Below are positions 1-41,464 of a stretch of 41,464 nucleotides of DNA, one piece after another. The notes beneath the pieces are model-generated. The model was not told where the DNA came from. It saw only the letters and a program-made list of their open reading frames with translations, and ran no database searches. Position 1 is the first letter of the stretch. Each line of letters starts with the position of its first letter. The position numbers and the translations under genes were made by a program. Source of the stretch: a virus; the IMG/VR virus record IMGVR_UViG_3300010396_000067, positions 1 through 41,464 of that record, one strand, 5' to 3'.

Positions 1-12
1 ACATAATATACA
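1..12. other. Left attachment core (attL side), dif-like
   Basis: The first 12 bases, ACATAATATACA, are repeated exactly as the last 12 bases of the window. They correspond to the inner half of a XerD arm plus the 6-bp centre (TATACA, i.e. TGTATA on the other strand) of a dif site. The next 11 bases, GTTTGACAGCT, do not resemble the XerC arm of dif, so they would be the phage-derived side. I infer that this is the crossover core at the left prophage boundary. Confidence 0.7.
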
Positions 13-52
13 GTTTGACAGCTTCAGCTGATCGACCTGCCCTGATCGGGCG

Positions 53-178
53 ATGGTCAAAAACCACTTTGAAAAACAGGCGATTGCGCGGTACGCACCA
101 CCGCATGGTGAGCTTGCCACTGCGCATTCGATAACGCCTGCCCCAAGCCGGTCAACCGGCGCCCAGGTGACGCCATGA
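53..178 (+). CDS. Possible 41-aa leader ORF before the replication gene
   Basis: A 41-codon reading frame begins at an ATG at 53 and ends in a TGA that overlaps the ATG of the replication gene (ATGA at 175-178). That overlap is the junction style used throughout this genome. The peptide is basic at its N-terminus (MVKNHFEKQ) and has no recognisable domain or strong Shine-Dalgarno. It could be a real small early protein or a translational coupling leader. No function can be assigned, and it may be fortuitous. Confidence 0.3.
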   Translation: MVKNHFEKQAIARYAPPHGELATAHSITPAPSRSTGAQVTP

Positions 179-1062
179 TCGGATGGTGGAGGGCGCATCA
201 CGGGATCGCCACCGACGCCAAGTACGCAACGGTGCGTGACCGCGCCGGCGATGGTGTGACAGTCGGGCATGTGGCCGCCATCTGGATGGCGGTGCTCGAT
301 GGTGCCTCGCAGGCGAAGCCGCGCGGCAACACCAGCAACTTCGATGCGGAGACGTTGGCCACGTGCTACGGCTGGCCGCAGGATCTGGTGGAGCGCGTGT
401 TCGCCGCCTTCCAGTCGAAGGGGATGCTGGATGCCGATGGTTTCGTGGCGAAGTGGCCGGATCGCAACCCGGTCAAGTTCGACAACACGGCCACGGAACG
501 GAAGCAACGGCAGCGTGCACGCGAAAAGCAGCGGGCGGCTGGTAAGCCGGTAGAACCGGCTGTTGGGCTTAATGGTCACGACATGTCACGCCGTGACGCC
601 GTGACCGTCACGATGTCACATTCCGTCACGCCGACAGAGGAGAAAGAGCAAAGCAAAAGCTCTTTCTCCGATAGCTCTAAGCAAGATACAAACACCTCGC
701 TAAAGTCAGATACACCGCGCATCGTGCGCGAGCGCGGACGCGCGTTCATTAATCCCGGTGAATTCTGGACATGGGCCGAAGCCAGCGGCGTCCCCATGAC
801 ATTCGGCCTGCGGCGTTTCCAGGCACGAAACCTCGGCGAGTGGATTACCCGAGGCCTGACTGACGAGCAGGCGGCCGAAGCACTGAAGCGCGCGCGCGCA
901 GCAAGGCAGCGCACCGGGAACGCTGCGCCGGTGAATCTCGGATATCTGGCGTGCTTCCTGGAGGAAGTGCTGGCAGGCGTACCGCCGCGGGACGAACAGC
1001 AATCGGGAGGTGGCAATGAGCGAGGTGACGAACTCAGCCGCGAATTCGCTCGCGTTGGTTGA
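175..1062 (+). CDS. Phage replication initiator-like protein (O-like)
   Basis: The 295-aa protein has an N-terminal segment of about 110 residues (WWRAHHGIATDAKYATV, then ...LATCYGWPQDLVERVFAAF) that reads like the winged-helix module of phage replication organisers. A basic linker follows (ERKQRQRAREKQRAAGK) and then a polar stretch rich in Ser and Thr. The C-terminal helical part (about 180-275) may bind the loader. A Shine-Dalgarno (AGGTGA) lies just before the ATG. It is followed directly by a lambda P-like helicase loader, the classic O-P pairing, so it probably binds the phage origin and recruits the loader. The origin may lie inside the gene, in the AT-richer repeat-like stretch at about 580-700, but I see no clear iteron set. 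The role is inferred from layout and domain style. Confidence 0.65.
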   Translation: MIGWWRAHHGIATDAKYATVRDRAGDGVTVGHVAAIWMAVLDGASQAKPRGNTSNFDAETLATCYGWPQDLVERVFAAFQSKGMLDADGFVAKWPDRNPVKFDNTATERKQRQRAREKQRAAGKPVEPAVGLNGHDMSRRDAVTVTMSHSVTPTEEKEQSKSSFSDSSKQDTNTSLKSDTPRIVRERGRAFINPGEFWTWAEASGVPMTFGLRRFQARNLGEWITRGLTDEQAAEALKRARAARQRTGNAAPVNLGYLACFLEEVLAGVPPRDEQQSGGGNERGDELSREFARVG

Positions 1063-1633
1063 CCACGAAGAACTGCGCATGGCCGTGGCCGAGCTGTTCT
1101 GCGTGTTCAAGCGCAAGTACGGATATCGCTGGCGGGATCAGTTCGAGGATCCACAGGCGCGGCCAGTGTGGTTCGCATCGTTGCGCGCGGCGGGCGTCAC
1201 TGCCGCTGCGGTGAAGGTTGGCCTGGCCACGCTGTCGAAGGTTGGCAACGGCTGGCCGCCGAGCGACGAGGATTTCATCCGGCATTGCCTGCCGACCGCA
1301 CCGACGCTGGCGCAGGCGATGGACGAGGCTGGGCGCTGGTCACGTGACACCACGGGCAAGTTCGCATTCAGCCATCCAGCGATCGGCGCGGCGGCACGTG
1401 ACGTTGGCGCCTGGTCTTTCCGGTCCAAGTCGGCCAACGAACTGCGGCAGGCGTTCGACCGTGCGTACAGCACCGCGCTGAACCTGCATGCGCGCGGCGT
1501 TGACCTGAGCGTGCCGTTGCCGAAGGCGTTGCCTGCGGAGGTGCGGACACCGATCGACCACAACGCTCCGGAGCCTGCAGCCGTGGCTGCGGAACGGGCG
1601 AAGATCGCTCGCCTGTTGGGGCTCGCATCATGA
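1016..1633 (+). CDS. Replication protein P-like DnaB helicase loader
   Basis: This 205-aa protein resembles the lambda replication protein P family. The N-terminal half is helical (FKRKYGYRW...), the central signature is GWPPSDEDFIRHC, and the rest is rich in alanine, ending in helices near AERAKIARLLGL. Lambda P binds host DnaB and delivers it to the O-origin complex. The ATG at 1016 is preceded by GGGAGG with 5-nt spacing, which makes it a better start than the GTG at 1010. The gene overlaps the preceding O-like gene by 47 bases, implying a shared transcript and coupled translation. No ATPase motif is visible, so this is the P type of loader and not a DnaC-type AAA+ protein. Confidence 0.7.
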   Translation: MSEVTNSAANSLALVDHEELRMAVAELFCVFKRKYGYRWRDQFEDPQARPVWFASLRAAGVTAAAVKVGLATLSKVGNGWPPSDEDFIRHCLPTAPTLAQAMDEAGRWSRDTTGKFAFSHPAIGAAARDVGAWSFRSKSANELRQAFDRAYSTALNLHARGVDLSVPLPKALPAEVRTPIDHNAPEPAAVAAERAKIARLLGLAS

Positions 1634-1953
1634 GTCGCCGCGCAACCGTTGTTCTGTGGCTATCCACGCTTGCCACTGCGCTGGCCGATGGATGGCGATG
1701 CGGTGCGGTTCGACCCGCTGGGCGCTCGCTTTGCGTCTCATGCCTACGTGAGAATGGCACGAAGTCGGATGCAGGCCTCGCCGGAATCAGCAGTGGCGCG
1801 GGTTGCAGCCGTGCGGGATGGGGCGGTGCAGGACACCCCCCACCGAAAGCAGGCCGCCTGCCGGGCCGGCGCCTTACCTGGTTGGCCCTCGAAAAAATGG
1901 AGGCGGTTTCAGCTTTCGCTGGTGGGGGCGCGGGGGAGGTGGTGCATGGCTGA
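1630..1953 (+). CDS. Doubtful small ORF between loader and recombinase
   Basis: An open frame of 107 codons starts in an ATGA overlap with the end of the P-like gene and ends just inside the next recombinase gene. The first 45 residues (SRRATVVLWLSTLATALADG) could form a hydrophobic or signal-like segment, and two Cys sit close together (LCVSC). The remainder is Gly- and Ala-rich and looks like non-coding translation. The stretch 1634-1945 holds no better gene in any frame. It may be a degenerate remnant of a NinB/NinG-type gene, but I cannot support that. Treat it as low confidence. Confidence 0.25.
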   Translation: MSRRATVVLWLSTLATALADGWRCGAVRPAGRSLCVSCLRENGTKSDAGLAGISSGAGCSRAGWGGAGHPPPKAGRLPGRRLTWLALEKMEAVSAFAGGGAGEVVHG

Positions 1954-3079
1954 CTTGGCGCCAGTGCCCGCCGGTCTGGAGTTGGAGCCGCAGGAACTGC
2001 AGCTGCGCGCGACCATCATGGGCGAAGGCGGCCGGCTGGCCGCGGCGCTGCGCGCGCTGGAAGCGCAGCCGTGGCGCGATGGCACGTGGTTGCGGACGTG
2101 CTGGCGGTGGGTGCAGTGCCTGCTGGTGGTGCGCGGCTTCCGTGGTGCCACGACGGTGACCGACTACGTGGAGGCCGTGATCCGGTTCGGCACGTGGCTG
2201 GATGCGCAGCGGCTGGACCTGCGCGGCGTGAAGGCGCGCGATCTGGACGCGTGGCAGCGGTCGTTGTACGTGGAGCGCCGGCTGTCCGCGGCGACGCGCC
2301 GGCTGGCGCTGATGGCGGTGCGCAGCCTGTACAGCTACCTCGCCACGCGCGACGAGGTGCCGGACGTGACGAAGGGCTATGCCGCGCCGAAACGCGTGGT
2401 GACCCAGGCGCGCAAATACAGCTCCGCACAGCTGCGGGCGATGTTCGACGCGGTGAAGCTGACCAAGGACGAGCGTCAGCAGCAGCGCGACCGCGCCATG
2501 TTGCTGCTGCTGCTCGCTGGCGGCCTGCGCCGCGAGGAGATTGCCAGCCTGCGCATCGACCAACTGGAACTGCGCAGCGACCGCAAGGGCGCGGTGCACG
2601 TTTTCGGCAAGGGCTCCAAGGAACGCACCGTGCCGATCGAGGGGCCGGTGGTTCGCCAGCTGGTGCTGTGGCTGGAAATGCGCAGCCGGATCGACAACCT
2701 CGCCACCGATGCGGTGTTCCTGACGCTGGCGCGCCGCGTGAGCGGCACGGCGATGTCGGTGCGGGCCGTCGAGCGCATCGTGAAGCGCGTGGCCAAGACT
2801 GCCGGCCTTGGCTCGTGGGGCGTGCACCGGTTCCGCGTGACCTTCGCCACGATGCTGTACGACGACGGCACCGACATCGAGCGCATCCGCGTGCTGATGG
2901 GCCACGAGTCCATCGAAACCACTCGCCGCTATCTCGCGGTGAGCCAGCGCATGAACAAACACACCCTGAAGGCACACCGCCAGCACGCCGCGCTGGGCAC
3001 GGTGCCCGACGACATGCCCCTGTGGGCGCAAGACATCGAGCGGAGGAAACATGGAACCAGCATTCTCCCGGGCCGGTGA
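1946..3079 (+). CDS. Tyrosine recombinase, XerC/XerD-like (copy 1)
   Basis: The 377-aa protein has an N-terminal SAM-like core-binding domain (about 35-150) and a C-terminal catalytic domain. The catalytic set is complete: Arg195 (AGGLRREE), Lys222 (FGKGSKERTVP), His294-x-x-Arg297 (HRFRVTFAT), His320 (MGHESIETT) and nucleophile Tyr329 (RRYLAV). The order and spacing match XerC/XerD more than lambda Int, and there is no arm-binding domain. The ATG at 1946 follows GGGGGAGG at a good distance, whereas the longer upstream frame reads like non-coding sequence. It sits between replication and packaging genes, far from the attachment site in linear coordinates but only about 2 kb from it when the ends are joined. 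It could act with the integrase at 40.3 kb on the dif-like attP, or resolve genome multimers. Confidence 0.85.
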   Translation: MADLAPVPAGLELEPQELQLRATIMGEGGRLAAALRALEAQPWRDGTWLRTCWRWVQCLLVVRGFRGATTVTDYVEAVIRFGTWLDAQRLDLRGVKARDLDAWQRSLYVERRLSAATRRLALMAVRSLYSYLATRDEVPDVTKGYAAPKRVVTQARKYSSAQLRAMFDAVKLTKDERQQQRDRAMLLLLLAGGLRREEIASLRIDQLELRSDRKGAVHVFGKGSKERTVPIEGPVVRQLVLWLEMRSRIDNLATDAVFLTLARRVSGTAMSVRAVERIVKRVAKTAGLGSWGVHRFRVTFATMLYDDGTDIERIRVLMGHESIETTRRYLAVSQRMNKHTLKAHRQHAALGTVPDDMPLWAQDIERRKHGTSILPGR

Positions 3080-3419
3080 GTCGCCCACCACGTTCGAGCT
3101 GCACCTGGTGACCAGCGCGCAGCTCGGCCTGCCCACCCAGCCGAAGGAACAGTGGATTGCGCTGGCGCAGCGCATCGGCCTGGCGTCGGTGATGGCCGTG
3201 CTGGACGAGTTTGGCGATGCGTCGGTGTGGGTGCCGTCGCGCTCCGGCCTGCTGCAGCCGCTGTGGGCGGAACTGCGCGAGCGCGAGGTGGCGCGCCTGC
3301 GTGCCGAGGGCGAAAGCATTTCCGAAATTGCCCGCAAGCTCGGCGTGCACCGCCGCACCGTGAACCGCGCGCCCCTGCATGGCGGCGCGCACCCCCGTCG
3401 TGAGATATCCGCGAAATGA
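3051..3419 (+). CDS. Mor-like transcription activator / HTH protein
   Basis: This 122-aa protein combines a segment like the Mor/C family dimerisation strand (VLDEFGDASVWVPSRS) with a C-terminal helix-turn-helix (AEGESISEIARKLGVHRRTVNR, about residues 85-108). Mu Mor activates the middle promoter and C the late promoters. Placed immediately before terminase, this protein would be a good late-gene activator. The ATG has a clear GGAGGAA ribosome site, and the gene overlaps the recombinase end by 29 bases. A generic resolvase-type HTH protein is the alternative reading. Confidence 0.6.
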   Translation: MEPAFSRAGESPTTFELHLVTSAQLGLPTQPKEQWIALAQRIGLASVMAVLDEFGDASVWVPSRSGLLQPLWAELREREVARLRAEGESISEIARKLGVHRRTVNRAPLHGGAHPRREISAK

Positions 3420-4186
3420 ACGAGAACACCGAAAAACCGCGCCGGCCGTACACCATGAGCGAGGCCGCGCTGGAGCAACGCCGCAACAACCTGCCCGCCG
3501 CTGCGGCGGCGGCCACGGGCCCGCTCACCACCGAAGGCAAGGCGGCCAGCAGCCGCAACGGCTGGAAACATGGCCGCTACAGCGCGGTGAACCGTGCGCA
3601 GTTCGGCCTGGGCGCCAATTCGCTGGCCAAGATGTTCGGCAAGCCGTGCGTCACCACGTGCCCGTTCCACCCGGACAACCCGGACCGCACCGAGGCGCCG
3701 TGCAGCCTGGTGCTGGATGGGCTCACGCATGCCGGCGGCAGCTGCCTCGACAAGACCGTGTACGTGCATGCGCTGGATGCGCTGATGGGCGCCTTCACCG
3801 AGGGCGACATGGACGGCATGCACGGCCTGCTCGCCACCGAGATGGCCGGCAACATGCAGCTGCTGCGGCAGATCCGCGAGGACATCGCGGAGCGCGGCAT
3901 GGTGATCGAGATTCCCATCGTCACCAAGGACGGCGTGGTGGTGCGCGACAACGATGGCAAGCCGATGGTGGGCGAAGTGCGCGCCAACCCGATGCTGTCG
4001 CACCTGATCAAGTTCAACGAGTCGCTGGGCATCAACTTCGCCGAGCTGATGGCGACGCCGAAGGCACGCGAGCGGCTGAAGGATGAAGACGCCGCCGCCG
4101 ATGGCCTGCAGGCGATGCTGGGCGCGATCTTCAACCGCGCGCAGCGGCGGCTACCGGCACGCGCGACAGAGGACGACGACGCATGA
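3416..4186 (+). CDS. Terminase small subunit (putative, P27-like)
   Basis: The 256-aa product lies directly upstream of the large terminase, as small subunits do. The N-terminus (ALEQRRNNLPAAAAAATGPLT, then SSRNGWKHGRYSA) looks DNA-binding. The C-terminal part (RANPMLSHLIKFNESLGINF...TPKARERL) resembles the conserved end of P27-family small terminases. A Cys-containing insertion (CVTTCPFHPD...APCS...GSCL, about 76-106) could bind metal, which is unusual for the family. It would recognise the packaging site and deliver DNA to the large subunit. It starts in an ATGA overlap. The position is convincing; the family assignment is moderate. Confidence 0.6.
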   Translation: MNENTEKPRRPYTMSEAALEQRRNNLPAAAAAATGPLTTEGKAASSRNGWKHGRYSAVNRAQFGLGANSLAKMFGKPCVTTCPFHPDNPDRTEAPCSLVLDGLTHAGGSCLDKTVYVHALDALMGAFTEGDMDGMHGLLATEMAGNMQLLRQIREDIAERGMVIEIPIVTKDGVVVRDNDGKPMVGEVRANPMLSHLIKFNESLGINFAELMATPKARERLKDEDAAADGLQAMLGAIFNRAQRRLPARATEDDDA

Positions 4187-4473
4187 TCGCGTTCGCCTTG
4201 TGGCTGATCTTCGGCGGGGCGGTGACGTTCGTAACGAACCTGCTGCTGGTGCGTGGCGCGCGCCGTGCACAGTGCCGGCGCGATGCCGACATGGCGCGGC
4301 TCACCGAGGCCTGCACGCACATGCAGCGCGCCGCCGATGGTTTCCGCGAGCTGTACCTGCGCGAGTTGGCACGCAACCAGCCGGCCATGGCCGAACACCT
4401 GCGCCGCAAGTGGGCGGTGCAGAACGCGCCGCTGCACGTCGCCCAACTGCTGGAGCGCGCCAAGCATGGCTAA
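4183..4473 (+). CDS. Small single-span membrane protein, unknown
   Basis: The 96-aa protein begins with a strong hydrophobic helix (residues 2-23, IAFALWLIFGGAVTFVTNLL), then a basic stop-transfer cluster (RGARRAQCRR) and an amphipathic helical tail. It probably sits in the inner membrane with its tail in the cytoplasm. It lies between small and large terminase with ATG overlaps on both sides, so it is translated with the packaging genes. I do not recognise a family. A holin role is possible but unlikely, because a holin is found in the lysis cluster. Confidence 0.55.
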   Translation: MIAFALWLIFGGAVTFVTNLLLVRGARRAQCRRDADMARLTEACTHMQRAADGFRELYLRELARNQPAMAEHLRRKWAVQNAPLHVAQLLERAKHG

Positions 4474-6352
4474 GCGCCGCCTGCCCACCGCCGACCACAA
4501 CGTGTTGCGCCAGATGGACGAGCGCGGCGTGTTCGCGCCCGAGGAATTCGAGGCGTGGCTGTGCGCTCGCGGTTGGGCGTGGCAGGCGCTGGGCCGCGGC
4601 GACTACGGCGTGACGCTGGAACAGGCCATGTTCCTGTTCGTGTTCGAGGATCCGGTGCGCTGGGCGGAAACGTTCATGATCGAGCCGCGCACCGGCGAGC
4701 CGTGGCAGTTCTTCGACTACCAGCGCGAGAGCGTGCGCAGCTGGTGCCAAGACGTGGTGCACCAGGACGGCGCCGAGGTGGGCAAGACGCGCGAAATCAC
4801 CGTGCTGATCCTGTGGGGCCAGTGCAGCAGCATGGGTTTCACCGTTCGGCGCCCGTGGATGCTGGTGGGCGCGCCGCAGCAAACGTTCCTTGACGAGATC
4901 ATCCTGGCGATCGAGGGGCAGGTGGGCGCGCAGGAAGGCGGCGACAGCGCCAGGGGTTCACTGCTCAGCCAGTTCTGGTTGAAGCCCAAGCGCACCCCGC
5001 ACACCATGCAGCGCTTCCTCACCATCCCGCTCGGCGCGACCGAAAAGCCCGGCATCGGCCGTGTGTATTACCGGCCCGCCGGGCACGATGGCGAGGCATT
5101 CCGCGGCGTGCACGTCAACGCCATGCTGCTGATGGACGAGGCGGCCAAGCTGAAGCGCGCCGTGCAGTGGTCGGAGTTCTGGCGCGGCGGTGAGCCGGGT
5201 TGCGTGCGGCGCATCTACAGCGTGCCGGACGGCGACCGCAGCACGGAGTTCTTCCGCCTCACCCAGCAGGCGCAGTTGGAATTGCCCGTGCAGAAGAAGG
5301 GCTGGCGCCTGTTCCACTGGCCCAAGACCGTGATGCCGGCGCCGTTCTGGAGCGCGGAGCGCGATGCGGAGTTCGTGCGGCTGTTCGGCGGCCGGCATAC
5401 GCCAGGCTACAAGCGCAACGTGCTGGGCGACTGGGGCGAGGCCGAGAACCCGGTGTGGAGCTGGGATCTGCTGCTGCCCAACGTGCACGAGCTGCCCGAC
5501 TACCGCGTGCTGGAACTGAGCGTGGATCGCCAGCGCGGCGAGTTGAGCGTGGTCGTGAAACGTGTGGTTCTCCACGTGGAACAAAATCGCAAGGCCGGCA
5601 CCTACGAATGGCTGCTGGACACCACCGTGTCGTTGGCGCCGTTCGCCAGCCGCGACGATGCGGAGCGGCGCGACGCCATGCGCAGCCTGTTGCGCGAGCA
5701 CCTGCCGCCGGCATCGGCCGGCGTGTACTGGGCCGGCGCCGACCTGGGCGAAATGAACGACCCCACCGAAATCATCATCAGCGAGCAGCGCGGCCCGGTG
5801 CTGTGCGACCAGCTGCGCGTGCATGCCAGTGGCGTGGATTACTACATCCAGCGCGAACTGCTCTACTGCCTGCACGAGCTGTTCGGCGGCAGGCCGCACT
5901 GGGGCGTGGACCTGGGCAGCGCCGGCACCGTGGTGGTGAAAGACCTGCAGACGCTGAGCACCTACGACGCCGCGCGTTTCGATGAAACCATGACCGGCTT
6001 CCAGTTCAGCAACGCGGTGGACTGCATCGGCGAGGACGGCGAGCCGCTGGTGGACCGCGCCCGCGACGACGGCGACGGCGAAACCATCGTGCGCGCCCCC
6101 GCCAAGCACTGGGCCACCCAGTGCATCACCCAGCGCCTGCAGTCCATCGGCTACGCGCTGGCCTACGACATCGACGTGCTCAACCACATGACCAACCACA
6201 CCGCGCGGCAGGGCACGAAGTGGCCCATCTACGCGAAGAAGGACGACCATGACATCGACGCGCGCCGCATGCAGATGCTGCGGAAGCTGTACGACGACGT
6301 GGGCGGTGAGGTGGATGTTTTCAGCTGCGGAGCGGAGGCGAGGGCGGCATGA
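4466..6352 (+). CDS. terL: Terminase large subunit
   Basis: The 628-aa packaging motor has an N-terminal ATPase and a C-terminal RNase H-like nuclease. A Walker A-type loop lies at 102-109 (GAEVGKTR), and Walker B at about 220-226 (MLLMDEAA, with Asp224 and Glu225). Candidate nuclease acidic residues are Asp426 (GADLGEMND) and Asp482 (GVDLGSAG), each in the Asp-Leu-Gly context expected for the metal-binding strands. It would cut concatemeric DNA and pump it into proheads with its small subunit and portal. The ATG at 4466 overlaps the membrane-protein gene by 8 bases. The overall form resembles the Mu gp28/B3-type terminases, in keeping with the MuF-type head genes that follow. Confidence 0.88.
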   Translation: MAKRRLPTADHNVLRQMDERGVFAPEEFEAWLCARGWAWQALGRGDYGVTLEQAMFLFVFEDPVRWAETFMIEPRTGEPWQFFDYQRESVRSWCQDVVHQDGAEVGKTREITVLILWGQCSSMGFTVRRPWMLVGAPQQTFLDEIILAIEGQVGAQEGGDSARGSLLSQFWLKPKRTPHTMQRFLTIPLGATEKPGIGRVYYRPAGHDGEAFRGVHVNAMLLMDEAAKLKRAVQWSEFWRGGEPGCVRRIYSVPDGDRSTEFFRLTQQAQLELPVQKKGWRLFHWPKTVMPAPFWSAERDAEFVRLFGGRHTPGYKRNVLGDWGEAENPVWSWDLLLPNVHELPDYRVLELSVDRQRGELSVVVKRVVLHVEQNRKAGTYEWLLDTTVSLAPFASRDDAERRDAMRSLLREHLPPASAGVYWAGADLGEMNDPTEIIISEQRGPVLCDQLRVHASGVDYYIQRELLYCLHELFGGRPHWGVDLGSAGTVVVKDLQTLSTYDAARFDETMTGFQFSNAVDCIGEDGEPLVDRARDDGDGETIVRAPAKHWATQCITQRLQSIGYALAYDIDVLNHMTNHTARQGTKWPIYAKKDDHDIDARRMQMLRKLYDDVGGEVDVFSCGAEARAA

Positions 6353-6795
6353 GCCTTCGGCTTCATCCCATCTCAATCACCGCGGCGAATGCCGTGGTCG
6401 GTGCATGGCACCGTCATCATCGGCCGGTGGCTGGCGCGAAGTTCGCAATCTCGACGGTCGATGCCGATGGAATCGTTGTCGGCGTGGTGATCGTTGGAAG
6501 GCCGGTTGCTCGCGCATCCGATGATGGATTCACCGCCGAGGTAACGCGCTGCTGCACCGACGGGACGCGCAATGCCTGTTCGATGTTGTACCGGGCTGCA
6601 TGGCGAGCTGCCGCCGCGATGGGCTATCGCCGGCTTGTTACCTACACCCTTGCCAGCGAAACAGGCGCTAGCCTGCGCGGCGCTGGTTTCAAGTTGCTCG
6701 GCCAGCGCGGCGGCGGATCGTGGAATTGTCCATCCCGCCCGCGTCTCGACAAGCACCCCACCGAAAAGAAGTTTGCATGGGAGATTGCGGCATGA
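6349..6795 (+). CDS. XF1762-family GNAT-like protein
   Basis: The 148-aa protein matches the phage/prophage XF1762 family, first named in Xylella. It shows HRHHRPVAGAKFAI, the strand VVGVVIVGRPVARAS, then TAEVTRCCTDGTRNACSMLYRAAWRAA and LVTYTLASETGASLRGAGF, ending WNCPSRPRLDKHPTEKKFAW. The fold pattern (beta strands, long helix, TLASETGASLRGAGF) is that of GNAT acyltransferases. The substrate is unknown. Because Mu Mom is also a GNAT-fold DNA-modifying enzyme, a DNA-modification role is an attractive but unproven idea. It sits between terminase and portal with ATGA overlaps on both sides, so it is expressed late with packaging. Confidence 0.8.
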   Translation: MSLRLHPISITAANAVVGAWHRHHRPVAGAKFAISTVDADGIVVGVVIVGRPVARASDDGFTAEVTRCCTDGTRNACSMLYRAAWRAAAAMGYRRLVTYTLASETGASLRGAGFKLLGQRGGGSWNCPSRPRLDKHPTEKKFAWEIAA

Positions 6796-9035
6796 ACATC
6801 AACCCCCGCACCTGGTTCACCGGCCGCAAGTCCAACGACATCGGCAGCAGTGCGCTGGCGCGCGCGGCGATGGCGATGGGGCCGTGGACGCCGCAGATCA
6901 ACGGCTTCGTGCCGCGCGAGGTGAACCCGTGGTTTCTGGAGGCCTTGCGCAGCTCGCTGGGCGTGTTGGATGGCGCCATCAATCGCCTGGTGACGATGGA
7001 CGGCATCGTGGCGGTGGAGGGCGGCAACGACAAGCTGACGCAGCTGATCCAGCGCGAGCTGATCGATAGCATCCCGGTGGGCGACTTGCAGACCGGCCTG
7101 CAGGCGTTCTACGCCGCTCAGGGCGGCGAGATGTACGAGCAGGGCTGCACGATTGGCGAGATGGTGTTCGACCGCCGCGGCCGCGAGCTGATCGGTCTGC
7201 GCGTGGCGGACAGCAAGGGCATCCTGTTCCACCGCGACATGGACAATGGCCAGTTGCAAACCTGGTACCTTCCGCCGATGCCGAACACCTACGGCCGGCG
7301 CGATGGCACCGACGCGATCGAACACGTGCTGCGCAACAACGGGCGGCAGCTCAATGCGCAGGTGATCCAGGGCAAGGGCTACACCTTGCTTGACCCGGCG
7401 CGCATCGTGTACGCCTCGTTCAACCACGAGAACGACCAGCCCTACGGCGTGAGCCTGCTGCGCGGCATCGAGTTCGTGGGGCAGATCCTGCTGAAGATGC
7501 ACAACGCTACGGGGCAGGCGTGGGACCGCTTCGGCGACCCGATTTTCCACATCGCTTATAAGACCAAGAACCGCGCACTGAAGGATGGTTCGCTCGACAA
7601 GCGCCGCGCGCAACTGGCGAATGACCTGCAGACCGCGCTGAACGCGAAGCGCAGCGGCAACAGCGCCGACTTCACCACCGCCGTCGCTGCGGATGACGAC
7701 GTGGCGGTGAGCATCATCGGCGGCGACGGCAAGGTGTTGAGCATCGAAATGCCGGCGCGGCACATGCTGGAGCAGGTGCTGGCCAAGGTGGGGCTGCCGC
7801 CGTGGATGCTCGGCATCCAGCTGGGCACCGCGGAGCGCATGGCCGACAACCAGGCGGAGGTGGTGCTGCAGGAAAGCAAGACCCGCTGGGAGGCCCGCGG
7901 ACCGGGCCTGAACCGCGTGGTGGAGACGTGGTTGCGCGGCCGTGGCCTCACCTGGCGGCCGGGCGACTGGAAGCTGGTGCAGAACCTGCCGAACCTGCGC
8001 GACGAGCTGAAGCGGGCGCAGGCTGCGTTCCTCAACGCGCAGACGCAGATGATGCTGGCCAACAGCGGCGGCGCCAATCCGGCGTTCGATACTGGGACCG
8101 ATCGCAATACCGGCAACGATGCGCCGCCTGGCTCGCCCGCACCGGCCAAGCCGCGCAAGGATGCGGCACTGGTGCTGGAGAGCTTCGCCGACCCCGTGGT
8201 GCGGGCCGCGCTCAAGGCGCTACTGGCCCAACCTGCTGCCAACTGCGACCACGGCAAGGCCGCCACCGGCACCGCCCCGGCCGAGCCGTGGGCCGTGGAC
8301 GACCCCAACCTTCCGCGCATCGAAGGCGCGGCCATCAGCACGCTGCTGACAGCCTGGGCGAAACTGCGCGACGATACGCTGCGCACGCTGGGCCTGCCCA
8401 CCGGCACGGGCAAGGCCGGCGAGGTGGCATGGAGCTTCGACGCCATGGCGTGGCTGAATCAGCTGCAGCAACTGCTGGAGGTGTTCATCGTGAGCAACGG
8501 CAGCAAGGACAGCGCTTTCGTCGCGCAGGTGTTCGAGGCCTGGGTGCGCGGCGTGGAGAACGCCGCTGCCAGCGTGGACCGCGAGGCCGAGGCAGCGACG
8601 GTGATCATGCAGTCGCGCGAAGCGGCCAAGACCGGCATCGCCGATCGCATCAGCGCGCAGTTCCGCACCACCGCGATGCGCACCTACACCGACGACATCA
8701 TCAAGATCCTCGAAGACGGCAGCTACAACGGCCAGAGCCCGAAAACAGTGGCCTATGCGCTGAAAAAGCGCTTCAAGGGCCACGACTATGACTGGGAGCG
8801 GCTGGCCAGCAGCGAGCTGGCACTGGCGCAGAGCCGAGGCCAAGAGGACATGCTGATGGCGGACGGCTACGAGTGGTACGACTTCGACGCCGCCAGCGAT
8901 GCCTGCCCGATCTGCAAGGCGAAGGCTGAAGGCGGGCCGTACAAACTCGGCGAAGGCCCGCTACCGATGCGCGATACGCACCCCGAGTGCCGCTGTGCCA
9001 TCAAGGTGAACCTGGACGGCCCCACCACCGAGTGA
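6792..9035 (+). CDS. Portal protein fused to MuF-type minor head protein
   Basis: The 747-aa protein has two parts. Residues about 1-440 are a portal of the Mu gp29-like kind (GVLDGAINRLVTMDG, YGVSLLRGIEFVGQILLKMHN, LPPWMLGIQLGTAERMADNQ). A Pro/Ala-rich linker at about 450-480 is followed by a C-terminal MuF domain (WERLASSELALAQSRGQEDM, DACPICKAKAEGGPY, PMRDTHPECRCAI) with the family's Cys/His pattern. In Mu these are two genes, gp29 and gp30. The portal ring is the DNA entry channel, and MuF proteins are often ejected or carry effectors. The ATG at 6792 lies in an ATGA overlap; an ATG 15 bases earlier is the alternative. A hairpin follows the stop. Confidence 0.85.
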   Translation: MNINPRTWFTGRKSNDIGSSALARAAMAMGPWTPQINGFVPREVNPWFLEALRSSLGVLDGAINRLVTMDGIVAVEGGNDKLTQLIQRELIDSIPVGDLQTGLQAFYAAQGGEMYEQGCTIGEMVFDRRGRELIGLRVADSKGILFHRDMDNGQLQTWYLPPMPNTYGRRDGTDAIEHVLRNNGRQLNAQVIQGKGYTLLDPARIVYASFNHENDQPYGVSLLRGIEFVGQILLKMHNATGQAWDRFGDPIFHIAYKTKNRALKDGSLDKRRAQLANDLQTALNAKRSGNSADFTTAVAADDDVAVSIIGGDGKVLSIEMPARHMLEQVLAKVGLPPWMLGIQLGTAERMADNQAEVVLQESKTRWEARGPGLNRVVETWLRGRGLTWRPGDWKLVQNLPNLRDELKRAQAAFLNAQTQMMLANSGGANPAFDTGTDRNTGNDAPPGSPAPAKPRKDAALVLESFADPVVRAALKALLAQPAANCDHGKAATGTAPAEPWAVDDPNLPRIEGAAISTLLTAWAKLRDDTLRTLGLPTGTGKAGEVAWSFDAMAWLNQLQQLLEVFIVSNGSKDSAFVAQVFEAWVRGVENAAASVDREAEAATVIMQSREAAKTGIADRISAQFRTTAMRTYTDDIIKILEDGSYNGQSPKTVAYALKKRFKGHDYDWERLASSELALAQSRGQEDMLMADGYEWYDFDAASDACPICKAKAEGGPYKLGEGPLPMRDTHPECRCAIKVNLDGPTTE

Positions 9036-9044
9036 TGCGGAAAA

Positions 9045-9076
9045 GGGTGCGCGCGCCTGCATGGATGCGCGCACCC
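9045..9076 (+). promoter_or_regulatory. GC-rich hairpin after portal gene (terminator-like, no U-tract)
   Basis: A perfect 10-bp inverted repeat, GGGTGCGCGC (9045-9054) and GCGCGCACCC (9067-9076), encloses a 12-nt loop. It lies in the 93-nt gap between the portal-MuF gene and the next gene, where genes elsewhere overlap. No T-run follows, so it may attenuate or stabilise mRNA more than terminate. A related motif recurs at 26323-26348. Confidence 0.55.
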
Positions 9077-9128
9077 TGATGCGGTTGTGATGCGCTCCAC
9101 GATGCGAGCAACGCATGCGGGAGCCGCA

Positions 9129-9506
9129 ATGGACAAGACGCAGATCACCACGTTGTTGACCGGTTCGGTGACGGACATTGCCGCCGCGCTCGGCACGCTC
9201 GACCGCGAATCGCTGGTGGAGCTGCAGGCGCAGGAGATTGCCGGCGGCAACCGCAGCACCCTGCTCAAGGCCATCGATACCGCGCTGGTGGCGCTGGACG
9301 ATGGCGACGACAAACCTCCGGTGGTGGACGGCACCCCCGGCACGGGCGGACTCCCCCCGCCCGTGCCGGGGAATGCTCCGGCCAAGGCCGTGAAGGAGCC
9401 CGATCCCGAGTGGATGGCGCCGGACTACGCCGGCGCGCTGAACGGCGAGCAGGCCGCGTGGCGCGTGGCGAACCTCAAGCCGGCGCGCAAGGTGTCCACC
9501 AAGTGA
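9129..9506 (+). CDS. Conserved-style hypothetical head-region protein
   Basis: The 125-aa acidic protein has a helical N-terminal part (TQITTLLTGSVTDIAAALGTL...LLKAIDTALVAL), a Pro/Gly-rich linker (PPVVDGTPGTGGLPPPVPG) and a short C-terminal helix with WMAPDYAGALNGEQAAWR. The placement between portal-MuF and protease is that of the small HI1506-like proteins of Mu-type phages, but the match is too weak to name. The ATG at 9129 follows GGGAG; the upstream in-frame ATGs at 9087-9102 lie outside the good ribosome-site distance. It ends in a GTGA overlap with the protease gene. Function unknown; probably a head-assembly accessory. Confidence 0.55.
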   Translation: MDKTQITTLLTGSVTDIAAALGTLDRESLVELQAQEIAGGNRSTLLKAIDTALVALDDGDDKPPVVDGTPGTGGLPPPVPGNAPAKAVKEPDPEWMAPDYAGALNGEQAAWRVANLKPARKVSTK

Positions 9507-10570
9507 GCCTGCAGCAGAAAGCGCTGGCGCTGCACGTCAAGGCCGCCACCGCGGCCGACGATGCCACGCTGACCGCGATCCGCCAGTACACGCTGCGCGA
9601 CTTCACCGCCGACGAGCTGCAGATCCGCGACTACGCGCTGGCGCACAACTGCATCGACCGCGACAACGAAGTGTTCGATGAGGCGGTGCTGGACGACTTC
9701 GGCCGCACGCTGCCGGGCAAGGGCGTGTACATCCGCCACCCGACCAGCTGGCAGGGTGACGGCGGCCCGGCCGAGGGCCGCGTGTTCGAGGCGAACACGC
9801 AGACCATGAGCCTGGACGAGCTGCGCACGCTGCTCAACGAGCCCGACCTGCAGCTGCCGCCCGACCGCACCACCGCGAAGCTGCTCACTGCCCGCGCGTT
9901 CTTCGCCAAGACCCCGGACAACGCCAGCCTGCTGATCAAGCAGGACGCCGGCATTGCCGGCGACGTGTCCATTGGCTTCAGCGCGCAGGGCACCACGCCC
10001 ATCCGCGATGCCAGCGGCAACGAACTGACCGCGCGCCGCTGGATGGCACCCGCGAAAGCCATGGAGATGTCGCTGGTGTGGCTGGGCGCGCAGCCCGGCG
10101 CACGCGCCATCAAGTCCGCCAGTACCGACAACCCCCCGGAGCAGACCATGAACCTGACCCCCGAACAGATCACCGCGCTGCAGGCCAAGGCTGCCCAGAG
10201 CGAAAAGGATACCGGCGTGCTCGCCGCACTGAAATCCGCGCTCGGCGATGCCGATGCGGTGCTGCTGGGCACGCCGAATGCGCTCAAGGCGCTGATCGCC
10301 GATGCCCGCGCGTTCAAGGCGGCGCTGATCGCCGACGTGGTGGCGCTGGAGCGCCAGCTCAAGATCTGCGGCGACACCGACGAGGCCGTGAAGGACGCCA
10401 AGGCGTTCCACGAGGATCTGCCGGTGGCGAAGCTGCAGGCCATGGTGAAGGGCTACGAAAGCCGCCTGCCGGGCACCGGCGCCATGAAGGGCGCTGCGAC
10501 CAACACCGGTGCGCCGGGCTCCCAGCAGCCGCCCGAGGATTCCCCCATCAACAACGCGGCCATCGCGTAA
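9503..10570 (+). CDS. Prohead protease with C-terminal scaffold domain
   Basis: The 355-aa protein precedes the cement and capsid genes. Residues about 25-210 read like a capsid maturation protease (IRDYALAHNCIDRDNEVFDE, KGVYIRHPTSW, AGIAGDVSIGFSAQG, AKAMEMSLVWLG); His in YIRHP and Ser in VSIGFS are plausible catalytic residues. Residues about 216-355 form a charged helical scaffold (NLTPEQITALQAKAAQSEKD...ALERQLKI), ending in a Gly/Pro/Gln tail. Fusion of protease and scaffold with an internal start is known from Mu I/Z and lambda C/Nu3. The GTG start at 9503 is part of a GTGA overlap. It would cleave itself and the scaffold during maturation. Confidence 0.7.
   Translation: MSLQQKALALHVKAATAADDATLTAIRQYTLRDFTADELQIRDYALAHNCIDRDNEVFDEAVLDDFGRTLPGKGVYIRHPTSWQGDGGPAEGRVFEANTQTMSLDELRTLLNEPDLQLPPDRTTAKLLTARAFFAKTPDNASLLIKQDAGIAGDVSIGFSAQGTTPIRDASGNELTARRWMAPAKAMEMSLVWLGAQPGARAIKSASTDNPPEQTMNLTPEQITALQAKAAQSEKDTGVLAALKSALGDADAVLLGTPNALKALIADARAFKAALIADVVALERQLKICGDTDEAVKDAKAFHEDLPVAKLQAMVKGYESRLPGTGAMKGAATNTGAPGSQQPPEDSPINNAAIA
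10148..10570 (+). CDS. Nested scaffold protein (internal start candidate)
   Basis: An in-frame ATG at 10148, at residue 216 of the protease gene, is preceded by CGGAG at 7-nt spacing. It begins exactly where the protease-like part ends and the helical scaffold-like part begins (NLTPEQITALQAKA). Its product would be 140 aa. This is the arrangement of Mu gpI/gpZ and lambda C/Nu3, where a separately initiated scaffold is made in excess. It is inferred from ribosome-site position and domain boundary only. Confidence 0.5.
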   Translation: MNLTPEQITALQAKAAQSEKDTGVLAALKSALGDADAVLLGTPNALKALIADARAFKAALIADVVALERQLKICGDTDEAVKDAKAFHEDLPVAKLQAMVKGYESRLPGTGAMKGAATNTGAPGSQQPPEDSPINNAAIA

Positions 10571-10582
10571 CTGGAGACGATC

Positions 10583-10930
10583 ATGGGCCTGCAACTCCGT
10601 AGCCCGGCCTCGCAGATCAAGACCCTGCAGGCCACCGCCACTGTCGCCACCAACGCGCATATGCCGGTGGCGATCAACGGCCACATCCTGATTCCCACCG
10701 ACTACGCCGTGGCGAACGCCATCAACGGCTTCGTGTACGAGTCGGAAATCAGCGATGCGCCGAAGGCCGCCGTGGCCTGGGGCATCGGTGACGCCCTGTA
10801 CTGGGATGCCGTCGCTGGCGCCGTGACCAACGTGTCCGCCGGCAACACGGCCATCGGCCGCGCGCTGGCGCCGGCACTGGCGGGCGATGCCACCACGGGC
10901 CTCGTGGCCTACAACGCCTTCGCATCGTAA
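10583..10930 (+). CDS. DUF2190-type capsid cement/decoration protein
   Basis: The 115-aa protein is Ala/Val/Gly-rich with a beta-strand pattern typical of DUF2190 capsid cement proteins (YAVANAINGFVYESEISDAP, VAWGIGDALYWDAVAGAVTN, NTAIGRALAPAL). Proteins of this kind trimerise on the capsid surface and stabilise mature heads. It sits directly between the protease/scaffold and the major capsid genes, as in B3-like and related siphophages. GGAGA precedes the ATG at 10583. Confidence is good from position and composition. Confidence 0.7.
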   Translation: MGLQLRSPASQIKTLQATATVATNAHMPVAINGHILIPTDYAVANAINGFVYESEISDAPKAAVAWGIGDALYWDAVAGAVTNVSAGNTAIGRALAPALAGDATTGLVAYNAFAS

Positions 10931-10941
10931 GGAGCGCCCAC

Positions 10942-12015
10942 ATGCGCACGTTCTGCAAGTTCGACAAGCTCGGCGCCATCGCCGACCACAAGGGCCAGGT
11001 GAAGGCGCTGGCGCAGGCCATCGACACCGAGTTCAGCCTGCCGGCGATCTACGCCGAGCTGGGCGGCACGCCCCGCATCGCCACCATCGACGGCGTGAAG
11101 GTGCTGGGTGCCGCCGGCGGCGTCGCCACCATGCCCAGCGAGGCGCGCATCAAGTCCTATCTGGCGCAGAAGTGGGCGGTGCCGGGCGACAACCCGAACC
11201 TGGTGGACCCGCTGAACCGCGTGGTGGAGATGTTCCACTCCAACATGCCCGACATGGACAGCGGCTACACCGCGATCTTCGATTTCGTGGACATGCGCAG
11301 CAGCCAGCTGGACCGCTTCGACATCCTCGATGCGAACAACGGCATCACCTTCAACCAGGTGAAGTCGGGCGAGGAAGTGAAGATCCGCCGCACCGTCACC
11401 GACAGCCTGATGAGCGTGCCGGTGTGCACGTTCGCCGATGGCGTCGGCATCGAGGACGACTGGCTGCGCTTCCAAAAATGGTGGGCCATCAGCGACACCG
11501 TGGCCGAGTTCAACGCCAAGGCGTGGGACAAGAAGGCGCAGTGGCACTACAACCTGCTGACCGCGCTGCCGGCCGGCGTGAACGTGGCGTTCGACACCGA
11601 CGACACCAAGACGCTGAACAAGGCCGCCGCCAGCATCTTGCGCAAGTGCCGGGCCAAGGGCTACGGCGCGGGCCAGAACGCCGGCTTCGTGATCGTCTGC
11701 GCGCCGGAGGACGTGGGCCGCATCACCAAGATGCTGACCGCCACCGCCGGCACCCTGATCGTGGCGTACAACGCCAATGTGCAGCCGGTGAACGTGCACG
11801 TGAGCCAGGTGGTGGCGTCGGTGAACATCCCGGCCAACACCGGCGGCTACTACCTGGTGCTGCCCGGCCGCAAGATGAAGCGCGGCGATTGGCGCGACCT
11901 GACCGTGGAGTCGCAGCGCAACATCTACGTGCGCGCCAACGACTACGTGGGCAGCTTCCAGAGCAATGCCGCGATCGGCGACCAGGACCAGGTGTCCCGC
12001 GTGCTGTTCACGTAA
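10942..12015 (+). CDS. Major capsid protein
   Basis: The 357-aa protein is in the capsid slot after protease and cement. Segments such as DMDSGYTAIFDFVDMRSSQL, ITFNQVKSGEEVKIRR and TLIVAYNANVQPVNVHVSQ, plus a tail-end stretch KMKRGDWRDLTVESQRNIYVRANDYVG, fit a HK97-fold coat protein of the Mu/B3-like type. No long delta domain is visible at the N-terminus, consistent with a scaffold supplied by the upstream gene. AAGGAG precedes the ATG. A short gene follows and then an intrinsic terminator, which would keep capsid transcripts abundant. Confidence 0.78.
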   Translation: MRTFCKFDKLGAIADHKGQVKALAQAIDTEFSLPAIYAELGGTPRIATIDGVKVLGAAGGVATMPSEARIKSYLAQKWAVPGDNPNLVDPLNRVVEMFHSNMPDMDSGYTAIFDFVDMRSSQLDRFDILDANNGITFNQVKSGEEVKIRRTVTDSLMSVPVCTFADGVGIEDDWLRFQKWWAISDTVAEFNAKAWDKKAQWHYNLLTALPAGVNVAFDTDDTKTLNKAAASILRKCRAKGYGAGQNAGFVIVCAPEDVGRITKMLTATAGTLIVAYNANVQPVNVHVSQVVASVNIPANTGGYYLVLPGRKMKRGDWRDLTVESQRNIYVRANDYVGSFQSNAAIGDQDQVSRVLFT

Positions 12016-12033
12016 TCGAGACTGGAGACGACG

Positions 12034-12294
12034 ATGCATTACCGAAACGGCCGCGAGGCGAAGAACGGCGACAAGATCGTGTCCTTGGCCGGTTATGGCA
12101 TGGGCGCGGTGAGCATCAACGCCATCGGCATCCTGTACGACGCAGTGCCGGGGAGCGACTACTGCAACGGCAACATCGCGCCAGTCATCGGCGGCACGGT
12201 TACCACCGCATGCCTGTGCGATTGCCTGCACGTCGATGATCTCGCGGCGATCTTGGCCGAGAAAGGCCTCGACAAGCGCCCCGAGGGCAAGTAA
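12034..12294 (+). CDS. Small hypothetical protein after capsid
   Basis: The 86-aa protein starts MHYRNGREAKNGDKIV and has a beta-rich first half, then a Cys-rich short motif (ACLCDCLHVDDL) and a basic end. The opening resembles short SH3-like phage proteins that begin YRNG(R/K)EA, but no role is established. GGAGA precedes the ATG, 18 bases after the capsid stop. It is the last gene before the terminator and so belongs to the head transcript. Confidence 0.6.
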   Translation: MHYRNGREAKNGDKIVSLAGYGMGAVSINAIGILYDAVPGSDYCNGNIAPVIGGTVTTACLCDCLHVDDLAAILAEKGLDKRPEGK

Positions 12295-12314
12295 CCCCGG
12301 CGACCGGCAGCACG

Positions 12315-12346
12315 TGCCGCGCGGGCATCCTCGCGCGGCATTTTTT
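12315..12346 (+). terminator. Intrinsic terminator after head genes
   Basis: A perfect 9-bp GC-rich stem (TGCCGCGCG / CGCGCGGCA, 12315-12323 and 12332-12340) with an 8-nt loop is followed immediately by TTTTTT (12341-12346). This is a textbook rho-independent terminator. It ends 10 bases before the next ATG, so downstream tail genes need readthrough or their own promoter. Confidence 0.88.
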
Positions 12347-12356
12347 CAGATGACGC

Positions 12357-12857
12357 ATGACCGAACCGAAATCCAGCATCGCCGACCTGCAGGACGAAGG
12401 CTTCGTGGATGCCCAGTTCGGCATGCCCACGAATTTCGCCGCGGCGGGCGGCTACCTGGACAAGGTACGCACCAGTGCGGCGCTGTGGGTGGAGCAGAAA
12501 TGCGGCGCAGCGCCCTATGCGGCGATGGACTCGGCCACCTACGCCGGCGACTGCGCGCGTCAGGCCGAGGTGCAATACGCCAGCATGGTGCTGTTCCGCC
12601 GCCGCTACGCGTTCTACGAAAGCAACGCAGCCCGCGGCGACAACAAGGACGAGGCCATGGTGCTGAAGGAACTGCGCGCCAAGGCGGACGAGGCGCTGCA
12701 GGGCGCCATGTACTGGCTGGGCGAGGCGCTGCGCGCCGCCGGCCTGGACGACTCCGGCCTGTACGACGGCACCGGCTTTGCCAGCGGCGTGGTGGAAACC
12801 GGCCGTTATCCGCCAGGGTGGACGCCGAACTGGCCGACGCAAGCGGGGTGCCCGTGA
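12357..12857 (+). CDS. Head-tail connector-type protein (putative)
   Basis: The 166-aa protein is mainly helical (CGAAPYAAMDSATYAGDCAR, VLKELRAKADEALQGAMYWL) and occupies the first position after the capsid block, where head completion or adaptor proteins are usual. The end is Pro/Trp-rich (YPPGWTPNWPTQAG). I do not recognise a named family with confidence. The ATG lies 10 bases after the U-tract of a terminator, and there is little Shine-Dalgarno (only CAGATGACG), so expression may depend on transcriptional readthrough. It ends in a GTGA overlap with the next gene. Confidence 0.55.
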   Translation: MTEPKSSIADLQDEGFVDAQFGMPTNFAAAGGYLDKVRTSAALWVEQKCGAAPYAAMDSATYAGDCARQAEVQYASMVLFRRRYAFYESNAARGDNKDEAMVLKELRAKADEALQGAMYWLGEALRAAGLDDSGLYDGTGFASGVVETGRYPPGWTPNWPTQAGCP

Positions 12858-13273
12858 GCATCTACGGCCCGCTGGAACTGAGCCAGCGCGTGCAGGCGCT
12901 GATGCAAGGGCTGACCGAGGCGCTGCAGCGCGGCCTCAAGTTGGGCGCCACTGCGGTGAACGATGCCGCGCGCGCCAACTTGAGCGGCACGCGCGCCGAT
13001 CCCCCGTGGAGCTACCCGGTGCCGCGCCGCAAGGGCAACCTGCTGCGTCGCCAGCAGATGAAGGTGATGGATACCCACACCGCCTACGTGTTCAACGACG
13101 CGGAATACGCCGCCGCCATCCACAGCGGCTACGTGAGCGAGTGGGCCGGGCGCGGCAAGCACCGCATGCGCTCTCGGCGGCCGCGTCCATTCCTTGACGA
13201 CGGCGCCGTGAGCGCGCAGCCGTTGATGGTGATCCAGCGCGAGGTGGAAGGGGAGCTGCAGGCATGGCAGTGA
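12854..13273 (+). CDS. HK97 gp10-like head-tail/tail completion protein
   Basis: The 139-aa basic protein has an amphipathic N-terminal helix (QALMQGLTEALQRGLKLGATAV), then a core (SYPVPRRKGNLLRRQQMKV, TAYVFNDAEYAAAIHSGYVS, GRPRPFLDDG-like: RRPRPFLDDGAV) and a C-terminal helix. The pattern of a Tyr-containing strand, a HSG(Y) loop and a Pro-Phe-Leu motif near the end matches gp10/minor tail completion proteins, which act at the head-tail joint. The GTG at 12854 overlaps the previous stop; a GTG at 12848 is possible. The position before the tail terminator supports the call. Confidence 0.6.
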   Translation: MSIYGPLELSQRVQALMQGLTEALQRGLKLGATAVNDAARANLSGTRADPPWSYPVPRRKGNLLRRQQMKVMDTHTAYVFNDAEYAAAIHSGYVSEWAGRGKHRMRSRRPRPFLDDGAVSAQPLMVIQREVEGELQAWQ

Positions 13274-13740
13274 AGGCCTTCACCGACGCGATGGCGAACC
13301 TGCTGGTGAACGACGCCACGCTGGCCGCCGCGTTGCTGGCGCTGCTGGGCAAGCCGGTGACGCAGGTGATCCGCTCGAACGTGCCGTGGGAGCAGATCCC
13401 GCGCACGCAGCTGCCGTGCTGGGTGATCGAGCAGGGCGACGGGCAGGCCAGCAACTGGGGCACCGGCAGCGAGCCGGGCCTGGTGATCGGCCACCGATCG
13501 CAGTGCTTCACCAGCGAGCTGGACATCTGCCTGCTGTGGGACGAGGCCAGCCGCGACAACGCCGCCGACCAGCGGGCGCAGCTGCCGGAGCTGATCGGCC
13601 AGCTGATGCTGCGCAACCCCGAGCCCGGCGACGTGAGCGGCGCTTGGCTGCAGCAGTGGCAACCCGACCAGGGCGTGCGGCATCCGCTGCAGTGCTGGGC
13701 CGCGCGCATCCGCGCCGAATACGTGATCGAGGATCCGTGA
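13264..13740 (+). CDS. Tail terminator-like protein
   Basis: The 158-aa protein occupies the tail terminator position, between gp10-like and tube genes. It has a helical N-terminus (AFTDAMANLLVNDATLAAAL), strands (LPCWVIEQGDG, SELDICLLWDE), a long helix (ADQRAQLPELIGQLML), and a final strand WAARIRAEYVIEDP, the usual topology of gpU-like terminators. These proteins cap the finished tail tube and form the head-binding interface. It overlaps the gp10-like gene by 10 bases. Confidence 0.6.
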   Translation: MAVKAFTDAMANLLVNDATLAAALLALLGKPVTQVIRSNVPWEQIPRTQLPCWVIEQGDGQASNWGTGSEPGLVIGHRSQCFTSELDICLLWDEASRDNAADQRAQLPELIGQLMLRNPEPGDVSGAWLQQWQPDQGVRHPLQCWAARIRAEYVIEDP

Positions 13741-13952
13741 TGGACAAGACCTACGAGGTGACGTTTCCTATCGACGCGCTGCCCGGCGTGTTCGCCATCG
13801 GCAGCATCCGCCGCGGCCAGAGCGCGCAGGTGCGCGCCGCCGAGGCGCTGCACCTGGTGGACGTGAAAGGCCTTTCGTTCGCCAACCCCGACGATGAGGC
13901 CGCCGCGCGCCGCGAGGCCGCCGGCATCGAACCCCTTTCCGAGGAGCACTGA
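13740..13952 (+). CDS. Small hypothetical tail-region protein
   Basis: The 70-aa acidic protein (MDKTYEVTFPIDALPGVFAIG, then SIRRGQSAQVRAAEALHLVDV) begins in a TGATG overlap with the tail terminator gene and ends just before the tube gene. Two or three beta strands followed by a helix are likely. Small proteins in this slot in Mu-like and B3-like phages have no settled function, and I do not recognise the family. Confidence 0.5.
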   Translation: MDKTYEVTFPIDALPGVFAIGSIRRGQSAQVRAAEALHLVDVKGLSFANPDDEAAARREAAGIEPLSEEH

Positions 13953-13954
13953 CC

Positions 13955-14950
13955 ATGGCCAAGCAAGTTCGCGGTTCCACCGTCCGACTGATCGGCGTTA
14001 CCGATACCGCCTACGGCACGCCGCCGGCCGCGCCCACCGCGCTGGTGCTGCCCTACGTGCAGAACAACGTGAAAGCCGACCAGACGCGCGACACCGACCA
14101 GACCATCAGCGGCTACCGCGGCGCTGCGCGCAGCGTGGCCGGCAACCGCAAGGTGGGCGGCACGCTGCAGATCAACGTGGCGCCGCAGACCATCGGGTTC
14201 TGGCTCAAGCACCTGCTGGGCGCACCCACCAGCGTGCTCAACGGCGCGGTGACCACCTACACCTTCGGCGTGGCCGCCAGCGGCGCCAGCGCGCTGCCGC
14301 CCAGCTTCACCATGGAAAGCGACATGGGCGCGGACTTCACCGCGGCCAGCCGCTACGTGCGGCTTACCGGCTGCCGCATCAGCCAGGCGCAGTTCGCAGT
14401 GGGGGCCAGCGGTTTCATGCAGTTCACGCCCACGGTGGACGGCAGCGACTACACCAAGAGCGCCGCGCCGCTGGATGCTGCGCCCACCGACAACGGCCAC
14501 GCCGCGTTCAGCACGCTCACCGCGGCGCTGGTGTTCGGCGGCGGTGCGCTGACGCTGGACGTGACCAAGCTGGATTTCACGCTCAACAACAACATGGACG
14601 CCGGCAATTACCTGGTGGGCGGCGGCGGCAAGCTGGGCGACATCCCCGAAGGCCTGTTCGACGTGAGCGGCACCGTGGAGGCGCTGCTGAAAGACAGCAG
14701 CCTGATCGACGCCGCCCTGAGCGACACGGACAGCAGCCTGCAGCTCACCCTGACCCGCGGCACGGGCGACGGCAGCGCCGGCAACGAGTCGCTGGAAATC
14801 CTGATTCCGGCGCTGGTGTTCGCCGCCACCACGCCCGTGGTGCCCGGCCCCAAGGGCCTGCTGCTGTCGGCCACGTTCACCGGCCACCGTACTGCCGGCG
14901 AAATCGGCATCACCGCGACGCTCAAGACGCCGATTGCGGCCATCCAGTAA
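13955..14950 (+). CDS. Major tail tube protein
   Basis: The 331-aa protein is beta-rich, Thr/Ser/Gly-rich and precedes the tail chaperones, the standard place of the tube protein. Features include the N-terminal strand KQVRGSTVRLIGVTDTAYGT and repeated immunoglobulin-like strands (SFTMESDMGADFTAASRYVR, SGFMQFTPTVDGSDYTKS). A C-terminal segment (AALVFAATTPVVPGPKGLLL lies around 285-305) is typical of long siphophage tube proteins. It would form the hexameric rings of a non-contractile tail; there is no sheath gene. TGACC spacing and GAGGAG upstream fit the ATG at 13955. Confidence 0.75.
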   Translation: MAKQVRGSTVRLIGVTDTAYGTPPAAPTALVLPYVQNNVKADQTRDTDQTISGYRGAARSVAGNRKVGGTLQINVAPQTIGFWLKHLLGAPTSVLNGAVTTYTFGVAASGASALPPSFTMESDMGADFTAASRYVRLTGCRISQAQFAVGASGFMQFTPTVDGSDYTKSAAPLDAAPTDNGHAAFSTLTAALVFGGGALTLDVTKLDFTLNNNMDAGNYLVGGGGKLGDIPEGLFDVSGTVEALLKDSSLIDAALSDTDSSLQLTLTRGTGDGSAGNESLEILIPALVFAATTPVVPGPKGLLLSATFTGHRTAGEIGITATLKTPIAAIQ

Positions 14951-14963
14951 CCAAGGAGCAACC

Positions 14964-15416
14964 ATGTTTCTATTCGCCGCCGATGGACGCGTGCGCTGGC
15001 CTGTGACCGTGCAGCAGGTGCAGCCCGATGGCAGCAACAAGGAGGTGACCATCACCGTCACCTACAAGCGCTTGGACCGCGACGAGCTGCGCGCGCGCAC
15101 CCAGGCGCAGATCGACCTGAGCACCCGGATCGCGGCCATCCCGGCCGCGGATCAGGCCGCCGATCGCATGGCGCTGCTGAATGCGCGCATCGATGCCGAC
15201 GACGCACTGCTGCGCGAGCGCGTGGTGGGCTGGTCGGGCATCGCCAACGCGGGCGGCACGGAGCTGCCGTACAGCCCCGAGCTGCGCGATGCGCTGATTG
15301 CCGACGCACTGCTGCGCAAGGTGCTGCTGGATGGCCTGATCGAGGCCAGCGAGGGAGCACGCGAAAAAAACTCACAGCCTGGGCTCGCTGGCTTGCCGGC
15401 GGACGCCCAGGGCTGA
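14964..15416 (+). CDS. Tail assembly chaperone, zero-frame product (gpG-like)
   Basis: The 150-aa protein starts after AAGGAG with beta strands (LFAADGRVRWPVTVQQVQPD), then long helices (DRDELRARTQAQIDLSTRIA, ELRDALIADALLRKVLLDGL). This is the small tail chaperone position, directly before the tape measure gene. Near its 3' end lies the -1 slippery heptamer A AAA AAC, and the zero-frame stop is in the base of a strong hairpin. It keeps the tape measure protein soluble and recruits tube subunits during tail assembly, by analogy with lambda gpG. Confidence 0.75.
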   Translation: MFLFAADGRVRWPVTVQQVQPDGSNKEVTITVTYKRLDRDELRARTQAQIDLSTRIAAIPAADQAADRMALLNARIDADDALLRERVVGWSGIANAGGTELPYSPELRDALIADALLRKVLLDGLIEASEGAREKNSQPGLAGLPADAQG

Positions 15417-15823
15417 ACCCCGACGACAGCGGCCCGCGCCTGTGGGACGCGGACGCGCAGTACCCGCAGACGGACCTGCCGGCCTACTGCCAGCAGTGCC
15501 AGCAAAGCGGTGGCTGCGGCGACTGCCCACGGCCGCGGCTGCTGCCGGAATGCCTGCCGGCGCGTGCCGCCTTCGACGCCTGCGAAACGCAGTGGCGATT
15601 CGGCATGGCCGGAGCCACCGGGCTGGATTACGCCGCGTGCATCGCCACGCTGCAGCTGTATCTGCCGCAGTGGCGGCGCACGGCAGCGCCGGGTGACCCG
15701 ATCCACCGCATGGAGGTGGCGGACCTGCTGGGCGACCTGCGGGTGATCGAGCAGGCGCTGCTGGCGACCTGGGCGGAAAAGGCGGAGCGCAAGCAGGCCA
15801 AGCACGAGGGCGACGAGGCATGA
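14964..15823 (+). CDS. Tail assembly chaperone -1 frameshift product (gpGT-like)
   Basis: A -1 shift at AAAAAAC (15365-15371) fuses the first 136 residues of the gpG-like protein to a 150-residue extension with no other plausible start near its beginning. The extension reads LTAWARWLAGG..., has a Cys-rich knot (YCQQCQQSGGCGDCPRP, then LLPEC) and ends with DUF1799-like helices (GLDYAACIATLQLYLPQWRR, MEVADLLGDLRVIEQALLAT). Its stop overlaps the tape measure ATG (ATGA). In lambda the corresponding T extension contacts the tape measure protein. The frame, heptamer, hairpin and gene order all agree; the product has not been observed. Confidence 0.75.
15365..15414 (+). promoter_or_regulatory. Programmed -1 frameshift signal with stem-loop
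   Basis: The heptamer A AAA AAC (15365-15371) is in the correct phase for -1 slippage (codons GAA AAA AAC). Four bases later begins a 9-bp stem with one bulge, AGCCTGGGC (15376-15384) pairing with GCCCAGGGCT (15405-15414). The zero-frame TGA (15414-15416) starts at the last base of the stem. Confidence 0.85.
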
Positions 15824-18800
15824 TCACCGAGAACACCCTGCGGCTGAAACTGGAGACCACCGGCGACGGCCAGCTGAAGGCGTCGATGGATGGCGCCGCC
15901 ACGTCGGTGCAGGGGACCGATGAAGCGCTGCAGGGCCTGAACGCCACCGCCGCGGAAACGGCGCAGGCCCAGCAGCAGGCCGCCGATGCGATCGCCGCCA
16001 CCGGCGAAAGCGCCGACGAGGCCGCCGCGCGCATCAAGGCCATGGTGGCCAGCTCGCTGGAGCGCGCCGATGCGGAGCGGGCCGCGCAGCAGGCCGCGCA
16101 GCGCACCACCACCGCCAATGCCGCGCAGGCGGAAAGCATCGCCGGCGTGGTGGCGGCGCAGAACCGCGCCATGGCCGGCGCCACGCAGATGGTGCGCAAC
16201 GACGCGCTGGCGGCGAATGCCGCGAAAAACACCCAGGCCATCGAGGCGCAGCGCATCGAGCTGGCCAGCCTAGTGGGGCAGATCGACCCCACCGTGTCGG
16301 CGCTGGGCAAGCTGGACGAGCAGCAGGCCAAGCTGGCGGCGTTCCACCAGCAGGGGCTGCTGAGCGGCGACGATTTCAAGGCCTACAGCGCCGCCATCGA
16401 CGCCAGCCGGGCGCGCATCACGCTGGCCGGCGAGGCCATGCACAGCTTCAACCTCAACACCGCCAACACGCGGCGCGAGGTGGGCCGGCTGGCTGGCGAT
16501 ATCGTCAACGGCAACTGGGGGCGCTTCCAGCAGACCGCGCTGACGCTGGCCAATTACAGCGGCCTGATGGGCGAGGCCTTCACCGCCACCGGCGCGGCCC
16601 TTGTGGGCGTGGTCGGCATTCTCGGCCTTGCGCTGGTCGCCTACCAGAAAGGCGCAGCCGAGGAGGAGGCGTTCAACAAGCAGCTGCTGCTCACCGGCAA
16701 CATCGCCGGCACCACCAGCGGCCAGCTGGCGGACATGGCGCGCAACATCGCCGCGGCCACCGGTACGACCCAGCACCAGACGGCGGACACGCTGGCGCAG
16801 GTGGTGGCTACCGGCAAGTTCACCCACGACCAGCTGCAGACCGTGGCGACCGCCGCGCAGCAGTTGCAGGACGCCACTGGCCAGTCGGTCAAGGAAACCA
16901 TCAAGCAGTTCGAATCGCTGGCCAACGACCCCGCGGCCGGCATCGCCAAGCTCAACGACCAGCAGCATTTCCTGACGCTGGCCATCTATGACCAGATCAA
17001 AGCCTTGCAGGATCAGGGCCAGCAGCAGCAGGCGGTGGATCTGGCGATGCAGACCTACGCCGGCACCATCTCCGACCGCACGCCGAAGATCACCGAGAAC
17101 CTGGGCCTGATCGAGCAGGCATGGCGCGGCATCAAGAGTGCCGCGGAGGCGGCCGCCGACGCCGCCATGAGCGTGGGCAGAACGCCCACCGGGCAGGAAA
17201 AGTTCGATGCGCTCGCCAGCGAAAAGGACCGGCTGCAAGGCTTGCAGGCGCAGGGCGTTCAGTTCGACCCCAACAGCGGCCGCGACCTGCAATCGTCCAT
17301 CGACAGCATCGTGGCGCAGATGGCCGCCATGCAGGACGCGCGGAAGGCGATGGATGTGCAAACCTCGCAGGCGGCGGCCGATCAAGCGGCGCAGGATGCG
17401 GGCATTGCCCTGGCGCGGCAGGCCGACCAGTACGCCAGCGCCGAGGTGAAGCGCGCCCGGGAAATCGAAAAGGCGCATGGCGACGCCAACGCCGCCATCG
17501 CCAAGGCGCAGCTGGCGCAGGATGCCGACCTGCGCGCCAAGCTGATCGCCCAGGCCAAAGCCAACGAGGAGGCCATTGTCGCCGGCATCCAGTCGCGCGA
17601 TAAGAAGCCGCCCAAGCCGAAGGCCGACCCCTTCAACCACCTGGACCAGCTGGTGCAAACCGCCCAGGTGGCGGATGCGAACTTTGGCCTGCCGAACGGC
17701 CAGACGGAGCAGGTCAAACAGATCCTTGCCATCGTGGATGCCGGGGCGAAGCTGATCGCCAGCGGGCAGGACGTGACGCGGGTGCAGGCGCTGGTGGCGT
17801 CCGGCGTGGATGCGGTGAACGACAAGTACGCCAAGCAGGCGGCGCAACTGCAGCAGCAGAACGTCATCGCGATCCAGAAGTACCAGGACGCGCTGGACAA
17901 GGAAAACGCAGCGCTGCAGCGGAACATCGACGCGCAGGTGCTGCATGTGGGCATGGGCGACAAGGAATACCAGCGCACCATGCAGCTCAACGACGTGTAC
18001 CAGAAGAACGCCGAGGCGCTGGCGCAGTTGGCAGTGGAGCGCGCCAAGCTGGTGGCCGATGGCAAGAGCACCGCTGCGATCGACGGCGAGATGGCCGCGC
18101 GCCAGGCGGACCTGCTGGTGAAGGTGGCCCTGCTGAAGCACGGTTACGACGAGCTCGACGCCGCGCAGCAGGATTGGCAACAGGGTGCCGTGCACGCGCT
18201 GCAGAACGTGCATGACAACGGCCTGGACCTGGCCAAGGGCATGAGCGATGCCGTGACCGGCGCGTTCAACGACATGACCAGCGCCGTGGTGAACTTCGCC
18301 AGCACCGGCAAGTTCAGCCTGGCGTCGTTCGCGCAGGATTTCGTGAACGCCGTGATCAAGATGGAGGCGCAGGCGCTGGAGGCGCAGGCCGCCAGTGCGC
18401 TGATGAGCTGGATGGGCGTGGGCCAGTCCTACGGCGCCGAAGGCACCAACACCTTCAACAGCCAGGGCTTCGTGTCGCACGTCGGCGGCTACGCCGACGG
18501 CGGTCCCATCCATGGGCCGGGCACCGGCACCAGCGACAGCGTGCTGATCCGCGCCAGCAAGGGCGAGTACATGCAGACCGCCGATGCGCATGCCTACTAC
18601 GGCACCGCGTTCATGGATGCGGTGCGCACCAAGCGGCTGCCGAGGTTCGCAGCGGGCGGCCCCATCAGCGGCAGCTACGGCGGTGCCGGCGGCCAGCCCG
18701 CGCCGCAGATCATCGTGAACAACAACAGCAGCGCCAACGTACAGGCCAGCAGCGAGCAGCAGATGGACGGCAGCTGGATCACCCGCATGGTGATCGACGC

Positions 18801-18894
18801 CGTGGCCACCGACGTGGCGCGCGGCGGGCAGGCCGCCAAGGCCATGCAACAACGCTTCGGCCTGCAGCGCCGCGGCGTACCGGTAGGAGGCTGA
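15820..18894 (+). CDS. Tape measure protein
   Basis: The 1024-aa protein is the longest gene and follows the tail chaperones, both standard for tape measure proteins. It is Ala/Gln/Asp-rich with long helices. The start (ITENTLRLKLETTGDGQLKA) is like the prophage tail length tape measure family, and a hydrophobic segment lies at about 250-272 (ALVGVVGILGLALVAYQKG). Further coiled coils follow, then a Gly-rich C-terminus (YADGGPIHGPGTGTSD, FAAGGPISGSYGGAG). At about 0.15 nm per residue this suggests a tail near 150 nm; that number is a rule-of-thumb inference. It sets tail length and probably helps DNA cross the inner membrane. Confidence 0.9.
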   Translation: MITENTLRLKLETTGDGQLKASMDGAATSVQGTDEALQGLNATAAETAQAQQQAADAIAATGESADEAAARIKAMVASSLERADAERAAQQAAQRTTTANAAQAESIAGVVAAQNRAMAGATQMVRNDALAANAAKNTQAIEAQRIELASLVGQIDPTVSALGKLDEQQAKLAAFHQQGLLSGDDFKAYSAAIDASRARITLAGEAMHSFNLNTANTRREVGRLAGDIVNGNWGRFQQTALTLANYSGLMGEAFTATGAALVGVVGILGLALVAYQKGAAEEEAFNKQLLLTGNIAGTTSGQLADMARNIAAATGTTQHQTADTLAQVVATGKFTHDQLQTVATAAQQLQDATGQSVKETIKQFESLANDPAAGIAKLNDQQHFLTLAIYDQIKALQDQGQQQQAVDLAMQTYAGTISDRTPKITENLGLIEQAWRGIKSAAEAAADAAMSVGRTPTGQEKFDALASEKDRLQGLQAQGVQFDPNSGRDLQSSIDSIVAQMAAMQDARKAMDVQTSQAAADQAAQDAGIALARQADQYASAEVKRAREIEKAHGDANAAIAKAQLAQDADLRAKLIAQAKANEEAIVAGIQSRDKKPPKPKADPFNHLDQLVQTAQVADANFGLPNGQTEQVKQILAIVDAGAKLIASGQDVTRVQALVASGVDAVNDKYAKQAAQLQQQNVIAIQKYQDALDKENAALQRNIDAQVLHVGMGDKEYQRTMQLNDVYQKNAEALAQLAVERAKLVADGKSTAAIDGEMAARQADLLVKVALLKHGYDELDAAQQDWQQGAVHALQNVHDNGLDLAKGMSDAVTGAFNDMTSAVVNFASTGKFSLASFAQDFVNAVIKMEAQALEAQAASALMSWMGVGQSYGAEGTNTFNSQGFVSHVGGYADGGPIHGPGTGTSDSVLIRASKGEYMQTADAHAYYGTAFMDAVRTKRLPRFAAGGPISGSYGGAGGQPAPQIIVNNNSSANVQASSEQQMDGSWITRMVIDAVATDVARGGQAAKAMQQRFGLQRRGVPVGG

Positions 18895-18896
18895 GC

Positions 18897-19259
18897 ATGT
18901 CCAACCCCACGTGGCCCACCACGCTGCCGGCGCCGCAGGCCGACACCAGCACCGCCTATGACGCGGCCGAGAACGTGGTGCGCACGCCCATGGAAGCCGG
19001 CGTGGCCAAGCAGCGGCGACGCTTCACCGCCGTGGCGGTGCCGTTCAAGTGCACGCTCAAGCTCACCAAGGCGCAGACGGCCACGCTGGACGACTTCGTG
19101 GTCACCACGCTGCAGGACGTGCTGCCGTTCGACTGGGTGGACTTTCGCACCGGCCTCACCGCCACGTACCGCTTCACCGGCAAACGGCCGACGTACAGCT
19201 ACATCCAGGGGCAGGTGGACCGCTGGCTGGCCACGCTCGAGTTGGAGCGCATGCCATGA
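18897..19259 (+). CDS. Minor tail protein (distal tail/tip, gpM-like position)
   Basis: The 120-aa protein begins SNPTWPTTLPAPQADTSTAY and has beta strands (RRRFTAVAVPFKCTLKLTKA, FDWVDFRTGLTATYRFTGK). The opening PxTLPxP and central WVDFRTG strongly resemble small tail-tip proteins encoded between tape measure and DUF1833 proteins in many siphoprophages. A good TAGGAGG lies 7 nt before the ATG. It probably forms part of the distal tail ring. It ends in an ATGA overlap with the next gene. Confidence 0.6.
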   Translation: MSNPTWPTTLPAPQADTSTAYDAAENVVRTPMEAGVAKQRRRFTAVAVPFKCTLKLTKAQTATLDDFVVTTLQDVLPFDWVDFRTGLTATYRFTGKRPTYSYIQGQVDRWLATLELERMP

Positions 19260-19732
19260 GGCAGGTATCTCCCCGCGCGCTGCAGGCCATGCTGGCGCAG
19301 GAAACGGCCGAGGTGTTCGTGCCGTGCCTCACCATCAACCACCCAAGCTTCGCCGCGCCGCTGCGGCTGGCCTACGACACGCAGCCGCTGGCGCGCGCCG
19401 CCGGCACGTTCCAGCCGTACCCCTTCAGCATCCGCCTGCCCAACCAGAAAGAGGACGAGATACCGCAGGTGAAGGTGACGGTGGACAACACCGACCTGCA
19501 GGTGAACGATGCCATCCGCACGCTCACCGGCCTGCCCAGCGTGACGCTGGAAGTGGTGCTGGCCAGCCAGCCCGACACGGTGGAGGCCGGCCCGTTCGAT
19601 TTCAGCCTGCAGAACGTGCAGGCGGATGCCAGCAGCATCCAGGGCACGCTGGGTTACGAGGATGACGTGTTCGCTCAACAGGTGCCGGGCCAGCAGTACC
19701 TGCCGGCGAACAGCCCGGGGCTCTTTCTGTGA
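19256..19732 (+). CDS. DUF1833-family tail tip protein
   Basis: The 158-aa protein matches the DUF1833 pattern: MLAQETAEVFVPCLTINHPS, then YPFSIRLPNQKEDEIPQVKV and VDNTDLQVNDAIRTLTGLPS, ending FDFSLQNVQADASSIQGTLG and YLPANSPGLF. Family members lie between tape measure and NlpC genes and are thought to be baseplate/hub components equivalent to lambda gpL. Overlaps at both ends (ATGA, GTGA) show it belongs to the tail tip operon. Confidence 0.75.
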   Translation: MRQVSPRALQAMLAQETAEVFVPCLTINHPSFAAPLRLAYDTQPLARAAGTFQPYPFSIRLPNQKEDEIPQVKVTVDNTDLQVNDAIRTLTGLPSVTLEVVLASQPDTVEAGPFDFSLQNVQADASSIQGTLGYEDDVFAQQVPGQQYLPANSPGLFL

Positions 19733-20133
19733 CCATGCTCCCCGCCTGGGCCGCCGACTACGTGGGCTTGCCCTATGCCACGCACGGCCGCGAGCGTGCC
19801 GGCATCGATTGCTGGGGTCTCGTGCGCCTGGTGCTGGCGGAAGTGTTCCACGCGGAACTGCCGGACTACGCCGACCGCTACGCGGACGGCAACGACTGGG
19901 GCGCCATTGGCACCGCCGTGCGCGATGGCCTGGCCGATGGCTGGACGCGCGTGGAGCAGCCGCGCGCGGGTGACCTGTTGATTCTCAGCATTGCCGCGCG
20001 GCCGTGGCACTGCGGCCTGATGCTGGGGCCGCTGCACTTTCTGCATGCGCCACCCGACACCACCACCTGCATCGAACGACTCGACTCGCCGCGCTGGGCG
20101 CGGCGCATCCAGGGAATTTACCGCCATGGCTGA
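19729..20133 (+). CDS. NlpC/P60-type tail tip peptidase (gpK-like)
   Basis: The 134-aa protein shows the NlpC/P60 catalytic Cys28 in GIDCWGLVRLVLAEVF and His94 in RPWHCGLML; a third polar residue follows in LHFLHAP. Such enzymes cleave peptidoglycan stem peptides and in siphophages act in tail assembly or local wall digestion during DNA entry, like lambda gpK without its N-terminal Mov34 part. Starts are GTG 19729 (GTGA overlap) or ATG 19735. The gene overlaps the tip protein gene by 8 bases. Confidence 0.82.
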   Translation: MTMLPAWAADYVGLPYATHGRERAGIDCWGLVRLVLAEVFHAELPDYADRYADGNDWGAIGTAVRDGLADGWTRVEQPRAGDLLILSIAARPWHCGLMLGPLHFLHAPPDTTTCIERLDSPRWARRIQGIYRHG

Positions 20134-23035
20134 CGGATCCTGCACGCTCGTCGCGCGCCCCAACCTGTTCGACCGCGACAGCACCGTGTACGCGGAGGTG
20201 CAGGCCGGGCAGACGCTGGCGAAGATGCTGGGCGAACAAGCCACGCTGGCCTGCGAGGTGAGCGTGGGCGGCTATGCCGTGCCGCGCGAGCTGTGGGGCA
20301 GGGTGCGGCCCAAGCCCGGGCAGACCATCCACGTGGCCGTGTACCCGCAGGGCGGTGGCGGCGGTGGCAACAAGATGCTCCGCACGGTGCTGCTGGTGGT
20401 GGTGGCGGTGTTGTCCGCCTATACCGGCGGCGCCGTGGGCGCGGCCTACGGATCCGCCTACGGCGCCGCCGCGGGTGCGGCGGTGGCCGTGGTGGGCTCG
20501 CTGATCGTAAACGCGCTGGTGCCGCCGCCCATGCCGAAGGGCGCCGATGCCAATGGGGGCGGCGACCCCTTCCAGCAGCTCAACAGCATCACCGGCACCA
20601 GCAACCGCGCCAACCCTTACGGCGTGGTGCCGTGCGTGGTGGGCAGCTTCCGGTTTTTCCCGCCACATTCGGCGTTGCCGTACACCGAGATCAGCGGCGA
20701 GGACCAGTACCTGCGCATGCTGCTCGACCTTGGCTACAGCACCGTGCCCGCCGATCTGGACATCAGCGATATCCAGATCGGCGAAACCGACATCGCCAGT
20801 TACGACGACGTGGAATGGGAAATCAGCACCGCGCCCAGCCTGTTCACCCAGGACGTGTACGAGCTGGCGGTGGGCACGTCGCTGGTGAACGTCAACGACA
20901 CCGCCACGCGCACCACGCAGGGTGCGAGCACCGAAATTTCGCTGGATATCGTATTCGGGCAGGGGCTGTTCGGCGTGGCGACCGATGGCAGCACCACCAC
21001 CGGAACGGTGCAGTTTGCCGTGCAGTACCGCCCCGTGGGCGCCAGCACGTGGACGGATATCGGCGCGGCGACCGGCCTCACGTTCTCCGGCGGCATGGCA
21101 TCCATCGGCGGCTCCACGATCAGCGTGAGCAGCGGCAAGCGCAAAACGCTGCGCTGCGGCGTGCGCTGGACGGTACCGAGCGGCCAGTACGACGTGGTGG
21201 TGACGCGCGGCAGCAGTTCGTTCCCGGATTCCGGACCGGGCGGCCGCATCGGCGATGCGCAGTGGACGGTTCTGCGATCGATCAGCCCGCAGAACCCCAG
21301 CACCACCGGCACCACCAAGCTGGCCATACGCATCAAGGCCACCGACCAATTGAACGGCGTGGTGCAAAACCTGAGCGTGCTCGCCGCGCAAAAGGTGCGG
21401 CGCTGGGACAACGTGGGCATGGCGTGGCTGGCGCCTGCGGCCAGCACCAACCCTGCGTGGATCTACCTGTGGCTGATGACGCAGTGCCCGGCGGTGATGC
21501 GCCGCGTGGCCGACGCGCGCATGGACATCGCCGGCATTGCCGCGTGGGCCGCGGAATGCGACGCCAAGGGTTTGCAGCTCGGTTTCGTGATGGACAGCGG
21601 TCGCGCGTTCGGCGACGTGCTGCGCGATGTGCTGGCCGCGGGCCGCGCCAGCTTCGGCCTGCGCAACGGCCTGTACAGCGCCGTGCGCGACCTGCCGCAG
21701 GTGGTGCCGGTGCAGATGTTCACGCCGGCCAACTCGTGGGGCTTCAGCTACAGCCGCAGTTTCATGGACCTGCCGCACGCGCTGCGCGTGAAGTTCACCA
21801 ACACGGAGGCCAACTACCAGCAAGACATCCGCATGGTGTACGCGGACGGTTACGACGCCGGCAACGCCACGCGTTTCGAGGAGCTGGACCTGTCGATGGT
21901 GATCGACCCCGATGCCGCGTGGCGGCTGGGGCGCTACCACCTGGCCGTGGCCTACAACCGGCCCACGCAATACACCTGGAATGCCGACATCGAACACATG
22001 GTGTGCGAGCGCGGCGACCTGGTGACCCACGCCCACGACATCACCGGCTGGGGCACCGCCTGGGGCCGCGTGAAAGCCGTGAGCGGCAGCACCCTGACGC
22101 TGGACGGGCTGGTGACGCTGGAATCCGGCAAGACCTACGCACTGCAGCTGCGCCGCAGCGACGGCACGCAGCAGAACTTCGGCATCACCACGGCCGCCGG
22201 CGACACGCAGACGGTGACGCTGGACGCGGCACCGCTGGCCACCGACGTGGGCGCGTTGTTCGTGCTTGGCGAAGTGAACCGCGTGACCGCGCAATACATC
22301 GTGCGCGCGGTGGAGCCGAGCGACGACCTGACCGCGCTGATTACCGCCGTGGACGCGGCGCCGGCCGTGCTGGATGCGGACAGCGGCACGCCGCCCACCT
22401 TTGTCAGCGACATCACGGGCAAGGCCTGGTGCGCCGCGCCGGAGCCGCCGGTGGTGCACATCCGCGCCGGCACCACGGCACCGGACGATGCAGGCGTGAT
22501 CAAGGCGGTGACGGGCGTGGGCGGCTCGCCGGCTGGCGGCATCTACCGGTTCCCGGTGGCCGGCCCAGGCGGCGGAGGCGGCTGCGTGGTGGTGGAAAGC
22601 TACCTGGGCGACATGCGCCGCGCCGGCGAGGTGCAGGTGGGCGACATGCTGGACATGGCCGACCCCGCCACGCTGGCGCCGCGCAGCGAACGCGTGACGT
22701 ACAGCGAGGCCAAGCTGCAACCCTGCGTGGAGCTGGTGACAGCCAGCGGCATCGTGCTGCGTTGCTCCACCACCGCGCCGCTGCCAACCGAGCATGACGG
22801 CCTGGTGCTGGCGCCACACGTGGCCGGCAAGCGCGTGGCCGTGCGCGACGGCAACGGCGAGCGCTGGGAGGCGGTGACGCGCATCCGCTCGCTGGGCCAG
22901 CGCACTGTGCAGCACATCAGCGTCAACGAAGGTTGTTTCTGGGCCGGTGCCGAGCCGGGCCGCTACGTGCTCCACCACAACAAGATGATGCGGCAAGGCC
23001 CCAACGACGACCAGCCGCGACGGGGGATTGCGTAA
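20126..23035 (+). CDS. Central tail tip protein (gpJ-like) with C-terminal Hint domain
   Basis: The 969-aa protein has an N-terminal gpI-like part with a beta-rich start and a Gly-rich loop, then a hydrophobic Gly/Ala zipper at about 85-132. The gpJ-like hub follows, with strands such as RMLLDLGYSTVPADLDISDI and RVTAQYIVRAVEPSDDLTAL. After a Gly-rich linker (GPGGGGG) begins a Hint-type module at Cys820 (CVVVESYLGDMRRAGEVQVG), ending in CFWAGAEPGRYVLHHN with Asn952 and then Lys953. The Cys start and HisAsn end match intein/Hint blocks A and G. Block B reads CSTTAPL, with Ala where the usual His stands. The domain may cleave itself or may only be structural. It starts 8 bases inside the NlpC gene. 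Confidence 0.85.
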   Translation: MADGSCTLVARPNLFDRDSTVYAEVQAGQTLAKMLGEQATLACEVSVGGYAVPRELWGRVRPKPGQTIHVAVYPQGGGGGGNKMLRTVLLVVVAVLSAYTGGAVGAAYGSAYGAAAGAAVAVVGSLIVNALVPPPMPKGADANGGGDPFQQLNSITGTSNRANPYGVVPCVVGSFRFFPPHSALPYTEISGEDQYLRMLLDLGYSTVPADLDISDIQIGETDIASYDDVEWEISTAPSLFTQDVYELAVGTSLVNVNDTATRTTQGASTEISLDIVFGQGLFGVATDGSTTTGTVQFAVQYRPVGASTWTDIGAATGLTFSGGMASIGGSTISVSSGKRKTLRCGVRWTVPSGQYDVVVTRGSSSFPDSGPGGRIGDAQWTVLRSISPQNPSTTGTTKLAIRIKATDQLNGVVQNLSVLAAQKVRRWDNVGMAWLAPAASTNPAWIYLWLMTQCPAVMRRVADARMDIAGIAAWAAECDAKGLQLGFVMDSGRAFGDVLRDVLAAGRASFGLRNGLYSAVRDLPQVVPVQMFTPANSWGFSYSRSFMDLPHALRVKFTNTEANYQQDIRMVYADGYDAGNATRFEELDLSMVIDPDAAWRLGRYHLAVAYNRPTQYTWNADIEHMVCERGDLVTHAHDITGWGTAWGRVKAVSGSTLTLDGLVTLESGKTYALQLRRSDGTQQNFGITTAAGDTQTVTLDAAPLATDVGALFVLGEVNRVTAQYIVRAVEPSDDLTALITAVDAAPAVLDADSGTPPTFVSDITGKAWCAAPEPPVVHIRAGTTAPDDAGVIKAVTGVGGSPAGGIYRFPVAGPGGGGGCVVVESYLGDMRRAGEVQVGDMLDMADPATLAPRSERVTYSEAKLQPCVELVTASGIVLRCSTTAPLPTEHDGLVLAPHVAGKRVAVRDGNGERWEAVTRIRSLGQRTVQHISVNEGCFWAGAEPGRYVLHHNKMMRQGPNDDQPRRGIA

Positions 23036-25773
23036 TGGCCGCCAGCGCACCCGACTACTACGAAATCCGCTGGCGCGTGAAGAACAGCGGCGCCGCCTGG
23101 GGTGCGCCGCAGCGCGTGCATCCCTGCGACGAGGTGGTGGTGGAGGAACTGGACCGCACTCAGCTGTACGAGTTCGAGGCCCGCGCGGTGAGCGCTTGCG
23201 GCGCGAAGTCGATATGGGTGCCCAGCGACTACACGGTGCCCGGCGAGAACGCCCCGCTGGCCGTGGACACGCTCACCGCGCAGGCGCTGGCCGATGGTGT
23301 GCATCTCGGCTGGACCAGCATCGCCATCCCGCCTGCCGGCATCGAGTATTCGGTGGAGCGATCGGCGGACGGCAGCACTGGCTGGGCCGAGCGTGTGCGC
23401 GTTCGTAGTACCGCCTACACCGACCCGGAAACCAGCGGCACCACCTACTACTACCGCGTGCGCGCGGTGACGTTTGCCGGCACCTTCGGCCCGTACAGCC
23501 CAGTGGCGAGTAGTGCCGGCGTGAACGTGAGCGACATGGCGGCGGCGGCCAAGGCGGACGCGGATTCGGCGCTCACGCAGGCGCAACTGGCCAACCAGGA
23601 ACTGGCCGAGATCGCCAACGACAACATGCTGTCGCCAGCGGAAAAGCCCACGGTGATCCGCGATTACCAGGTGCTCACCGCCGAACAACCCGGCATCGAC
23701 GCGCAGGCGAGCGCCTACGGCATCACCACCGAGAAAACTGCCTACGACAACGCCATCACCGCGCTCACCAACTACCTCGCCACCCTGACCACCGACACCG
23801 CGTGGAACGACAAGACCGGTTACACCACCATCGTGGGCACCACGTTCCGCAGCAACTTCAACGCGGTGTACACCACGCGGCAGACGTTGCTGAATGCGAT
23901 CTATGCCAAGGCGCAGGCGCTGGCGAACACAGCGCAGGCAACGGCCGATGCCGCCATGTCAAGCAGCATCGTACGCAACCCAAATTTCGCCGTCGATGCC
24001 AACTATTGGTCGTTCAGCACGGCCGCCGATTTCTATCGTGAAAACGGCAGCAACGCACCGAACCCATCCATCTCCACTTACCTGGTGCACCAAGGGAAGG
24101 CTGGCAAGACCTACGAATATGCCACCAGCACGACCTATATCCCTGTTCGTCCTGGGCAGGTAGTCGTCGGCATCATGTGTTTGCGTGCAGCCAGTCCTAA
24201 TGCATCGGCCAGGGCCAATGGATGCATCAACTGGTACGACAGTAGTGGCGCCTTTATCAGCGCCTCGGAGTCGAAGCTTTTTTGTGGCGTGGGCGCCGAT
24301 TTCCTGCAGGGCAATAGCCGCGTGAGCGCTGCCGCACCGGCCAATGCGGCAATTGCCACGGTTGGCGTCATCTACCGCAACCACACCAGTGGTTATATCA
24401 ACGCCACGACGGCATCGCTCACGCCGCAGGTGTCGTCGCAGGACGAAGTGCCGGACGGCCAAAGCTATGTACGAAATATAGTGCAGTCCGGCAGCGCCAT
24501 CGTGGTTGGCAATGCCAATTTCGAGGCGCCGTTAGGGCCCAACGGCGAGATACCCGGATGGAAAGCCATCAACGGCGCAACACTTGCCCTGCCTGGCGGC
24601 GCATTCAGCGGCGCCAAATGTCTACAGATCGTGGGGACTGGCACCAACAACTTCGGCGCGCAAAGCCCTAATTACCAATGCAGTGCGGGTGACCGCATTT
24701 TTGCCAGCGTGCAGGGTTTTGGTTTAAGCGGCAACCCCGCCGGGCTCGCCATCGTTTTCTTTGGTGCTGCTGGTTATCTTGGTGAGCAGGATTTCGTCGG
24801 CACAGCCTATGGTTCGTGGCAATTGCTGCAGGGCACTGCCGTGGCCCCGGCCGGGACGATCGGGTGCGTGGTTCAGCTCTACAACGGGAACAATCTCGGC
24901 ACATCCTATTTCGATGAAGTGCAGGTAGCTCGCACGGTACCGCTTGCCACCCAGGTAGCGGGCACGCTCAGCACCCAGCGCAACCTGCCGCTGGTCACCT
25001 GGGGCAACTACGGTGGCGGTTGGTCCGGGCTCACGATGTCGTACACGGCCACGTCGTCGTCCGCAACGGTCAATGCCAGCGCCGGCACCTATGTCGGCGG
25101 CGGCGACTCCATTGCCTACAGCGCATCGAGCGTCACGCTGTCGGGCAGCCCAGGCACCTACACCTATTACCTGTATTACGACGACCCCGGCATGACCGGC
25201 GGCAGCAAGTCGCTTGGCATCACCACGAACCAGATCACATCGCTGAATGCGAACGGACGCGTGCTGCTCGGATCGATCAAGGTGACTTTTCCCGCCAGTG
25301 GCTCCGGCAGCGGCTCGGGATCTGGCGGGTGCCCCGATGAAAACGCGTGGGTTCTCCGTGCCGACCCGGAGGGCGGGCGACCCGACTGGACCGTACGCGC
25401 GAAGGATATCGAGGTGGGCCATTACCTGCGGCTGTCGGATGGCCGCGCGGGCCGCGTCACCTATTCACAACGCAAGGCCTCGCCGCGCATCCGCGTCAGC
25501 GATGACGGTCACGCGTTGACATGCTCGCCGAGCGCACCGTTGGAGCTTGCCGCTGGCGGCCATGGCGATTGCATCCTGGCGCGCAGCAGCCTGTTTGCCG
25601 GCGTGCGCATCCTGTGCCCGGCGCCGGTGCTCGCTACGCAGATCACCAGCGTGGAGCCGATGCCAGACGGCCATGTGCAGCACATCACCTGCGAAAACGC
25701 CTGTTTCTGGACCGGCGACGCGCCGGACTACCTGTTCGCCCACCACAACCGCAAACCGGATTCGCCGCCATGA
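23035..25773 (+). CDS. Tail tip/fibre protein: FN3, jelly-roll repeats, C-terminal Hint domain
   Basis: The 912-aa protein starts in a TAATG overlap with the gpJ-like gene. It has a short N-terminal domain, then a fibronectin type III module (about 75-165; LGWTSIAIPPAGIEYSVERS, TTYYYRVRAVTFAG) and a helical stalk (KADADSALTQAQLANQELAE). Two beta-sandwich, carbohydrate-binding-like domains come next (about 310-480 NPNFAVDANYWSFS; about 490-640 NANFEAPLGPNGEIPGWKAI). A Gly/Ser linker (GSGSGSGSGG) precedes a second Hint domain, from Cys766 (CPDENAWVLRADPE) to CFWTGDAPDYLFAHHN (Asn905, then Arg906). The middle is distinctly poorer in GC than its surroundings, as expected for exchanged receptor-binding modules. 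Likely adhesin role. Confidence 0.8.
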   Translation: MAASAPDYYEIRWRVKNSGAAWGAPQRVHPCDEVVVEELDRTQLYEFEARAVSACGAKSIWVPSDYTVPGENAPLAVDTLTAQALADGVHLGWTSIAIPPAGIEYSVERSADGSTGWAERVRVRSTAYTDPETSGTTYYYRVRAVTFAGTFGPYSPVASSAGVNVSDMAAAAKADADSALTQAQLANQELAEIANDNMLSPAEKPTVIRDYQVLTAEQPGIDAQASAYGITTEKTAYDNAITALTNYLATLTTDTAWNDKTGYTTIVGTTFRSNFNAVYTTRQTLLNAIYAKAQALANTAQATADAAMSSSIVRNPNFAVDANYWSFSTAADFYRENGSNAPNPSISTYLVHQGKAGKTYEYATSTTYIPVRPGQVVVGIMCLRAASPNASARANGCINWYDSSGAFISASESKLFCGVGADFLQGNSRVSAAAPANAAIATVGVIYRNHTSGYINATTASLTPQVSSQDEVPDGQSYVRNIVQSGSAIVVGNANFEAPLGPNGEIPGWKAINGATLALPGGAFSGAKCLQIVGTGTNNFGAQSPNYQCSAGDRIFASVQGFGLSGNPAGLAIVFFGAAGYLGEQDFVGTAYGSWQLLQGTAVAPAGTIGCVVQLYNGNNLGTSYFDEVQVARTVPLATQVAGTLSTQRNLPLVTWGNYGGGWSGLTMSYTATSSSATVNASAGTYVGGGDSIAYSASSVTLSGSPGTYTYYLYYDDPGMTGGSKSLGITTNQITSLNANGRVLLGSIKVTFPASGSGSGSGSGGCPDENAWVLRADPEGGRPDWTVRAKDIEVGHYLRLSDGRAGRVTYSQRKASPRIRVSDDGHALTCSPSAPLELAAGGHGDCILARSSLFAGVRILCPAPVLATQITSVEPMPDGHVQHITCENACFWTGDAPDYLFAHHNRKPDSPP

Positions 25774-26279
25774 GCTACACGAAGCTGACCGACCCCATCC
25801 CGAACATTGCCGATGCCGTGGCGCAGGCCATCACGCAGGCCCATTTGACCGAGCCCGTGAACGATGACTTGCTGGCCGCAGGGCAGGCCGTGCAACTGGA
25901 CACCAACGACAAGGTGTGGGTATCCAGCGTTGCGCATGACAAGCCGGAGACGCCGCAGGTGGATTTCATTACCGTGGCGATCGCCTGCCGCCCCGACACC
26001 ACCCCCTGGGTGAAGGCCAACGGGCAGTTGGTGTGCAGCGTGTTCTGGCATGGAGTGTGGCCGCAACCGCTGGCCGACATGGGTGTGAGCCTGGTGCGCA
26101 AGGCGCTGTTGATGGTGGCGCTGGGCGAACCGCAGCCGCAGGTGCCCATTCCCACACCGGCCGAAGGCGGACCAGCCGAGCAGGATGCGTTGCCGGGACT
26201 GGCGCAGGCGCAGCTGTCGATCCGCGCCGCGATCACGGCGGCCACGGAAACCACGGCGCCGGTGGTGGACGTGCTTTAA
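25770..26279 (+). CDS. Hypothetical protein after tail fibre gene
   Basis: The 169-aa protein begins in an ATGA overlap with the fibre gene (MSYTKLTDPIPNIADAVAQAI). It has a possible beta core (VQLDTNDKVWVSSVAHDKPE, GQLVCSVFWHGVWPQPLADM), a Pro-rich linker (PQPQVPIPTPAEGGP) and a C-terminal helix. It could be a fibre-assembly or tail accessory protein by position. I do not recognise its family. A strong hairpin follows 5 bases after the stop, so it is the last gene of the tail operon. Confidence 0.55.
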   Translation: MSYTKLTDPIPNIADAVAQAITQAHLTEPVNDDLLAAGQAVQLDTNDKVWVSSVAHDKPETPQVDFITVAIACRPDTTPWVKANGQLVCSVFWHGVWPQPLADMGVSLVRKALLMVALGEPQPQVPIPTPAEGGPAEQDALPGLAQAQLSIRAAITAATETTAPVVDVL

Positions 26280-26284
26280 CGGTG

Positions 26285-26322
26285 CCCGGACCATTTTGCT
26301 GACGCCGGCAAAATGGTCCGGG
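26285..26322 (+). terminator. Perfect 15-bp hairpin after tail operon
   Basis: CCCGGACCATTTTGC (26285-26299) and GCAAAATGGTCCGGG (26308-26322) form a perfect 15-bp stem with an 8-nt loop, right after the last tail gene. There is no T-run on the plus strand, so termination efficiency is uncertain; it may instead protect mRNA or act with a termination factor. The palindrome acts equally on both strands. Confidence 0.6.
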
Positions 26323-26348
26323 TGCGCGCTACCCCATGGATGCGCGCA
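26323..26348 (+). repeat. Second copy of TGCGCGC hairpin motif
   Basis: Immediately after the 15-bp hairpin, TGCGCGC (26323-26329) pairs with GCGCGCA (26342-26348) around a loop containing ATGGAT. The hairpin at 9045-9076 has the same stem core and ATGGAT in its loop. The two are therefore copies of one small intergenic element, each placed 50-60 nt before the start of a gene block. Confidence 0.5.
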
Positions 26349-26402
26349 GGCAGGGCGCCCCATTGTGCAGGCTGGCGCGGCCGGTGCCGCGCGGAGCCTT
26401 GC

Positions 26403-27035
26403 ATGTCCGCCGAGAACTTCGACCGCTGCCTGCGCTGGACGCTCGGCTACGAGGGCGGCTACAGCAACCACCCCGCCGACCCGGGCAAGGCCACGATGCG
26501 CGGCATCACCCAGGCCGTGTACGACGACGACCGGCGCGAGCGCAATCTGCCGCGGCGTGACGTGCGCGACATCACCGATGCCGAGCTGCAGGCCATCTAC
26601 CGCCGCCGCTACTGGCAGCTGGCTGGATGCAATGCGCTGCCGGCGGGCGTGGATTACGCGGTGTTCGACTTTGCTGTGAACAGCGGCGTGGCGCGTGCCG
26701 TGCGAACCCTGCAAGTCATCATCGGCGCGAATCAGGACGGCGCCTTCGGCCCGCGCACGCTGGCGTCGGTGACGCGCTACACGCTGGCGCAGGACACGGG
26801 CTCGCTCAGCGACCAGTTGTGCATGGCGCGCGCGACCTGGCTGCGCACGCTGGCTACCTTCGCCGCCTTCGGCAACGGTTGGATGCGCCGCGTGATGGGC
26901 GCGCAGCTCGGTGCGCAACTGGGCGACACCGGCGTGATCGATCGCGCGCTGGCGCTGGCGCTTGGCGACACGCCTTGCGAGCCGGCGGCGCAGATGTGCA
27001 CGGTGAAGACCTATGCCGCCGTGGCCACCGCGTGA
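26403..27035 (+). CDS. Endolysin, glycoside hydrolase family 108
   Basis: The 210-aa protein has the GH108 signature RWTLGYEGGYSNHPADPG, with catalytic Glu17, followed by TMRGITQAVYDDDRRE. A C-terminal peptidoglycan-binding-3-like region follows (YAVFDFAVNSGVARAVRTLQ, GANQDGAFGPRTLASV). GH108 enzymes (ZliS/phage lysozymes) cut the glycan chain of peptidoglycan. There is no signal peptide, so release would depend on the holin that follows (TGATG overlap). The ATG at 26403 has a weak ribosome site (GGAGCC). The gene opens the lysis cluster behind the hairpins at 26.3 kb. Confidence 0.88.
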   Translation: MSAENFDRCLRWTLGYEGGYSNHPADPGKATMRGITQAVYDDDRRERNLPRRDVRDITDAELQAIYRRRYWQLAGCNALPAGVDYAVFDFAVNSGVARAVRTLQVIIGANQDGAFGPRTLASVTRYTLAQDTGSLSDQLCMARATWLRTLATFAAFGNGWMRRVMGAQLGAQLGDTGVIDRALALALGDTPCEPAAQMCTVKTYAAVATA

Positions 27036-27379
27036 TGGAGTTGCCACCGCCGCACGGCCAGTTCAGCGTTTGGCAGATGCTGCTGTACCCGGTATTCGCC
27101 GCGTTCGGCGGCCTGCTGGGCTACGTGCTGCGCGCCATGGATGCCGGCGCCGCGGTGAGCGTGTGGCGCGCGGTGGTGGAGGCGCTGTCAGCGGGTTTCG
27201 TGGGCGTGCTGGTGATGCTGATTTGCGAGGCGACCCACCTCAATGCGCAGTGGACCGGCGTAATGGTGGGCGTTTGCGGCTGGCTGGGCGCCACGGCCAG
27301 CATACGCATGCTGGAACGCATCGTGAGGGGAAAGCTGGGGGCCACCGCAAGCGGAGGGACCACCGATGACAAACCCTGA
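27035..27379 (+). CDS. Holin (phage_holin_3_3/LydA-like)
   Basis: The 114-aa protein has three hydrophobic segments (about 12-33 MLLYPVFAAFGGLLGYVL; 44-65 VEALSAGFVGVLVMLICEA; 71-90 WTGVMVGVCGWLGATASI) and a charged C-terminal tail (RMLERIVRGKLG). Size, topology and location next to the endolysin fit LydA/holin_3_3 proteins, which open the inner membrane at lysis. The ATG is in a TGATG overlap, ensuring coupling to the endolysin. It overlaps the following gene by 14 bases. Confidence 0.8.
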   Translation: MELPPPHGQFSVWQMLLYPVFAAFGGLLGYVLRAMDAGAAVSVWRAVVEALSAGFVGVLVMLICEATHLNAQWTGVMVGVCGWLGATASIRMLERIVRGKLGATASGGTTDDKP

Positions 27380-27818
27380 CACTAAACACCGACACCCGCA
27401 GTTGTGGGTGGGCTACGGGCTGATTCTCGCCGTGATCGTGCTGGGCGTCACCGCGATCACCGCGCAGTTTCAGCACGCGCAGATGCGCGCCGTGGCGCGG
27501 GCGCAGGCGGCGGACATCGCCACGCTGCGCCAGGGCCGCCAGGGCGACCATCGCCGCATCGTGGCGCTGCAGGACCAGAACCACGCGCAAGACCAGTCGC
27601 TGGCGCTTGACCGCAACGACATTGCCCGCCAGCAGCGCGCGATTGCCCAACTGGGCCGTTTGCGCAACGCCGACTGGCACGCCATCACCGCGCTGCACAA
27701 CGAGCTGGCCGTGCGGCGCGTGCACGACGCCGCCGTACGCGACAAGCTCAAGCAACTGGAAGCCAGCAACGCCGCTGCGCGCGCCACCATTCATGCAGCC
27801 GGGGAGGGCAAGCCGTGA
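27366..27818 (+). CDS. Membrane-anchored coiled-coil protein of lysis cluster
   Basis: The 150-aa protein has one N-terminal transmembrane helix (about 14-34; VGYGLILAVIVLGVTAITAQ) followed by a long Gln/Arg/Ala-rich coiled coil over residues 40-140. This topology resembles an i-spanin, but a clear Rz/Rz1 pair follows. It may be a second spanin-like or an antiholin-like protein. It has a GGAGGG ribosome site and overlaps genes on both sides. Function unproven. Confidence 0.6.
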   Translation: MTNPDTKHRHPQLWVGYGLILAVIVLGVTAITAQFQHAQMRAVARAQAADIATLRQGRQGDHRRIVALQDQNHAQDQSLALDRNDIARQQRAIAQLGRLRNADWHAITALHNELAVRRVHDAAVRDKLKQLEASNAAARATIHAAGEGKP

Positions 27819-28225
27819 GCATTCCGCCGATCTACAAGTACGGCGCCGTGGCGCTGCTGGTGCTGCTGCTGGCCGTGGCCGCGGTGGTGAGCATCGGCCG
27901 CTACGGCGCGCACCGCTACGCCGCCGGCGAGCAGGCCGGCCGCAATGCCGTGCTGGCCGACGATGCGCGCGCTGCCGCGCAGCTGCAGCAGCAGCGCGAG
28001 CAGCTGGACCAGTTCAGTGCACTGGCCACCACCCAGCTTGCGCACACGCTCGCCACCGATTTGCCAGCCGTGGAGGCCAGCACCCATGACACCGTGGAAA
28101 CCATCCGCACGGTCTACCGCGACCGCCCTGTGCCTGTCGATCGCTGCACTCGCCCTGACGGCGTGCAAAAGCAACTCGACACGGCCGTTGCCCGCGCCAA
28201 CGCCGCCGCCCGCGGTCAACTGTGA
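27815..28225 (+). CDS. i-spanin (Rz-like)
   Basis: The 136-aa protein has an N-terminal transmembrane helix (about 8-28; YGAVALLVLLLAVAAVVSIG) and a periplasmic helical domain rich in Gln/Ala (RAAAQLQQQREQLDQFSALA), with Cys later in VDRCTRP. Rz-type inner spanins pair with an outer lipoprotein to fuse inner and outer membranes in the last step of lysis. An Rz1-like lipoprotein gene starts inside its 3' third in another frame, which is the diagnostic arrangement. It begins in an ATGA-type overlap with the preceding gene. Confidence 0.75.
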   Translation: MSIPPIYKYGAVALLVLLLAVAAVVSIGRYGAHRYAAGEQAGRNAVLADDARAAAQLQQQREQLDQFSALATTQLAHTLATDLPAVEASTHDTVETIRTVYRDRPVPVDRCTRPDGVQKQLDTAVARANAAARGQL

Positions 28226-28403
28226 CCGCACCCCGCCGCCGGCGCTGCTGCCCAGCGTGCCGCCGCTGGCCGGCGCCGACGACTTGCCCGCGCTGGACGC
28301 ATGGATTGCGCAGGTGATCGGGATCTATCAGGGCGAGTTGACCATCCGCCGCGCGGAGCATCGGTGCATGGATGCGCTGCGCAGCAAGGGCGTGATCCGC
28401 TAG
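28086..28403 (+). CDS. o-spanin (Rz1-like lipoprotein), out of frame with Rz
   Basis: The 105-aa product begins within the Rz gene in a different frame. It has a basic start (MTPWKPSARSTA), a hydrophobic signal and a lipobox LTAC with Cys27, then a Pro-rich linker (LPAPTPPPAVNC, PPPALLPSVPPLAG), the hallmarks of Rz1 outer-membrane lipoproteins. A TGGAGG sits 8 nt before the ATG. It is longer than lambda Rz1 (60 aa) because it continues with a helical tail (ALDAWIAQVIGIYQGEL) past the end of Rz. It would be lipidated and sorted to the outer membrane. Confidence 0.82.
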   Translation: MTPWKPSARSTATALCLSIAALALTACKSNSTRPLPAPTPPPAVNCDRTPPPALLPSVPPLAGADDLPALDAWIAQVIGIYQGELTIRRAEHRCMDALRSKGVIR

Positions 28404-28660
28404 GCGTGGTGCTCGCGGTCGCGTGACGGCCGGCGCGCCGCACGCACCGCCATCGCGTCCTGCTGCTGCCACACCCGGAATTCGTGGATCAGCATCTGCC
28501 GCCGCGCGCACCATGAACAGTTCAGCGGCACCTGGCGCGGGCAGTAATCCTCCATGTCCTGCACCGGATCGAACGCGCGGGCACACTCCGGGCAGCGCGC
28601 GTTCTCCAACATGGTCATGGCTTGCTGGAAGATGGGGCGGGGCTGGATGCGGGTGGACAT
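28400..28660 (-). CDS. Small zinc-ribbon protein (accessory, reverse strand)
   Basis: The 86-aa protein is encoded opposite to the lysis genes and its stop overlaps the stop of Rz1, so transcription converges there. It has paired Cys motifs (ARCPECARAFD and PLNCSWCARRQM), a single zinc ribbon, then a basic tail (AVRAARRPSRDREHH). Function unknown; a nucleic-acid or protein-binding regulator is likely. The ribosome site is weak. It lies downstream of the reverse-strand lipoprotein gene with a 44-base gap and may share its promoter, making both candidate lysogenic-conversion genes. Confidence 0.6.
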   Translation of the reverse strand: MSTRIQPRPIFQQAMTMLENARCPECARAFDPVQDMEDYCPRQVPLNCSWCARRQMLIHEFRVWQQQDAMAVRAARRPSRDREHHA

Positions 28661-28704
28661 GCGCGGCAGGGTAGCGCCACGGCGTCTCAATCCCAGCGAG
28701 TGGG

Positions 28705-29130
28705 TTACTTCAGGTCGCCGCGGCAGACCGGCGTGCCTGTTTCGATGGACTGGCGCGCGGCAGCGATTTCGCGGGCATCCCAAATGCCTATGCCCCACGC
28801 GGTCACGGTCACGTCGCTACCGCCGTTCTTGGCGGCGGCAATTTCGATGCGTTCCAGGTCTTTGCCCGGGCCGTGCGCGGTGATGTGGATCACGCCGGTC
28901 TGATTGTCCGCGTAGAGGTTGCCGTCCACCTGGAACGAACCCTTGAACCAGTTGGTGCTGGTGCGGCAGTGTCGCGCGTAGGCATCCGCGCGCCGGTACG
29001 CTTCCTGGTAGGTGATCGGCGCGTGGAAGCTATCGCGCACGGCACCTTGGCCGTTTTCCTTGATGCCCATGGCACAGCCGGCGATGGCGAGCAGTGATGC
29101 GGCGACGAACGTGCAGACGATCAGGCGCAC
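28705..29130 (-). CDS. Lipoprotein, candidate lysogenic conversion factor
   Basis: The 141-aa protein has a signal peptide and lipobox (LLAIAGC, Cys19), then a soluble domain of about 120 residues (DSFHAPITYQEAYRRADAYA, GNLYADNQTGVIHITAHG, TVTAWGIGIWDAREIA) with two further Cys. The GTG start at 29130 follows AAAAGGA at a good distance; a TTG six codons upstream is less likely. It is transcribed in the repressor direction from the immunity side, so it could be expressed in lysogens. Phage lipoproteins of this sort can alter the envelope or block superinfection. That role is inference. Confidence 0.7.
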   Translation of the reverse strand: MRLIVCTFVAASLLAIAGCAMGIKENGQGAVRDSFHAPITYQEAYRRADAYARHCRTSTNWFKGSFQVDGNLYADNQTGVIHITAHGPGKDLERIEIAAAKNGGSDVTVTAWGIGIWDAREIAAARQSIETGTPVCRGDLK

Positions 29131-29207
29131 GGCGATTCCTTTTCGCAAGTTGGTCTGGCGACTTTATCGCTACAGCGTGAGGAAGGCCAAAAGCCAACCG
29201 CGCAACT

Positions 29208-29552
29208 TCACAACAGCAACGTCAGAAGCGCCGATTTTTTCTCGTTCGCCAACGCCGAGATCATTTGCACAAGAGTTCGATCCGCATCGGAGTTGGTGGC
29301 GTAGCCGGGTGGGTCTTCGGCCACACGCGAAACCGGTAGACCAACCCCGGTTTCCAGCCAGTACGCATCGACGCCCAGTGCGTGCGCCAACGAGCCGATG
29401 CGAGTGGTGCGCTTGCTGATGCCACGCTCCAGGTCGGAGTAGCTCTGCTGGGTGATGCTGGCGAGCTTGGCTACATCTTCCTGTGACAGCCCCCTGTCCG
29501 TTCGTGCCTGCACAAGCCGATCCGCCAGCGTTGAGGAGGTGGCCGATTTCAT
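29208..29552 (-). CDS. CI-like HTH repressor without peptidase domain
   Basis: The 114-aa protein carries an XRE-family helix-turn-helix (about 9-66; LADRLVQARTDRGLSQEDVA, KLASITQQSYSDLERGIS) followed by GVDAYWLETGVGLP and a short helical tail (DRTLVQMISALANEKKSALL). It is divergent from the Cro-like gene across a three-operator region, so it is the lysogeny repressor. It lacks the S24/LexA-like autocleavage domain, so induction must use another route, such as an antirepressor. The reverse ATG at 29552 is the start that places it just inside the operators. Confidence 0.8.
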   Translation of the reverse strand: MKSATSSTLADRLVQARTDRGLSQEDVAKLASITQQSYSDLERGISKRTTRIGSLAHALGVDAYWLETGVGLPVSRVAEDPPGYATNSDADRTLVQMISALANEKKSALLTLLL

Positions 29553-29564
29553 GGCGCGCACGCT

Positions 29565-29624
29565 ACAGGCACGCCGGTATTGCCGCAAACAGGCATACCT
29601 GTTGACAACAACAGGCACGCCTGT
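29565..29624. promoter_or_regulatory. Three operator sites (ACAGG-N4-CCTGT)
   Basis: Three related palindromes lie between repressor and Cro: ACAGGCACGCCGGT (29565-29578), ACAGGCATACCTGT (29589-29602) and ACAGGCACGCCTGT (29611-29624). Sites two and three have perfect ACAGG/CCTGT arms. Centre spacing is 24 and 22 bp, about two helical turns, as in lambda-type operator triplets. They should bind the HTH repressor and the Cro-like protein. Confidence 0.85.
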
Positions 29625-29629
29625 ATAGT
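29602..29629 (+). promoter_or_regulatory. Early rightward promoter (PR-like)
   Basis: TTGACA (29602-29607) and TATAGT (29624-29629) are 16 bp apart. The third operator lies in the spacer and the second abuts the -35. Transcription should start at about 29635-29637, at the Cro-like ATG (29636), so the mRNA would be leaderless. Confidence 0.8.
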
Positions 29630-29635
29630 GGTCAC

Positions 29636-29938
29636 ATGCACACCGATAACTCCCCACGCCAGCCACTGAACAAAGCCCTTGCTCATGCCTGTGAAATCGC
29701 GGGCGGACAGTCAGCGCTTGCCTGCTCACTCGGCCGAAAGCAGGGCACGGTATGGGAGTGGCTGTACGTGAGCGGCAGGGTGCCGCCGGACGTGGCCATG
29801 CAGGTCGAAGACATCACAGGCATACCGGCCGAGGCCATGAATGGCGACTTAGCGACCTTCGCGAAGCGCCGTCGCATTCGCGTCCGCAAGCTCCGCCGCG
29901 AGGCGGCAAATAGCGAGCAGGGCAGGGCCGCCGCATGA
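29636..29938 (+). CDS. Cro/YdaS-like DNA-binding protein
   Basis: The 100-aa protein has a Cro/YdaS-type helix-turn-helix (about 10-65; LNKALAHACEIAGGQSALAC, LGRKQGTVWEWLYVSGRVPP, then AMQVEDITGIPAEAM) and a basic C-terminal tail (AKRRRIRVRKLRREA). YdaS/Cro proteins bind the operators and turn off lysogenic control. It is the first gene of the early operon, transcribed from the promoter overlapping the operators. There is no Shine-Dalgarno; the predicted transcript starts at the ATG. Its stop overlaps the next ATG (ATGA). Confidence 0.82.
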   Translation: MHTDNSPRQPLNKALAHACEIAGGQSALACSLGRKQGTVWEWLYVSGRVPPDVAMQVEDITGIPAEAMNGDLATFAKRRRIRVRKLRREAANSEQGRAAA

Positions 29939-30723
29939 ACCTGATCGTCTACGCCCGCGTGTCCACCGACGACCAGCGCCGCAACGGTGTGAGCATGGAA
30001 CAGCAGCCGGAGCGCCTGCGCGCCTACCTTGCGCTGCACGACCACACCCAGGCCGCGCTGCTGCTGGACGAGGGCGTGAGCGCCAGCGTGCCGTTGGAAC
30101 GCCGACCCGCCGGCAAGCGCGTGCTGGAGGCAATGAAGCATGGCACCGCGGACGGCGTGGTGGTGGTGCGGCTGGATCGCCTGTTTCGCGACGCGCTGGA
30201 CGGCCTCACGTTTTTCCGCATGGCCCAGCGCAAGGGCTTTGCCGTGCACAGCGTGGCGGAGCTGATCGACAGCAGCACGCCTGCCGGCCGGCTGGCGCTG
30301 ACCATCCAACTGGCCGCCGCGCAGTACGAACGCGAACTGGACGTGGCGCGCGCCATCGAATGCAACCGCAGCCTGCGCGAGCAGGGCAGGGTGTACGGCC
30401 CGGTGCCCTACGGCTGCGTGGCCGTGGGCGAGGGCGACGCACGCCGGCTGATGCGCGACCCGCAGACGTGGGTGCACCGCGTCACGGCCGTGCGCTTGGC
30501 CGAGAAACTGAGCCTGCGCAAGGCCTGCGCCGAGCTGGAGGCCCGCGGCATCCCCAGCCCCACCGGCAAGCGCCGGTGGAGCCCCAACACCTTGAACGAC
30601 ATGCGCGTGCATCACGCCGATCTTCTGCGCCTCCCCCTGCTGGACAACGACACGACGGCCGATGGCGAGCAGATTGCCAGCGTCGAAGCCAACACGCCTG
30701 ACCCGGAGCGGACACATGCATGA
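29935..30723 (+). CDS. Serine recombinase (resolvase/invertase family)
   Basis: The 262-aa protein has an intact resolvase catalytic domain: nucleophile Ser10 in VYARVSTDDQ and the Arg cluster in VVVVRLDRLFRDALDG (Arg79, Arg82, Arg85), then the long helix (RLALTIQLAAAQYERELDV). A partial recombinase domain follows (GPVPYGCVAVGEG, KLSLRKACAELEARGIPSPT, WSPNTLNDM), but the zinc ribbon and coiled coil of large serine integrases are missing. It is translationally coupled to the Cro-like gene, so it is made early. A role in excision, inversion or genome resolution is possible. It is unusual beside three tyrosine recombinases. Confidence 0.85.
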   Translation: MNLIVYARVSTDDQRRNGVSMEQQPERLRAYLALHDHTQAALLLDEGVSASVPLERRPAGKRVLEAMKHGTADGVVVVRLDRLFRDALDGLTFFRMAQRKGFAVHSVAELIDSSTPAGRLALTIQLAAAQYERELDVARAIECNRSLREQGRVYGPVPYGCVAVGEGDARRLMRDPQTWVHRVTAVRLAEKLSLRKACAELEARGIPSPTGKRRWSPNTLNDMRVHHADLLRLPLLDNDTTADGEQIASVEANTPDPERTHA

Positions 30724-31000
30724 CCTGCCTGCCATGAACGCGCCGGCGCGCGCCGCGTTTGCGCGGCTGACCCACGCCACGGCCCACGAAACGATCACGC
30801 TGCAGACGCTGGCGTTTCGCATGCGCCGTGACGGCGTGAGCACCGTGGCCGGCGTGTTTGCCCTGGTCAACGAGATGCTGGCCGAGCGCGCGCAGCGCCT
30901 GGGCATGAAGCCCGACGAGCTGTGCGACGCCTACGAGGCGGCCGCCACCGACCAGCGCATAGACATGGCCTTGCTGCGCGGGGAGGCCGGCCATGCGTGA
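30716..31000 (+). CDS. Hypothetical early protein
   Basis: The 94-aa helical protein begins 8 bases inside the serine recombinase gene, with GGAG 7 nt upstream. It reads MHDLPAMNAPARAAFARLTH, then TLQTLAFRMRRDGVSTVAG and LVNEMLAERAQRLGMKPDEL. The pattern is compatible with a small helical regulator but no family is clear. It overlaps the next gene by 8 bases. Confidence 0.55.
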   Translation: MHDLPAMNAPARAAFARLTHATAHETITLQTLAFRMRRDGVSTVAGVFALVNEMLAERAQRLGMKPDELCDAYEAAATDQRIDMALLRGEAGHA

Positions 31001-31562
31001 GAGCCGCCGCCAGGTGATCGCCGACCACGTGATGCTGGCCATCAGCCGCAGTGCGCTCACCGAGCGCACCTATGCCCAGTGCGTGGCCGACCTGTACATG
31101 GAGCGCACGCCGCTGCATGCGCGCGCCATCCCCTTCGCGCAGAGCGCGGACCCGTATGCCGACAGCGAGGCCAACCGGCAGACGGTGAAGCGCATGCTGG
31201 ACGGCCGCGTGCGCATGGCCGTGGATATCGAGGAGGCGCTGGTGCTGGCGCTGCCGGAGCCGTACCGCCACGCGCTGATGGCGGAGCTGGCCGAGCGCCT
31301 GGGCCTGCTGGCCGCCGACCAGCCCGCGGCCGACGCCACCGGCCAGCAGCACCAGGTGGCGGAGCTGATCGCCGGCGCCGGCGCCGCGCTGGACAAGCTG
31401 GCGCCCATGCTAGACGACGGCGTGCTGGACGAGCACGACGCGCAGTACGCCGCGGCCGCGCTCGCCGCGCTGGAGGCGCTGCAGGCGCGGGTCGTCACCA
31501 TCGAGGCGGCCATCCGCAGCTACGCGGTGCCGGCGGCCAGCGGCCGGAGGGCGCGGGCATGA
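30993..31562 (+). CDS. Hypothetical, possible CII/Cp76-like phage regulator
   Basis: The 189-aa protein has a first half with a possible DNA-binding region (SEANRQTVKRMLDGRVRMAV, DIEEALVLALPEPYRHALMA, ELAERLGLLAAD). The second half is very Ala-rich and helical, coiled-coil forming (LIAGAGAALDKLAPMLDDGV, AAAALAALEALQARVVTI). The order resembles phage regulatory CII (Cp76) proteins: a DNA-binding part, then a check on a 'level' helix, then a coiled coil. That match is suggestive only. It is early and overlapped at both ends. Confidence 0.4.
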   Translation: MRESRRQVIADHVMLAISRSALTERTYAQCVADLYMERTPLHARAIPFAQSADPYADSEANRQTVKRMLDGRVRMAVDIEEALVLALPEPYRHALMAELAERLGLLAADQPAADATGQQHQVAELIAGAGAALDKLAPMLDDGVLDEHDAQYAAAALAALEALQARVVTIEAAIRSYAVPAASGRRARA

Positions 31563-31807
31563 GGCGCGATTTTGCAGGCATGCGTGCACGGGCAGCGCTG
31601 GTGATGCTCCATGCCGAATCCGCACAGCGTTGCCATGATCGCGGCGACAACCTGGGCGCTGTTTACCAGTCCGTCATTGCCGCGGAGAACGCCACAGTCG
31701 CGGAGATTTACGCGCGCCGCGCTTACGGGTTGCCTGTAACGCAGCAGCATGCGGCCTTGCGTGAGATTGGCGCCGCGCGTCGCCTCGCGACGAGGGCCAT
31801 CCATTGA
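31559..31807 (+). CDS. Hypothetical 82-aa helical protein
   Basis: Starting in an ATGA overlap, this 82-aa protein (MRRDFAGMRARAALVMLHAE, then CHDRGDNLGAVYQSVIAAEN) is entirely helical, with one Cys. Codon use is less GC-skewed than in neighbours. No family recognised. Confidence 0.5.
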   Translation: MRRDFAGMRARAALVMLHAESAQRCHDRGDNLGAVYQSVIAAENATVAEIYARRAYGLPVTQQHAALREIGAARRLATRAIH

Positions 31808-31847
31808 ACCCCACCGATTTCACGGCCTCACCGGGGCCGGAAAAGAA

Positions 31848-31877
31848 GAACGCCCAGGGCAGCCACCCCAGGCGTTC
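31848..31877 (+). promoter_or_regulatory. Hairpin upstream of a small early gene
   Basis: GAACGCC (31848-31854) pairs with GGCGTTC (31871-31877), with an inner GGG/CCC step separated by a CA/CA internal loop. It sits in a 101-base stretch without a confident gene, shortly before the ATG at 31909, in an operon where genes normally overlap. It could be an RNA processing or attenuation signal. Confidence 0.45.
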
Positions 31878-31908
31878 CAGTTGTCCCACCGCTTGGAGAA
31901 CGAGAGAC

Positions 31909-32073
31909 ATGACCACTGTACTGCACGTTGTACCGCCGCGCCAGTTGCGCGCCGCGGAGGCTGCGCTGCTGCGCTGGTATCCCGCCGCGCCGCTGTGCCT
32001 GATCGACCGCATCCGCCTGCACCGGCCCGGCTGGCCGGTGATCCAGGGCGGCAAGGGGAGGGCGCACGCATGA
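31909..32073 (+). CDS. Small hypothetical protein (54 aa)
   Basis: The 54-aa protein (MTTVLHVVPPRQLRAAEAAL, then DRIRLHRPGWPVIQGGKGR) is the better reading of a longer frame, because the ATG at 31909 follows GAGAACGAGAGAC and its sequence looks natural, while the upstream part includes the hairpin. A basic, short protein with no known family. It ends in an ATGA overlap with the DnaN-like gene. Confidence 0.5.
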   Translation: MTTVLHVVPPRQLRAAEAALLRWYPAAPLCLIDRIRLHRPGWPVIQGGKGRAHA

Positions 32074-32735
32074 GCAGCAAGGAGCCGATCGTTATCGCCG
32101 ACCTGTCCGCCGCCGTATTCCGCCGCGTGCTTGCCTTCGCGCCGGTGAACGAAATCCGCTACTACCTGTGCGGCGTGCACGTGGTGCCCGGCAAGGTGGT
32201 GCGGCTGGAAGGCACCAACGGCCACATGATCTACGTGGAGGAGGACACCAGCGGCACCGCGCAGCGCGATCTGATCGTGAACATCGGCATGCGCGGCCGC
32301 AACCTGCTGCGCGGCGACAACCGCGTGAAGGTGCACGACGACGGCAGCGTGCGCATCACCACGTTGAGTGGCGGCACGACGCTGTACATCGAGCCCGGCA
32401 CCGGCGTGATCGACGCCAAGTACCCGGAGATCGAGCGCGTGATCGGCCCGATGGAAGGCTGGCACGAAGGCTTCGGCGCCTCGCTGAACGTGGAGTACCT
32501 GAAAAAGGCGCTCACCGTGCCCGGCTACATCCGGTTTTTCAGCCGCAAGGATGACCAGGGCAAGTACGACCCCAAGGGCGCCGTGATGTTCATGATGGAC
32601 GGCGGCACCGTCAACGGCGGCAAGGCCTTCGGCCTGATCATGCCGATCCGCGGCACCTTCGCGCCCGACTCCGCGGTGGCCGACATGCTGCCGGCGGGAC
32701 TGGTGAAGAGCAGGCCGCAGCGGGTGGCGGCATGA
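32070..32735 (+). CDS. DnaN (sliding clamp)-like protein
   Basis: The 221-aa protein contains the motif typical of DNA polymerase III beta: NEIRYYLCGVHVVPGKVVRL, then EGTNGHMIYVEED, as in the central clamp domain (RYYLNGV...TDGHRLA). Further clamp-like strands follow (LIVNIGMRGRNLLRGDNRVK, VRITTLSGGTTLYIEPGTGV, DAKYPEIERVI). At 221 aa it is shorter than bacterial DnaN (about 366 aa, three domains), so it probably holds one and a half modules. It could be a phage clamp, a clamp competitor or a structural decoy. It lies mid early operon with ATGA overlaps on both sides. Confidence 0.65.
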   Translation: MSSKEPIVIADLSAAVFRRVLAFAPVNEIRYYLCGVHVVPGKVVRLEGTNGHMIYVEEDTSGTAQRDLIVNIGMRGRNLLRGDNRVKVHDDGSVRITTLSGGTTLYIEPGTGVIDAKYPEIERVIGPMEGWHEGFGASLNVEYLKKALTVPGYIRFFSRKDDQGKYDPKGAVMFMMDGGTVNGGKAFGLIMPIRGTFAPDSAVADMLPAGLVKSRPQRVAA

Positions 32736-33175
32736 GCCTGCCCACCCTCTACGTCGGCATGGCCAACCCCGTGCGCGATGCGGATATCGCCCAGGCGCTG
32801 ACGGTGGAAACCATCGGCGCGGTGGCCGCGCATTTCAACGTGTCGCGCACCGCGGTGCGCGCTGCGGCGGCACGGCATGCGGCGCGCCGCGACTTCGACC
32901 TGCTGCTGACCGGCCCCGACACCCCCCCGGTGCGCGTGTGCCACGTGGTGTCGTGCAAGCCATTCACGGCGGTGGCGCTGGCAGCGTTCCGCACCTACGC
33001 CGGCACGCTGAAGAAGCTGGAGATTCCCGGCTGGAAACTCACGGACGGCCACGCCAGCTGCACCGTGGCGGATATCCAGCTGGCCCTGCAGAGCGCGGCG
33101 AAGGCGGAAAAGCAATCCAACGAGGCGCCGCGCGCCCGCCGCGAGGCGCGGCAGCGCCTTGGCATGGAGGCCTGA
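32732..33175 (+). CDS. Hypothetical protein with HTH-like N-terminus
   Basis: The 147-aa protein has an N-terminal segment like a small helix-turn-helix (ETIGAVAAHFNVSRTAVRAA), then a beta part (PPVRVCHVVSCKPFTAVALA) and a basic helical tail (AKAEKQSNEAPRARREARQR). Its start overlaps the DnaN-like stop. Possibly a DNA-binding early regulator. Confidence 0.5.
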   Translation: MSLPTLYVGMANPVRDADIAQALTVETIGAVAAHFNVSRTAVRAAAARHAARRDFDLLLTGPDTPPVRVCHVVSCKPFTAVALAAFRTYAGTLKKLEIPGWKLTDGHASCTVADIQLALQSAAKAEKQSNEAPRARREARQRLGMEA

Positions 33176-33179
33176 CCCC

Positions 33180-34148
33180 ATGAGCAACGTCATCACCCTC
33201 GCCGGGCACAGCGTGCCGCAGGTGACGCTGGAGCAGGCGGTACAGCACTACCTCAGCCGCAAGCGCATGCGCGGCGCGCAGCTCAACACGCTGGTGGCCT
33301 ATGGCAGCGACCTGCGCGGCTTTGCCGCCTTTGCCGCGCGGCACGACATCGACCTGATCGGCCTGGTGGGCGAGCGCCTGGTGGACCGCTGGCTGGACAG
33401 CCTGAGCATGGCCGGCCTTTCCCCGCGCACGCAGGCCCGCAAGCTGGTGGTGCTGGGCCAGCTGGTGGAGCACGCGCAGCGTGAGGGCTGGCTGCGGCAC
33501 GACCCCACCAAGGATTGCCGCGTGCGCTTCACCGTGCAGCCGGTGATTGCGCCGGAGCTGTCGCCGCTGATGGCCGTGCTGGAAGGCGTGCCGGTCGACA
33601 CGCCGGCCGCGCTGCGCGATCGCGCCATGCTGCGGCTGGCGCTGGACGGCGCACTGCGCGTGAGCGACGTGGTGGGGCTGGACCTGGCCCAGCCCGGCAC
33701 GCCGCCGCGCCGTGGCGTGGACATGGGCCGGCCCACCGTGAACACGGTGGGCAAGGGCGGCAAGCCGGCCTGCGTGCCGATCAACCAGCGCACGGCGCAG
33801 TGGCTGCAGGCGTGGCTGGACGTGCGCGGCACCATGGCGCGCGACGACGAGCCGGCGCTGTTCGTGAGCAACCGCGGCCGGCGCATCACCCGCCAGCAGG
33901 CGCACAACCGCATCAAGCTGTGGGGCGCCCACTTCGGACTGCCCAACCTGCACTACCAGCTGCTGCGCCACCGCCGCGTGGGCGACGTGGTGGAGCGCCT
34001 GGGCCTGGAGGCCGGCCAGCACCTGGCGCGGCACGCCAAGAAATCCACCACCGCCAACGTGTACGGCGCGCAGGCCGCCGCCGTGGTGCGGCACGTGCTG
34101 CGCGAACACGCGGATCTGGATGCGCCGCTGGCGCGGGGTGCGGCATGA
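33180..34148 (+). CDS. Tyrosine recombinase (copy 2), early operon
   Basis: The 322-aa protein has a core-binding domain (about 15-125; VTLEQAVQHYLSRKRMRGAQ) and a catalytic domain. Arg160 (GALRVSDVV), Lys192 (VGKGGKPACVP), Arg263 (HYQLLRHRRV), His285 (LARHAKKSTT) and Tyr295 (NVYGAQAA) fit the family. The usual His three residues before the second Arg appears to be Gln260 (YQLLR), so box II is modified. Its location between early genes suggests excision or a DNA-processing function and not simple integration. The ATG at 33180 follows the previous stop by 4 bases. Confidence 0.78.
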   Translation: MSNVITLAGHSVPQVTLEQAVQHYLSRKRMRGAQLNTLVAYGSDLRGFAAFAARHDIDLIGLVGERLVDRWLDSLSMAGLSPRTQARKLVVLGQLVEHAQREGWLRHDPTKDCRVRFTVQPVIAPELSPLMAVLEGVPVDTPAALRDRAMLRLALDGALRVSDVVGLDLAQPGTPPRRGVDMGRPTVNTVGKGGKPACVPINQRTAQWLQAWLDVRGTMARDDEPALFVSNRGRRITRQQAHNRIKLWGAHFGLPNLHYQLLRHRRVGDVVERLGLEAGQHLARHAKKSTTANVYGAQAAAVVRHVLREHADLDAPLARGAA

Positions 34149-34357
34149 GCGCGGCGATCACTGATTTCGATGCGTGGCCGCGTGATCCGGCCAACGGCCG
34201 TCTGTTGTGTTCACCGGATCACCCGATGCCGAAAGGCGCCCCGGGACTGTGGTCGCATACAAACGTCAAGAGCGATGGCACCTGCTACGAGGGTTGCTGC
34301 GACGACTACGTGTGCAAGGACTGCGGCTTCGCTTGGCGTGTGGAGTGCGCGCAATGA
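34145..34357 (+). CDS. Small zinc-binding protein
   Basis: The 70-aa protein (DFDAWPRDPANGRLLCSPDH) carries a Cys cluster, CYEGCCDDYVCKDCGFAWR, typical of small treble-clef or ribbon folds. It begins in an ATGA overlap with the recombinase. Function unknown. Confidence 0.55.
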   Translation: MSAAITDFDAWPRDPANGRLLCSPDHPMPKGAPGLWSHTNVKSDGTCYEGCCDDYVCKDCGFAWRVECAQ

Positions 34358-34722
34358 ACCACATCCCCTTCGACCCGAAATTCGCCATGCCAACCATTTC
34401 GGAACAGGCGCGCGCGACGCTGGCTCACGTCGTACTTGCCGAGTTGGATAGGGCTACGGCGAAATTCCCTACATGGCCCACCGATCCGCTGCACGCCATG
34501 GGCGTGCTGCACGAGGAAGTCGGCGAGCTGGCCAAGGCCGTGCTGCAGCTGGTCTATGAGCCGCACAAGTCGACGTTCAGTGATGTGCGTGCGGAGGCCA
34601 CGCAAGCCGCTGCCATGGCGCTTCGATTCCTGATGAGCCTGGACAACTACACCTGGCGGCCGTGCGAACAGCACAGCCAGTCCACCCCTGCGGCAGCCAC
34701 CGCAGCCCCTTCCACCCCCTGA
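34354..34722 (+). CDS. MazG-like nucleotide pyrophosphohydrolase-fold protein
   Basis: The 122-aa protein matches MazG-like phage proteins: helix 1 (LAHVVLAELDRATAKFPTWP), the metal-binding ExxEx pattern in HAMGVLHEEVGELAKAVLQ, and a later helix with SDVRAEATQAAAMALRFL. Members hydrolyse NTPs or alarmones; phage versions can limit stringent or abortive responses. It ends with a low-complexity Ser/Thr/Ala/Pro tail. ATGA overlap with the zinc protein gene. Confidence 0.7.
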   Translation: MNHIPFDPKFAMPTISEQARATLAHVVLAELDRATAKFPTWPTDPLHAMGVLHEEVGELAKAVLQLVYEPHKSTFSDVRAEATQAAAMALRFLMSLDNYTWRPCEQHSQSTPAAATAAPSTP

Positions 34723-34775
34723 CCGTTCCACCGCGCGTCCATCCCGGCCGCGCACACCACCGCCTGGAGAAACCC

Positions 34776-35006
34776 ATGAACAAGTCCACCCTGATCGCTT
34801 CCATCCTCGCCACCGCCACGCTAGCCGCCTGCGCGGGCGCACCGATCAACCACGATGCGGCCCGCGCCATGGCCGAGCGCCAGTGCCGCGTGACCGCGGC
34901 GACGGAGAAGCAATACCCCATCGACGCGCAGGGCAACGTGCGCCTGGTGAACGTGGCCTATGCCAAGTGCATGCAGGCCAAGGGCTTCGGCCCGCGGGAG
35001 GGCTGA
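34776..35006 (+). CDS. Small lipoprotein
   Basis: The 76-aa protein has a signal peptide and lipobox (ILATATLAAC, Cys19), then a soluble part with two Cys (AERQCRVTAATEKQYPIDAQ, AKCMQAKGFG). A CTGGAGAAA lies 5 nt before the ATG. It is transcribed within the early operon, so it could be an early envelope protein, for example superinfection exclusion. No family recognised. Confidence 0.65.
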   Translation: MNKSTLIASILATATLAACAGAPINHDAARAMAERQCRVTAATEKQYPIDAQGNVRLVNVAYAKCMQAKGFGPREG

Positions 35007-35009
35007 GCG

Positions 35010-35357
35010 ATGCAGGCGCACGCATCGCCACCCACCGACCCGCACAAGCCCGCGCTGCCGCTGCGCCCGCTGGCCGCGCTGGATGATGACGGCCGAGTCA
35101 CCGTGTACGTCGGCGCCAGCTACCAGCGGCTGCAGCCGGCCGCAGCCTGGGCGCTGCTGGACCAGCTGGCCCATGCGCTGGAGGTGCCCGGCTGGCCCAG
35201 CCTGTACCGCTTCCGCACGTGGGTGGCCGGCTTCCGCCAGCTGCCCGAGCGCGATGCGGTGCGGCAGAAATTCGGCGTGTCGCGGGCCACGGCCCTGCGC
35301 TGGCTGAAGAATGAGCGCGAACGGCGCGAGGAGGCCACATGTTCCAGCGGCAAGTGA
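35010..35357 (+). CDS. HTH-containing hypothetical protein
   Basis: The 115-aa protein has a beta strand (DDDGRVTVYVGASYQRLQ), a helical centre (AAWALLDQLAHALEVPGWPS) and a C-terminal helix-turn-helix-like end (ERDAVRQKFGVSRATALRWL) typical of small phage DNA-binding proteins. It overlaps the next gene by 19 bases. Confidence 0.55.
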   Translation: MQAHASPPTDPHKPALPLRPLAALDDDGRVTVYVGASYQRLQPAAAWALLDQLAHALEVPGWPSLYRFRTWVAGFRQLPERDAVRQKFGVSRATALRWLKNERERREEATCSSGK

Positions 35358-35638
35358 TGCACGTGGCGGGCACATTCGCCCGCTGCGCGGACTGCGGCCG
35401 CGAGCCGCGCCACTACACCGCCCGCGGCAGCCTGCTGAGCGAGGGTGTGCGCTTCGGCGCCATCAAGCCGCGCCACCAGTTGAGCTGCCCCTGCGGCCGC
35501 AGCACCGGCTGGATGCCCACCCTTACCGACGCCATGCGCGCCTGGGGCGAGCTGGGCGAAACCCTGCCGCTGCCGCTGCAGCAGGCGCTGAAATCGGCCG
35601 ACGTGCGGCCGATCCGGCAGGCCAGGGGAGGGCGCTGA
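35339..35638 (+). CDS. Zinc-ribbon hypothetical protein
   Basis: The 99-aa protein has paired Cys knuckles (ARCADCGREPRHY and LSCPCGRSTG) separated by about 30 residues, a zinc ribbon, followed by a helix (PTLTDAMRAWGELG) and a basic tail. The ATG at 35339 lies inside the preceding gene after GAGGAGG. Unknown function. Confidence 0.55.
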   Translation: MFQRQVMHVAGTFARCADCGREPRHYTARGSLLSEGVRFGAIKPRHQLSCPCGRSTGWMPTLTDAMRAWGELGETLPLPLQQALKSADVRPIRQARGGR

Positions 35639-35639
35639 G

Positions 35640-35933
35640 ATGGTGGCGGATAACCCGAAACGCCCACCGCCGCCGCCACCAGACTGGCCGCCGCGACCGG
35701 ATGAATGGAAAGGCATGCGGAGACCTGCGCCCGGATCCGAACTTGCCGATCTCGTGGCTCCTGCTGTTCGCCTCGACATTGCCAAGTTCGCGCTCAACGG
35801 CCTGCTGGCCAGCGGCGGCGACCGCCAGAACACCGACGCAGTGATCACCCGCGCCGTGCGCTACGCCGACGCGCTGCTGGAAGCACTCAACCGCACCCAT
35901 GAGGAGGTACGCCATGCAAACGGCCGCCGTTGA
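35640..35933 (+). CDS. Small Pro-rich hypothetical protein
   Basis: The 97-aa protein starts with a proline tract (PKRPPPPPPDWPPRPDEWKG) and continues with helices (DIAKFALNGLLASGGDRQNT, AVRYADALLEALNRTHEEV). The C-terminal half looks like a small acidic helical domain common in Xanthomonadales phages. A G-rich AGGGGAGG precedes the ATG. It overlaps the next gene by 20 bases. Confidence 0.55.
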   Translation: MVADNPKRPPPPPPDWPPRPDEWKGMRRPAPGSELADLVAPAVRLDIAKFALNGLLASGGDRQNTDAVITRAVRYADALLEALNRTHEEVRHANGRR

Positions 35934-36150
35934 GTTCGTGCCGCCGCCGATCATGGACACGCAGGCCGGACGCATGGCCCGGCGCAGCGTGATCGGCCGC
36001 GCCAGCCGTGCCGGCGCCGGCCGCGGCGCCTACCGCTGCACCGCCTGCGGCGGCCGCTGCGAGGTGCAGGTGGACTACGACGACGACGGCAACGTGGCCC
36101 ACAGCCGCGGCAAGTGCCGCACCCCCAACTGCATCGCCTGGGAGGATTGA
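35914..36150 (+). CDS. Zinc-ribbon hypothetical protein
   Basis: The 78-aa protein contains YRCTACGGRCEVQVDY and GKCRTPNCIAW, a zinc ribbon preceded by a basic stretch (RRSVIGRASRAGAGRG). The ATG at 35914 follows GAGGAGG with 6-nt spacing, better than the ATG 15 bases upstream. It is the third ribbon protein in under 2 kb. Confidence 0.55.
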   Translation: MQTAAVEFVPPPIMDTQAGRMARRSVIGRASRAGAGRGAYRCTACGGRCEVQVDYDDDGNVAHSRGKCRTPNCIAWED

Positions 36151-36151
36151 C

Positions 36152-36409
36152 ATGCTGAAAGCCTTTCGATGCACCGACATGGAACTCTATGCCGCCGCCG
36201 ACGCGACGCAGTGCGCCAAGGTGTACGAGGAACACTGCGGCGAGAAGCTGGAGGACGGCTACCCCGAGGAACTGACCGACGCGGAGCTTGACGCATCGCA
36301 GCTGGAGTTCAACGAGGACGGCGAGCGCACCGGCGGCACCACATCCATCCGGCAGATGCTCGCCGAGCACGGCGACGAGCCGGGCTGGCTGGCAGGGAGC
36401 GAATGGTGA
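36152..36409 (+). CDS. Small acidic hypothetical protein
   Basis: The 85-aa protein (MLKAFRCTDMELYAAADATQ, EEHCGEKLEDGYPEELTDAE) is strongly acidic, with two Cys. GGGAGGATTGAC precedes the ATG. Acidic early proteins can mimic DNA or inhibit host factors, but that is speculation here. Confidence 0.5.
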   Translation: MLKAFRCTDMELYAAADATQCAKVYEEHCGEKLEDGYPEELTDAELDASQLEFNEDGERTGGTTSIRQMLAEHGDEPGWLAGSEW

Positions 36410-36657
36410 TGACTAACGCACCCCTGAGCCCCCAGCACCTGGCCATCCTCGCCGAGCTGCGCCGCGGCCCGGCCACCACCATGCAGCTGATCCGCAACTG
36501 CGGCGTGATCTGCGTGAGCGCCCGCATGCACGAGCTGAAGACCCGCCACGGCTACGACATCGGCATGCAGATGGTGCGCGTGGTCGATCGCCGCCGGCAC
36601 GTGGTGCGCGTGGCGCAGTACAGCCTCAACCGCCGCCACGCGAAGCGGGCGGCCTGA
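36403..36657 (+). CDS. Winged-helix/HTH protein
   Basis: The 84-aa basic protein (LSPQHLAILAELRRGPATTM, QLIRNCGVICVSARMHELKT) looks like a compact winged helix with a final strand (RVVDRRRHVVRVAQYSLN). Starts at ATG 36403 or 36409. It overlaps the preceding gene by 7 bases and is followed by a 151-base gap. A DNA-binding regulator is likely. Confidence 0.6.
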   Translation: MVMTNAPLSPQHLAILAELRRGPATTMQLIRNCGVICVSARMHELKTRHGYDIGMQMVRVVDRRRHVVRVAQYSLNRRHAKRAA

Positions 36658-36808
36658 CCACTCACGGCATGTCGGCGTGGACGGACACGCGGCCTATCAG
36701 GTTGAACGCAACCCGGGAATCCACCCGGCCACCGATGACGGGACACGGCCTTAAACGCGGCCAGCAGGTATCGAACCCTGCACATGCCACCCACTACTTC
36801 TGCGAGAT
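36658..36808. other. Intergenic stretch in early operon
   Basis: These 151 bases hold no gene. There are minor inverted repeats (GGCC...GGCC near 36751-36766, GCAGG...CCTGC near 36763-36783), but no strong promoter or terminator. It is the longest gap in the early operon and precedes a gene of lower GC. Confidence 0.4.
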
Positions 36809-37201
36809 ATGAAGACCATGGAAAACAAAAAACATAATGGTGTGCTGACTGTCCAATTGGAGAGCGATCAGATCGTGATCCGCCTCCCTTTCGATGCACT
36901 TCAATGCGCGGCGGAGGCTTGTCCCGACCTTGAGGAGATAGATGACGATGGCGAGTTCGCGCCACCGATCGTTACCGATCTTCCTAAGTTTGCCGCCGCA
37001 GTGGTGTGTGCGCTGAGCCATGAGGAAGAAGACGGCACAACACCAGTGCATCGGATGTTCGACGCCGCATTTGTCTCAGCCATTGAGGCGGGCGGTGATG
37101 GCGTCGAAATTTTCGGTGTGGATGGTTACGAAAAAGCGAAGGCCGCGCGTGCCAAAAATGGCACTGCTGTGCCGGCATGGGAGGCTGACCATGTTCCGTA
37201 A
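36809..37201 (+). CDS. Hypothetical protein, lower GC
   Basis: The 130-aa acidic protein (MKTMENKKHNGVLTVQLESD, QIVIRLPFDALQCAAEACPD) is less GC-rich than its neighbours and uses different codons, as if recently acquired. A helix (KFAAAVVCALSHEEEDGTTP) and a C-terminal region (VDGYEKAKAARAKNGTAVP) follow. Its stop is 11 bases inside the RdgC gene. Confidence 0.6.
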   Translation: MKTMENKKHNGVLTVQLESDQIVIRLPFDALQCAAEACPDLEEIDDDGEFAPPIVTDLPKFAAAVVCALSHEEEDGTTPVHRMFDAAFVSAIEAGGDGVEIFGVDGYEKAKAARAKNGTAVPAWEADHVP

Positions 37202-38114
37202 CCTCACCCTGTTCCGATTCTCGCCGGCCGTGGCCGACGACCTGCAGCGCCTGGATGAGGCGCTGGGCGAGCACCGCCTGCGCGCCTGCGGCCCGCTGGA
37301 AATGTTCACCAAGGGTTTCGTGTCGCCGGTGGGCACCGACCCCGATGCACCGCTGACGCTCACCGTGGGGCACTGCACGGGCTTCACCATAGGCGCAGAG
37401 GACAAGCTGCTGCCTTCGGCGGTGCTAAACGATGCGCTGGCGGCGAAGGTACGCAAGATCGCCGATGAGGAAGGCCGCCGGGTAGGCGGCCGCGAGCGCC
37501 GCCGGCTGCGCGAGGACCTGCTGACCGAGATGCTGCCGCGCGCCTTCGTGCGCAGCAGCCGGATGGGCGGCTACGTGGATAGGCGGCACGGCTGGATGGC
37601 GCTGGATACCTCCAGCCGCAAGGCGGCCGAGAACGCACTGACGCAGATCCGCGAGGCGCTGGGCAGCTTCCCCGCCGTGCCGCTGGCGCCGGACGAAAGC
37701 CCGCGCGCGCTGATGACGGACTGGCTGGCCAACGGCACGCTGCCGGCCGGCCTCGCCCTGGGTGACGAGTGCGAGCTGCGCGACCCGGCCACCAGTACCG
37801 GCGCCCGCTGGCGCGGCCGCAATGAAGACCTGAGCGCCGAGGACGTGCGCGAACACCTACGTAACGGCAAACAGGTGTTCAAGCTGGGCCTGGTCTACGA
37901 CGACCGCATCAGCTTCGTGCTGGGCGAAGACCTGGTGCTGCGCAATGTGCGGCTCACCGACATCGTGCTGGATGCGCTGCCCGACGACAGCACGGATGCC
38001 GAAGCCGAGGCCAGCGCCACGTTCGCGCTGTTCGCCGGCGAGGTGGCGCGCCTGCTGGAGCGCATGGAGGAATGGTTCGGGTTGCCGCGGCCCAGCGACG
38101 GCGGTGCGGCATGA
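37191..38114 (+). CDS. rdgC: RdgC-like recombination-associated protein
   Basis: The 307-aa protein matches RdgC in length (about 300 aa) and in order: MFRNLTLFRFSPAVADDLQR, LEMFTKGFVSPVGTDPDAPL, GRRVGGRERRRLREDLLTEM, RAFVRSSRMGGYVDRRHGWM, FKLGLVYDDRISFVLGEDLV and the terminal helix region. RdgC forms a ring around double-stranded DNA and blocks RecA loading. A phage copy could restrain RecA during replication or recombination of its own DNA, or modulate host SOS. ATG at 37191 after GGGAGG. Confidence 0.88.
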   Translation: MFRNLTLFRFSPAVADDLQRLDEALGEHRLRACGPLEMFTKGFVSPVGTDPDAPLTLTVGHCTGFTIGAEDKLLPSAVLNDALAAKVRKIADEEGRRVGGRERRRLREDLLTEMLPRAFVRSSRMGGYVDRRHGWMALDTSSRKAAENALTQIREALGSFPAVPLAPDESPRALMTDWLANGTLPAGLALGDECELRDPATSTGARWRGRNEDLSAEDVREHLRNGKQVFKLGLVYDDRISFVLGEDLVLRNVRLTDIVLDALPDDSTDAEAEASATFALFAGEVARLLERMEEWFGLPRPSDGGAA

Positions 38115-38407
38115 GCGTCTGCGAACCGAATACCCACGAAACCCTGCGCCGACGCGCGCATCTGGCTGCGCAGTGCGCCGCCAGCGCGGTGGCGGCCAGG
38201 GCATACATCGAGAATGCTGTGCTCAATGCCAAATACGGCCGGCTGGATCTTGCCGTACTCAGCGACCTGCGCGAATGCATCCGTGTCATCGAGCGCACCG
38301 TGAAGCACGCCGAGCAGTGCCGGCTGCGCATGCTGCGCAAGGCGGACCGGCAGCAGTGCCAGGCCATCCACGACAAGGTGCTGGAGGCCGCCCATGTCGC
38401 ACGTTGA
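38111..38407 (+). CDS. Hypothetical helical protein
   Basis: The 98-aa protein (CEPNTHETLRRRAHLAAQCA, then NAKYGRLDLAVLSDLRECIR and VIERTVKHAEQCRLRMLRK) is helical and Cys-containing. ATGA overlap with rdgC and a 14-base overlap with the next gene. No family recognised. Confidence 0.5.
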   Translation: MSVCEPNTHETLRRRAHLAAQCAASAVAARAYIENAVLNAKYGRLDLAVLSDLRECIRVIERTVKHAEQCRLRMLRKADRQQCQAIHDKVLEAAHVAR

Positions 38408-38849
38408 AGGCACCACCATCAAGCCGATGGTGCGGCTGCCGCGCGAGCCGGCGGCCTGCTGGGAATGGCTGGGCGCCGTGGACGCCAACGGCTACGCGCG
38501 CAAGCAACATCGGCGCCGCACCATGACCGCCGCGCGCTGGATGTGGGAAACGCTGTGGGGTGCGCTGCCGGCGTCGTTGGTGGTGGTGACCAGCTGCAAC
38601 AGCCGCACCTGCTGCAATCCGGCACACCTGCGCGCCATCACCCTGACCGAAGCCCAGCGCGTCGGCGTGGCCGCCACGCTGACACCCGCCGACGTGATCG
38701 ACATCCGCCGCGCCCGCAAGGGCCGCACCCTGCACACCGCCAGCCTGCTGGCCGAACGTCACGGCGTGAACCCCAGCGCCATCCATGCCATCTGGAAAGG
38801 GCAGACGTGGCGGCCGGCGCGCGACATGACAAAGGAGCAAGCCGCATGA
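38394..38849 (+). CDS. HNH-like protein with altered motif
   Basis: The 151-aa protein follows the phage HNH/AP2-type layout: CWEWLGAVDANGYARKQ, then TAARWMWETLWGALPASL, and SCNSRTCCNPAHLRAITLTE, with Cys pairs for zinc. In standard members the strand before the first Cys has a His (VVxHxC); here it reads VVTSCN, with Thr. The C-terminal part (SLLAERHGVNPSAIHAIWKG) is a helix-turn-helix. It may be a non-cutting DNA-binding derivative. Confidence 0.65.
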   Translation: MSHVEGTTIKPMVRLPREPAACWEWLGAVDANGYARKQHRRRTMTAARWMWETLWGALPASLVVVTSCNSRTCCNPAHLRAITLTEAQRVGVAATLTPADVIDIRRARKGRTLHTASLLAERHGVNPSAIHAIWKGQTWRPARDMTKEQAA

Positions 38850-39355
38850 GCCGCATCGCCGAATGGATCATCCGCCGCGTCACGCGCCGAGCGCCCGATT
38901 TCATCGTGGGCGGCCAGGACAATCCCTATCTGCGGCGCTGGTGGGTGATTCCGCGCAACCGGGTGTTCAACATCTACCTGCACCAGTTCCTGCGCGACGA
39001 CGACGACCGTGCGCTGCACGATCACCCGTGGGCGTGGTGTTCGATCCTGCTGCGCGGAAGCTACATTGAACACACCATCGCCGCCGGTGGCATCCATCGT
39101 CACCAGCTGCGCAACGCGCCCAGCATGAAGCTCAGCGGGTCGCGCCGGGCGCATCGCATTGAGTTGTTGCGCGAGTGGGTCATGGGCAGTGGACCTCGCA
39201 CGGCACGCTGCTGGACGCTATTCATCACCGGTCCTCGCATGAGGAAATGGGGATTCCATTGCCCGCGCGGTTTCGTGCCATGGCAGCAATTCACGGCCGG
39301 CGATGACCGCGGCGCCATCGGTGCCGGTTGCGGGGAGGACAACAGCCATGCGTGA
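38846..39355 (+). CDS. Cupin-like hypothetical protein
   Basis: The 169-aa protein has a cupin-type metal-binding strand pattern: LHQFLRDDDDRALHDHPWAW and CSILLRGSYIEHTIAAGGIH, with His in HDHPW and later RAHRIELL, then CWTLFITGPRMRKWGFHC. The HDHPWxW...LLxGxYxE arrangement recurs in phage cupins of unknown substrate. It starts in an ATGA overlap and overlaps the next gene by 8 bases. Confidence 0.7.
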   Translation: MSRIAEWIIRRVTRRAPDFIVGGQDNPYLRRWWVIPRNRVFNIYLHQFLRDDDDRALHDHPWAWCSILLRGSYIEHTIAAGGIHRHQLRNAPSMKLSGSRRAHRIELLREWVMGSGPRTARCWTLFITGPRMRKWGFHCPRGFVPWQQFTAGDDRGAIGAGCGEDNSHA

Positions 39356-40061
39356 GCGTCCCATCCTTTTCTCGGCGCCGATGGTTCGCGCCATCCTCGA
39401 AGGCCGCAAGACGGTGATGCGGCGGCCGATGAAGGGCATCGCGCTCGATTGGTTGGCTGGCGCCAGCTTCACGCCCGAGTATGTCGCTTCGCCCGCGAAT
39501 GGCCTGTGCCCCTACGGCCAGCCAGGCGATCGGCTGTGGGTGAGGGAATCCTGGCAGTACGCCGACTGGACCGACGACGGATACCCGTGGGTGCGCTACG
39601 CCGCAGACCATGCGAAGAAGCTGCACGACCGCAGCCCTTCGGAGGAGTGGTCTGAGCGTTGGACCGACATATGGGCTGCGCTATCTGCAGACGACAACTA
39701 CACCATTGACGACACTGCCGCTGATCGCCGCTGGCGCCCCTCCATCCACATGCCACGCTGGGCCAGCCGCATCACGCTGGAAGTGACCAGCATGCGCGTG
39801 GAGCGGCTGCAGGACATCAGCGAGGCGGATGCGCTCAGCGAGGGAATCCGCGAGTTGCCGCTGCAGGAACATGAGCCTGGAGCATGGTGGTGTGCCGACC
39901 CACTCGGCAATCAGACGCTGCATTTCAGAACACCGCGTGCTGCGTTTTGCAATTTGTGGGAATCGATCAACGGCGCCGACAGCTGGAACGCCAACCCGTG
40001 GGTTTGGGTGATCGAGTTCAGGCGCGCGGATATGACCGAGCCGGAGAGGATGGCTGCGTGA
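39348..40061 (+). CDS. ASCH-domain-like phage protein
   Basis: The 237-aa protein matches the phage morphogenetic/ASCH-like pattern: RPILFSAPMVRAILEGRKTV with MRRP, GDRLWVRESWQYADWTDDGY, WRPSIHMPRWASRITLEVTS and RVERLQDISEADALSEGI, ending SWNANPWVWVIEFRR. ASCH domains are RNA-binding folds related to PUA. The role in phages is unknown. Upstream GGGGAGG. It ends in a GTGA overlap. Confidence 0.75.
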   Translation: MRERPILFSAPMVRAILEGRKTVMRRPMKGIALDWLAGASFTPEYVASPANGLCPYGQPGDRLWVRESWQYADWTDDGYPWVRYAADHAKKLHDRSPSEEWSERWTDIWAALSADDNYTIDDTAADRRWRPSIHMPRWASRITLEVTSMRVERLQDISEADALSEGIRELPLQEHEPGAWWCADPLGNQTLHFRTPRAAFCNLWESINGADSWNANPWVWVIEFRRADMTEPERMAA

Positions 40062-40381
40062 CCCTCCGCACCTGCCCGCGCTGCCAGCAGCACACCAGCC
40101 ACCGCTGGTGCTGCGGCCTGGACCTCGCCACGCGCAAGCGCTGGCGGATGACGCGCGACCGGGTGCGCATGGTTCACGTGCTGGCCCGCTCGCGCAAGGG
40201 GCTCAGCGAGGAGATGTACCGGCTTCGCCTGGCGGCCGTGGGCGTGGATTCGTCGCTGCAACTGTCGCGGCTGCAGTTCCATCAGTTGATGGCCGGGCTG
40301 CGCACGCTACCGGACTCACCGGCGTGGATCGCCGGGCGCCGGCACGCTGTGCGGCGCGGCCGCGTCGTCAGGAGTGGCTGA
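40058..40381 (+). CDS. GemA/gp16-like regulatory protein with zinc knuckle
   Basis: The 107-aa protein has an N-terminal Cys/His cluster (CPRCQQHTSHRWCCG), then a GemA-like region (DRVRMVHVLARSRKGLSEEM, YRLRLAAVGVDSSLQLSRLQ, then FHQLMAGLRTLP). Mu gp16/GemA modulates expression of host genes. The GTG at 40058 overlaps the ASCH gene stop. It is the last early gene before attP and overlaps the 3' end of the opposite-strand integrase by 66 bases. Confidence 0.6.
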   Translation: MTLRTCPRCQQHTSHRWCCGLDLATRKRWRMTRDRVRMVHVLARSRKGLSEEMYRLRLAAVGVDSSLQLSRLQFHQLMAGLRTLPDSPAWIAGRRHAVRRGRVVRSG

Positions 40382-41311
40382 CCGATGGGCACGCGGATGC
40401 TTGGCCATGGCTGCGCGCAGGTGGGTGATGTCTGCCCCGAGATAGCGCGCGGTGCTGTCCAGGCTTTCGTGGCCCAGCATCTGCATGATGGCGGGCAGGG
40501 GGCAGCCGTGGGCGAGCAGGGTGGTGGCCATGCTGGCGCGGAGCAGGTGAGGGTACTGCCCTGTCCATGGGCGCCGGCGCGCCGCGCGCCGCACCTTGTC
40601 GTAGCCCACCGCGTTGCCGAGCGCAGCCCGGGCATGCCGGTTGACGATGGCCCACACGCTGCGCCGGCTGCGCAGCGGGCGGCCGCCGGCCGTCAGCCAC
40701 AGCGCGGCACGCTTGCCGGGCCGCGTGCCGGCGCGCAGCTGCATGTAGCACACCAGCAGGCCGTACAGTTCCGCGCTGATCGGCACCCAGCGGCTGCGAC
40801 CACCTTTGCCGGCGGCTACGTAGACGGCATCCGGCAGCACGTCGCCGACACCAAGGCTCACCAGCTCGTTGGCGCGCAGGCCGGTTTCCCACAGCGTGCG
40901 CATCATCACGTTGTCGCGGTAGCCGTTGAACGTCGAAACGTCCGGCGCGGCGAGCATGGCCAGCACCTGGTCGTCGGTGAACCAGCGCACCAGCCGCGCC
41001 GGCACATGACGATTGGACGGGACGTTATTCGATTCTTGTTGCGGCGCCAGGCCGAGCAATGCCATGGTGTCGTAGAACGCGCGCAACGCGCACAGATCAA
41101 TGTTGATCGTGGCCGGTGTGGCCTTTTGCCGGCGGCGATCACCCAGCCAGCGGTGCAGCAGATCGGTGTGCAGCCGATCCGCCGCGCCACCGTATGCCAG
41201 CCAGCGACGAACGATGCCGATGTACAGGCGAACCGTCGTCGGCGACCGACTACCTGCAAGGATGCGCTCAAAACGCGCCAGCGCATCCAGCTGATCCACG
41301 TGGCCCAGCAT
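40316..41311 (-). CDS. Integrase, XerC/D-like tyrosine recombinase, adjacent to att
   Basis: The 331-aa protein has a SAM-like N-terminal domain (about 10-100; SPTTVRLYIGIVRRWLAYGG) and a catalytic domain with Arg146 (ETGLRANELVSL), Lys169 (AGKGGRSRWVP), His255-x-x-Arg258 (HLLRASMAT), His281 (LGHESLDST) and Tyr290 (ARYLG). It lies on the reverse strand beside the right attachment core, the position of an integrase. The ATG at 41311 follows GGAAGG closely; a TTG at 41413 extends it by 34 residues but is less likely. It has no arm-binding domain, like XerC/D. It overlaps the GemA-like gene tail to tail, so expression would interfere with early readthrough. Confidence 0.85.
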   Translation of the reverse strand: MLGHVDQLDALARFERILAGSRSPTTVRLYIGIVRRWLAYGGAADRLHTDLLHRWLGDRRRQKATPATINIDLCALRAFYDTMALLGLAPQQESNNVPSNRHVPARLVRWFTDDQVLAMLAAPDVSTFNGYRDNVMMRTLWETGLRANELVSLGVGDVLPDAVYVAAGKGGRSRWVPISAELYGLLVCYMQLRAGTRPGKRAALWLTAGGRPLRSRRSVWAIVNRHARAALGNAVGYDKVRRAARRRPWTGQYPHLLRASMATTLLAHGCPLPAIMQMLGHESLDSTARYLGADITHLRAAMAKHPRAHRSATPDDAAAPHSVPAPGDPRR

Positions 41312-41440
41312 CTGCCTTCCGCAAGGCTGGGTTACTTGACTGTAACGGCGCGTTATCACACATCCAGTCCAATTGGAGGACCGGAGCAGGTCGGCAAGCT
41401 TGATTACTTTCAAACAGTTACGTGAAATTCTTCGCGTAAA

Positions 41441-41464
41441 ATGTCATATTTGACATAATATACA
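41441..41464. other. Right attachment core (attR side) with XerD-like arm and palindrome
   Basis: Positions 41448-41458 read ATTTGACATAA. Its complement, TTATGTCAAAT, matches the gammaproteobacterial XerD arm TTATGTTAAAT at 10 of 11 bases. TATACA (41459-41464) equals the dif centre. The last 12 bases repeat the first 12 of the window. Overlapping them is a palindrome, ATGTCA-TATT-TGACAT (41441-41456), which could bind a regulator or recombinase. The rest of 41312-41440 holds the presumed integrase promoter region, with no clear consensus boxes. Confidence 0.7.

Follow-up and report, generated by a model that had tools for sequence, protein, structure and literature searches.

Introduction

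The dif site is required for chromosome dimer resolution. Its well-known users, namely filamentous phages, satellites and islands, rely on borrowed XerC and XerD. According to Carnoy and Roten, about a quarter of dif sites adjoin phage or mobile-element genes (PMC2731167). TLCphi-type IMEX and the gonococcal genetic island (GGI) integrate into dif as dsDNA through a dif-like attP with one degenerate arm, and one intact and one modified dif remain (PMC4246890, PMC5357621). In both, and in related elements, the XerC arm is kept, the XerD arm is lost, and XerC and XerD of the host are used. The phage-like Legionella element LME-1 also carries a dif mimic; its insertion, which relies on the host XerL at a palindromic single-recombinase dif, yields an intact dif and a modified one (PMC9765430). 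Tailless prophages of the Vinavirales type at Vibrio dif are dsDNA elements of <16 kb with a double jelly roll. Integrase genes are regularly present in them, and which enzyme acts is unresolved there (PMC11630473). The presumptive PM2 site retains a good XerD arm (PMC9966536). Lambda-type temperate phages encode their own tyrosine integrase beside attP, with a short identical core at attP and attB. The open-access literature searched contained no account of tailed phages that insert at dif and bring an integrase of their own.

The locus analysed here (the window, a whole stretch of 41,464 bases) resembles TLCphi-type IMEX and GGI in its dif-like attP with one degenerate arm and in the insertion of its relatives at dif. 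However, the XerC arm is replaced and the XerD arm is kept, and this polarity, opposite to that of TLCphi and GGI, was found in 15/15 phages compared. Unlike those elements, it is a tailed phage with its own tyrosine recombinase gene (int) beside attP. LME-1, which is similar in mimicking dif, is unrelated by the comparisons made here. The lineage shares integrase carriage with the Vinavirales-type prophages but is tailed and 40–45 kb in size. It shares an integrase beside attP and a short common core with lambda-type phages, but its target is dif, its Int is Xer-like, and Pfam matched only core-binding and catalytic domains in Int, with no recognisable N-terminal arm-binding domain.

It is probable, in our view, that the window holds a temperate tailed phage genome opened at the att core, and that the Int of this phage recombines attP with the host dif in such a way that dif is rebuilt and the prophage is stable. 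This would be a family of tailed phages with its own dif-specific integrase. A tailed-phage lineage with its own integrase, an arm that changes with the enzyme and a rebuilt dif would represent a second solution of opposite polarity, making testable both the Xer-like recombination of dif and why the XerCD of the cell spares the prophage.

Structure of the Genome Ends and attP

As shown in Table 1, ACATAATATACA is present at both ends of the window, as claimed in the preliminary description, and is found nowhere else in it even allowing one mismatch; shuffled window sequence gave 0 occurrences of this 12-mer. The joined ends read ATTTG+ACATAATATACA+GTTTGAC, which on the minus strand is AGCTGTCAAAC-TGTATA-TTATGTCAAAT, and re-checking returned the same 12-bp identity to E. 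coli-type dif that had been described before. The circular phage genome would carry a 28-bp dif-like attP consisting of a phage-specific arm, a 6-bp centre and a XerD arm. The window is a virus record without host DNA, and its own insertion site is therefore unreadable from the record. There were no tRNA genes within the window, and a tRNA as attachment site was dropped for this reason.

Table 1. Positions of att elements and of selected genes in the window.
Feature	Position	Strand	Remarks
att core, left copy	1..12	-	Minus strand TGTATA centre + TTATGT (inner half of XerD arm); same core at lysogen junctions
Phage-specific attP arm AGCTGTCAAAC (minus strand)	13..23	-	Occupies XerC-arm place of dif; likely Int half-site
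Tyr-L, second Xer-like tyrosine recombinase	1649..3079	+	Across attP from int; probably starts downstream of ORF start; conserved in relatives
Portal protein	6720..9035	+	PHROGs; also minor-head match
Probable capsid protein	10942..12015	+	PF25209 just above cut-off
Tail tape-measure protein	15820..18894	+	PHROGs
Central tail fibre J	20045..23035	+	PHROGs
Serine recombinase	29935..30723	+	
Tyr2, third tyrosine recombinase	33159..34148	+	Catalytic His replaced by Gln in window and some relatives
Int, Xer-like tyrosine recombinase	40316..41413	-	Likely start GTG 41359, 93 bp from core; PF00589 + PF02899 (Pfam)
attP XerD arm TTATGTCAAAT	41448..41458	-	Identical to a host XerD arm
att core, right copy	41453..41464	-	Matches left copy

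The window attP was scored against 28 host dif sites. Its XerD arm was a complete match to the dif of the likely host group and scored 23.7 bits, with the 28 host sites spanning 16.2–24.9 bits, while its XerC-side arm scored like random sequence against host XerC arms (P = 0.11). Seven attP sites scored against host dif had XerD arms of 16.6–24.9 bits, within the host range, and random-like XerC-side arms (P 0.08–0.46). The scoring bore out the earlier statement that the XerD arm and centre are dif-like and that the XerC arm is not conserved. TTATGT was invariant across the 15 phages compared. Seven forms of the att centre occurred among them, and wherever the two junctions were visible they shared one form. 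The phage arm carries the conserved motif CxGTCAAAC in Int clade 1, and its sequence differs in the remaining Int clades. Similarity of the phage arm tracked similarity of Int (r = 0.78, 15 phages), a correlation to which common descent contributes. The phage-specific arm is likely the half-site of Int.

The dif Site of the Hosts

Of 234 Rhodanobacteraceae genomes, 127 contained the sequence CGCATAATGTATATTATGT, and 126 of these carriers had it in a single copy. An alignment of 28 unoccupied sites gave ATT[TG]CGCATAATGTATATTATGT[AC]AAAT, the inner 19 bases of which were fixed by the design of the search. GC skew flips sign across the prophage of Rhodanobacter glycinis (G001) and at a prophage relic in G058, with a less sharp change in G049; a position near the replication terminus had been predicted, and these sign changes in the Rhodanobacteraceae genomes examined agree with it. 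The hosts encode both XerC and XerD.

Insertion of Related Prophages at dif

Relatives were reached via the adjacent Xer-like integrase in Rhodanobacter glycinis S10, IMG/VR contigs and further genomes. Viral contigs were scanned with the XerC-side motif, and the other matches listed were screened for recombinase homologues; G243 was left out, its Int homologue having lost catalytic residues and its genome being fragmented. Eight prophages with both ends visible sit exactly in dif (G001, G002, G049, G472, G511, G595, G878 and G881), and contig G883 has the same flanks as G472. All lysogens found were within the gammaproteobacteria. The polarity was constant in the eight prophages: the integrase-side junction consisted of host XerC arm, core and phage XerD arm, and the far junction of phage arm, core and host XerD arm. 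For example, G001 carries the core at 861820–861831 and 906466–906477, with ATTTCGCATAA-TGTATA-TTATGTAAAAT on the integrase side and TACTGTCAAAC-TGTATA-TTATGTCAACT on the far side. Uncut attP was carried by G003, a circular contig with a 127-bp end overlap, and was also found beside int in G004, G877, G879 and MACPNOA1.

These eight relatives support the proposed insertion at dif, which for the window itself would follow by analogy, its own lysogen presumably looking like theirs. The right host flank predicted before, the XerC arm TTATGCGAA in window orientation, was found on the integrase side in 8/8 two-sided prophages. A left flank of ATTTA had also been expected; this flank is not fixed, the outer XerD-arm bases differing among hosts (e.g., AGTTG, ATTTT). 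In the three most distant Int matches (G806, G842 and G578), no clear dif core was found beside int, so the dif habit is claimed solely for the closer lineage.

The phage MACPNOA1 (KY697807) was the only DNA-level phage relative found for window bases 1–24000. It has a related portal, an Int with 44% identity, Tyr-L, Tyr2 and the serine recombinase, and a dif-type attP at 40498–40509 beside int (KY697807.1, locus L014). It differs in its phage arm, CTAAGCCAC, in that the att site is unannotated in the record, and in its recorded host, a cyanobacterium. MACPNOA1, recorded from Microcystis, belongs to a lineage whose lysogens found here are all gammaproteobacterial, so the recorded host may be doubtful.

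The Rebuilt dif and Predicted Prophage Stability

Through integration, the XerC arm of the host is combined with the XerD arm of the phage, and the integrase-side junction thereby becomes a full dif again. Where the host is one of the Rhodanobacteraceae, the rebuilt dif equals the host consensus, and it would be expected to work as dif. In some relatives, G878 among them, the outer bases of the XerD arm fit the host dif less well, and the rebuilt dif may therefore be weaker there. In the relic of G058, with ~2 kb of phage remaining, the hybrid site is the sole exact dif core left, which is consistent with this site serving as dif. The same relic was considered as proof that Int alone suffices and was rejected as such, since only about 2 kb of phage is left. 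Because the far junction is without a XerC arm, excision of the prophage by the XerCD of the cell is predicted to be inefficient, as the analogy of GGI and LME-1 suggests (PMC5357621, PMC9765430).

Int and the Proposed Mechanism of Integration

The catalytic set R-K-HxxR-H-Y is complete in Int of the window. The int gene adjoins attP in every relative, and the active site is intact in nearly all. The NCBIfam models for XerC and XerD were the best-scoring ones for Int, yet their scores of 125 and 119 bits stayed far below the respective cut-offs (335 and 330), and in the tree Int branches apart from the XerC and XerD proteins of the hosts. Both the scores and the tree position suggest that Int is neither XerC nor XerD proper. 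The AlphaFold model of Int had a mean pLDDT of 53.6, too weak for a fold search.

In the mechanism that we propose, Int, encoded beside attP, would recombine the attP centre with the centre of the host chromosomal dif. The phage would supply a good XerD arm and the host would keep its XerC arm, making the integrase-side junction again a complete dif. At the far junction the phage arm would take the place of the XerC arm, and host XerC/XerD and FtsK would act poorly on this pair of sites, with the result that the prophage would not be lost at cell division. Integration at dif by a Xer-type reaction had been put forward in the preliminary description; insertion at dif holds in the relatives, and we infer Int to be the likeliest catalyst.

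It is extremely improbable that assembly or trimming created the end repeat and that its likeness to dif is due to chance. The record is without host flanks and the overlap is just 12 bp, as such a reading would have it, but many independent lysogens have the same core as their junction, and the core is uncut in continuous contigs. Moreover, G880 (IMGVR_UViG_3300016669_000004; 42,122 bp), an independent relative, ends at the same core, with the core at 1–12 and the core plus AA at 42109–42122. If assembly breaks where excised and integrated forms diverge, exact 12-bp ends would be expected. A different assignment of enzymes, with the phage as an IMEX integrated by host XerC/XerD via its dif-mimic attP and with Int aiding excision or doing another job, is unlikely. 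In its favour, host XerCD tolerates a degenerate arm during integration of TLCphi and GGI (PMC4246890, PMC5357621), the attP here has a full XerD arm and centre, and the hosts encode both enzymes. The R. glycinis prophage also sits at dif despite an Int without the first catalytic Arg, a loss that may be later. Against this assignment, nearly all relatives encode beside attP an Int whose active site is intact, and the degenerate arm is constant within Int clades and changes between them, which is unexpected for a merely tolerated XerC arm.

Tyr-L lies across attP from Int in all near-complete relatives, and a reaction of two enzymes, with Int on the phage arm and Tyr-L or host XerD on the XerD arm, was therefore retained as a rival, although it seems quite unlikely. 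It would fit a dif that itself serves two different recombinases and a XerD arm that stays host-like, but the single-enzyme integrases of many phages use asymmetric sites, and Tyr-L could have another role, such as the resolution of phage multimers. We give a small chance to a related proposal, in which dif would be invaded without FtsK control either by a complete two-enzyme Xer-like system of the phage itself, encoded to both sides of attP (Int on the phage arm and Tyr-L on the XerD-like arm), or by Int replacing XerC in a mixed tetramer with host XerD.

Recombinases and Other Genes of the Phage

The portal, tape-measure protein, J fibre, an endolysin and the capsid match point to a tailed phage. 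Tail and head genes, an integrase beside attP and a core common to both junctions in its relatives fit a temperate tailed phage with a tyrosine integrase. Tyr-L, near attP, was as conserved as Int, which counts against the proposed mechanism. In addition, Int, Tyr-L, Tyr2 and the serine recombinase all recur in G001–G004, G049, G472, G511, G512 and G595, and in a tree of phage recombinases with host XerC/XerD each kind formed a separate group. A single phage thus has four recombinase genes, three of the tyrosine and one of the serine type, a set kept in relatives down to ~40% identity. An RdgC-like recombination protein is also phage-encoded (window 37020–38114) and kept in relatives.

Several further observations were made. 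A second copy of the C-terminal part of the J-like tail protein, 31% identical, stands at 25396–25752 at the end of the next long ORF, and this duplicated part appeared Hint/intein-like by eye. The contig ends of metagenome records like G880 may mark active prophage borders. In Int of the R. glycinis prophage (G001:C1:905332-906402), Leu replaces the first catalytic Arg, and this prophage may be locked in. In the clade, a palindrome, GGGTCCANNNNTGGACCC, closely precedes the int start (window 41366–41382, degenerate there) and is possibly an operator. Its distance to the att core was the same in 5/7 phages; in the remaining 2/7 it was shorter by 11 bp, roughly one turn of the helix.
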